DNA from: a virus
Virus record (IMG/VR): IMGVR_UViG_3300020121_000398
Location: 1 to 35,615 of that record
Reading direction: 5' to 3' (one strand)
DNA: 35,615 bases
Each line of letters opens with the position of its first letter. The stretch's first letter is position 1. Both the position numbers and the translations under genes were made by a program. The notes under the pieces are model-generated. The model did no database searches, had not been told where the DNA came from, and saw nothing but the letters and a program-made list of their open reading frames with translations. Positions 1 to 35,615 of this stretch are shown here, in pieces.

Positions 1-112
1 CTCGGGTATGCCTGGGGACGGGATCCTGCCTGAGGGGACCGGACGAACCAGGAAAGTGAAAGTGCGTTTGCGTGTTCCACGTAGACCTTCTTCACAAAGC
101 CCCGCCCTTTAG
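1..112 (+). pseudogene. possible 3' end of an IS200/IS605-type tnpB (partial)
   Basis: An open frame enters from the left edge and runs 36 codons to a TAG that sits inside the hairpin at 100-119. Its end reads SSQSPAL. The visible peptide is rich in Arg, Pro and Gly. In many IS200/IS605-family elements tnpB ends at or inside the right-end hairpin, so position and orientation fit. No RuvC or zinc-finger motif of TnpB is visible, because that part would lie outside the window. The assignment rests only on the hairpin, the stop inside it, and the tnpA at the other window edge. It could equally be non-coding IS sequence. Confidence 0.3.
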
Positions 113-286
113 GGTGGGGTGGATTACGAGCAGCACCGCTGCCGTCAGAAGCCCTACGCCGACAATGCCTACAAGAGAAAACCGGATCTGCGCGTGCATC
201 TCCTGCTGAATCGTTTGCTCGACGACCGCGAGCTGCCGTTCCTGCTCGGTCTCAGACGACTGTGCTGGGACCATCGACGCGCTCAT
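92..286 (-). CDS. small single-TM protein, 3' end altered by IS
   Basis: Product of 64 aa. A Glu/Gln-rich amphipathic N-terminal half (residues 8-32) is followed by one transmembrane segment at about 36-56 (core GIVGVGLLTAAVLLVI). The start overlaps the stop of the 684-aa gene as ATGA, so the two are probably co-translated. The last codons run into the IS-type hairpin at 100-119, so the native C-terminus was probably replaced when the element inserted. Family unknown. By layout it belongs to the block of small membrane proteins that fills the first 10 kb. A holin-like role is possible but unsupported. Confidence 0.6.
   Translation of the reverse strand: MSASMVPAQSSETEQERQLAVVEQTIQQEMHAQIRFSLVGIVGVGLLTAAVLLVIHPTLKGGAL
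100..119 (+). repeat. IS200/IS605-type terminal hairpin (left copy)
   Basis: The sequence forms an 8-bp stem (CCCCGCCC pairing with GGGTGGGG, one G-T wobble) closed by a TTTA loop. A near-identical hairpin with the same loop and orientation lies at 35261-35280. Subterminal hairpins of this kind are recognised by the IS200/IS605 HUH transposase TnpA. The exact element end is not visible; it is probably within about 10-20 bases to the right. Confidence 0.7.
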
Positions 287-2337
287 TTGATGACCTTCGC
301 GAGAGCCCAGCCGCCAAGCGCACCCGCGCCCGCAGCGAGCAGCCCGTAGTTGAGCATGTCCGCCTTCATGCGACCACGGCGTCGCGCTTCAGCGACGGCA
401 TTCCGGAATGCCGCGGCCCGCGCGGCGGCGGAATTCACGGCGTCGCGCTTGGCCGTCTCTCCGGCAACCCTCCACTGGGCCCCGGCGAGCTCCTCCATGT
501 GCTTCGACATTCCGTACTGCGTCGTCGCCAAGGAAACAGTGCGTGCGAGGTCGCGCTGCACGAGCGTGGACGCCGCTGCTGCTTGCTGCAGCGAACCGAA
601 CATGAACCGCGCCCATGGGACCGCAGTGCACTGACCGAGCTCCGTGCCTCCAGTCGTGAGCGGGACCTGGCCGATCACTTGCTCCAGGTAGTCCTTGTCC
701 GAGTGCACAACCCCATCGTACGGGACCGGATCCGTGCCGAGCTGCGTGCGAAGCATGTCGTAGCTTCTGACCCACTGATTCAGCTTGTCCGGGTTGATGC
801 AAGACGAACTCGTGCAGGTTCGCTTTGTGTACTCGGGACCACCGAGCCTCTGCTGGCTCATGGCGAAGAGAACGTGGTACGGCGTCGCGTACCGGCGCGC
901 CCCCCAGTACGCGAGAGAGCCAAGCGCGCTGCAGCCGGGCGCTGCCGGCGACCACGCAATGCTCGGCACGAGGGACTTGTTCATGTCGTCCATCGTGAGG
1001 TCGTAGTTCGTGCGCAGAGCGAGGTCGTCCACCGCCGTGGCGCGGTACGGGCATCCCGTCACGATCGAGCAGTCCCTGGAGATCGGATACTGGTAGTGAA
1101 GCGGATGCCCGTCGGGCCCGGTCAGTAGGTTTCCGTTGCTGCCGATCACGTAGTCGAGAGTGTTCGTTCCCGGGCTCGCCTCGGGAAACAAGTAAACGCC
1201 GTCCATCACGCCGCATGCGCCCGATGGGCTCAACCACTCCTGGTTAGCCCGGAACACCGCCTGGAGATTCCCCTCCACCGAATCCCAGTACTGCTGGTAC
1301 TGGAGCCACAGTGCCTTCGCGAGGTTCGTGCACCCGGCAGTTGCGGCTGCTTGAGCCTTGGCCGCTGCATCTTGCGCAGCTCGGAGCTTCTCGTTCACGC
1401 TCGGTCCGAACCCGAGCGCCTCTGCTACGGGAATGACAAGATCGTAGCCGACGAGCTGCCCGATGAGCGCACCGATCGGAGCAGGAACGCCAAACGACTG
1501 TCCGACGGCTGCGCCGATCGCAGAACACGCACCCACGACGAGCCCTTCAGCTTCTGCGGTGTTGATGGATCCATCCGAGAGAGACTCGAACGTCGCTTCG
1601 CACAGGCCGAATGGGATCCCGGGAGCTACCTGCGACATCCCGAACCGGCTCGCGGCAACGATGAACCCCTTGGCGCTCGCGTCGGACACGAGCGGGACGC
1701 CGTACTGCGATAGGTACGCGCTCCCCATCGCGACAGCCCACTGCTCTGCACCGTCCACGCTCGTTGGCCAGGTATTGAGGAGCCGCGACGCAGCCACGTA
1801 CTCCGGAGGGATCCCGATGGCCGCTCCGTTGGCGGCGACGAAGGACTGCATCATCCGCAGCGCGCCATCCGGGGTCGGATGGGTCAGCATCCCTGGGTTC
1901 GAAGCCAGGTACTTCCCTGCCCACTCGGCGGCCTCGGTTGCCGTGAGCGGCTGCTGGTATCCCTGCTTCGGCGGCTGCGTCCCCCGCTTGTCGAGCTCGA
2001 TCTTCGCCGAGTCGACCCCAGCTCTCACGTACTTCGAGCCGTAGAGCGTGGCCATCTGATCGGCCCACGGCGGGATCATCTTCGGGTCAGTCGGGACCCA
2101 CGGCACGTCGATCCCCGTGGCGCTCCGAAACGCGCCACGGGCCTTCTGTGCGGCCTCCTTCGTCAGATATCCCTGCGCAGCCGGCCTCAGCGCCTTCGCG
2201 TAGTTGAGCGCCGTGTCGCCGAGCCCGGGCTTCGCTTCTCCCGCATCCTGAGGGACCGGGTACCCGCCGCTAGGAACGTCGCCGAGCCCGAGGTTTCGAG
2301 GGACCCAAATGTGCGGACCGAGAGAGGAGTAGCTCAT
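283..2337 (-). CDS. 684-aa putative virion or envelope protein, C-terminal TM
   Basis: This is the largest gene in the left block and I recognise no family. The N-terminus carries two Gly-Leu-Gly motifs (GLGDVPSGG and GLGDTALNY). Residues 255-305 are strongly hydrophobic and could insert in a membrane. A region of about 340-560 holds many cysteines. The last third is Ala-rich and helical, and the protein ends in a transmembrane segment (AAGAGALGGWALAKVIK) with a short basic tail, like its smaller neighbours. The ATG at 2337 is preceded by a GAGGGG-type ribosome site. The stop overlaps the next gene. Context suggests a structural component of a membrane-anchored complex. Confidence 0.65.
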   Translation of the reverse strand: MSYSSLGPHIWVPRNLGLGDVPSGGYPVPQDAGEAKPGLGDTALNYAKALRPAAQGYLTKEAAQKARGAFRSATGIDVPWVPTDPKMIPPWADQMATLYGSKYVRAGVDSAKIELDKRGTQPPKQGYQQPLTATEAAEWAGKYLASNPGMLTHPTPDGALRMMQSFVAANGAAIGIPPEYVAASRLLNTWPTSVDGAEQWAVAMGSAYLSQYGVPLVSDASAKGFIVAASRFGMSQVAPGIPFGLCEATFESLSDGSINTAEAEGLVVGACSAIGAAVGQSFGVPAPIGALIGQLVGYDLVIPVAEALGFGPSVNEKLRAAQDAAAKAQAAATAGCTNLAKALWLQYQQYWDSVEGNLQAVFRANQEWLSPSGACGVMDGVYLFPEASPGTNTLDYVIGSNGNLLTGPDGHPLHYQYPISRDCSIVTGCPYRATAVDDLALRTNYDLTMDDMNKSLVPSIAWSPAAPGCSALGSLAYWGARRYATPYHVLFAMSQQRLGGPEYTKRTCTSSSCINPDKLNQWVRSYDMLRTQLGTDPVPYDGVVHSDKDYLEQVIGQVPLTTGGTELGQCTAVPWARFMFGSLQQAAAASTLVQRDLARTVSLATTQYGMSKHMEELAGAQWRVAGETAKRDAVNSAAARAAAFRNAVAEARRRGRMKADMLNYGLLAAGAGALGGWALAKVIK

Positions 2338-2346
2338 GGCCGCCCC

Positions 2347-2913
2347 TCACCCTGCGATCCCATCCTTCTCGACCGTCAGTGACCCTCCGGTGAGCAGCAT
2401 GTGCAGACCGGTGTGCGAGTACACGACCAGAAACTCTTCCTTGGTCTCTGGATGCCGCGCGGTTCCAAGCCACGCCCGAGCGACCGACACCTCGTACCGA
2501 TTCTCGTTGCCTTTCGGGACGACGAGACTCCCGTCCTTGGCCTTCGTGTAGAGCCGCACCTGCACGCCGAGTAGATGTCCAAGCCGTGTGATGTGCTTCG
2601 GCATCGGCTCTTCGAACTTCACCATCGGGCCGACGACCTTGATTCGCTTCGCTGGGCTACCCCACTCCCGGAGAAATCCGGGCTCCGCGAACACCGTGCG
2701 CGTGCCTTCTGCGACGTGCTTGTAGTCTTCGTTGTCCGCCAGGTTCTTCTGCCACTTGTTGGAACGGTACATCTCCGCGCCGCCAACGCCGATCTCCTGC
2801 ATCTTCGAAGGCCAGCTGAACGGCAGCTCGATCTCTTCGCGATGCTCGCGATCGTAGAAGGTCTTGAACGTCTTCTCTGCCTGACGCTCTGTATCGACAA
2901 CGCGCAGAGTCAC
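2347..2913 (-). CDS. hypothetical soluble protein, 188 aa
   Basis: GTG start at 2913, chosen because AGAGG sits just upstream and the next gene upstream stops at 2915. A longer ATG-started frame (to 3078) would overlap the whole end of that gene. The protein is charged, with no signal peptide or membrane segment, which is unusual in this block. It looks alpha/beta with a C-terminal beta-rich part (EEFLVVYSHTGLHMLL). No family recognised. Its place between tail-anchored proteins suggests a soluble partner of the same complex. Confidence 0.6.
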   Translation of the reverse strand: MTLRVVDTERQAEKTFKTFYDREHREEIELPFSWPSKMQEIGVGGAEMYRSNKWQKNLADNEDYKHVAEGTRTVFAEPGFLREWGSPAKRIKVVGPMVKFEEPMPKHITRLGHLLGVQVRLYTKAKDGSLVVPKGNENRYEVSVARAWLGTARHPETKEEFLVVYSHTGLHMLLTGGSLTVEKDGIAG

Positions 2914-2914
2914 A

Positions 2915-3256
2915 TTACCTCTTCTTCTTGAAGTACCAGACGAGTCCAACACCGGCAGCGCCGGCAGCAATCCAGAGTATCGGAGACGACGCAGGGATGT
3001 CGATCCCCGCGAGCGACCGATCTCGCCGAACGAGCCGACTGGAGTCAACGGGCGCGAGAATGCCGACCGCCTGATCACCCGAACCTACAGGCACGGCGTC
3101 GCCAGGGATCGGTCGCCCCGCCTCGATTGAGGGAACGCCGATCTTCGTAGCCTCCGGAAGCTCCGGCGTCGGCAGGTCGTCGTTGATGTTCTGGACCCGC
3201 TGATCCTGGAAGTAGTCGTAGCCGCCGCTCGCCGGGTTCCATCGGGAGTAAATCAC
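2915..3256 (-). CDS. tail-anchored small protein, 113 aa
   Basis: GTG start overlapping the upstream stop (GTGA). Residues 1-85 are polar and Pro-rich, without secondary-structure hallmarks. Residues about 90-108 form one transmembrane helix (PILWIAAGAAGVGLVWYF), followed by the basic tail KKKR. By the positive-inside rule the C-terminus should face the cytoplasm or virion interior and the N-terminal tail the outside. No family recognised. Confidence 0.6.
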   Translation of the reverse strand: MIYSRWNPASGGYDYFQDQRVQNINDDLPTPELPEATKIGVPSIEAGRPIPGDAVPVGSGDQAVGILAPVDSSRLVRRDRSLAGIDIPASSPILWIAAGAAGVGLVWYFKKKR

Positions 3257-4137
3257 GACGCGACTACCTTCCGCGCAAGGATCCCAGGAAGGACCAGGCT
3301 TGCAACCCAGATCGCCGCGCCGAGGGCGATGACCACGCCGATCGGTTTCAGCAGGTCGCCAAACATGTCGCCGAGCCCTGGGTTACCGTGCGTCGCCATG
3401 TTCTCGGCGGCACTGATGCACGAGCGCAGGTCCTCCTGAGAAGCCCCGGGCTTCGAGTTCAGGTCGTCGCACCACTTGAAAATCTTCTGCTGTGCGTTGC
3501 TGCCGATCGAAGCTTGGTAGAAGCAGAACGCCAACCCGAGCACGAGCACCGCTCCGATCGCAATGAAGGCAATGACGAGCGGGGCCACACCAAGGCCCGA
3601 GACCGGGTGTACCTTGAAGTCGTCGAGGTGTCCGTTCTTCTCCAAGTAGACGAAGGTCTCGAACGTCTTCATCGTCGCGTCAGCATGGGCCATCGCTTCT
3701 TCCGGAGAGAGCTTTCCGGCGCGCATCGCTGCTTCGACGACACCGTCGAAGTGCAGGTAGCCCGCGTTCGCCGCATTGGCCGCCAACGACGCGAACGCGT
3801 CGAACGACACCGTGCGCGGGAAGTCGACCGCAGCGCTCCAGTCGCCGTTCTTCACGGCCTCCCAGATGTCTGCCCCGGCCTGGCTCAGTAGTGCCTGCGT
3901 CTGGGTCATCGCCTTACGCGCGTCGACCTGTTCGAGATCACGGTACTTCTGCCGAAACTCCGGGCTGAGCTTTCCGACCGAGTCGAAGAACACGAAGCTC
4001 TCCTGGAGAAGCAGGTCCATGTATGCGGGGTCGTAACCGTTCTCGGTGATCCCGTGACCCTTCGCAATGAGCCCGTCCCAGGGGATCCCTGGAGGCCCGA
4101 AGTATTCGTCGTAAAGATCGGCAAGCTTTTCCAGCAT
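3253..4137 (-). CDS. membrane protein with two TM segments, 294 aa
   Basis: The ATG at 4137 overlaps the stop of the upstream gene (TGATG), which supports it over the longer frame to 4287. The N-terminal 190 residues are soluble and helical, with Ala-rich stretches. A first transmembrane segment lies at about 197-225 (LVIAFIAIGAVLVLGLAFCF) and a second near 262-288 (VVIALGAAIWVASLVLPGIL). Between them lies a short loop with two cysteines (FKWCDD, RSCISAAENM) and a GLGD motif just before the second helix. No family recognised. Probably part of the same membrane complex as its neighbours. Confidence 0.6.
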   Translation of the reverse strand: MLEKLADLYDEYFGPPGIPWDGLIAKGHGITENGYDPAYMDLLLQESFVFFDSVGKLSPEFRQKYRDLEQVDARKAMTQTQALLSQAGADIWEAVKNGDWSAAVDFPRTVSFDAFASLAANAANAGYLHFDGVVEAAMRAGKLSPEEAMAHADATMKTFETFVYLEKNGHLDDFKVHPVSGLGVAPLVIAFIAIGAVLVLGLAFCFYQASIGSNAQQKIFKWCDDLNSKPGASQEDLRSCISAAENMATHGNPGLGDMFGDLLKPIGVVIALGAAIWVASLVLPGILARKVVAS

Positions 4138-4490
4138 CAGTCTCTGCCTTTCGCCGACCAGTACGCGAACGCGCCGAACGTCACCGCGATCGTGACCCAG
4201 GCCCAGCGTGGGACCTGATCGATCGCCGCACGGAGGTCGCGCCCGAAGTGCCCCGGCTTCGGTCCGCCGGCAAGGTAACCAGACCACTCTTCGGTGAAGA
4301 CCTCTTCCGGCTTGTAGTAGCCGAGGTTCACGAGCGTGACGGGATCTGGGTGACCCGTTGCGTCCATCGGGTACCGTATGTCATTCGCCGATTGCTGGTA
4401 CGCCAGCAAGGCTCCGCGCGTCGTGTTGTCCCACTTTCCCGTGAGAGACACGCCGAGGACCCGCTGAACGCTCTCGACCGACGTTGCCAT
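4137..4490 (-). CDS. peptidoglycan-binding-like module plus C-terminal TM, 117 aa
   Basis: Residues 4-33 (SVQRVLGVSLTGKWDNTTRG and following) match the shape of peptidoglycan-binding domain 1: a short helix with QxxLGV, then a TG-x-W/F-D-x-xT turn and a final AYQ helix. One transmembrane segment follows at about 96-112 (WAWVTIAVTFGAFAYW) with the tail SAKGRD. The family binds cell-wall peptidoglycan. Here the module is tethered to a membrane rather than to a hydrolase. Neighbouring genes carry related modules. No catalytic domain is visible. Confidence 0.55.
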   Translation of the reverse strand: MATSVESVQRVLGVSLTGKWDNTTRGALLAYQQSANDIRYPMDATGHPDPVTLVNLGYYKPEEVFTEEWSGYLAGGPKPGHFGRDLRAAIDQVPRWAWVTIAVTFGAFAYWSAKGRD

Positions 4491-4491
4491 T

Positions 4492-5169
4492 TCAGTGCTT
4501 CTTCGAGGCCCGGAAGATGAGTGCTCCGCCGACTGCTACGGCGGCGATGGCTCCTCCCCAGAGCATCCAGTTCGTGCCGCCTCCGCCCGAACAGAACATG
4601 GACGACTTGCGAAGCCCGAGGGTCGGAGCCGAGGTTGGCGATGTCGCGGGTCCCACGTGCGTCACCGTCGTGGTGCCCGTGCGCGAGCCGATTTTCGTCG
4701 GCGCCACCTGGGAGCCGGCGTACGGAGCACACAGGTTTCCCATGACGACCGCAATGTCGGCCTGCGCGGGGTCCTTCATCGCGTCCGGAAATGACGTCAG
4801 GTACCAGTTGAACGCGCCGCACGTCTTCGGCCCGAGCTTTCCGTCGACCGTGATCGTGTTGTAGCCCTCGGCTGTAAGCGACACGTTGAGCGACGTCTGC
4901 AGGCGCTTGATGTCGTCCGCGGTCACCGAGCCGGCGTCGGTCACACCCAGGCTGTTGCCCGAGAGGCTTCCCGCCCAGGACGAGAGGTCCGGCGGCATGC
5001 CGACGACCGCCGGCCAGATCGGCCGCAGCCGGGCGTTCAGGTACGACACGTCCCGGTACTCGTGCTGTCCGTACGTCGCGCCAAGCCCGTGTACGGCGGG
5101 GCGCGCGATGCCCCACTGGGCGTTCAGTTCCGCCCAGTCTTCGTACGCGATGGGTCCGTATGTCGACAT
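4492..5169 (-). CDS. peptidoglycan-binding-like protein with C-terminal TM, 225 aa
   Basis: Residues about 83-130 form a peptidoglycan-binding-like module (DIKRLQTSLNVSL, then VDGKLGPKTCGAFNWYL). It carries a cysteine in the TCGA turn that recurs in the next gene. The N-terminal 80 residues are polar and contain GLGATYG. A Thr/Ser/Pro linker precedes a transmembrane helix at about 203-219 (MLWGGAIAAVAVGGALIF) and the basic tail RASKKH. GAGGAAG lies upstream of the ATG. Catalytic residues are absent, so it is a binding or anchoring protein rather than a lysin. Confidence 0.6.
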   Translation of the reverse strand: MSTYGPIAYEDWAELNAQWGIARPAVHGLGATYGQHEYRDVSYLNARLRPIWPAVVGMPPDLSSWAGSLSGNSLGVTDAGSVTADDIKRLQTSLNVSLTAEGYNTITVDGKLGPKTCGAFNWYLTSFPDAMKDPAQADIAVVMGNLCAPYAGSQVAPTKIGSRTGTTTVTHVGPATSPTSAPTLGLRKSSMFCSGGGGTNWMLWGGAIAAVAVGGALIFRASKKH

Positions 5170-5170
5170 G

Positions 5171-5989
5171 TCAGTGCTTCCTCTTCTTTGAGGCCACCAC
5201 TCCAGCGACCACCGCCGCAGCGACGAGGCCGCCCACGACCCAGCCGGTCATCGAGGACTTCTGTGGCGCCGGCAGGTGCGTTGTGTCGGCGGGAGGCGCC
5301 GGGGCGGGCGTCGGGGGCGGGGGCGCCGCCTTCCTCGCGGGCGGATTGAACGACTGGCAGTTTTTCCCGTACTCGCTCAGGTACTGCATGCCCCAGGAGT
5401 TCTCCGCGAGCTGCATCGCGCCGCACGTGTCGGCATCGAGCTTCGAGGTCTCCGCGATCTGGATGTACCCGTGTCCGTCGAGATCGTTGTTCAGGTCGTG
5501 CTGCACCTTGAGCGTCGTCGCATTGTCCGCGCCCCAGGGCAGCTGGTTCGAGAAGCTATCCGGCGGCTTGAAGACGCCACCGCTCACCTTCGTCGGGTAC
5601 GTCGACGTCTGGCAGATGTTGGTGAGAGTGCCGCTCGAATCCGGCTGCACGATGAGCTCGATGAGGTGCAGGTCCGGGTTCGCGTCGAAGTTCACGTCCT
5701 TGAGCGTCCCGAGCCACGCGATGGCGCCGCACGTATTCGCGCCGAGGATGCCGTCCGCGGTGAGCGTCACGAACCCGCGAGCCTTCAGCTCCGTGTTGAG
5801 CGCGACCTGCATCGCTTTGATCTGCGGGTCCGGAGTCGTGCCCCTCCAGACGATGTCGCCGATCCCGGCGGCGGCCTGCTCGTAGTCGCCCATGCCTCCG
5901 AAGCCCATGTTGGAGCCGTCGAAGACTCCACCGCCGTAGCCGCCTGGGCCGAAGATACCGCTGCGCGTACGCACCTGCATGCCACTCAT
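5171..5989 (-). CDS. double peptidoglycan-binding-like protein with C-terminal TM, 272 aa
   Basis: Two modules of the same type follow each other: about residues 54-95 (IKAMQVALNTELKARGF, then DGILGANTCGAIAWL) and about 155-200 (LKVQHDLNNDLDGHGY, then LDADTCGAMQLAEN). Both share the TCGA turn with the gene upstream, so they look like internal and neighbouring duplications. A Pro/Ala linker (about 215-243) leads to a transmembrane helix (GWVVGGLVAAAVVAGVVA) and the tail SKKRKH. The ATG at 5989 overlaps the upstream stop (ATGA). The Gly-rich N-terminus has no known function. Confidence 0.6.
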   Translation of the reverse strand: MSGMQVRTRSGIFGPGGYGGGVFDGSNMGFGGMGDYEQAAAGIGDIVWRGTTPDPQIKAMQVALNTELKARGFVTLTADGILGANTCGAIAWLGTLKDVNFDANPDLHLIELIVQPDSSGTLTNICQTSTYPTKVSGGVFKPPDSFSNQLPWGADNATTLKVQHDLNNDLDGHGYIQIAETSKLDADTCGAMQLAENSWGMQYLSEYGKNCQSFNPPARKAAPPPPTPAPAPPADTTHLPAPQKSSMTGWVVGGLVAAAVVAGVVASKKRKH

Positions 5990-6519
5990 GATGCTTTTCT
6001 CCGTCTCTTGCCGAACAGGAAGAACCCGCCAATCGCGGACACCACTCCGACGATGATCGGAACAGTGAAATCGGTTTTCTGAGTCGCGTCGTCCGATGCC
6101 GACGGGCCAGAGCTGTCGACTACTGGCGCCACGGCTGACGACGCCGGCCACGCCTGGCTGCTGGGCGCAGCGACGACCGGAGCCATTTGCAGAACGGGCG
6201 CCGACGACGAGTCGACGGTAGGGGCGCTTGCCGACGGCGCTGCAACGGTCTGCACGATCGGCTCAGACGGAATCGGTTCGCCGCGCTCAGCAAGGTCCTG
6301 CGCGGTAGGAGCTGGAACCAGGGCTGGAGCCGGTGCAGCGGACGCCGACGAATCCACGTCGTCGCTCAGGTATTGCCCGACCCCCGCGAACCCTCGCTTG
6401 AGCAGCGACATATCGATCCCCATCGTCCGAGGCGGAATGATGATCGACGCCAACGGGTTGGCGTAGATGGCTGCGCCCTCTTCCTTGAACTGCAGGGGCT
6501 GTCCGTCTCTTCGGTACAT
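5986..6519 (-). CDS. Ala/Pro/Ser-rich tail-anchored protein, 177 aa
   Basis: A short N-terminal domain (1-50) is followed by about 95 residues of low-complexity Ala/Pro/Ser/Val sequence. A transmembrane helix lies at about 151-170 (TVPIIVGVVSAIGGFFLF) and the strongly basic tail GKRRRKAS closes the protein. This stalk architecture suits a projecting or spacer protein whose N-terminus is held away from the membrane. AAAGG lies just before the ATG. No family recognised. Confidence 0.6.
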   Translation of the reverse strand: MYRRDGQPLQFKEEGAAIYANPLASIIIPPRTMGIDMSLLKRGFAGVGQYLSDDVDSSASAAPAPALVPAPTAQDLAERGEPIPSEPIVQTVAAPSASAPTVDSSSAPVLQMAPVVAAPSSQAWPASSAVAPVVDSSGPSASDDATQKTDFTVPIIVGVVSAIGGFFLFGKRRRKAS

Positions 6520-6528
6520 TTCGGCCTT

Positions 6529-6843
6529 TCAGAACTGAGGACCGTACTTCACGTATGCCCAGGTAACTAGGAGACCCACCGCGACTACTGCGAGCGCCTT
6601 CACGCCCTGATTCGTTGGAGGTGGCTCGTCTTCTCCGAGCCCCATCATCGGCGGCTCCAACGCGAAGTCGTTCGGCCGAGGCGCCCACGGCAGCCCGAAC
6701 TCGGGCCGCGTGTAGATCGGCCCGTGGTACCGGGTCGGGTACGAGTGGAGCATCACGGTGTACGGGTTCGGCACGCCCGGAGGGATCGGACCTTCATACG
6801 TGTTCAGGGACTTACCGAGGCCCCCGGCGCATGGGCATCCCAT
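6529..6843 (-). CDS. tail-anchored protein with GLGED motif, 104 aa
   Basis: The ATG at 6843 overlaps the stop upstream (TGATG). The N-terminus MGCPCAGGLGKSL has two early cysteines, too far from any hydrophobic segment to be a lipobox. The middle is Pro/Tyr-rich. GLGEDEPPP precedes a transmembrane helix at about 83-101 (KALAVVAVGLLVTWAYV). The GLGED motif recurs in two other proteins of the block (near 7090 and 8900). Confidence 0.55.
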   Translation of the reverse strand: MGCPCAGGLGKSLNTYEGPIPPGVPNPYTVMLHSYPTRYHGPIYTRPEFGLPWAPRPNDFALEPPMMGLGEDEPPPTNQGVKALAVVAVGLLVTWAYVKYGPQF

Positions 6844-7250
6844 CACTTGCTCCTGTTGGCGACGAAGCCCATGGCTCCGAGCCCGACCAATCCACCGAAG
6901 AGCCCGACCGGGACGCCGATCCAGCCCCATGTCCTGGCCTTGTCCCTCGACGGCGCCATGGCCTTCCCTGCCTGGTAGGACAGAGCGCCAGCAATACCGA
7001 GGATCGCCACCGCCCACGCGGCATCGCCCGCCGTGATTTTGCCGCCCGTGCTCACGACTGCTCCAGGGACCGTCGGCGCCGCGTCCTCGCCGAGGCCCTT
7101 GAGCGCAGCGACCACTGGGCTCAGCGCGAAGATCCGGCTCTTTCCGAGCCCGGTCCCCGCGGCTGCTTCGGTGATCGTGCCCGGCAGCACTTGAACACCC
7201 GGAGCTGTGAAAATGTCGTAATCCGGCAAAATGGAGCGTGCGTTCGACAT
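6843..7250 (-). CDS. membrane protein with GLGED motif and two TM segments, 135 aa
   Basis: The ATG at 7250 has AAAAGGTGACC upstream. Residues 1-50 are soluble. LKGLGEDAAPTVPG (about 49-62) precedes two hydrophobic segments, about 75-92 (AAWAVAILGIAGALSY) and about 106-128 (GWIGVPVGLFGGLVGLGAMG), ending in ANRSK. Both the motif and the layout match the small proteins on either side. No family recognised. Confidence 0.55.
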   Translation of the reverse strand: MSNARSILPDYDIFTAPGVQVLPGTITEAAAGTGLGKSRIFALSPVVAALKGLGEDAAPTVPGAVVSTGGKITAGDAAWAVAILGIAGALSYQAGKAMAPSRDKARTWGWIGVPVGLFGGLVGLGAMGFVANRSK

Positions 7251-7252
7251 GG

Positions 7253-7957
7253 TCACCTTTTGATGATCGTGGCTGCGAAGATCCCAACCGCGACGCCCAC
7301 GATCGCGAACGCCGCGATCATGCCGCCGCTGGCCTTCCCCGCAGTGGGAGTCGCGTCCGCGCCCATGCCCGAGATCGGCGACGACCACTCCTGCGGGATC
7401 CAGTCACCACCACCAGGCGCGTCGGCAGGCTGCGCCGTCGCCTGGGGGCTCACCCCTGGAGGCAGCTCCCACAGAAGCTGGCGCTCGCGGATCGTGTCGG
7501 CTTGCGCTTGATCGATCGCGACGGCGCCACCGGGCACGAACATGACGGCGTTGCCGGTTGTGCCGTCGATGACTTCGGACGGCTCGTAGAACTGCTCGCG
7601 CACGAGGTAGCCGGGGATGTTTTCGTGATCTGAAAACACACCGTAGTCGGGGTGGATGTTCCCGTGCGTCAGGTGCGGGTCGAAGACACCGTTGCCTTGG
7701 ACGTCGTCGGATTCCGCCAAGCTGTCCAATTCATTGGGGTAATCTTTGATTCCCACGTCTGCGCTCATCATGTTTCCTCCAAGGCCTGCGATGTTGCGTC
7801 CGCGCGCGCCGATGTACTGGTCGTAGTACGGGTTCAACGCGCTCGGCCGCATGTCTGGCGGACCGTCATCATCAATCGTCGGAAGGTCACCGCCGAAGAT
7901 CGGCGTGGAGTCGTACACCGGGTACGGCGGACGAAGACTCGTGAATCGGTTGCTCAT
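7253..7957 (-). CDS. tail-anchored putative structural protein, 234 aa
   Basis: The ATG at 7957 overlaps the stop of the transglutaminase-like gene (ATGA); the longer frame upstream is a shadow of that gene. The N-terminal 190 residues are soluble, rich in Pro, Asp and Tyr, with a likely beta-strand segment EVIDGTTGNAVMFVPGG. ISGMGADATPTAG resembles the GLGED spacer of neighbours. A transmembrane helix at about 212-231 (GMIAAFAIVGVAVGIFAATI) ends in IKR. No family recognised. Confidence 0.6.
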   Translation of the reverse strand: MSNRFTSLRPPYPVYDSTPIFGGDLPTIDDDGPPDMRPSALNPYYDQYIGARGRNIAGLGGNMMSADVGIKDYPNELDSLAESDDVQGNGVFDPHLTHGNIHPDYGVFSDHENIPGYLVREQFYEPSEVIDGTTGNAVMFVPGGAVAIDQAQADTIRERQLLWELPPGVSPQATAQPADAPGGGDWIPQEWSSPISGMGADATPTAGKASGGMIAAFAIVGVAVGIFAATIIKR

Positions 7958-8514
7958 GTGATGCTCCTGACGGCGCTCGGGGGCTCGTCCAGGCTGACCG
8001 TGTAAAAAGTCGTCACCCGATCGAGCATGCCCCGTTCGTCGGTGCCAGCTACGGCGTCGGTCACGATCCACTTGCTGGTACGCGGCTCTTGCACGATCGC
8101 GAACACGTGACCGTAGTGACCAGGCTCGCCAAAACCAACGACGACGTACTTCACAACGCGCCCGATCGTCAGGCACATCGTCGCGGTCAGCTCCGCGATC
8201 TCGTCGCAGTCGGCGAGCACGACGCCGTTCTTCTTGATCTCTTCGAGCAGCGCCTGCGCGTCCCGTACGAGCTCGACGTGCAGGGGATCGGGCGTGTAGC
8301 GAACGTGCTCCGTCACCCAATATCGGATCGCAAGGATCTCTCCGAGGTAGTCCTTCGGTTGTACGTTACGGATCACGTCCTCCGTCATCATGCGAACGAA
8401 GAGACTCTTCTCGCCGCGAGGTCCCTGCGCGTCCTTGACCATCTGCCGGAGAGTGTCCGGATGCCCATGGAACGCACTGAGAGAATATTGAGGAACCTGG
8501 GTATCGCCGAGCAT
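7954..8514 (-). CDS. transglutaminase-like cysteine protease fold protein, 186 aa
   Basis: The catalytic triad of the transglutaminase-like superfamily is visible: Cys103 in VLADCDEIAEL, His136 in GHYGHVFAIV and Asp153 in WIVTDAVAG, in the expected order. The upstream helix (RYWVTEHVRYTPDP) fits the family pattern before the catalytic Cys. These enzymes act as proteases or amidases, or form isopeptide cross-links. In phages they occur near structural genes. It is the only clear enzyme in the membrane-protein block, so processing or cross-linking of those proteins is a reasonable inference. The ribosome site is weak (GGGA). No membrane segment. Confidence 0.75.
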   Translation of the reverse strand: MLGDTQVPQYSLSAFHGHPDTLRQMVKDAQGPRGEKSLFVRMMTEDVIRNVQPKDYLGEILAIRYWVTEHVRYTPDPLHVELVRDAQALLEEIKKNGVVLADCDEIAELTATMCLTIGRVVKYVVVGFGEPGHYGHVFAIVQEPRTSKWIVTDAVAGTDERGMLDRVTTFYTVSLDEPPSAVRSIT

Positions 8515-8559
8515 GGGTATCCCGATGCAGGGGGTCGGGAGCGCCCAGCAGTCGAAACT

Positions 8560-8727
8560 CTACCTGCTGGCCCCGAAATCCTCAACCGCTCTTTCGGCAT
8601 CGCCGATTCTGGCGCGCTTTTCCTGGCGCCGCTGCGCCGTAAAGCCTCCGCTGCAGCCGTTCGCCTTGTGCGGCTTACAGAACAAACACCCGGCGCGCCG
8701 GTTCTTCGGGCGCTTGTGATGGGCCAT
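8560..8727 (-). CDS. small CxxC basic protein, 55 aa
   Basis: A clear AAGGAG lies six bases before the ATG, and the frame is open to a TAG at 8560. The protein is Arg/Lys-rich, with a single CLFCKPHKANG motif near residues 14-24 and a helical charged C-terminus. Short proteins with C-x-x-C-K-P-H-K are common near mobile elements and in phages of high-GC hosts; their role is unknown, probably nucleic-acid binding. Bases 8515-8559 upstream hold no gene. Confidence 0.65.
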   Translation of the reverse strand: MAHHKRPKNRRAGCLFCKPHKANGCSGGFTAQRRQEKRARIGDAERAVEDFGASR

Positions 8728-8763
8728 GAACACTCCTTGCCGGCGTCACCGGCGTGGTCGTGT

Positions 8764-9195
8764 TCACGCGGCCTTCATCTTGGCGTCGAGCGCAAAGACT
8801 GCGACGGCGAGCGCCACGAGGATCCCACCAGTGACCCACGTCGACGCGTGCCCGAGGTTTGCGGTGTCCGCCTCGGCGGGAGCCGGAGCGTCCTCGCCGA
8901 GACCCTTGAACCCGATGATTCGTCCGTTGGCGTCGAAGATCGCGCAGCGCCCGTTCTGGTCACGGACCTCGCACTCTTCTTCGATGTAGACGGGGTAACC
9001 GTACGGCCAGGAGGCGTCGCCGCCCCACCAACCGGGGCCACCTCCCTGGATGATCGTCGTGCCGCCGCCGCGCCCGCCGTGATGAAAGCCGCCACCGCCT
9101 CCGTGGTGCCCACCACCTCCGCCGCCACCATGGTGGCCTCCACCTCCTCCTCCGTGACCACCGCCGCCTTTACCGAGTCCGCTCGTTTGGTACAT
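8764..9195 (-). CDS. Gly/His-rich tail-anchored protein with GLGED motif, 143 aa
   Basis: The ATG at 9195 starts MYQTSGLGKGGGG. About 35 residues of almost pure Gly and His follow (runs of GGGGGHH and FHHGG), then a conserved-looking domain with two cysteines (EEECEVRDQNGRCAIFD). GFKGLGEDAPAP comes next, and a transmembrane helix near 117-135 (TWVTGGILVALAVAVFAL). His-rich low-complexity stretches can bind metals or act as flexible spacers. DNA encoding the stretch is a simple GGN/CAC repeat that could vary in length between isolates. Confidence 0.6.
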   Translation of the reverse strand: MYQTSGLGKGGGGHGGGGGGHHGGGGGGGHHGGGGGFHHGGRGGGTTIIQGGGPGWWGGDASWPYGYPVYIEEECEVRDQNGRCAIFDANGRIIGFKGLGEDAPAPAEADTANLGHASTWVTGGILVALAVAVFALDAKMKAA

Positions 9196-9203
9196 CGCGA
9201 CAC

Positions 9204-9431
9204 CTACACCAGCGCCCAACGTCCGTTGACCCAATCGAAGCGCTGGGCAAACGCCGCGACTTGCTGATCGATCGTGGCCTGAGTCATCCCGAGGACCTCG
9301 TCCTCGGCTTCGTCGTCGCTCATCCAGACGGGGCCCCGCTTCGAGAGGACACGCCCACCAGAGACGAGACGGAAGTACCGCCACTTGTGGTCGTCCCAGA
9401 AGGAGAAGCCGAGCGACGTTAGGCCGTACAT
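9204..9431 (-). CDS. hypothetical protein, 75 aa
   Basis: Small soluble protein with an aromatic N-terminal half (FSFWDDHKWRYFRLV) and an acidic helix in the middle (SDDEAEDEVLGM). A GGGCGAG stretch precedes the ATG. It ends nine bases before the Gly/His-rich gene. No family recognised. The 81 bases upstream (9432-9512) show no gene and no repeat. Confidence 0.5.
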   Translation of the reverse strand: MYGLTSLGFSFWDDHKWRYFRLVSGGRVLSKRGPVWMSDDEAEDEVLGMTQATIDQQVAAFAQRFDWVNGRWALV

Positions 9432-9512
9432 TGCTCGCCCAGTCTACAGGCGCCGAGCCGCGACCGGCAAGCTTTCAGGTCCGGGCCGCAGAATTCCTGG
9501 CAGATCAGCGAG

Positions 9513-9725
9513 TCACGCTGACGGAATTCCCTCGCGAATCGATGGCTCGCTGCTCCGACACACGTCGATGACTTGCTCGTGGCTAAACCCAAGCAGGATA
9601 AATTCTGCTACGGCCATCCCCATCAGCGTCGACGCGATCGTGACACGGCTGGATCCGTTCGCCTCTGCAATTGTGATCGCATCCTGGAACAGCGCTCGCA
9701 GGCGCCGCAACTCGTTCACGTTCAT
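9513..9725 (-). CDS. hypothetical helical protein, 70 aa
   Basis: The ATG at 9725 overlaps the stop of the gene upstream (ATGA). All-helical, with a hydrophobic middle (TIASTLMGMAVAEFILLGF) that is probably a packed helix rather than a membrane segment. No family recognised. Confidence 0.5.
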   Translation of the reverse strand: MNVNELRRLRALFQDAITIAEANGSSRVTIASTLMGMAVAEFILLGFSHEQVIDVCRSSEPSIREGIPSA

Positions 9726-9970
9726 TTTTCGTCGCTCCCCGTGGGCCACACGTCGAGCGGCCAGAGCAGGATCGTGAGAACGAACCCGAGGACGACAGCG
9801 ACCACGGCAGTGCCCGTAGGCGTCGGGTAACGGACAGGATCCATGTTTTCGATGCCTCGCCCCTCTCGCACTCCGAGAATCGCGTCCTCATAAATGTATG
9901 CCCGCAGCGAGATGGCGCGTGCGAGGCCAAGAGTGAGGTACAGGATGCCGATCCCGAAAAGCACAGTCAC
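9722..9970 (-). CDS. small protein with two TM segments, 82 aa
   Basis: GTG start overlapping the upstream stop (GTGA). Two hydrophobic segments lie at about 2-23 (VLFGIGILYLTLGLARAI) and 55-73 (VAVVLGFVLTILLWPL), joined by a polar loop. The C-terminus is charged. The size and two-helix topology resemble class II holins, but nothing else supports lysis, and no endolysin is adjacent. Confidence 0.55.
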   Translation of the reverse strand: MTVLFGIGILYLTLGLARAISLRAYIYEDAILGVREGRGIENMDPVRYPTPTGTAVVAVVLGFVLTILLWPLDVWPTGSDEK

Positions 9971-10362
9971 GGAGATGCCTCGTCTGGCAGCATGACATGA
10001 TGGACGCACTCCCACACGACCTTCGAGCAGCATCCGGTCGCATCCACGTAGCCGTACGTCTCCTTGCCGCACCGCTCACACGGTCTCGGTTGCGGCGCTG
10101 CGAGATCGTGGCGCAGACCTTGATGGTATTCGAACTTGCCGTCGCGTTGCACCACCGTGAAGATGCGGTCCGCTTTGCGCTTCACGCAGTCATCGCAGAT
10201 GTACAGTTCCAGGTAGCCCTCGTCCGGGCGCAGGCTGTCCCAGACCGTGCTCCCGTAGTTCCCATGTGAGGTCCAATGAATCGCGTCTCCGGGGATCTGG
10301 TGCGGGGAGTAGCCGCCACCACCTGACTTGATCGGCCTGTCGCAAACGAGGCAGAGCACCAT
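9967..10362 (-). CDS. multi-zinc-ribbon protein, 131 aa
   Basis: Three paired-cysteine sites are visible: CLVCDRP at the start, CDDCVKRK in the middle and CERCGKE near residue 104, with a further CC pair and a His-His late on. They suggest two zinc ribbons. The ATG at 10362 is internal to a longer frame; I chose it because it begins directly with the first zinc knuckle and starts two bases before the stop upstream. Probably binds nucleic acid or protein; the role is unknown. Confidence 0.55.
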   Translation of the reverse strand: MVLCLVCDRPIKSGGGGYSPHQIPGDAIHWTSHGNYGSTVWDSLRPDEGYLELYICDDCVKRKADRIFTVVQRDGKFEYHQGLRHDLAAPQPRPCERCGKETYGYVDATGCCSKVVWECVHHVMLPDEASP

Positions 10363-10363
10363 T

Positions 10364-10606
10364 TCAGTTCGCTTCCGATGACTCAGACACCACGGTCCCG
10401 CCGACGAATGATGCGTCCACGATTGCGTGGAGATCTTCACGGATCTTCGGCAGCTCTTCTCGTTCCCAGTTGTCTCGCGCAATTTTCGCGCAGGCGAATC
10501 CTACGAGGAAGCCCAGTCGATTCTCTTCCGCCACCCCCATCTTGTCCATCGCCGCGCAGAGGTCTTCCCACAGGGCCTCTACCTGCTCCTTCGTGACTAC
10601 CTTCAC
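10364..10606 (-). CDS. hypothetical helical protein, 80 aa
   Basis: GTG start overlapping the stop of the 866-aa gene (GTGA). The protein is helical (VTKEQVEALWEDLCAAM), with a short hydrophobic patch (GFLVGFACAKIA). By position it may partner the coiled-coil protein encoded just upstream. No family recognised. Confidence 0.5.
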   Translation of the reverse strand: MKVVTKEQVEALWEDLCAAMDKMGVAEENRLGFLVGFACAKIARDNWEREELPKIREDLHAIVDASFVGGTVVSESSEAN

Positions 10607-13203
10607 GACGGTGCGCTCGCGGGTTGCTGCTGTTGCTGAGCCATCTCTGCCTGCAACCTCTGTATCTGTTTCCCGATCTCCACCCAGAGCTTCTCGATCC
10701 ACTTCTTCCCGTCCCGGCTCGTGATGATCGACTCACCACCGTTCGGCATGCGTTTGACGATGTCGATGACGTCGGACGCCTTGTGGGAGCTGATGAGTAC
10801 GTGCGACGGTTCCGGAAACGACGCGACCATGCGCATGGCGACCTGGTCGGGCTCCATGCCCGCCGTCATGGCCTGCTCGATCTGAGATCGGAAGCCGACG
10901 ACCCACTCGTCGGGGAACACGGGCGAATACGACGTGGGCGCCGCGGGCTGCTGCTCCGGAGCGGGACCCTGAGGCTGCTGTTGTGGTCCTTCCGGTGGTG
11001 CTGCCTGCTGCTGCGGTTGCGGCGGTGCCGCTTGCGCCGGCTGAGGCTGCTGCTGAGGCTCGACCTGTACGCCCGGGGAGGGCGGCACGTGCGGGCGCTG
11101 CCCAGCGACGGGCACCGAGTCCTGCGTTGCCCAGGCCACTGCAGCCCGACGGCTCGGCGCCGGACGTGGCTGCGGTTGAGCTGGCCGCTGCGGCATGTTC
11201 TGCGGGAGCATGCGTGGGCTCTGTGGCTCTCGGGCGAGGACCTTCGGAACCCACTGGTCAGCGTTCTCGAAGAACTTACCGATGCCGGTTCCAGCGGTTG
11301 CGAGAAACCGGTCCCATCCGGTCTTCGGCTCGTCATCGTCCTTGTGGTAGCCCATGGCCTCCGCCTGTTCCTTGGCCTTGTTCAGGACGGTGACCGGGTC
11401 CTTCGCATCGGCGGCATCTGCTTTCGCCTCTTCGAGTTCTCCCTCCAGCCTTTGGATCTTTTCCTTCGTGTTGGCGAGCTGCATCTCGTAGGCGCTCTTG
11501 CTCGTGTCCGTGCGGGTCACGTGCTGGCCCTCTTGCATGCGCAGCTCCCGGGCGTGCTGGTCTTTGATGTCCTTCAGACGGTCTTCGAAGCGAGTGACGG
11601 TGTCGGCGACACGGCGGTCGGAAGCTTCGCGATCGTCCCGCCGCTGTTGGTCCGCCTGAGCACGGAGCTCGGTCTCTCGCTCTCGAAAGCGGCGCTCCTG
11701 TTCGTCGCCACGGTCTCGGGCGCGCTTTTCCACCTCGTCGAGCCGCTCTCGCATGCGCCGAAGCTCTTCATCGTGTCGCTCCTTCAGCGAAGTGAGCGCT
11801 TCCTTGTGGTTGTCCTTCAGCGTCGCGATCTCGTCGCGGTGACGATCCTTGAGGTCAGCAAGCTGCTCTTCCAGAACCTTGCCCGGTGAGACTGCCTTCG
11901 TCAGCTCGATGGCGCCCTGAAAGGGATTGTTCTGCGCGGCTGCCTGAGCGTTCTGCTGCGTCATGGTGTCGAACTTCTCGGCAAGCCTGCGCATCTCTGC
12001 CTTCTGCTCGTTCAGCTGTTCTCGCAGCGCGTTCTCACGAGTTTCGGCGGCGCGCCTTTCCGAGTCGAACTGCAAGCGCTGCTGCTCCAGCGCGGCCTTC
12101 TGCGTGTCCGCGACGACGTGCAGCGCTTCCTTGGTGCCGCCTCCGTCTCCTGCGCGCCTCAGAAGTTCGATCGTGAGGTCGTCCGCTCGTTTGCTGGCGG
12201 AGTTCACGAAATCGAGCGTCGACTTGTGCATCTGCGCGTCGGCCGCGTTCGTCGGTGGCTGCAGGGTGGGGGCCATGGGGTAGCCGGGCGGGAAAGGTTG
12301 CATCTTGCGGTCTCCTGCTGCTTGATTCACGTGGGCTGGGAAAATCAGTGGTGGCCGTGGGCCCGGCACCGTCAGCATGAACGGCTCCGTCTTGGGCTTG
12401 ATGAGCGGCTGTCCGGATACCGGATCCTGACGGCCGCGCGGATCAGGTCCGTAGACCTGCAGCAAATAGACGCTACCGCCGAAGCGGTCGGCAAACTCTT
12501 CCTCGGTGATGGGCACACGGATCTCGCCCATGTAACCGGACGTCGCCACCCCGAGCCACGCCTTCGGCTCTTTGCGTTCGACTCGAATGAAGTGCTGACC
12601 GTCGCCGATCGTGAACCGCGCGTAGACGTCGCGAAGGTTGCGCGGCTGCTTCCACCCGACGAGGTCCTCGTTGCTGTCCGGAAAGACGGCGCCGATCGTG
12701 GGCTTCGACCGGTTGCGCGGGTCATCCTCTTCCGCGGGGACCGCGTCCATCGGAGAGTGCGGCTCGTCGTCCGGCAGCGCCGGCTCGTCGGGATCGCCGT
12801 CAGTAAGGGAAGGGTCGTGGACCGGAGCCGTGCGCGGCACGGGAGGAGGGTCCTCGACCGGACCGTAGCGCTCTGTGAGGACGTCTTCGATCGACGTCCG
12901 TGTCTTCTTCGCGCGCGGCGCCGTCTGCTCCGGGTTCGACGCGCGCGCTTCCTCCCGTTCGTCGTCCGACATCTCGACGAACGCTGCCGGATCGAGCCCG
13001 CGTCGCTTCGCTTCGAGCCGCAGCTGATGGGTCCACCGCGCTTTGTACGCTCCGCGCTCGCGCGGGGACATCGCCGAGTACGCGGCGTACGGAACGTTGT
13101 AGCGACGCGACTCGCTGAGCAGGACGCGGTCGATCTGTCGTTGGTCGACAGATGCCGCGTCCTGAGTCTGCTCGGCTTCGCTCACGTCATCCCCGTCGTT
13201 CAC
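10603..13203 (-). CDS. 866-aa coiled-coil protein
   Basis: The longest gene in the window. GTG start overlaps the upstream stop (GTGA). Domains in order: an acidic/basic N-terminal helical part (1-100), a Pro/Asp linker (110-170), a compact beta-rich domain at about 175-300, and about 290 residues (roughly 325-615) of heptad-rich, highly charged coiled coil. Next comes a Pro/Gln low-complexity stretch (about 680-775), and a folded C-terminal domain follows (SPVFPDEWVVGFRSQI onward). There is no Walker motif, so it is not a packaging ATPase, and no membrane segment. The dimensions suit a scaffold, fibre or measuring protein, which is inference. Confidence 0.65.
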   Translation of the reverse strand: MNDGDDVSEAEQTQDAASVDQRQIDRVLLSESRRYNVPYAAYSAMSPRERGAYKARWTHQLRLEAKRRGLDPAAFVEMSDDEREEARASNPEQTAPRAKKTRTSIEDVLTERYGPVEDPPPVPRTAPVHDPSLTDGDPDEPALPDDEPHSPMDAVPAEEDDPRNRSKPTIGAVFPDSNEDLVGWKQPRNLRDVYARFTIGDGQHFIRVERKEPKAWLGVATSGYMGEIRVPITEEEFADRFGGSVYLLQVYGPDPRGRQDPVSGQPLIKPKTEPFMLTVPGPRPPLIFPAHVNQAAGDRKMQPFPPGYPMAPTLQPPTNAADAQMHKSTLDFVNSASKRADDLTIELLRRAGDGGGTKEALHVVADTQKAALEQQRLQFDSERRAAETRENALREQLNEQKAEMRRLAEKFDTMTQQNAQAAAQNNPFQGAIELTKAVSPGKVLEEQLADLKDRHRDEIATLKDNHKEALTSLKERHDEELRRMRERLDEVEKRARDRGDEQERRFRERETELRAQADQQRRDDREASDRRVADTVTRFEDRLKDIKDQHARELRMQEGQHVTRTDTSKSAYEMQLANTKEKIQRLEGELEEAKADAADAKDPVTVLNKAKEQAEAMGYHKDDDEPKTGWDRFLATAGTGIGKFFENADQWVPKVLAREPQSPRMLPQNMPQRPAQPQPRPAPSRRAAVAWATQDSVPVAGQRPHVPPSPGVQVEPQQQPQPAQAAPPQPQQQAAPPEGPQQQPQGPAPEQQPAAPTSYSPVFPDEWVVGFRSQIEQAMTAGMEPDQVAMRMVASFPEPSHVLISSHKASDVIDIVKRMPNGGESIITSRDGKKWIEKLWVEIGKQIQRLQAEMAQQQQQPASAPS

Positions 13204-13745
13204 TCGTCGTCATCATCATCCGGGTCGGGCTCCCCCTCTGGAGCATCCGCCGGATTGTCGTCGTCCACCGTGATCTCCCGAGTGAACTCCATCATGCCGT
13301 TCGTCGCGCGGCGGAGCGTCTCGAAGATCTCACGCTGACGTGCGCCTTCGATGCCGTCCGGGATGATGCCGTCCAAGCCGTCGAGCAGCTTCAGGAACTG
13401 CTCGAAGAGCTGGATGTACTTTTCAGCGTCCTCCTGAAGGAGTGTCGAGGCCGTAGTCTCTCCAGCCTCCACGCGCTCCAGCTCTTCCTCGACGTACATG
13501 AATGCGCCGCCGGTCGCCGCGGTGATGTCGACGAGAAGCGACATGACGGTCGCACCGATTTCTCGGTAGACCGTCGCGAGCTCCGTGTTCCCGGCGTCTT
13601 GCGCTGCCTTCGCCAAGGCCGCAAAGCGTGTCTTGCCTTCTGCCGCGTCCGTCCAGAGTGTGTGGAACTCGGCTTCCGTGTCGACGTCCTCCTCTCCAGG
13701 GGTCTCGGGTGTGCTCGGCTGGATCTGCGTTTGCGGCTCAGGCAT
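13200..13745 (-). CDS. acidic helical protein, 181 aa
   Basis: Highly acidic protein ending in DPDDDDDE, with a helical core (residues 25-150) and a Pro/Gln/Thr-rich N-terminus. AAAGGA lies upstream of the ATG, which overlaps the upstream gene by eight bases. The design resembles phage scaffolding or chaperone-like proteins, but I see no diagnostic motif. It is encoded directly before the 866-aa coiled-coil protein, so the two may act together. Confidence 0.55.
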   Translation of the reverse strand: MPEPQTQIQPSTPETPGEEDVDTEAEFHTLWTDAAEGKTRFAALAKAAQDAGNTELATVYREIGATVMSLLVDITAATGGAFMYVEEELERVEAGETTASTLLQEDAEKYIQLFEQFLKLLDGLDGIIPDGIEGARQREIFETLRRATNGMMEFTREITVDDDNPADAPEGEPDPDDDDDE

Positions 13746-14481
13746 CGGTGGGTCCTTTCGTATCGAAGATCCCCCCGAAGATCGGGAGGTGCTCGCGTGT
13801 CTTTCCCTGCTCGACCTTCAGCTTGTCGAAGTCTTCGAGCTGCTGACTTGTTGTGGCGTCGTAGGGATCGCGCATGTCGCAGGCCCACATGCCGGTGTCG
13901 CTCACGGTCATGAACGTCCCCTCCGTCGAACGGCGCGCGGAGCACAGGCGGTAGTACTTCGTGCGCGATGCGTTCAGGTGGAAGCTGCCCTTCTGCCGAA
14001 CGTAGTGCCTGCACGGTGGCCGAATCGGTTCGACTTCGACCCAGTCGGTGTCGGACCAAGACATTGAGAGAGCGAACTGCTGTAGCTCGCGAGACTTCTC
14101 CGGATTTTGGGCCCTGCAGATCTCTTCGAAGACTTCTCTTCGGGTACGCCAGCGACCGTTCGGGGCGCGCGTGACCTGTGCAGGGGTGAACCGCACCAAG
14201 ACTTCTGCCCACGAGTTGCGGATCACGAACGCCGAGTAGTCGCCCATGCACACGAGCGACTCGGTAGAGAGCGCGGGGATGTCGCTCTCCGTCGTCTGAT
14301 CCATCGTGACGGGCAACCCATCGGGACCGATCACGCGCTCGGCGATTGCCGGCTCGTAAGCGTCAGCTACCTCATCGAACGGATGAAACTCCGTTTCGGC
14401 GTCGGCGCTGCTTCCCTCGTGATCAAGAACGGTCTCGTCGAGGTCCGCGGAGTCGCGGACCTCGTCCTGGTCGTCGGACAT
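13738..14481 (-). CDS. hypothetical protein with cysteine/histidine sites, about 247 aa
   Basis: Two starts are possible: GTG at 14529, which touches the upstream stop, or ATG at 14481. I prefer the ATG because the acidic opening MSDDQDEVRDSADLDE resembles the neighbouring proteins, whereas the extra 16 residues look like translated spacer. A Glu/Asp-rich N-terminal 70 residues precede a mixed alpha/beta domain with scattered Cys and His (PPCRHYVRQKG, YRLCSARRS, WACDMRD). These could hold a metal. No family recognised. Confidence 0.55.
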   Translation of the reverse strand: MSDDQDEVRDSADLDETVLDHEGSSADAETEFHPFDEVADAYEPAIAERVIGPDGLPVTMDQTTESDIPALSTESLVCMGDYSAFVIRNSWAEVLVRFTPAQVTRAPNGRWRTRREVFEEICRAQNPEKSRELQQFALSMSWSDTDWVEVEPIRPPCRHYVRQKGSFHLNASRTKYYRLCSARRSTEGTFMTVSDTGMWACDMRDPYDATTSQQLEDFDKLKVEQGKTREHLPIFGGIFDTKGPTDA

Positions 14482-14528
14482 GTGGCACGCATGGTAAGCA
14501 CTGCCCGCGCATGAATCAACGGTCGTCA

Positions 14529-15080
14529 CTACCCTTTGGCGACTGATTCTTCGAGCAGGGCCCTGTTGACCTTATCGGCGAGCTCCATGGCGGGGGTACC
14601 GGCGACCTCCGGTCGAGGGTCCCCGTGGGCCTCGGCATACTCTCCGAGAATCCTCTGGAGACCCCGATCGACCACGACCGGTGGGGCCTGTTCGCCCAAT
14701 TTTCGAAGCCGCTCGACGTACGAATTGGCGACCTGGATGGCCATCGAGAGGTGCCGGAAGAGCATTGCCTGCGCGACGCCCGCTCCCTGGCTCGATTGGC
14801 GCCACAACTGCTGCCACTGGTCCCGTTCTCTCTCGACTCCTTCGATGATCCCGAAGAACTCGTCGGCTCTTCTCTTCTGGAGCGTCGCCTCAGCCCCGAG
14901 CTTGTTCGCCGCCACCACGGCTTCGTCGGCCGCCTTCATGGCCAGGTTGGCTTCCGTCGTGACCCTCCCGAGCTCCGACAAGAGGCGGACGTTCCTCACG
15001 CGGAGCCAAAACGTGTAGGGACCCAGACCCGTGATGAGCACGATGATGAGCAGGGACAGAATGAATGGGGCGGTGTTCAT
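14529..15080 (-). CDS. N-terminal TM plus coiled-coil protein, 183 aa
   Basis: Residues 4-25 form a transmembrane helix (PFILSLLIIVLITGLGPYTF) followed by an arginine-rich turn. A long Ala/Glu/Arg helix at about 30-115 is probably a coiled coil. The layout (signal-anchor then periplasmic coiled coil) resembles an inner-membrane spanin, although no outer-membrane spanin lipoprotein was found nearby. The ATG overlaps the NUDIX stop (ATGA). Confidence 0.55.
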   Translation of the reverse strand: MNTAPFILSLLIIVLITGLGPYTFWLRVRNVRLLSELGRVTTEANLAMKAADEAVVAANKLGAEATLQKRRADEFFGIIEGVERERDQWQQLWRQSSQGAGVAQAMLFRHLSMAIQVANSYVERLRKLGEQAPPVVVDRGLQRILGEYAEAHGDPRPEVAGTPAMELADKVNRALLEESVAKG

Positions 15081-15511
15081 GGATCTCCTCGTCTTTGCAG
15101 CACGTCGAGTGCCACGCGTGTTCCGGGGTGCACGTCCGCCGGAATGTCCCGGAGATCGAACCAGCCCCAGCGGACATGCTCCGCCGAAAGTCGCGGACAG
15201 AATTCCTCCCTGAAAGTACAGAGAAAGATTGTGTATTCGAGCTTCGCTCGGACCCCTCTACCCTCGGGCCCAGAAGCGTAGCGGCCATCAGGGAGCAGCC
15301 GGACCACGAAGCTGTCGAAGCAGTCGAGCAGGAAAGGCGAAAACCCGGTTTCCTCTTCGAGCTCGCGTGTTGCCGTCTCGGCTGGGTCGAGCTCTCCGGG
15401 ATCGACCGCGCCCCCGGGCTGATCCCACCCTTGGCCGTCCTCCCGCTGCAAGAGCAGGACCCGGCTGGTGTTCTCGGCGAGCACGAGCGTGCCGGCGGCG
15501 CGGAAGGTCAT
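15077..15511 (-). CDS. NUDIX hydrolase, 144 aa
   Basis: The NUDIX box is visible at residues 33-57: GGAVDPGE, then RELEEETGF. It coordinates the metal used to hydrolyse nucleoside diphosphates linked to another group. The spacing between GE and RE is eight residues rather than the canonical seven, a one-residue insertion in the loop. The whole domain is present from a leading beta-strand (TFRAAGTLVLAE) to the C-terminus. Such enzymes in phages may clean up oxidised or signalling nucleotides; the substrate cannot be read from sequence. The start overlaps the upstream gene (ATGA). Confidence 0.85.
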   Translation of the reverse strand: MTFRAAGTLVLAENTSRVLLLQREDGQGWDQPGGAVDPGELDPAETATRELEEETGFSPFLLDCFDSFVVRLLPDGRYASGPEGRGVRAKLEYTIFLCTFREEFCPRLSAEHVRWGWFDLRDIPADVHPGTRVALDVLQRRGDP

Positions 15512-15774
15512 TTGGCTTTGCCGTAACGCTCTAACAGATACCGGTCGGTCGCGGACAGCGTTTCGATGGTTTCGAGCGCCGCCTGCGCCTTGGCTGGCTT
15601 CCCCGTCGCGCGCCAGGTCTTCAGGTACGCGGAACGACACGCGCGGCAGTAGCGCTGGACGCCGGTCTCCCCGTATTTGCCGAATTCCTCTCGGGGGACC
15701 CACGCTCCGGCGCCGTCGTCGTGGCGAGGACACCAGGAGGTGCCTGGGGGCGCATCAGCCTTGCGGCGTGAAAT
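15508..15774 (-). CDS. zinc-ribbon protein with unclear start, up to 88 aa
   Basis: The frame ending at 15508 (ATGA overlap with the NUDIX start) reads as a real protein: WCPRHDDGAGAWVP, then RYCRACRSAYLKTWR, a two-knuckle zinc ribbon followed by a helical tail. The frame is closed by a TAA at 15775-15777. No ATG, GTG, TTG or CTG precedes the first cysteine, so the start may be the ATT at 15774 or another rare codon. The stretch immediately upstream is a perfect inverted repeat (15767-15792). Either a rare start, a regulated start or a small sequencing error is possible. Confidence 0.55.
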   Translation of the reverse strand: MSRRKADAPPGTSWCPRHDDGAGAWVPREEFGKYGETGVQRYCRACRSAYLKTWRATGKPAKAQAALETIETLSATDRYLLERYGKAK

Positions 15775-15792
15775 TTAACAGGAAATTTCACG
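15767..15792. promoter_or_regulatory. perfect 10-bp inverted repeat, putative operator
   Basis: The arms are CGTGAAATTT and AAATTTCACG around a 6-base centre. They sit in the 29-base gap between the 185-aa gene (ending 15804) and the zinc-ribbon gene. The AT-rich arms contrast with the GC-rich surroundings. There is no downstream T-tract, so a repressor site or an RNA hairpin masking translation fits better than a terminator. Confidence 0.55.
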
Positions 15793-15803
15793 ACGTTGGC
15801 TTT

Positions 15804-16361
15804 TCACCGGGAGCCCCGCTGAGGAAGGCGTCTCCGTGCGGCCCCAGGAAGAGCCCCGCGAGTCGCGGCCTCCCGTTCGTCGAGCCTCTGCTCCATCCGT
15901 TCGAGAACGCTGAGCATTTTCATATGCACGGCGCCAGACGCTCGGCCTTCGCTCCGCGCCATGGCCTCCGGATCGTAGATGCTCGTGGAGATGGGTCCCG
16001 AGCCGAAGATGCCGCCCGCCGATTGGCCGCCGAGCCCGTGCACCCCGTCCGGCAGTTCCGCTTCCTCGTTGTACCAGCGCTCCTGCGCTTCGGCGGCCGT
16101 CTCCGTGTCCTTCTCGTAGCGCGTCACCGGGGAGCCGAAGCTCGGCTGATGCGTGATGGCTCCGCGCTCGGCTGCCTGCACGGCGCCGCTTGCGTCGCCG
16201 AAGCCGGTCGATCGCGCGAGCGACGTAGTCGCCGCGGGCTCCGATCTTCCTCTTCGGAGGAGGCGCTCTCGAAGCAGCTCCTTTTTCGCCTCGGCTACCG
16301 TGATGCCGGACAGCCGTGCGTATTCTTCCAGGTCACGCTGATCGAAGTCGTCGTCGGCCAT
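15804..16361 (-). CDS. hypothetical protein, 185 aa
   Basis: GGAG sits upstream of the ATG at 16361 in the right window. Acidic N-terminus (MADDDFDQRDLEEY) followed by a short helical motif (SGITVAEAKKELLRERLLRR), a disordered middle containing GVHGLGGQSAGG, and a helical C-terminus with ERMEQRLDERE. The GLG element recalls the proteins of the left block. No family recognised. Confidence 0.55.
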   Translation of the reverse strand: MADDDFDQRDLEEYARLSGITVAEAKKELLRERLLRRGRSEPAATTSLARSTGFGDASGAVQAAERGAITHQPSFGSPVTRYEKDTETAAEAQERWYNEEAELPDGVHGLGGQSAGGIFGSGPISTSIYDPEAMARSEGRASGAVHMKMLSVLERMEQRLDEREAATRGALPGAARRRLPQRGSR

Positions 16362-16362
16362 T

Positions 16363-17040
16363 TCACGCTCCTGCCCTGAGATTGTCGCCCGCGGATGCCG
16401 TCTCCGCAAGGGGGCGCTGTAGCTCTCGGCAGTTGGCCGCGTAGACTCGCCACTTCGCGGCGTCCTCCTGGTAAACCCTCAACGTCTCCTCCCCGCGAAG
16501 CCAGTCGACGGGATATTCACCACCGGGAAACATGAAGGTGACGCTGCCTACGGCCTTGTACGGCGGCTCCCGCGTGCACGAGTGGCCGCTCGACCGAACG
16601 ATCCGAATGCCCGGCCACCGCTCGACGGCCTCGCGGACCACCTCCCACTCGTTCACTCGGTACGAACGTATAGTCTGCAGGTAGGCGATGCAGCACGACG
16701 CCGAACACCAGACGTCGCCACCGCGGAACACGGGCGTCAACGGGTTGCCGTCATCGTCCTTCATATCGTCCATGTCGTCGTCGCTCACGTTTCTCTCGCA
16801 GCCCGAGCAACGGAACCACCAACCCATGGCAAGCTGGGCTCTCAAAAGGACGTGCCCGTCCTCATCGTCAAGGTGATCGAACTCCTTGGCCCGCGTCACG
16901 CGGAGGTCGGTCCACTCGCCGTCACCGATCTCGTCCCCGCGACAGTGCGCCATGGCCTTTGCATCGGCGCGATTGAACGCGAACACGATGATCGCCCGAC
17001 CCTCTTCGTCGAACGGGTACTCCGCTTTCCAGGCTTTCAT
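16363..17040 (-). CDS. zinc-ribbon hypothetical protein, 225 aa
   Basis: The N-terminal 70 residues are alpha/beta. A zinc site is suggested by WFRCSGCERN (about residue 77) and VWCSASCCIAYL (about 110), separated by an Asp-rich loop. The C-terminal half is aromatic and charged. Ends two bases before the next ATG. Phages of high-GC hosts often carry unassigned zinc-ribbon proteins of this type. No enzyme motif seen. Confidence 0.55.
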   Translation of the reverse strand: MKAWKAEYPFDEEGRAIIVFAFNRADAKAMAHCRGDEIGDGEWTDLRVTRAKEFDHLDDEDGHVLLRAQLAMGWWFRCSGCERNVSDDDMDDMKDDDGNPLTPVFRGGDVWCSASCCIAYLQTIRSYRVNEWEVVREAVERWPGIRIVRSSGHSCTREPPYKAVGSVTFMFPGGEYPVDWLRGEETLRVYQEDAAKWRVYAANCRELQRPLAETASAGDNLRAGA

Positions 17041-17043
17041 GGC

Positions 17044-17250
17044 CTAGTGGATCTCCAGTCGGACGCGCTCGCGAATTCGCTCCAGCAGCGCCGCCGCGTC
17101 CACCGGCACGCTGTCGTCCATGAGAACGTCCCCGAGCACTTCCTCTGCGCAGTCACGGATGGTGGGCTCCGGGATGTCCGGAAAGTCAGCGAGCAGCTGC
17201 AGGCGCAGCCCTCCGACGATTTTGGCGAGTTCGTGACACCTAAGAGTCAT
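17044..17250 (-). CDS. hypothetical helical protein, 68 aa
   Basis: The ATG at 17250 overlaps the upstream stop (TGATG). All-helical and acidic, opening with MTLRCHELAKIVGGL. No motif recognised. Confidence 0.5.
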   Translation of the reverse strand: MTLRCHELAKIVGGLRLQLLADFPDIPEPTIRDCAEEVLGDVLMDDSVPVDAAALLERIRERVRLEIH

Positions 17251-17405
17251 CACGTGACCGTGTCTCCCCACGCGCAGTCCTGGCACAGCGTGGTCTTGAC
17301 GCTCTCATTGAGCGGTTGTCGGCACAAGGCGCAAAGTCTCGGGGGCGGCAGCGCAGACGCGCCGAAGAACGTGCGAGCCCACGCCCAAGCGGTCTTCCAG
17401 CTCAT
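17250..17405 (-). CDS. small zinc-knuckle protein, 51 aa
   Basis: The ATG at 17405 has GGGAGA upstream and overlaps the stop of the MazG-like gene. An aromatic N-terminus (MSWKTAWAWARTFFG) precedes two CxxC pairs, CALCRQP and CQDCAWGD, about 17 residues apart, typical of a small zinc ribbon. Role unknown. Confidence 0.55.
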   Translation of the reverse strand: MSWKTAWAWARTFFGASALPPPRLCALCRQPLNESVKTTLCQDCAWGDTVT

Positions 17406-17728
17406 CGTGATCTCCCGCTCTTCGCGAACTTCTCCTGAGCCTCGACCGCGAGATCGAGGCATTCCATCGGATCGAGCCCGAGGTCGTCGATCCAGCGCAC
17501 GGTCGACAAGAGAATGTTGCCGAACTCCTTTTTGGCCTCGCTCGCCATGTTCTCGCGGTCACGGGCAAGACGGGCGAGGTCTCCGACGCCGACCATGAGC
17601 CGCAGCACGATCTCGGGAAGCGTGTGCTGCGTGTTCCCCCAGATCTGCCTGCCTTGAACCCTGAGCGCGGCGAGCCCGGTACGTACGTCGTGTCTCACGG
17701 GCTCATGTTTTCGGATGTCGACTTCCAT
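17402..17728 (-). CDS. MazG-like protein, 108 aa
   Basis: The helical pattern and the signature stretch EAKKEFGNILLSTVRW followed by IDDLGLDPMECL resemble the all-alpha NTP pyrophosphohydrolase family (MazG and relatives). In that family an E-x-x-E/D pair and a later D coordinate magnesium. Phage MazG-like proteins adjust nucleotide or alarmone pools. One canonical acidic position appears replaced, so activity is uncertain. The ATG at 17728 has GGAG upstream and lies 26 bases inside the ASCH gene end. Confidence 0.5.
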   Translation of the reverse strand: MEVDIRKHEPVRHDVRTGLAALRVQGRQIWGNTQHTLPEIVLRLMVGVGDLARLARDRENMASEAKKEFGNILLSTVRWIDDLGLDPMECLDLAVEAQEKFAKSGRSR

Positions 17729-18392
17729 TTTCTCGCTCCTGCTTGCTTCGGTTTGCTTCCTGATGGAAGCCGATCGCCCACACGAACGGGTTGCTTGTCC
17801 ACGTGGCGCGCTTGTGGTTGATCGAATCCCAGAGCACGGCGAAGGCCCCGCGTGGCGTGACCATCGGTCCAGCCTCAACACCTTCCGCCAGCGCGTCCTC
17901 CTCCGAGATGTCCTGCAGCCTCTGGACTCGAACGCTAGTCACTTCGAGCACGAGACGCGAGGCCCAACGGGGGAGGTAGAGCGGTGTCACGTTTCCGCTC
18001 GCCGCCGCCATGGGCAGCTCCCACGAATCCGGAATGTGCGACTCGGCGAATACGCGCGCATGGCCGTCCGCTGCGTACCTCACCCGCACGTTTGGACCGT
18101 CCGGAATGGGCCGCCATGTCTCTTTCACCCAAATTCGGTCCCCCACCTCCCACGGCGCGTAGACGCGTGTGCTCAGGCAGTCGTCGCCGAGGTCTCCGCC
18201 ACCGTACGCCGCGTGCAGGTACGGCCCGTCACTAAAGCCACCTCGGTCGGCAAACGACTTGTCTGGAAGCGGCTCACGCCCGTAGAGAAACGCGTGCTTG
18301 GGCCAAGCCACGAGCCGCCGCGTGTTCGTCTTCTCGTCGGTGAGAATCTTCCGGACCATCTCCGGCTTGAAGAGCATGGGGTGCTCTTTCAT
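17703..18392 (-). CDS. ASCH-domain protein, 229 aa
   Basis: Phage-type ASCH features are clear: MLFKPEMVRKILTDEKTNTR (residues 6-25), WEVGDRIWVKETW (81-93), PRWASRLVLEVTSVRVQRLQ (141-160) and the closing PFVWAIGF. The ASCH fold is related to PUA-like RNA-binding domains, and some members act on modified nucleotides. Phage copies are frequent, with unproven roles. The ATG at 18392 has GAGGAG upstream and overlaps the micro-gene before it. Confidence 0.8.
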   Translation of the reverse strand: MKEHPMLFKPEMVRKILTDEKTNTRRLVAWPKHAFLYGREPLPDKSFADRGGFSDGPYLHAAYGGGDLGDDCLSTRVYAPWEVGDRIWVKETWRPIPDGPNVRVRYAADGHARVFAESHIPDSWELPMAAASGNVTPLYLPRWASRLVLEVTSVRVQRLQDISEEDALAEGVEAGPMVTPRGAFAVLWDSINHKRATWTSNPFVWAIGFHQEANRSKQERENGSRHPKT

Positions 18393-18514
18393 CGCCACTC
18401 CTCGCATCCGTTTGGCGGCGGCTGCGCGGCCTGGTCGCATTGCTGCAAAGCCAGCGGGACACCAAAGAAGATGAGCGCCGCGAACACCAGCACGACGATG
18501 TCTTCCTGATCCAT
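18389..18514 (-). CDS. 41-aa single-TM microprotein
   Basis: ATG at 18514 overlaps the stop upstream (TGATG), and its own stop overlaps the ASCH start (ATGA), so both ends follow the junction style of the operon. After MDQED comes one hydrophobic helix (IVVLVFAALIFFGVPLA) and a Gln/Pro/Cys tail. The positional fit argues it is translated. Function unknown. Confidence 0.5.
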   Translation of the reverse strand: MDQEDIVVLVFAALIFFGVPLALQQCDQAAQPPPNGCEEWR

Positions 18515-18765
18515 CAGCGATACTCTCCGGCCATCAACCGTTCCTTGAAACGGCGACCCATGGCGTAGAGGTCCGGTTCTTGGTGTCCCACCTTACAGCT
18601 GCACCCAAGAAACCCGCAGTACAGGATCTCGGCACGGGTGAACGACAACTTCACGCGCTCCAGCTCATGACGAAAGCCGCCGAGAGAGATGAACGACTGG
18701 TGGAACGTTGCCCGGTAGGCGTCGTCGATCGCGCACTCCAGCTCCGTGAGGTTGTCCGGAGTCAC
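18514..18765 (-). CDS. hypothetical protein, 83 aa
   Basis: GTG start overlapping the upstream stop (GTGA). Helical, with a cysteine cluster (LYCGFLGCSCKVGH) that could bind a metal ion near the middle and a basic C-terminus. No family recognised. Confidence 0.5.
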   Translation of the reverse strand: MTPDNLTELECAIDDAYRATFHQSFISLGGFRHELERVKLSFTRAEILYCGFLGCSCKVGHQEPDLYAMGRRFKERLMAGEYR

Positions 18766-19307
18766 TTGCCGCCTCCCTCGATCACCCGCACGCGCCGACT
18801 CCGTCCCTTCTGACTCCGGGTGTCCTCGATTCTCCGTTTCGCGGTGACAGTGGCCACCTTCAGCGCCGCCGCCTGCTCCTGCGTGAACCAGTTGAAACCA
18901 GTGCGCCAGCGCTCGACCTCCCAAAGATCCGTCTGCGTCTGCACCGCCGCGAGTCGCGCCAGCAGTTCGTCGAAGTGTGCGTCGATCAGCTCCGGACGGA
19001 TGCCCTTCTTCCCGCTGCGCAAGCGCGCCTTGACGCGCTGTTCCTCTTCCTTCAACGCATCGAGCTGCTGCTGCCGCTCGCTGATTTGCTGGTCGAGCCA
19101 CGTGGCGTGCTCCCATGTCCTCGCCCAGCGCCGTACCACTTCGAACGGGGCGATGACTTTCTTGCACGATCTGCAGACGACACGCTCGGCGTTCTGTTGG
19201 ATGTACAGAAAATTGTGGAAGCACGTCGCTATCTTCGGATCGTCAGGACCGATGCTGATCGGAGGGTCCCCGAACTTCGGGTAGACGATCGTCTCGTCGT
19301 CGCTCAC
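18762..19307 (-). CDS. zinc-site plus coiled-coil protein, 181 aa
   Basis: GTG start with GTGA overlap. A zinc-ribbon-like site at about residues 28-52 (CFHNFLYIQQ, then VVCRSCKK) precedes about 60 residues of charged coiled coil (LDQQISERQQQLDALKEEEQ onward). A basic C-terminus ends GRSRRVRVIEGGGK. The combination suggests nucleic-acid binding with oligomerisation. No family recognised. Confidence 0.55.
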   Translation of the reverse strand: MSDDETIVYPKFGDPPISIGPDDPKIATCFHNFLYIQQNAERVVCRSCKKVIAPFEVVRRWARTWEHATWLDQQISERQQQLDALKEEEQRVKARLRSGKKGIRPELIDAHFDELLARLAAVQTQTDLWEVERWRTGFNWFTQEQAAALKVATVTAKRRIEDTRSQKGRSRRVRVIEGGGK

Positions 19308-19561
19308 GGCTTCGTCTCCCGCTCTATGCGGATCGGTTCTCCCGAGTCCTGCACGACGTCGATCAGGTCCCGTGGCTTTCCCATCCGCTGCTCGGCCTGC
19401 TTTCGGGCCTCGAACCACCAGCGGGCGTTGATGTAACCGATGATGGCTCCGCTGTCCTTCATCGATACCCGCCAACGTCGAAGCTCACGATCGGTTGGGA
19501 GCGTCGGTGGCGTCGGCGCGGCGTGCCCATTGAGGGGCCCCGCCTTCTTCTTCTGGGTCAC
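19304..19561 (-). CDS. hypothetical protein, 85 aa
   Basis: GTG start overlapping the stop of the adenine methylase (GTGA). The N-terminal third is disordered (Pro/Thr/Lys), the rest helical and aromatic (AIIGYINARWWFEARKQAE). Its coupling to the methylase may be only operon packing. No motif recognised. Confidence 0.5.
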   Translation of the reverse strand: MTQKKKAGPLNGHAAPTPPTLPTDRELRRWRVSMKDSGAIIGYINARWWFEARKQAEQRMGKPRDLIDVVQDSGEPIRIERETKP

Positions 19562-20385
19562 TTGCTTCGATTCCTTCCGGAGATGAGAAGCTCTCCGACG
19601 TTCCCGCGCTTGCTCGCCTGCGAGTTCACTCGACGGGGCGCCTGCACCTTCTCGATCTTGAAGCCCTTGTACAACTTCCGCACGACCGGCGTGTCGCTGT
19701 TCGAGAGCAGAACGTGGACGCCGCGGTCGATGAGCCTCTTGGCGACATCGCGGAGCCGCTCCTGGTCATCGGGCCCGAACCCGCCAGCGGAGTAGGCAGT
19801 GAAGTTGGAGGTCTTCGAGACCGGCGCGTACGGCGGATCGAAATATACCGCGTCGCCGCGCTTGGCGCCGATGACCGTAACCTGAAACTCGTACGGATCG
19901 ACCGGCACACCTCGAAGAGGTTCCGACGCCGCGTACAGATTGTCTACATCGCAGATCGTCGGATTCTTGTAGTCGCCTACGGGCACGTTGAATTCGCCCC
20001 TCTGGTTCACGCGGTAGAGACCGTTGAAGCAGGTTCGATTCAGATAGATGAACCTAGCAGCACGGTCGAGCAAGGTACGGCATTCCGATGCGCGCACGGC
20101 ATAGTAGTAGGCCTTCGAGTGCTGGTCCGCGTGAGTCGCTAGTCGACGAATCAACGAGCCTGGCTCGTCGCGGATCGCAGCGTACGCTGCCACGAGTTCG
20201 TGGTTCACGTCTCCCAGAACCGCGCTCTTGAATCTCTCCTCCGCCGCGAGCGCGAAGAATACGGCACCGCCGCCAACGCACGGCTCGTAGTACGTCCCGA
20301 TCTTCTTCGGAAGTCGCTTGAGGATCTCCGGAAGGAGCACGGTCTTCCCGCCAACAAACTTGATGAACGGGCGGGCGACGGTCAT
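19558..20385 (-). CDS. dam: Dam-type (D12 class) DNA adenine methyltransferase, 275 aa
   Basis: The class alpha adenine-methylase order is visible: FVGGK at 10-14 and EPCVGGGAVFF at 34-44 (S-adenosylmethionine-binding motif I), then the catalytic DPPY at 183-186. RFIYLNRTCFNGLYRVN is the family hallmark before the target region. Length matches Dam and phage relatives. It transfers a methyl group to N6 of adenine, most often in GATC, although the recognition site cannot be read with certainty. Phage copies protect against host restriction or mimic host methylation. No restriction partner is adjacent. The ATG overlaps the gene upstream (ATGA). Confidence 0.92.
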   Translation of the reverse strand: MTVARPFIKFVGGKTVLLPEILKRLPKKIGTYYEPCVGGGAVFFALAAEERFKSAVLGDVNHELVAAYAAIRDEPGSLIRRLATHADQHSKAYYYAVRASECRTLLDRAARFIYLNRTCFNGLYRVNQRGEFNVPVGDYKNPTICDVDNLYAASEPLRGVPVDPYEFQVTVIGAKRGDAVYFDPPYAPVSKTSNFTAYSAGGFGPDDQERLRDVAKRLIDRGVHVLLSNSDTPVVRKLYKGFKIEKVQAPRRVNSQASKRGNVGELLISGRNRSK

Positions 20386-20723
20386 GTCCGGGCCCACCTA
20401 CGGAGTTTCTCGATTCCCTGTTCCGTAAACTCGATCGGGCTCTTGCCAGCCTCTCCCGTGAATCGAGCGTTGCCCTCCTCGACAAGCGCCCAGAAGTCAG
20501 GGCGAAAGAATGGGTTTCTGTCGAGGCTTGCCCACGGTTCGACCCTGGCATCCAGGTCGGCACTCAACGTCTCACCAAGGTCTTCCGCTGCAACGGGCGC
20601 CCATTTGTCTCCCCGAACCTGACAGGCGCGCACCAGAAGAGCGGCGGCCGCCTCGCTTTCGCTGCGGCCCAGCGTGCCAACCAGGGGCGGAATATGATTC
20701 AGGACGACGTCGCTCGGTTTCAC
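20382..20723 (-). CDS. hypothetical protein, 113 aa
   Basis: GTG start (VKPSDVVLNHIPPLVG) overlapping the upstream stop (GTGA). Helical first half with an Ala-rich stretch and a charged C-terminal helix; the stop overlaps the methylase start. The VKP opening resembles the VKQ openings of the next genes upstream, suggesting a shared translation header. No family recognised. Confidence 0.5.
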   Translation of the reverse strand: MKPSDVVLNHIPPLVGTLGRSESEAAAALLVRACQVRGDKWAPVAAEDLGETLSADLDARVEPWASLDRNPFFRPDFWALVEEGNARFTGEAGKSPIEFTEQGIEKLRRWART

Positions 20724-20890
20724 GGTTGCTGGTCCTTTCGCGGTCGGTAATCCTTGCCCGTCCCGACACAGTCGGGGCACGCCAGCGGCGGCATGATGTC
20801 TTCGAACGTTCCGTCTGGATGCTGGAGCCCGCACCGGATGACGCCAGCCCCTTCGCAGTTTGGGCACGCTGGTCGTTCGGATTGCTTCAC
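20720..20890 (-). CDS. DnaJ-type zinc-finger microprotein, 56 aa
   Basis: GTG start at 20890 with GTGA overlap; stop overlaps the next GTG. Two knuckles of the DnaJ cysteine-rich type are present: CPNCEGAG at residues 9-16 and CPDCVGTG at about 38-45. In DnaJ pairs of CxxCxGxG bind zinc and unfolded protein. Here the module stands alone without a J-domain. Such stand-alone proteins are common in phages of high-GC bacteria. Confidence 0.65.
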   Translation of the reverse strand: MKQSERPACPNCEGAGVIRCGLQHPDGTFEDIMPPLACPDCVGTGKDYRPRKDQQP

Positions 20891-21039
20891 GACCGCGGCC
20901 TCTTCTTCAAGACGCTCGCCTTCTTCGGTTTGGCGACGATCGCAAAGGGTCGCGCGACGATCTCCACCGTGAAGCCCTCACGCGCGAAGAACCGCACGAG
21001 GTCACGCATCGTTGCCGGTTTCAGTCTTTTCTTCGTCAC
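20887..21039 (-). CDS. small basic protein, 50 aa
   Basis: GTG start with GTGA overlap at both ends. Basic throughout, with a helix-strand-strand core (MRDLVRFFAREGFTVEIVA) and a Lys-rich tail. HicA-like toxins have a loosely similar fold, but the catalytic GSHH motif is missing. Function unknown. Confidence 0.45.
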   Translation of the reverse strand: MTKKRLKPATMRDLVRFFAREGFTVEIVARPFAIVAKPKKASVLKKRPRS

Positions 21040-21353
21040 GGCTGCCTCTCGGTCGCGGGGTTGATTCCATGCTCCTTCCAGAACTCCGCCATCTCGTCCT
21101 CGCGAGCCGGATCCCATCCGCTGTACGGCGTCGCGATGTACGCGACTAGCTGCTGCTCAGGGTCGTACGGCTCCGCGAGATGTTCTGCGGTGAGGCGCTT
21201 AGCCAACGCCTCGGCCTCGCGCCGGCCACCGATGGCGTCGCGGCCACCGTTCACTGCGACCCAACTGATGTACACGGTACGAACCCCCCACTTCCGGTCG
21301 TCAGAATCGACCGGCGGGGACTGTTCGATATTCGCGTCTTTGGATTGCTTCAC
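21036..21353 (-). CDS. hypothetical protein, 105 aa
   Basis: GTG start (VKQSKDANIEQSPPVDSDD) with GTGA overlap. The opening shares sequence with the start regions at 22059 and 23861. The body is alpha/beta with a helical Ala/Glu stretch (REAEALAKRLTAEHL). No family recognised. Confidence 0.5.
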   Translation of the reverse strand: MKQSKDANIEQSPPVDSDDRKWGVRTVYISWVAVNGGRDAIGGRREAEALAKRLTAEHLAEPYDPEQQLVAYIATPYSGWDPAREDEMAEFWKEHGINPATERQP

Positions 21354-21682
21354 GGGCGTGACCTCTTCTTTCTGGAAGCGCTCACCTGAGCCGATGGCGG
21401 CGGTACGGAAAAGCGCCGCGTCTCGATCAGCATGTAACGGTCACCGAAGACCAGGGCCTCATGCGGCGCCACGTACGCACCTGAACCGTACCGGCAGGCA
21501 GCCTGGGCCTCTTCCTCGGTGCAATACACTCCATCGATTTCCAATGTCATCGGCTCGCCCTCTTCCGGGCACCCCCGCTCGCACTGAACGGTCCAGACGG
21601 TCTGCAACGTAGGTGGCGAATCCAGGTCGCGCGTATCTGGCTGCTCCGGAGTAGCAGCGTCGGGCTGCTTCACGGTGCTCAT
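21350..21682 (-). CDS. hypothetical protein with cysteines, 110 aa
   Basis: Three in-frame starts exist: GTG 21706, ATG 21682 and GTG 21673. I chose ATG 21682 because GGAAAGGA lies upstream at proper spacing. The GTG at 21673 (VKQPDAATPEQPD) aligns with the VKQ starts of neighbouring genes. The body has cysteines (VQCERGCPEEGE, GVYCTEEEAQAACR) that may bind zinc. Function unknown. Confidence 0.5.
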   Translation of the reverse strand: MSTVKQPDAATPEQPDTRDLDSPPTLQTVWTVQCERGCPEEGEPMTLEIDGVYCTEEEAQAACRYGSGAYVAPHEALVFGDRYMLIETRRFSVPPPSAQVSASRKKRSRP

Positions 21683-21706
21683 GGGGTCCTTTCCGAGCGT
21701 GCTCAC

Positions 21707-21988
21707 CTAGGCCGACCTTCGCTGCTCTTCGAACCACCGCTCATCGGCAGCGCGCTTCTTTTCGATCTGTCGCCATCGGTAGAAGCCGAGCATGTTGATC
21801 GCGGCGAAGGTTCCGTGGTTCAGGAACAGTGCCCACGCACCGACGAGCGGCGAATAGACGAGCCAACAGGCGTTCGAGCAAAGCCGAATGATGTGCCCAC
21901 GGTTCGTCTGCTTCGTCAGCTCCAGGTTACCCCAGACGTTCAAAACGAACGCGACTCCGCCGATAGCCTGCTTGACCGTTTCCGTCAT
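21707..21988 (-). CDS. membrane protein of YgjV/SemiSWEET-like appearance, 93 aa
   Basis: The sequence has two or three hydrophobic segments (VAFVLNVWGNLELT, NACWLVYSPLVGAWALFL, HGTFAAINMLGFYRWR). The pattern GNxxLT, SNxCWLVY and INxxGFYRWR recalls small nicotinamide-transporter-like or SWEET-like membrane proteins found in phages. The C-terminus is charged. The ATG overlaps the stop of a 24-codon open frame upstream (ATGA). A transport role is inference only. Confidence 0.55.
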   Translation of the reverse strand: MTETVKQAIGGVAFVLNVWGNLELTKQTNRGHIIRLCSNACWLVYSPLVGAWALFLNHGTFAAINMLGFYRWRQIEKKRAADERWFEEQRRSA

Positions 21989-22059
21989 CGCCGTTGCTCT
22001 CCGTGGTCAGAATCGACCGGCGATGGTGCCGGGGGATCTGCCGTGCATCCGTGCTTCAT
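21985..22059 (-). CDS. 24-aa leader-like open frame (MKHGCTADPPAP...)
   Basis: This ATG sits in the ATGA junction after the 136-aa gene, and the frame's own stop overlaps the membrane-protein ATG (ATGA). It therefore bridges a gap that would otherwise break the coupling chain. Its first 17 residues match, with few changes, the N-terminus of the 104-aa protein at 23861. It is either a translated coupling peptide or the remnant of a deleted paralogue. Confidence 0.45.
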   Translation of the reverse strand: MKHGCTADPPAPSPVDSDHGEQRR

Positions 22060-22466
22060 CTTCGCGAGCCCTTCCGTGAACGCGCAGTCTTCACCTTCGC
22101 AGTCCGCGCGGCTTTAGTCCTTGACCTAGGCGCCGCTAATCGCTCGGACTCTGCGAGCGCCGCATTGCAGACGGCATCGCTCATGTACGACAGGTCGCAC
22201 GCCCCGCTCACCGAGTAGCCGATGAGCTGCGCGAGTTGCTCATGGTCCTCCCGGGGAAACTCCGGCAAGTGCGTCGCAATCGTATTTAGGTCGAACAGGC
22301 CTGCGCGCTGCCCGGCGTCCAGCATGTACCGAACGATCGAGTTGTCCTTGTATCGGTGAATGCCGTCCGACGCGACCACAACCGGCTGCATCGGGTGTGT
22401 CGCTCTACGTCTCCGGGGGTTCTTTGTATTCGCCATATTCGTGTTCCGCTGAGTGCCCTGCTTCAT
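22056..22466 (-). CDS. hypothetical basic protein, 136 aa
   Basis: Opens MKQGTQRNTN, one of the MK.xTQ headers of this region. An internal ATG (MANTKNPRRRR) could also serve. A central helical domain (ASDGIHRYKDNSIVRYMLDA onward) is flanked by Arg/Lys-rich ends (AARTAKVKTARSRKGSRR). The basic tails suggest DNA or RNA binding. No family recognised. Confidence 0.5.
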   Translation of the reverse strand: MKQGTQRNTNMANTKNPRRRRATHPMQPVVVASDGIHRYKDNSIVRYMLDAGQRAGLFDLNTIATHLPEFPREDHEQLAQLIGYSVSGACDLSYMSDAVCNAALAESERLAAPRSRTKAARTAKVKTARSRKGSRR

Positions 22467-22687
22467 CTGCGAGCTCCAGTGTGCGGAGCCAGAGGTTCCC
22501 CGGTGACCGGATCAACTTCCTTGTTACGCCAAACAGCGAACTCGTTTTCATGCGGACCGTGATGCCCAAGATCTAGCTCGCATCGTAAGCGAAGCTCTTC
22601 ACTACCTGGCATTGGGCTGCCGCATGTACACCCCACCGAATCCGGTGGCGCGGAGCCAGAAATATCCGACTGAGTCTCGTGCTTCAT
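22463..22687 (-). CDS. small zinc-ribbon protein, 74 aa
   Basis: Header MKHETQSDISG, then a compact zinc site: VGCTCGSPMPG, LRCELDLGHHGPHEN. The C-x-C and C-x6-H-H-x2-H pattern is widespread in small phage proteins of high-GC hosts. The ATG overlaps the stop upstream (ATGA). Role unknown. Confidence 0.6.
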   Translation of the reverse strand: MKHETQSDISGSAPPDSVGCTCGSPMPGSEELRLRCELDLGHHGPHENEFAVWRNKEVDPVTGEPLAPHTGARR

Positions 22688-22974
22688 TCGCGCGGGTCCT
22701 TCTGTCCAGCTAGGAATCTCTCCGCACAAGCATCGTCTCGGTAGGGGACGTTGCCTTGTTGGAAGTCTAACCAGCCTTGGCCGTAGCCCTTCCGAAATGC
22801 CTCCGCCAGAAGGCGAGCAAGCTCCTCGCGAGCATTCCGTTGAGCGCTCACGGTTGTGCCTTTCGGGATGCCGTAGCGGTGCAGGATGGCGTGCAGCGCT
22901 GGGTAGCGCTCGCGCGAAAGAACTGCCGGCTTCGTGCTCGGCTGTTCGTCGGATTCGGTAGCATCCTGCTTCAT
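22684..22974 (-). CDS. hypothetical protein, 96 aa
   Basis: Header MKQDATESDEQ. Mainly helical, with a stretch (ARLLAEAFRKGYGQGWLDFQ) that looks like an amphipathic helix pair. Both ends overlap neighbours as ATGA. No family recognised. Confidence 0.5.
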   Translation of the reverse strand: MKQDATESDEQPSTKPAVLSRERYPALHAILHRYGIPKGTTVSAQRNAREELARLLAEAFRKGYGQGWLDFQQGNVPYRDDACAERFLAGQKDPRE

Positions 22975-23168
22975 TCTTGCTCCCCAGTCCGCGGAACCAG
23001 CGCTTGCATTTGGAACTGCCAACTGAGCCAAATGACGTCGAAGGCCCACTGACCCATGCTGAGCGAGTCCCAGTGGATCCACGGGCGCCACCGGAACCCG
23101 CGGCCACGACAGAGCCACGCACTCAGGTAGCGCCCACCGGAAATAGCCAAGCCGCGCCCGTGCTTCAC
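22971..23168 (-). CDS. tryptophan-rich small protein, 65 aa
   Basis: GTG start (VKHGRGLAISGG) in a GTGA junction. Seven tryptophans in 65 residues (FRWRPWIHWDSL, AFDVIWLSWQFQ) are unusual and may mark a membrane-surface or carbohydrate-binding protein. The end RTGEQE matches the end of the gene at 23350. Function unknown. Confidence 0.5.
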   Translation of the reverse strand: MKHGRGLAISGGRYLSAWLCRGRGFRWRPWIHWDSLSMGQWAFDVIWLSWQFQMQALVPRTGEQE

Positions 23169-23353
23169 TTTCGGTCTCCAGTCCTGAAACGACTGATGAA
23201 CCACTCGATCGATTCCGGCGGAGGCAGGATACCATCATCGACTGCCGTCAGAATGTCACGAGCAACGCTGGTACACGTCGGGCTCTGAAACATGAGGCGC
23301 GTGAGCTCAACGCGTTCACCGTCGGTCAAGATAACCTGAGTCTCGCGCTTCAT
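23165..23353 (-). CDS. hypothetical protein, 62 aa
   Basis: Header MKRETQVILTDGERVELTRL. Short helical protein with two central cysteine/threonine residues (SPTCTSVARD). It could be a small regulatory protein, but nothing diagnostic is seen. Confidence 0.5.
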   Translation of the reverse strand: MKRETQVILTDGERVELTRLMFQSPTCTSVARDILTAVDDGILPPPESIEWFISRFRTGDRK

Positions 23354-23550
23354 TCTTGCTCTCCGTTTCCGCGAACCATCCACTCCCGCAAATCGTCGTA
23401 GCAAGCAACGCAAAGATGTTGCTTCCAAACGAGGTTATCCTGGCTGGGGCTGCTGAAAATGAGCGCCCCAGGTCCCGTCAGTTTCTCCCGACACCTATCG
23501 CAGCTAGGTGGCCACGACGGCAGAATATCGGACTGAGTCTCGCGCTTCAT
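23350..23550 (-). CDS. small zinc-ribbon protein, 66 aa
   Basis: Header MKRETQSDILPSWPPSCDRC. Two CxxC pairs, CDRC and CVAC, 27 residues apart, indicate a zinc ribbon with a long loop. Ends RGNGEQE, like the gene at 22971. The header is nearly identical in DNA to that of the gene at 22687. Confidence 0.55.
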   Translation of the reverse strand: MKRETQSDILPSWPPSCDRCREKLTGPGALIFSSPSQDNLVWKQHLCVACYDDLREWMVRGNGEQE

Positions 23551-23861
23551 TCGCGCGAGCCCTCGCCGGTTTCGCTTCTGAACACCTGAAAGTTCCCGGG
23601 TGCGGCCGGTCCCTTGAGAAGATCCCATGCCGCCAGATCGAGGTTCACGCATCCGAGACAGAGGTAGTGACCATCGGCTTCGCAGTGTCCGCTCGGCTCT
23701 CCAGGCTCGTACGCATCACACGGGAACTCTGGATCGCGAACACCGGGGGAGCCGATGGTGCGACAACCGTTGACCTCCGCGATGAGGATGCGCCACCGGT
23801 CTGCAAGCTCAGGATCGACCGGCGACCGTGCCGGAGGATCTGCCGTACATCCGTGCTTCAT
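23547..23861 (-). CDS. cysteine-rich hypothetical protein, 104 aa
   Basis: Header MKHGCTADPPARSPVD repeats the leader at 22059. The middle carries cysteines suggestive of a zinc site (NGCRTIGSPG, FPCDAYEPG, GHCEADGHYLCLGCVN). Ends TGEGSRE in the conserved junction. Role unknown. Confidence 0.5.
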   Translation of the reverse strand: MKHGCTADPPARSPVDPELADRWRILIAEVNGCRTIGSPGVRDPEFPCDAYEPGEPSGHCEADGHYLCLGCVNLDLAAWDLLKGPAAPGNFQVFRSETGEGSRE

Positions 23862-24235
23862 TTTCGACTCCGCGACCGTGCGGACTTGACCTTTGATCTA
23901 GGCGGCGGCTCGCGAAACTTCGTCACGAGGATCGTAGCCGTCGTCAGTCCCGAGAAGGGCGCCGCCTCCTCTGGGGTCCCCAGTTGCACCGCGACGCCAT
24001 CAACCCACGCGAAGACACCATACGCGTTCAGCCAGGCGCGCTTCGCACCTGGCGCCTTCTGCTTCGCGATGTACTGCGCCGCGGTCCGCTGCGCATGCAC
24101 GGCCGCGTTGTAGAGTTCGCACGACGGGCAGTAGCCGTTCGTGACGGTGTTGCCGTCGCGCTCGCATTTCCACGTGCGACTCCTGGATCTTGGCAGAGCG
24201 GCCTTTCGGCGAACACGCTGAGTGCCCTGCTTCAT
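23858..24235 (-). CDS. basic zinc-finger-like protein, 125 aa
   Basis: Header MKQGTQRVRRK. A CERDGNTVTNGYCPSCELY stretch gives one zinc-finger-like site, followed by a helix and a beta-rich part (AYGVFAWVDGVAVQLG). Ends in a strongly basic tail (SKVKSARSRSRK), like the gene at 22056. Probably binds nucleic acid; family unknown. Confidence 0.5.
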   Translation of the reverse strand: MKQGTQRVRRKAALPRSRSRTWKCERDGNTVTNGYCPSCELYNAAVHAQRTAAQYIAKQKAPGAKRAWLNAYGVFAWVDGVAVQLGTPEEAAPFSGLTTATILVTKFREPPPRSKVKSARSRSRK

Positions 24236-24507
24236 TTGCGAGCCTCAATCCGTTGAGCGCTGAAACTGACCTCTTTATGGGCCGCAACAGTCCACTCGGT
24301 GAGCACTCCGGCGGGGTCGCGCACATTCACGCGCACAGCCTCGGCGTAGTCGAAGTCTGGCCACCGCTTCTCAACGAATTCCTCGGCGGCCGTCATCGCG
24401 CGCGCTGGGCTGTGGGCCGTCGGCTCGTCGAGCGGGCCTCCGACCGGAACATCCTCCGCGTCTTCCTCATCGCCATCGTCTGGGCACCAGCACTTGTAGA
24501 GATTCAT
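24232..24507 (-). CDS. acidic hypothetical protein, 91 aa
   Basis: The ATG at 24507 overlaps the stop of a 15-codon open frame (ATGA). Opens MNLYKCWCPDDGDEEDAEDV with a CWC motif and an Asp/Glu-rich patch, then an alpha/beta part (ALTEW-like strand VLTEWTVAAHKEV). No family recognised. Confidence 0.5.
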   Translation of the reverse strand: MNLYKCWCPDDGDEEDAEDVPVGGPLDEPTAHSPARAMTAAEEFVEKRWPDFDYAEAVRVNVRDPAGVLTEWTVAAHKEVSFSAQRIEARK

Positions 24508-24551
24508 AGATGAGCGCCTCCGCAAAAGACCAGCCCGCAACCGTGCTTCAT
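24504..24551 (-). CDS. 15-aa leader-like open frame (MKHGCGLVFCGGAHL)
   Basis: Begins at the ATGA junction after the XRE gene and ends in an ATGA overlap with the 91-aa gene. Its header MKHGC matches the leaders at 22059 and 23861. It probably couples translation across what would otherwise be a 40-base gap. Whether the peptide itself matters is unknown. Confidence 0.4.
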   Translation of the reverse strand: MKHGCGLVFCGGAHL

Positions 24552-24886
24552 CTTCGCGAGCCCTCGCCGAGTTTGGTTCCACTCACCGTCGTGCGCCGTT
24601 TGCGAAATACGCTCGGTATGAAGAGGCGCGCAATATCGCAGCCGAGCGCTTCAGCGAGCATTGGGATTTGATGGGCCAGGACGCGCTGTTTCGCGGATTC
24701 GATATTGGCGACGCTTGCGCGACCGAGTCCGAGCGCCGAGGCTACTGCAGCCTGGCTCATTCCGGCTCGTTCGCGTTCCTGACGGATGCGCGCCCCGAGT
24801 TGCAAATAGAACGGCTCGCGCGTGACGACGATGGTCGGAAGTGACCGCACCGTCTTCCGACGAACCGCCTGGGTGCCCCGCTTCAT
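24548..24886 (-). CDS. XRE-family HTH regulator, 112 aa
   Basis: A complete HTH of the Cro/C1 type is visible: LGARIRQERERAGMSQAAVA then SALGLGRASVANIESAKQRV and LAEALGCDIARLF, at about residues 30-92. The Ser-Gln of helix 2 and Ser-x-x-x-Ile-Glu of helix 3 are standard. The header MKRGTQAVRRK belongs to the array and precedes the HTH as a basic arm. It may repress genes of the same operon; no operator can be assigned. Confidence 0.85.
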   Translation of the reverse strand: MKRGTQAVRRKTVRSLPTIVVTREPFYLQLGARIRQERERAGMSQAAVASALGLGRASVANIESAKQRVLAHQIPMLAEALGCDIARLFIPSVFRKRRTTVSGTKLGEGSRR

Positions 24887-25074
24887 TCGCGCGACTCCTT
24901 TCCCAGAGCTAGTCGGCGCAGTATCTCCACCCGAAGTTGGTTGGCTCGTTCGTAACGTGAGTGCGACCAAGCCGTCAAAAGAAAGTCCAACAGGTCCCCG
25001 TCAGTGACTGCCTCAGGCGCTGCCAGCAGATAGCGCTCATGGCGCTCACCTTGCGTGACGTCCAGCGCTACCAT
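24883..25074 (-). CDS. hypothetical protein, 63 aa
   Basis: The ATG at 25074 lies inside the last codons of the upstream gene. Helical with a leucine-rich middle (DGDLLDFLLTAWSHSRYERA). Ends GKESRE, in the conserved junction style. No MK header, so this is the first member of the run of small genes. Function unknown. Confidence 0.5.
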   Translation of the reverse strand: MVALDVTQGERHERYLLAAPEAVTDGDLLDFLLTAWSHSRYERANQLRVEILRRLALGKESRE

Positions 25075-25484
25075 GGCGTGCCTCCGCAGCCACCGTCGCA
25101 CACTTCGGCACCGCACCGCGCGCAGCCACCAACGAAACGGTAGACCCTTTCTGAGGCGCCGCTGCCTTCCAGCGCATCCAACTCTTCCGCAACGGCCTTC
25201 AGCGTTTGCGCTCGCCCGAGGACGTACATGAAGCTGTCAGGCTTGGTGAGCTTCGTCGTCGCCAGCTCCTCGTCTTTCGCAGCCCTGACCCGAAGCCGCT
25301 CCGCGAGCGTGCCGAGAACTTCGAGTCGTTCGACGATGGGGCGAAGGGCCTCGCACACTGCTCGCAGCGCGTACGTAGTACGCATGATGTCCTCGGCAGA
25401 GATGTCAAGGCAGCGCTGCACTGCGTGCACGGCGTTGTCGCAATTGCGCTCCGCGTGTTCGAGCGCGTCTCGTAGAGCACTCAT
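25068..25484 (-). CDS. helical protein with C-terminal zinc knuckles, 138 aa
   Basis: The ATG at 25484 overlaps the RuvC stop (TGATG). Almost entirely helical, probably a coiled-coil bundle (residues 1-110). It ends with a short cysteine cluster, CARCGAEVCDGGCGGTPW. Directly downstream of the resolvase, so a DNA-processing role is possible but unproven. Confidence 0.5.
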   Translation of the reverse strand: MSALRDALEHAERNCDNAVHAVQRCLDISAEDIMRTTYALRAVCEALRPIVERLEVLGTLAERLRVRAAKDEELATTKLTKPDSFMYVLGRAQTLKAVAEELDALEGSGASERVYRFVGGCARCGAEVCDGGCGGTPW

Positions 25485-25996
25485 CACGGGCGCCACTTTC
25501 TCGCTCCGGCGAGCGCGATGGCCACCGCGTCGCTTGCGTGCTCGCTCATGCGCGTCGGGCAATCTTTCACGATGGCGCGCACTGCCCGCTGCACCTGCGC
25601 CTTGCTCGCCGTCTGGCTGATGCCCGGGAGCACCCGCTTCGCCTCCGTTGGCGTCACATCCACGAAGAACCCGCGGTCCAGCGCAAACGCGTGCACAAGC
25701 CCGACTACTTGTTGCACCAGAACAGCGCGGGCGTTCGTCGTCCCTCTCAACCGATGACCTTCGGCCGCGCCGCTCTGCTCCTCGCACACAATGAGCACCC
25801 CGGTGCCAAACAACGTCGGATGCATGCCGGCCCGCATCGCGCGCCAAATATCCCCGAGGCGGACGTGCATCGAATGTTTGGCATCCGTGCGGATGGTCAC
25901 CGCGGAACGGCAGTACCACGGCTCACTGGGCTTTCCTCGCCAGAGCACGGCGATGCCGCAACGAAGAAGCCCGGGGTCTACGCCAAGAACGTGCAT
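25484..25996 (-). CDS. ruvC: RuvC-type Holliday junction resolvase, 170 aa
   Basis: RNase H-fold resolvase of the RuvC class. The catalytic acidic residues are visible in order: Asp7 in VLGVDPGLLRCGIA, Glu72/73 in VCEEQSGAA, and Asp156 in EHASDAVAIALAGA. Length is close to bacterial RuvC (about 170). Phage copies cut branched replication or recombination intermediates before packaging. No RuvA or RuvB is near. RecT in the same window could feed it substrates. There is no clear Shine-Dalgarno site. Three spaced GCTAGC sites lie just upstream. Confidence 0.85.
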   Translation of the reverse strand: MHVLGVDPGLLRCGIAVLWRGKPSEPWYCRSAVTIRTDAKHSMHVRLGDIWRAMRAGMHPTLFGTGVLIVCEEQSGAAEGHRLRGTTNARAVLVQQVVGLVHAFALDRGFFVDVTPTEAKRVLPGISQTASKAQVQRAVRAIVKDCPTRMSEHASDAVAIALAGARKWRP

Positions 25997-26007
25997 TCGC
26001 CAGCAAA

Positions 26008-26031
26008 GCTAGCACTGCTAGCCAAGCTAGC
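26008..26031. promoter_or_regulatory. three GCTAGC palindromes at 9-bp spacing, putative operator
   Basis: GCTAGC occurs at 26008, 26017 and 26026, each step exactly nine bases. The two spacers that follow the last two sites begin CAA. They sit 12-35 bases upstream of the resolvase start, in a 46-base gap, and where the ribosome site would be expected none is seen. Regularly spaced palindromes suggest a protein-binding site overlapping a promoter. A simple microsatellite-like slippage product is the alternative. Confidence 0.45.
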
Positions 26032-26042
26032 CAACCGCTTTT

Positions 26043-26636
26043 TTACTTGGCCTGGGTTTTGGCTTTCGACGCTGTCTTGCCGGCCCGGAGCGCCTTCAGT
26101 TTGGCGACACGAAGACTCGGAGACGAAGGGATAAGCGCCCCGATGCCGATCATGAACCGTGTCCCCTTGGCCGCCCCAGCCGCGAGATTGAAAAGCCCGA
26201 GCCCTGATTCGGGAATGATTTGCCTCACAATCTGCTCGTATTGCGGCGCAAGATTCTCGCCATCTCCGGCTAGCCCGAACCCGAAAACAAAGGACTCTGG
26301 CGACAGATCCACTGAGCTGCCCAGCAGCGTACTCACCGCCGTCTGCACGCCATTCAGACCCGGCGGCACGAACGTGATCGTCAGCACGAACGTATGCCCG
26401 TCGCCCCCACCGGCGAGCTCGACATCGCCGATCGTCAGCTTGAATTCTGCCCCGAGCCCTGGATCGGCGACGATCAGCACGTTCCTCGCGATGACCTCGT
26501 CGAGGGCCTGCTGCACCTTCAGCGTCATCTCCTCCGGGGTCGATGCCTGCACGCAGACTTCGAGGAAGGTCGCGCCGGGAGACGGAACAGGTAGCACGGC
26601 AGGGTTCAAAAGTTCGAGCAGCGTCGGGAATCCCAT
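26043..26636 (-). CDS. hypothetical protein, 197 aa
   Basis: Beta-rich, Gly/Val/Leu-rich protein of even hydrophobicity (FKLTIGDVELAGGGDGHTFV then LTITFVPPG), with a helical Ala/Lys-rich C-terminus (KALRAGKTASKAKTQAK). The start at 26636 has a weak ribosome site. It stands alone with gaps on both sides (46 and 61 bases), unlike the packed operons. A structural role is possible, given the morphogenesis-like gene next to it; no family recognised. Confidence 0.55.
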   Translation of the reverse strand: MGFPTLLELLNPAVLPVPSPGATFLEVCVQASTPEEMTLKVQQALDEVIARNVLIVADPGLGAEFKLTIGDVELAGGGDGHTFVLTITFVPPGLNGVQTAVSTLLGSSVDLSPESFVFGFGLAGDGENLAPQYEQIVRQIIPESGLGLFNLAAGAAKGTRFMIGIGALIPSSPSLRVAKLKALRAGKTASKAKTQAK

Positions 26637-26697
26637 ACCCGAGAGGCTACCAGCCCGGGCGCCGGCACGTCTAGTCCACGAGCCTAGCCTGCGGGTT

Positions 26698-28047
26698 TCA
26701 CGCCTCCGAGTGCCAGGTCACGACCCAACCGGAGTCCCCATACCGCCGTTGCGCCACGCGAGACGCGCTCACGTAGTCCGAAAACGGATCGGGGTCGACG
26801 TCGCCTCCCGCGAGCTCGATTCGCCACGAGCCGTGGTGCGGGCGCGGAGGATTTGCGGCGATCGCTTCGCCGCTCGCGCCGAAGTGCTGATCGTAGAGCC
26901 GCTGTGCTTTCTCGAACACTTGGTCCTTCACGGCCTTCGGGAGATCCGTGCGTGCCTGGTGCACGCGGGAGAGCGCGGCGCGAAGGTGGTGCTCGTCGAT
27001 CTCGCCCGATCGGTTCTTGTACGGCAGGTGCCGGAGCGTGAGCGGATGCGAGCGCCCATGCTTGTCTTTCGTGCCGCCCGCTTCGACGTAGAGAAACGCA
27101 CTGTCCGGAAGCGAGTTGATGTACGCCCGAGTCCAGCGAGCGTTCACGGCGAAGTGGTGGGCGCGCGCGTAGTGATGTCGCGGCGACTCCGGGTCGAACG
27201 GGTGATCGTCCGGAAGATGCTCACCCGGCTGAATCGGATACTCGACGCGCTCCATGTCTCGCATCGAACGCTGCGATGGAGCGCGCGGCGGGATCATGTG
27301 AGGGCGCTGCCAGCGCGACGCGGCGCGGCGCGGGCCAGGACCCATGTCGTTCGGTTGATACGCCTGCACGTAATCCACGGCAGCTTGGTGTGGCGAGAAG
27401 CCGGCGTTGTACAGCTGCCGCCAGTATTCGCGACTCGCGTACTCGAACCGAGCTCCCATGTTCTCCATCTCGTCGTTCACTTCGGCAACCCACGACGCGT
27501 ATCCTTGTCGTCGGTTTGCTTCCAGCTCGTGCCGTGGCTCCATGACCGCTTGGCGGAGCGCCTCTTCGCGTTCGAGCGGCGGGACGAGTGCGTGGCGCAG
27601 CTCAGCAGCCTCGGCCGGCGGCAACGCATTCTCTGGCAAGTGATCCCAAAACTCTTCCTCGGCAAGGATCATGGCCACTTCTAGATCTTCGTCGTGCGCT
27701 TGACCTTTCGCCGTGTCGTTCGAGACGAGCATGTTGAACCCGTCGTTGTCGGCGCCGAACGTGACGTGCGCCCCATGCTCGACCATGAACGTGTGCAGTT
27801 TGCGTTCGAGCTTGGGGTTGATGTGCGTTGCCCGTGAGCGTGACTTCATCGCGCCACGTAACGCTTCCTCGATCGTCTCAGCCTCGACTTCACCACCCGG
27901 GTCGATCGTCACCCAGAACCCATCTGGGACCTGCCTTCCGGCTGCGATGTCGACGACCGTATTTGTCTTCGAGAGCCAGGACTGAAGCTTCTCCTGGAAT
28001 CCTGGGTCGATGTCGAACAGCTCGTACCCGTCGGGACGATTCGCCAT
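26698..28047 (-). CDS. putative morphogenesis protein with DUF6582-like domain, 449 aa
   Basis: The ATG at 28047 begins MANRPDGYELFDIDPGF; the longer frame upstream is a shadow of the DnaB gene. Residues about 310-395 contain INSLPDSAFLYVEAGG, then SLRHLPYKN-like LTLRHLPYKNRSGEIDEHHL and RAALSRVHQARTDLP. That is the pattern of a domain often found in phage prohead-protease and portal-neighbour proteins. The rest is helical and charged. It is the only gene in the window with a hint of capsid assembly. Role inferred, not proven. Confidence 0.55.
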   Translation of the reverse strand: MANRPDGYELFDIDPGFQEKLQSWLSKTNTVVDIAAGRQVPDGFWVTIDPGGEVEAETIEEALRGAMKSRSRATHINPKLERKLHTFMVEHGAHVTFGADNDGFNMLVSNDTAKGQAHDEDLEVAMILAEEEFWDHLPENALPPAEAAELRHALVPPLEREEALRQAVMEPRHELEANRRQGYASWVAEVNDEMENMGARFEYASREYWRQLYNAGFSPHQAAVDYVQAYQPNDMGPGPRRAASRWQRPHMIPPRAPSQRSMRDMERVEYPIQPGEHLPDDHPFDPESPRHHYARAHHFAVNARWTRAYINSLPDSAFLYVEAGGTKDKHGRSHPLTLRHLPYKNRSGEIDEHHLRAALSRVHQARTDLPKAVKDQVFEKAQRLYDQHFGASGEAIAANPPRPHHGSWRIELAGGDVDPDPFSDYVSASRVAQRRYGDSGWVVTWHSEA

Positions 28048-28129
28048 GGTGGGCCGAAGGATACAGAGCCCCACGGGATCCTGGCAAGCCGAGCGGCCGA
28101 AGAGGCAGAAAGTCCCGGGGCGCACGCCC

Positions 28130-29545
28130 TCAGGCCATCGGTGTGAAGTCGTCGAACTCGTCGTATTCGCCGTCAGCCAGGTCACCAAACCGCACGCACT
28201 CCTGCGAGAAGGCGACCTTGTGGATCCCGACGGGTCCGTTGCGCTGTTTGCCGAGGATGATCTCTGCCCAACCCATGAGCTCCGGGTCGTCGCTGTACAT
28301 CGACGGGCGAAACACGAACATGACGGCATCGGCGTCTTGCTCTATTGCCCCCGATTCCCTCAAGTCGCTCAGCCGCGGTCTCTTGTCGCCGCCGCTACGC
28401 GTCTCTGGCGAGCGATTGAGCTGCGAGAGCGCGATGACTATCACTCCTTCGTTCTTCGCGAGCTTCTTCAGCTCACGTGACACGAGGGATACTTCTTGCT
28501 CACGACTGCGTTCGTTGCTTCCTTGCACGAGCTGCAGGTAGTCGACGATGACGAGCTTGAGCTGTGTGCAGGTCACGCCCGCCGGCAGTCGTCCCGCGGC
28601 GATCTCCGCCTTCAGTCGTCGAACGCGTGCGCGGATCTCAAAGATCGAGATGCCGCCCGTGTCGTCGATCCACATCGGGTACTTTTCCATCGAGGCAAGC
28701 GCTTGCGTGACAGAGCCCCACTGATTCACGAGTGACTGCGGCTTCCGGAAACGTGCGAGAGAAATCCTCGTCTCTGCGGCGAGGAGACGCAGACAGAGTT
28801 GCTGGTGCGGCATTTCGAGAGAGAAGACCGCTACGCCTTCGCCCTGCGCGCTCACTGCTCTACCGATGTCCATCGCGAACGATGTCTTGCCGGAGCCAGG
28901 CCGGCCAGCGACGATGTACAGATCGCCCGCGTGTAGGCCGCTCATGGCGTCGTCGAGTCGCTTGAAGCCCGTCGGTGTCCCGCTGATCGTGGTTCCGCGC
29001 TGGCTCATCGCCTGCAGGTTCAGGTAGGCCTCGCTGAGCGCGTCCTTCAGCGCGATCATGAACTTCGTTTGCTGCTGGTGAGCCAGCTCGCCGAACGACA
29101 GTTCGTGTTCTTCGAGAAGCGCTTGCACGTCGGCGTCGGCCACCGTGCCGGCCTTGACCGTCGCGATCAGTGTTTGAGCGCGCGCCACGGCTTGTCGGAG
29201 ACGCCATCGCTCACGGACGATCTTGGCGTGGTCGAGTACGTTCGCGACGTGCGGCGTGGCATCGATGATTTGTGCCAGGTACGGAGAGCCGCCCACGCGG
29301 GCGAGTTTTCCGGTTTCGTTGAGCGCGTGTCCGATCGTCACGATGTCCATCGCGCCTCCGGATTCGCGAATGCCGGCGATAGCTTCGTAGATCAGTCTGT
29401 TCGGTTCTGAGTAAAACATGTCCGGACGAACGACGCCGATGACCTCGTCGTACTTGTCCGGGATGAGGACCATCGCCGAAAGCACAGCTGCCTCCGCGTC
29501 GAGGTCGTGGGGAGGCGCTGCTCGAAGCGGCAGGACATCAGCCAT
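28130..29545 (-). CDS. dnaB: replicative DNA helicase, DnaB family, 471 aa
   Basis: Full-length DnaB: N-terminal helical domain (DLDAEAAVLSAMVLIPDKYD), linker, and RecA-like ATPase domain. Walker A is AGRPGSGKTSF at about residues 223-233, and Walker B-like IVDYLQLVQGS follows. The C-terminal ATPase motif SQLNRSPE and LSDLRESGAIEQDADAVMF complete the family signature. The hexamer unwinds the phage fork 5' to 3'. The gene sits downstream of the loader and initiator in the same direction. Its start overlaps the end of a small membrane-protein gene. Confidence 0.95.
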   Translation of the reverse strand: MADVLPLRAAPPHDLDAEAAVLSAMVLIPDKYDEVIGVVRPDMFYSEPNRLIYEAIAGIRESGGAMDIVTIGHALNETGKLARVGGSPYLAQIIDATPHVANVLDHAKIVRERWRLRQAVARAQTLIATVKAGTVADADVQALLEEHELSFGELAHQQQTKFMIALKDALSEAYLNLQAMSQRGTTISGTPTGFKRLDDAMSGLHAGDLYIVAGRPGSGKTSFAMDIGRAVSAQGEGVAVFSLEMPHQQLCLRLLAAETRISLARFRKPQSLVNQWGSVTQALASMEKYPMWIDDTGGISIFEIRARVRRLKAEIAAGRLPAGVTCTQLKLVIVDYLQLVQGSNERSREQEVSLVSRELKKLAKNEGVIVIALSQLNRSPETRSGGDKRPRLSDLRESGAIEQDADAVMFVFRPSMYSDDPELMGWAEIILGKQRNGPVGIHKVAFSQECVRFGDLADGEYDEFDDFTPMA

Positions 29546-29798
29546 CCCGATCCTCGTCCTCGCCTATGTCGGATCTAATCCGGTCGAGCTTCGCGTCGAG
29601 TTCCGCCATCTGCCGATCGAAAGCGCTCTTGCGGCCAATCATGAACGCGATGACGATGATGGTCGCGAACATCTCGGCGACCCCACGGCCTCCGGCCTTG
29701 TAGGCGACGGCCACGATCGCCAGAAGGAACGCCCCTCCAACTCCGACGACCACCACGTCGAGGGCGTGATCCAATTTCGTCTTGTCCGTGATCTTCAC
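29538..29798 (-). CDS. small membrane protein, 86 aa
   Basis: GTG start at 29798 with GAGGAG upstream; it overlaps the TGA at 29795 (GTGA). Two hydrophobic segments: about 11-34 (ALDVVVVGVGGAFLLAIVAV) and 43-56 (MFATIIVIAFMIG). A charged helical C-terminus (DRQMAELDAKLDRIRSDIG) forms a short coiled coil. It lies between loader and helicase. A role in tethering replication to the membrane is speculation. Confidence 0.55.
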   Translation of the reverse strand: MKITDKTKLDHALDVVVVGVGGAFLLAIVAVAYKAGGRGVAEMFATIIVIAFMIGRKSAFDRQMAELDAKLDRIRSDIGEDEDRDG

Positions 29799-29866
29799 TT
29801 CGCTGACTCCTCTTCGTCTTCGACGACGCGACCGTCCGTGCCGTCCACGTCGACTCGAAACGCATC
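29795..29866 (-). pseudogene. in-frame continuation of the helicase-loader gene after an internal TGA
   Basis: After the TGA the same frame reads DAFRVDVDGTDGRVVEDEEE and ends SAK. DnaC and IstB-like proteins typically end with a strand such as RVVELDGPDxR after the SRL motif, so FRVDVDGTDGR fits the expected position. The closing TGA forms a GTGA overlap with the next gene, the junction style seen throughout the window. No start codon with a ribosome site explains it as a separate gene. A readthrough product, a recent CGA-to-TGA or TGG-to-TGA mutation, or a sequencing error are possible. Confidence 0.6.
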
Positions 29867-30748
29867 TCAGAACCAGCGGCTGGTCGAGCGGGGTCCGAGG
29901 GTTTCTTCGAGCGCTGCCTTGTCGACGTTCGTCGTGATGATCGTCGGCAGGCCGTTCGACCAACGGGCGTTCGAGATCAAATTCAATTGTTCGCGCACCC
30001 AATCCGTCGTGCGCTGCGCTGCGAGGTCATCGAGCACGAGGATGTCAGTACGCGAAGCGTTCGCGATCAGGTTCCGTTCTGTGGGATCGTCGTAGGAGCG
30101 ACGGAGTCGTTCGAGAAACTCCGGCACGTAGCAGAACATGGCGTTGCGGATCTTGTGATTCTTGATCAGTTCCGCGACCACGCCGATTGACAGATGTGTC
30201 TTGCCGATCCCGTACGCGCTTCCAAGGATCAGGAGATTGCTTCGCGTGTTCTGACGCCTGAACGACGACGCGTACTTCTCACACGCGTTCCTGGCTTCCT
30301 TCTGCAGCTCGGTCTTTGTGACGAAAGTACTCAAGCGGCAATCGACCATCCGTAGGCCAACACCGATGCGTGAAAGCTTTTCGCGTGTCAGATGTTCGGG
30401 CCATCGGTCGCACCACTCGAAGTGCAGACCATTCTCACGAGTCCACGTCGGCTTCCGTCCACGATCGCGCTCGTACTCTGAAGCGCAAGCACCACCGTAC
30501 GGTGGACACGTCGCGCATTGTCCGAGACGACGCGATGCGGCCTCTGCGCTGAGCTGATCGAACGCCGCGTAGTCGGCGAAGGTGAAGTCATCCGGAAGCA
30601 ACGCGGAGACTTCGACTCCGACTTCGGATGCGACGAGCAGGTGAACACTTCGTTTGCCGGCTCGCTCCCGAATCTCGTGTTCGCGCTCACGGAGCAAGCG
30701 CTCGTTTTCATGCAGCAGACCGAGGAGCGCCGAGCCGACTACTCTCAC
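29867..30748 (-). CDS. dnaC: DnaC-type helicase loader, AAA+ ATPase, 293 aa, interrupted by TGA
   Basis: GGAGG lies just before the GTG at 30748. A cysteine cluster (QCATCPPYGGAC at about 77-88, with WC near 113) may bind zinc. The AAA+ core follows: Walker A LGSAYGIGKTHLS at about 175-187, Walker B DILVLDDL at 235-242, and the sensor-like TIITTN at 269-274. It loads the DnaB ring onto DNA. The frame stops at TGA (29867-29869) inside the conserved ending ETLGPRSTSRWF. The same frame then continues for 23 sense codons to a TGA at 29795 that overlaps the next start as GTGA. The real protein may therefore be about 24 residues longer. Confidence 0.88.
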   Translation of the reverse strand: MRVVGSALLGLLHENERLLREREHEIRERAGKRSVHLLVASEVGVEVSALLPDDFTFADYAAFDQLSAEAASRRLGQCATCPPYGGACASEYERDRGRKPTWTRENGLHFEWCDRWPEHLTREKLSRIGVGLRMVDCRLSTFVTKTELQKEARNACEKYASSFRRQNTRSNLLILGSAYGIGKTHLSIGVVAELIKNHKIRNAMFCYVPEFLERLRRSYDDPTERNLIANASRTDILVLDDLAAQRTTDWVREQLNLISNARWSNGLPTIITTNVDKAALEETLGPRSTSRWF

Positions 30749-31725
30749 CGAATCCTCCGGAGCTTGTACTGTTGCTTCTGCGGTGGATTCGGATCCGGAG
30801 GCTTCGGTCGGCGGTTCAAGTCGTTCCAGTCCGCGCTGATCGCTCGTACGACGCTGGCGACCCACTGGTCCTCGCGGCGCTCGTCGTCCATCCGGCCGGC
30901 ATAGCGTGCTGTGAACTCACGGCAGATTTTCTCCTGAGCGAAACGGGGGATCATGCTCACGTCGAGAGCTTCCTTGGTTCGCTGCGGCATGCGTTCCCAG
31001 AGATCCAGCGGGCATGGAATTCGCTGTGGCGCTTCCGGTGCTGGCTCGGGGCTCTTCGGGATGACTTCCGACGGGCGGTCCGACGACCGCTGCGGCGGTG
31101 GCTCCTTGGCGCCCCTACCTGTCAGGTCTTTAGCTGTAGTTGGTAGGTTGCTAAGATCTGGATCTGACGGCACAGCACAGATAGGAGTGACGGTCGTGAA
31201 CCCGGGCGTGACATCGTGACCGGTTTTGGAACCAAGCGTCACAACCTGTGACACTTCGGGGGGTTCAGCCCCTACCGCAGAAGGCTCGTTTTCGACCCGT
31301 TTCGGACCCCCCCTGTTCACGCTGTCACGTTTTGTGACATCGCCTTCATTCCACAAGAATTTCGTCTGGTTAGCGGCAGCCTTGTCGCGTCGACGCGCTC
31401 GGGCCTCCCGTTGGCGCTGAGCGTCGTTCGGATGGCTCTCCTGGGCCTCGATGAACCGTGGGAAGAGGAGGCCTCGGTCGTGTTGGCAGGCGGTCCCCCG
31501 TTCGAGGAGACGCTTCAGGCCGACGGTGACGAGCTCCGCTGGAAGCTCCGTGACCGCGACGATGGCGTCTACGGGCTCCAGCTCATCACCGAACTCGAAA
31601 AGCCCGGCGCGATCGACCTTCCGAAGCAGGTGCATGAAGAGGGTCTGACCCTCCCACTTGAGCAGCTTCCAAGTGGTCGTATCCCTTGTAAAAAGACGCA
31701 CGTACCTCTCGTCTGAGAAGTCCAT
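30745..31725 (-). CDS. phage replication-initiation protein (replisome organizer-like), 326 aa
   Basis: The N-terminal domain (residues 1-105) has the pattern of phage replication proteins: YVRLFTRDTTTWKLLKWEGQ, then LFMHLLRKVDRAGLF and a winged-helix-like VGLKRLLERGTA. A Pro/Ser/Thr-rich linker (110-215) leads to a charged C-terminal domain (CPLDLWERMPQRTKEAL onward). Such proteins bind the origin and recruit loader and helicase, which are the next genes. ATG at 31725 chosen for a GTGGAG upstream; a GTG at 31740 is also in frame. The stop overlaps the loader start. Confidence 0.75.
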   Translation of the reverse strand: MDFSDERYVRLFTRDTTTWKLLKWEGQTLFMHLLRKVDRAGLFEFGDELEPVDAIVAVTELPAELVTVGLKRLLERGTACQHDRGLLFPRFIEAQESHPNDAQRQREARARRRDKAAANQTKFLWNEGDVTKRDSVNRGGPKRVENEPSAVGAEPPEVSQVVTLGSKTGHDVTPGFTTVTPICAVPSDPDLSNLPTTAKDLTGRGAKEPPPQRSSDRPSEVIPKSPEPAPEAPQRIPCPLDLWERMPQRTKEALDVSMIPRFAQEKICREFTARYAGRMDDERREDQWVASVVRAISADWNDLNRRPKPPDPNPPQKQQYKLRRIR

Positions 31726-31796
31726 TAGCGACGACTCCACGAGGGACGCCGTGGGCTGGTAGCCCTGTGTCCTTGATAGTCCAAGACGACCTCTTT

Positions 31797-31982
31797 TCAG
31801 GCAGCAGGCTGATTTAAGAGACCGAAATCCTTGGCATACAGGCGAAGCGCGCGCCGAATGATGTCGGCTTTCGAGAGCTTCTCCATCGCGGAAAGTCGCT
31901 CCAGGAGCGCGCGATCCTCCTGGTCCATTTGCAGCACGAACTGTCTCGGCGTGTCGTCCGGGTCAGGCTTCTTGGTGTTCAT
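31797..31982 (-). CDS. ribbon-helix-helix-type regulator, 61 aa
   Basis: The pattern RQFVLQMDQEDRALLERLSA followed by KLSKADIIRRALRLY is a standard CopG/Arc-like RHH: a strand, then two helices with Ser-Lys-Ala-Asp-Ile-Ile-Arg. Such small dimeric proteins bind palindromes. An inverted repeat lies 18 bases upstream at 32001-32020, a good autoregulation candidate. The ATG at 31982 is preferred; an upstream TTG at 32024 is also in frame and would place the repeat inside the gene. The 71 bases downstream contain only a small hairpin (31753-31765). Confidence 0.7.
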   Translation of the reverse strand: MNTKKPDPDDTPRQFVLQMDQEDRALLERLSAMEKLSKADIIRRALRLYAKDFGLLNQPAA

Positions 31983-32000
31983 GGTGGGATCGAAGTGAGT

Positions 32001-32020
32001 AATCCACCACGCTGTGGATT
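32001..32020. promoter_or_regulatory. inverted repeat, putative RHH operator
   Basis: Arms AATCCAC and GTGGATT surround a 6-base centre. The site precedes the RHH gene start at 31982, as expected for an autoregulatory operator. No experimental support. Confidence 0.5.
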
Positions 32021-32023
32021 TCA

Positions 32024-32058
32024 ACTCTTTCTATGGGGCTTTCCACTCTTTGTTATGG
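32024..32058. promoter_or_regulatory. pair of direct repeats, possible origin or promoter element
   Basis: ACTCTTTCTATGG (32024-32036) and ACTCTTTGTTATGG (32045-32058) lie 21 bases apart, two helical turns. The region is AT-richer than its surroundings and precedes the replication genes. It could be initiator-binding sites or tandem promoter boxes. Only two copies, so confidence is low. Confidence 0.35.
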
Positions 32059-32072
32059 AGAGCCGCGATAAG

Positions 32073-32099
32073 AGGCTGAAGCCTGCTCCTTACGGAGCA
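32073..32099. terminator. two adjacent small hairpins after the 179-aa gene
   Basis: AGGC-TGAA-GCCT (32073-32084) abuts TGCTCC-TTAC-GGAGCA (32084-32099). On the minus strand they follow the stop at 32136 and precede the RHH gene. No T-tract follows, so a factor-independent terminator is uncertain; an RNA processing or attenuation hairpin is possible. Confidence 0.3.
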
Positions 32100-32135
32100 T
32101 TCCTCACGTGACGCGCGAACACCCGCGCACCCGGC

Positions 32136-32675
32136 TCAGGGCTCGATCGCTTCTTGCCCCATGCGCGGCACGGGGCCTCGCATGAGCTCGGCGTAGTTGA
32201 AATTGCTGCCGAGGGCCTCCGCGACGGTCAGCGTCTCCGTGCACGCGCGCTGTATCACGCGGCTGTCGTAGAGGTAGACGAACTTCGGAACCGCAACGCG
32301 TCCCTGCGCGAAGTCGATGCCGAGCTGCGTGATCTTGTAGTAGCCAGCGCGCGGCGAGCCGTCGTCGCGGATCTCGGGCTTCTCTTCGATGAGCTTCCAG
32401 TGGACGAGCTTCGCCCAGTCTCCGCCGCGCACAGCCGAACCGATCTTCGACCACTTCGAGAGGTACGACGGAACGTGCAGCCAGTCCCCAGAGGTGCGGA
32501 AGTTGCGCTCGATCAAAATGAGAGCGTACGCCATCGGACCGGTCAACTTGCGCTTGTAGACCTTCGCGAGCTGCGTGCAGCATGGGCACTTCGCGCCGAC
32601 GTCGACGCGGTCACGAAGCCAGTCTTTGGCGGATTGCAAGGTCGTCGTTGATGGGTCTCCAGAAAACGTTGTCAT
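32136..32675 (-). CDS. phage hypothetical protein with zinc knuckle, 179 aa
   Basis: A strong AAGGAGG precedes the ATG at 32675. The central block KCPCCTQLAKVYKRKLTGPM (residues 29-48) followed by AYALILIERNF is a widespread pattern in phage early regions. Its CxCC is probably a zinc site, and the rest resembles a winged-helix DNA-binding domain (KWSKIGSAVRGGDWAKLVHW). Function unproven; its place between RecT and the replication genes suggests DNA metabolism. Confidence 0.65.
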   Translation of the reverse strand: MTTFSGDPSTTTLQSAKDWLRDRVDVGAKCPCCTQLAKVYKRKLTGPMAYALILIERNFRTSGDWLHVPSYLSKWSKIGSAVRGGDWAKLVHWKLIEEKPEIRDDGSPRAGYYKITQLGIDFAQGRVAVPKFVYLYDSRVIQRACTETLTVAEALGSNFNYAELMRGPVPRMGQEAIEP

Positions 32676-32689
32676 GGCTTGTCCCTCCT

Positions 32690-33196
32690 TCAGTTGGTGC
32701 CGTGGCACTTCTTGAACTTCTTCCCCGACCCGCAGGGGCACCGGTCGTTCCTGCCGGGTGTCGAAGGCGCGACAGCCTGTGGGTCCCGAGGTGTGCGCGA
32801 TGAGATGACGGAGTGCATCGTGTCCATCACGAGCCGATCGACGTCGCTGCCGTCGCTGTGCCAAATCCAGTAGTGGATGGCTTCTGGGTGAGCCTCTTCC
32901 ATGGGAACCACGGGTTCCACGTACTCGTCCTTCGGGTAACCCGAGGCGTCGACGAACCGCGCGACCATCCGACCCAGAAGACCCCAGTCCTTTTCGGTGG
33001 AGCTCTTCGCCATCAGTCGGCACGACAGCGTCCAGTGCTCGATGCCGTTGTGGCGATAGATGTCGAGCACGGCGGACCAGCAATCGAAGCGGTCGTCCAC
33101 CGGGTTGGAGGGCCAGGCGCTACACGACTCTGTGTCTGTCGCCCGGTCGCGTGCGCGCGCGACCAGCGACGTCACGAACGCCGCGAGGTCGTTCAC
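32690..33196 (-). CDS. SEC-C motif protein, 168 aa
   Basis: GTG start coupled to the RecT stop (GTGA). The last 22 residues are a SEC-C zinc motif (GRNDRCPCGSGKKFKKCHG), the short metal-binding tail of SecA and many unrelated proteins. The first 140 residues form an unassigned alpha/beta domain with an aromatic core (HYWIWHSDGSDVDRLVMD). SEC-C may dock onto ribosomes or other partners. The domain here is not SecA. Confidence 0.75.
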   Translation of the reverse strand: MNDLAAFVTSLVARARDRATDTESCSAWPSNPVDDRFDCWSAVLDIYRHNGIEHWTLSCRLMAKSSTEKDWGLLGRMVARFVDASGYPKDEYVEPVVPMEEAHPEAIHYWIWHSDGSDVDRLVMDTMHSVISSRTPRDPQAVAPSTPGRNDRCPCGSGKKFKKCHGTN

Positions 33197-34158
33197 GTGA
33201 TGGGCTCGCCGGTGCGCGGATCGGTGATCAGAGGTTGCTGAGCGGACTGCTGCTGGCCCTGCGTCTCGGCCGGCTCGGGCTCGGCCTCCGGGCGACGAGG
33301 AGTCCTGCGCTTTGGAGGCGCCTTCACGTCGGCAGGCTCACCGGCGATCTTGGTGAGCGGATCCTCGTCTCGCGAGGTCTGCGTGGGCGCGGGCAATGAG
33401 AAGTCGACGTCGAGCACATCGATCGCCCTCCGTCCTCCGTTCTCGGCATCCTCCGCGCCGAGCGCTTGGGACAAGTTGCTCTCGGGGCTCAGGCTGAGCG
33501 TATTGCAAAGGCGACGGAGGGCCGTCTTCGCCCACATGGCCTCAGGATTGTCGATCCAAGGGCCGTACTCCTTCTTGTAGGCGTCGCTCGCCGCTTGCGC
33601 CTTTTTGATCTCGGCGGCGGTGACCACGACGAAGCGGTCGTAGTTGTCCTCCTTCCAGATCACCTTGGCGTAGGCGTACTTCAGCGGGCCGCGGGAGTCC
33701 GGGTCGTCGCAGGGAATGTGGCGAAGGTTCTTCGGCTCGTAGGAGTACTCGAACACGTCGTTCTGATGGACGACGCGTGCGTAGATGTCGCGGATCCCCT
33801 TGTCGCTCTGAAGAGCGAGCTTCTGGAGGCCCTTGTACCCGGTCTGGAAAGTGGCGACGTGGCCGCCGGTGTTCTTGTTCCAGCGAGGGATGAGGTAGCT
33901 CTCACCGAAGACAGTGTCGAGCGAGAGCCCGACCTGCGCGGCTTGGATGATCGCGCCGACGACGCTTATCGGATCGCACTCCAGGATGCGCGGCGTGTTC
34001 TGCATCGCCGTCAGGTAGATGCGGAACATGCGCGTGCCGTCGATGTGACGGGGAAGCGCATCGCGGATCTGCTTGGTGACCTTCTCGCTCATGAGGAGCG
34101 TGCGAAGGCTCGCCATTCGTTGCTTTGCGGGGACTATTTCGTTCTGGTTGTTGGACAT
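33193..34158 (-). CDS. recT: RecT single-strand annealing protein, 321 aa
   Basis: The RecT family core is present: RMFRIYLTAMQNTPRILECD, then VGAIIQAAQVGLSLDTVFGE, YLIPRWNK, FQTGYKGLQKLALQS, and MWAKTALRRLCNTLSLSPE. The family binds single-stranded DNA and anneals it to complementary strands. It is usually paired with an exonuclease (RecE or YqaJ type), and none is visible in the window. AAGGAG lies upstream of the ATG at 34158. The C-terminal 60 residues are a disordered Pro/Glu/Gln tail. Confidence 0.93.
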   Translation of the reverse strand: MSNNQNEIVPAKQRMASLRTLLMSEKVTKQIRDALPRHIDGTRMFRIYLTAMQNTPRILECDPISVVGAIIQAAQVGLSLDTVFGESYLIPRWNKNTGGHVATFQTGYKGLQKLALQSDKGIRDIYARVVHQNDVFEYSYEPKNLRHIPCDDPDSRGPLKYAYAKVIWKEDNYDRFVVVTAAEIKKAQAASDAYKKEYGPWIDNPEAMWAKTALRRLCNTLSLSPESNLSQALGAEDAENGGRRAIDVLDVDFSLPAPTQTSRDEDPLTKIAGEPADVKAPPKRRTPRRPEAEPEPAETQGQQQSAQQPLITDPRTGEPIT

Positions 34159-34190
34159 GGCTCTTGGATCTCCTTGGATGGGAAAAGTTT

Positions 34191-34397
34191 TCAGCAGCAG
34201 CCGTACGGCGGCTCGCTGTCCTCGTGCTCGGCGTGTGTCAGCTCGTTCCTGCCTACGTCGGCGCCGAGAAGGAAGGCAGATGTCTGCGATATGAAGACGA
34301 AGCCAACCGCGGACCAGCTGCCGATACCCCACGCGTAGATCAGGCCGCCCCCCACCCAGGCGATGCAGAGGATCCGGTCAGTGGCGGTTCTCTTCAC
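34191..34397 (-). CDS. small holin-like membrane protein, 68 aa
   Basis: GTG start at 34397 with GGAGGA upstream, inside the end of the previous gene. Two hydrophobic segments form a hairpin (RILCIAWVGGGLIYAWGIG and AVGFVFISQTSAFLLGADVG), with a charged start and a polar tail ending PYGCC. The size and topology resemble phage holins. No endolysin is adjacent and no lysis gene was recognised elsewhere, so this is only a resemblance. Confidence 0.5.
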   Translation of the reverse strand: MKRTATDRILCIAWVGGGLIYAWGIGSWSAVGFVFISQTSAFLLGADVGRNELTHAEHEDSEPPYGCC

Positions 34398-34608
34398 GAG
34401 TGTCCTCCATGTCGGCGCTGAGGACGGCCAGCCACTCCGCGGGGCGTCCACGGATCCTCTGGTGCTTTGCCGTGGCATCCGCGACGCACATCACGCAGGC
34501 CCAAAACTTCTCATCGTCCGTTGGCTCGGAGCGGCAGCGGCGACAGTCGCAGTAGAGGTTGGCTCGTGGCGTGGCACAGTTGGGGTCGTCGCAGCGTCTC
34601 TCGTTCAT
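34378..34608 (-). CDS. multi-zinc-knuckle protein, 76 aa
   Basis: Cysteines at regular spacing (RRCDDPNCATPR, LYCDCRRCRSE, FWACVMCVAD) suggest two zinc sites in a compact basic protein. AAAAGGA precedes the ATG at 34608. It overlaps the holin-like gene by 20 bases. Role unknown. Confidence 0.6.
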   Translation of the reverse strand: MNERRCDDPNCATPRANLYCDCRRCRSEPTDDEKFWACVMCVADATAKHQRIRGRPAEWLAVLSADMEDTREENRH

Positions 34609-34796
34609 TTGGTCCTTTTCTGAGCGGGTTTGCGGTCGTATGCAACGGTCGCGAAGTCGTACTGAACGACCGTGACGAACTGGTTCTTGGCCCAATCACG
34701 GGCTCCTTCGAGCGGTTCCTTGTCCAGGAAGTAACGCTCGCCGTTCGGGCGGATCACGAGCCAGAGGCGTCCAGGAAGACCTTGGGGCGGGTTCAT
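34605..34796 (-). CDS. hypothetical protein, 63 aa
   Basis: Small alpha/beta protein (LWLVIRPNGERYFLDKEPLE) with a basic tail ending QKRTK. The shape resembles small phage proteins of early regions. The stop overlaps the next ATG (ATGA). No family recognised. Confidence 0.5.
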   Translation of the reverse strand: MNPPQGLPGRLWLVIRPNGERYFLDKEPLEGARDWAKNQFVTVVQYDFATVAYDRKPAQKRTK

Positions 34797-34948
34797 GACT
34801 GATCCTTTCCGATAAGTTCGACGAGTGCTGCCGCGCGGGCGTTGTATGCCTTGGAGCGTCTCAGGAAAAAGTCAGCGACATGGCCGCAGACGGCCGATAA
34901 GAAGAGCCAAACGCGCGTCTGCCAGTAATAGGAGAGCCAGGCCGGCAT
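34793..34948 (-). CDS. small hydrophobic protein, 51 aa
   Basis: The ATG at 34948 overlaps the upstream stop (TGATG); a GTG one codon earlier is also possible. One hydrophobic, aromatic segment (LSYYWQTRVWLFLSAVCGHVADFFL) followed by a positively charged and Ala-rich helix. Probably membrane-associated. Function unknown. Confidence 0.45.
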   Translation of the reverse strand: MPAWLSYYWQTRVWLFLSAVCGHVADFFLRRSKAYNARAAALVELIGKDQS

Positions 34949-35241
34949 CACGGCGCCTTGCCTTTGCACGCTTCGGTCTCCATCTCGCGACACTGGAAGC
35001 GCGGGTCCTCGTCTCCCGTCTCGAAACAGGCGAGCACTCGGCCATCGATCACGACTGCCGTAATGTTGTAGGCGCGGACGTCGCGGAAGACGTCGCAGGA
35101 TGGCGACGGCGCCTGCTGGAGTTCCATCTGCGCCGCGTGCCACCTCAGTGTGAGGTACAGGGCCAGGACGCTCACGACAGCGAGTAGGCAGGCCAGCAGT
35201 GCCTTCAACCATAATTTTACCCACTCCTCTTTTTTGTTCAT
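34948..35241 (-). CDS. signal-anchor protein with four cysteines, 97 aa
   Basis: The ATG at 35241 gives MNKKEEWVKLWLKALLACLL, a basic start followed by one transmembrane helix (about 11-30). The remaining 65 residues would lie outside the cytoplasm and carry four cysteines that could form two disulfides. The region directly upstream is the IS hairpin, so the original promoter and ribosome site were probably displaced when the element inserted. No family recognised. Confidence 0.55.
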   Translation of the reverse strand: MNKKEEWVKLWLKALLACLLAVVSVLALYLTLRWHAAQMELQQAPSPSCDVFRDVRAYNITAVVIDGRVLACFETGDEDPRFQCREMETEACKGKAP

Positions 35242-35260
35242 CGTGTCTCGGGGGCGGAAA

Positions 35261-35280
35261 CCCCGTCCTTTAGGGCGGGG
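35261..35280 (+). repeat. IS200/IS605-type terminal hairpin (right copy)
   Basis: 8-bp stem CCCCGTCC/GGGCGGGG (one T-G wobble) with a TTTA loop, in the same orientation as the copy at 100-119. The tnpA stop codon (TAA on the minus strand) lies in the loop region. TnpA recognises such a hairpin when it excises or inserts the element as single-stranded DNA. Confidence 0.75.
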
Positions 35281-35615
35281 AGGAAGCCCCTCCGCGCTGC
35301 TGCTCGATGTAACGCTTGACGGTGTCGAGCGGGGCTCCGCCACAAGACACCGCGCAGTAACTGGGAGACCAGAAGTGATCGCCCCAGAGTCTCTTTTGGA
35401 TCTCCGGCAATTTCGCCGCTCGAATACGGCGCGCGCTCACCCCCTTGAGCGAATTGACCAGCCGAGCGAGAGCTACTTTCGGGGGATACCCGACAAGAAG
35501 GTGGACATGATCCGGTTCCCAGCCAGTCTCCCGAAGCTCGCAGCCGAAGTCGGCGCAAACCTGCTCCCAAGCGCAGCGAAGGACTAGGAACGCCCGCTCC
35601 GTGAGCACCGCACGC
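35270..35615 (-). CDS. tnpA: IS200/IS605-type transposase TnpA (5' part missing)
   Basis: The HUH motif is visible in GWEPDHVHLLVGYPPK, and the catalytic tyrosine in TVKRYIEQQ near the C-terminus. LARLVNSLKGVSARRIR and LWGDHFWSPSY match the family closely. The frame is open to the window edge; an internal GTG at 35608 exists, but family members have about 20-25 further N-terminal residues, so the start lies outside the window. TnpA is a single-strand transposase acting on hairpin ends. The gene ends inside the hairpin at 35261-35280, as is typical. Confidence 0.9.
   Translation of the reverse strand, partial: RAVLTERAFLVLRCAWEQVCADFGCELRETGWEPDHVHLLVGYPPKVALARLVNSLKGVSARRIRAAKLPEIQKRLWGDHFWSPSYCAVSCGGAPLDTVKRYIEQQRGGASSPP

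Follow-up and report, generated by a model that had tools for sequence, protein, structure and literature searches.

The window, by which we mean the entire virus record of 35,615 bp, carries nearly all of its convincing genes on the minus strand and begins with a block of genes in its first 10 kb, most of which encode proteins with a transmembrane (TM) segment close to the C-terminus. The principal features are as follows.

92..286, minus strand: 64-residue protein with a C-terminal TM segment (residues 38-55); weak relatives in loci L014 and L016
283..2337, minus strand: 684-residue protein with a weak C-terminal hydrophobic segment and two N-terminal GLG motifs; orthologs 40-46% identical in the same place; core gene in 6/6 genomes
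2347..2913, minus strand: soluble conserved protein of about 188 residues, start estimated from orthologs; 58-73% to nearer relatives and 28% in the distant locus L020; core gene in 6/6 genomes
2915..3256, minus strand: 113-residue tail-anchored protein, tail FKKKR (TM prediction, orthology, core-gene comparison)
3253..4137, minus strand: protein of about 294 residues with two TM segments, one of them C-terminal; 53% to L002
4137..4490, minus strand: 117-residue protein with a peptidoglycan-binding-like N-terminus (PG_binding_1, 21.8 bits, just below the cut-off of 23) and a C-terminal hydrophobic segment; orthologs 43-65%
4492..5169, minus strand: 225-residue tail-anchored protein (TM prediction), tail SKKH, with a peptidoglycan-binding-like region (PG_binding_3, 17.1 bits, below cut-off); homologous to 5171-5989
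5171..5989, minus strand: tail-anchored protein of about 272 residues, tail SKKRKH, two G[MI]G motifs (TM prediction, orthologs, motif count)
5986..6519, minus strand: 177-residue tail-anchored protein, tail GKRRRKAS (TM prediction, ortholog, motif count)
6529..6846, minus strand: tail-anchored protein of about 105 residues (MGCPCAGGLGKSLN...), start taken from an ortholog; 56% to L002 (TM prediction)
6843..7250, minus strand: tail-anchored protein of about 135 residues with GLG motifs (TM prediction, ortholog, motif count)
7253..7957, minus strand: tail-anchored protein of about 234 residues, tail IKR; 64% to L002 (alignment); core gene in 6/6 genomes
7954..8514, minus strand: 186-residue predicted transglutaminase-fold Cys enzyme, a candidate maturation protease or cross-linker (Transglut_core, 25.2 bits, above the cut-off of 23)
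8764..9195, minus strand: Gly/His-rich tail-anchored protein of about 143 residues with GLG motifs (TM prediction, motif count)
9722..9970, minus strand: 82-residue protein with a hydrophobic segment at either terminus; block membership uncertain, no ortholog in the compared loci
10603..13203, minus strand: 866-residue conserved protein adjoining the block; core gene in 6/6 genomes, no Pfam match over cut-off
13738..14484, minus strand: 248-residue conserved protein; core gene in 6/6 genomes, no match by tblastn among 50,697 phage records
28130..29545, minus strand: DnaB replicative helicase, the sole P-loop protein found in every compared genome

The design that the earlier note had proposed for the first 10 kb, a C-terminal TM helix followed by a short basic tail, is borne out. 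A TM segment was counted where 18 residues had a mean Kyte-Doolittle value of at least 1.6, no more than one polar or charged residue, and an end at most 14 residues from the C-terminus; by this rule, such a helix with a short, mostly basic tail occurs in 11/18 genes of the block and in 0/49 other window genes (Fisher p = 2.5e-8). The tails of 10 of the 11 qualifying proteins are net positive, and those quoted in the note (FKKKR, SKKH, SKKRKH, GKRRRKAS, and IKR) are all present; its count of about a dozen tail-anchored proteins is right, since two further block proteins (283-2337 and 4137-4490) have weaker C-terminal hydrophobic segments. Because the gene list was hand-chosen for the window and produced with a simple codon-usage caller for the relatives, these counts may shift by a few. 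The pattern is not a matter of chance, as five relatives show it in their corresponding blocks, where C-terminal TM segments number 21/36 versus 9/195 in the rest of the genome for G001, 20/37 versus 8/176 for G002, 12/28 versus 14/131 for G008, 13/33 versus 6/242 for G012, and 15/30 versus 7/182 for G016, giving enrichment in 6/6 genomes with the window included. The protein at 9722-9970 departs from the pattern in that its tail is negative and its N-terminus carries an extra hydrophobic segment; the one at 3253-4137 has a second TM segment besides the C-terminal one. Four genes within the block are soluble (2347-2913, 7954-8514, 9204-9431, and 9513-9749), and Pfam and PHROGs return only weak peptidoglycan-binding and transglutaminase signals for the block proteins.

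The window is evidently a fragment, because it has no matching end repeats and its right end interrupts an IS200-like transposase gene. Searching with the window's 3253-4131 protein led to a virus contig of 140 kb that encodes 12 block proteins (33-65% identical) and keeps the window's gene order; most other single window proteins failed as queries in the viral-contig scans. In this contig the block goes on beyond the window's end, where additional tail-anchored proteins are joined by an Arg/Lys-rich protein and by three others, here called P267, P331, and P281. Profiles of P267 and P331 extend the family to 21 viral contigs and two contigs from metagenome-assembled genomes (MAGs), so that the window's block continues, with gene order kept, in at least 23 larger contigs; in 23/23 compared loci the marker order is conserved on one strand, with fewer markers detected in the distant loci. 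The MAG contigs come from one Pseudomonadota and one Planctomycetota MAG, which is no proof of hosts because binning may be wrong. Six genomes are complete (G002, 136,226 bp; G003, 138,414 bp; G007, 125,036 bp; G008, 111,584 bp; G016, 135,429 bp; a MAG contig, 122,730 bp), as judged by exact direct end overlaps of 120-141 bp of the kind left by assemblers on circular molecules; such overlaps fit circular and circularly permuted genomes alike. The window comes from an undescribed group of large DNA viruses (about 112-138 kb), the hosts of which are probably bacteria. No match was obtained when the window proteins at 283-2337, 3253-4131, and 13738-14484, together with P267 and P331, were compared by tblastn with 50,697 phage records, and we found no description of the group in a partial coverage of the literature that had most subscription papers outside it.

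Further features of the module are shared among relatives. The expected triad's Cys, His, and Asp of the 7954-8514 protein are invariant in 6/6 genomes and its Transglut_core match lies over the Pfam cut-off, and by sequence it is assigned to the transglutaminase-like superfamily, with a core domain and a predicted Cys-His-Asp triad. The tripeptides GLG/GMG are in excess outside the TM segments of block proteins (12 observed versus 3.2 expected in the window, 25 versus 5.8 in G012, and 32 versus 4.5 in G016, with a weaker excess of 10 versus 5.0 in G008), are not enriched in proteins outside the block, and include the most enriched tripeptide among those tested, GLG; the motif's role could be either cleavage or docking. 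The Arg/Lys-rich protein, of about 800 residues, carries a net charge between +138 and +189 at each of four measured loci and has a hydrophobic stretch in its middle and a repeated GMGEYF-like C-terminus.

P267, P331, and P281 are soluble and strongly conserved, and in the relatives the block runs into them just past the position of the window's left end. P267 is conserved at 55-93% in the first eight loci, with a mean column identity of 69% in 16. The AlphaFold model of P331 has a long N-terminal helix followed by a C-terminal domain of beta strands (pLDDT about 75-83; 56 for the whole model), and its best structural matches are the major capsid proteins (MCPs) of SPV1 (Z 7.7), an iridovirus (7.5), and PR772 (7.0), followed by SH1 (6.8) and D13 (6.7); picornaviruses and one jelly-roll enzyme, PHM, are also among the matches. 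P331 likely has a single jelly-roll fold and looks like a viral capsid protein of that kind, an assignment that falls short of proof because every match has Z < 8, a range in which the alignment tool warns that values are common without true kinship, and because no Foldseek match of the model in the PDB passed 0.001; matches in BFVD reach 9e-6, to entries mostly without a name. The earlier note had suggested a search for double jelly-roll or other capsid folds, and what emerges is a moderate jelly-roll signal for a single domain and not for a double one: P331 matches double jelly-roll proteins over one domain, about one jelly-roll domain is predicted, and no capsid candidate of double jelly-roll length was recognised. 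The model of P267, from an 8-row alignment, is poor (pLDDT 41) with insignificant Foldseek matches, although many of its weak structural matches are jelly-roll capsids; neither it nor P281 has a confident fold. When P267 and P331, and profiles of all three proteins, were searched against PDB sequences, only coiled-coil or chance matches came up, and comparison of the three profiles revealed no mutual homology.

The earlier note had placed the bodies of the tail-anchored proteins outward by the positive-inside rule, which we consider doubtful: without signal peptides, which were judged absent solely from a missing early hydrophobic segment, the large N-terminal bodies would more naturally be cytoplasmic, in the space that separates the membrane from the shell, and the basic tails would face the genome. 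Either topology is one that we infer. An enveloped or pleomorphic budding virus, with the tail-anchored proteins as spikes, P267, P331, and P281 as an inner matrix, and no icosahedral shell, would account for the many single-span proteins and for the lack of a recognised packaging motor; it is the least likely reading, as export of large N-terminal bodies as surface spikes is improbable without signal peptides and the modelled P331 resembles shell-forming capsid proteins.

The earlier note had set its proposal against finding a standard terminase, portal, and tail module elsewhere in the genome; the terminase, portal, and HK97-capsid models used remained without a match over cut-off. Terminase models (PF03354, phrog_2, and PF03237) matched neither the window nor 12-14 related virus records, five of them complete; the portal model (PF04860) and the HK97-fold major capsid model (PF05065), which a highly divergent HK97 fold could escape, each matched 0/13 records. 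The models did match control genomes. A tailed phage lineage with head, portal, terminase, and tail genes too divergent to recognise, in which the membrane proteins form an accessory envelope or host-takeover module, is therefore unlikely. Its DnaB has many tailed-phage relatives (identity < 60%), and RecT, RuvC-like, and Dam-like genes, all present here, and collagen-like fibres are common among tailed phages; against this stand the unmatched hallmark models, the jelly-roll appearance of the P331 model, and the P-loop that a terminase requires, since no P-loop protein other than DnaB was found in all gene-called genomes (DnaC, AAA, and small kinase genes are not common to all). An FtsK/HerA packaging ATPase, for which the earlier note had suggested a search, was likewise not found over the curated cut-off (PF01580 and PF01935) in the window or related virus records, with a small chance remaining that these genomes encode a divergent one.

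The wider gene content of the 140-kb relative (PHROGs, and the best 25 of 45 Pfam families) comprises replication genes, collagen-repeat fibres, an amidase, a transglycosylase, glycosyltransferases, and an integrase. We think it more unlikely still that the family is a non-viral, large circular plasmid-like element whose block is a cell-envelope machine for adhesion, predation, or secretion. The genomes close as circles and are known here from their genes alone, and an envelope machine would also suit many tail-anchored proteins with peptidoglycan-binding-like domains; the fibre, amidase, and transglycosylase matches, the origin of 21 loci in a virus collection, and the predicted resemblance of P331 to viral jelly-roll capsid proteins all point away from it.

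We therefore favour, with a probability of roughly 70%, the reading that the block is the membrane part of a virion module, and that the lineage is an undescribed one of large dsDNA viruses with a membrane and probably without a tail, which most likely infect bacteria. About twenty membrane-anchored proteins, an adjoining candidate jelly-roll gene, and none of the tailed-phage genes sought together suggest that the particle of this large virus lacks a tail and includes a membrane. The core of the earlier proposal, a membrane-containing virion of an undescribed system and not an ordinary tailed phage, thus survives the hallmark-gene test and gains conserved capsid-like proteins adjoining the block, while a packaging ATPase and a double jelly-roll, for which it had suggested a search, are not supported, and its outward bodies are doubtful. 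The lineage's particle, topology, host, and packaging mechanism are what we infer. Each tail-anchored protein would be held in the host membrane by its C-terminal helix, its basic tail pointing towards the genome and its N-terminal body lying in the gap below the shell; P267, P331 (the predicted single jelly-roll), and P281 would form the shell over this membrane, and the Arg/Lys-rich protein may condense the genome and tether it to the membrane. Since none of the genes was recognised as a packaging motor, the shell and membrane may be built up around DNA that is already condensed. The transglutaminase-like enzyme could act in particle maturation as a protease or cross-linker, for which the shared GLG/GMG motif is a possible site, and wall crossing may be helped by the peptidoglycan-binding-like, amidase, and transglycosylase proteins. 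Host binding might be by the collagen-like fibres, which occur in tailed phages too. A more specific version, put forward tentatively and with the odds against it, is a separate lineage of high rank (about 112-138 kb) with three unrelated beta-rich shell proteins, a protamine-like membrane-tethered DNA condenser, packaging that needs no virus-encoded ATPase, and maturation of about a dozen virion proteins at GLG by the enzyme with the transglutaminase fold. The lineage recurs in at least 23 contigs beside the window, is unclassified here, and is easily missed because the hallmark-gene models used do not detect its members.

We do not assign the lineage to any known family. In design, its closest analogue is the Portogloboviridae, in which SPV1 has a condensed nucleoprotein core of circular dsDNA and an internal membrane, over which lies a shell of single jelly-roll proteins with subcapsomer proteins (PMC8459092). 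Among its structural matches, P331 scores highest with the SPV1 MCP (Z 7.7); the PDB's SPV1 chains showed no similarity in sequence, and the Portogloboviridae differ in having genomes of about 20 kb and archaeal hosts, compared with 112-138 kb here with DnaB, fibres, and lysis-type genes. The Sphaerolipoviridae, Simuloviridae, and P23-77-like viruses, with two single jelly-roll MCPs and an internal membrane, resemble this module in its neighbouring small beta-rich capsid candidate genes and many membrane proteins (an SH1 chain matches P331 at Z 6.8); a packaging ATPase is expected in them and was not found here, and their genomes are 16-30 kb. PRD1, PM2, the Odin group, and FLiP share the membrane-containing tailless design, with the PR772 MCP at Z 7.0 to P331, and the missing packaging ATPase has precedent because the Odin group and FLiP are also without one; the prokaryotic double jelly-roll viruses surveyed are about 7-18 kb (PMC5894146). 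They differ in having two domains versus one predicted in P331, and no sequence relation was found.

In adenovirus-type maturation, a viral cysteine protease acts at short Gly-containing sites. The likeness is that the structural module encodes a conserved Cys enzyme and that many of its proteins carry a short Gly motif, whereas the fold here is transglutaminase-like, unlike the adenovirus protease, and cleavage is putative. If our reading is correct, genomes of 112-138 kb with a membrane and jelly-roll design and no recognised packaging motor would overturn the view of such bacterial viruses as small, and bacteria would be seen to have viruses that parallel the large jelly-roll viruses infecting eukaryotes.

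Five genes with assigned domains lie in the window, in the related genome G001 (L-numbers in brackets are its loci) and in L002, a related viral locus sharing block proteins in the same order.

G001 3419-4036 (L003), DnaJ-domain protein
L002 2633-5146, multidomain protein (apiosidase-like, collagen-binding), 837 aa
G001 121285-125124 (L009 7285-11124), integrase-domain protein, 1,279 aa
G001 93882-95774 (L007 17882-19774), TnpB-like protein, 630 aa
Window 35270-35614, IS200-like Y1 transposase gene (Pfam PF01797, 108 bits)

The DnaJ-domain gene is located within the structural block of G001, and the protein is present in most of the relatives. The 837-aa gene adjoins the block in L002, and no counterpart was found among the other block loci compared. 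The integrase domain sits within the N-terminal half of its protein. The Y1 transposase gene is truncated by the contig end. The TnpB-like label was assigned from N-terminal sequence; Pfam matches to Cas12f1-like TNB and HTH_OrfB_IS605 are present in the searched protein set, and are set-level.

On the minus strand, window 22056-24910 holds a series of small genes whose start regions are repeated between them. These repeats sort into families D1-D6 (63-100% identity; starts include MKRETQ, MKHETQSD, and MKQGTQ), and the pattern resembles what duplication of a leader or ribosome-binding region would give.
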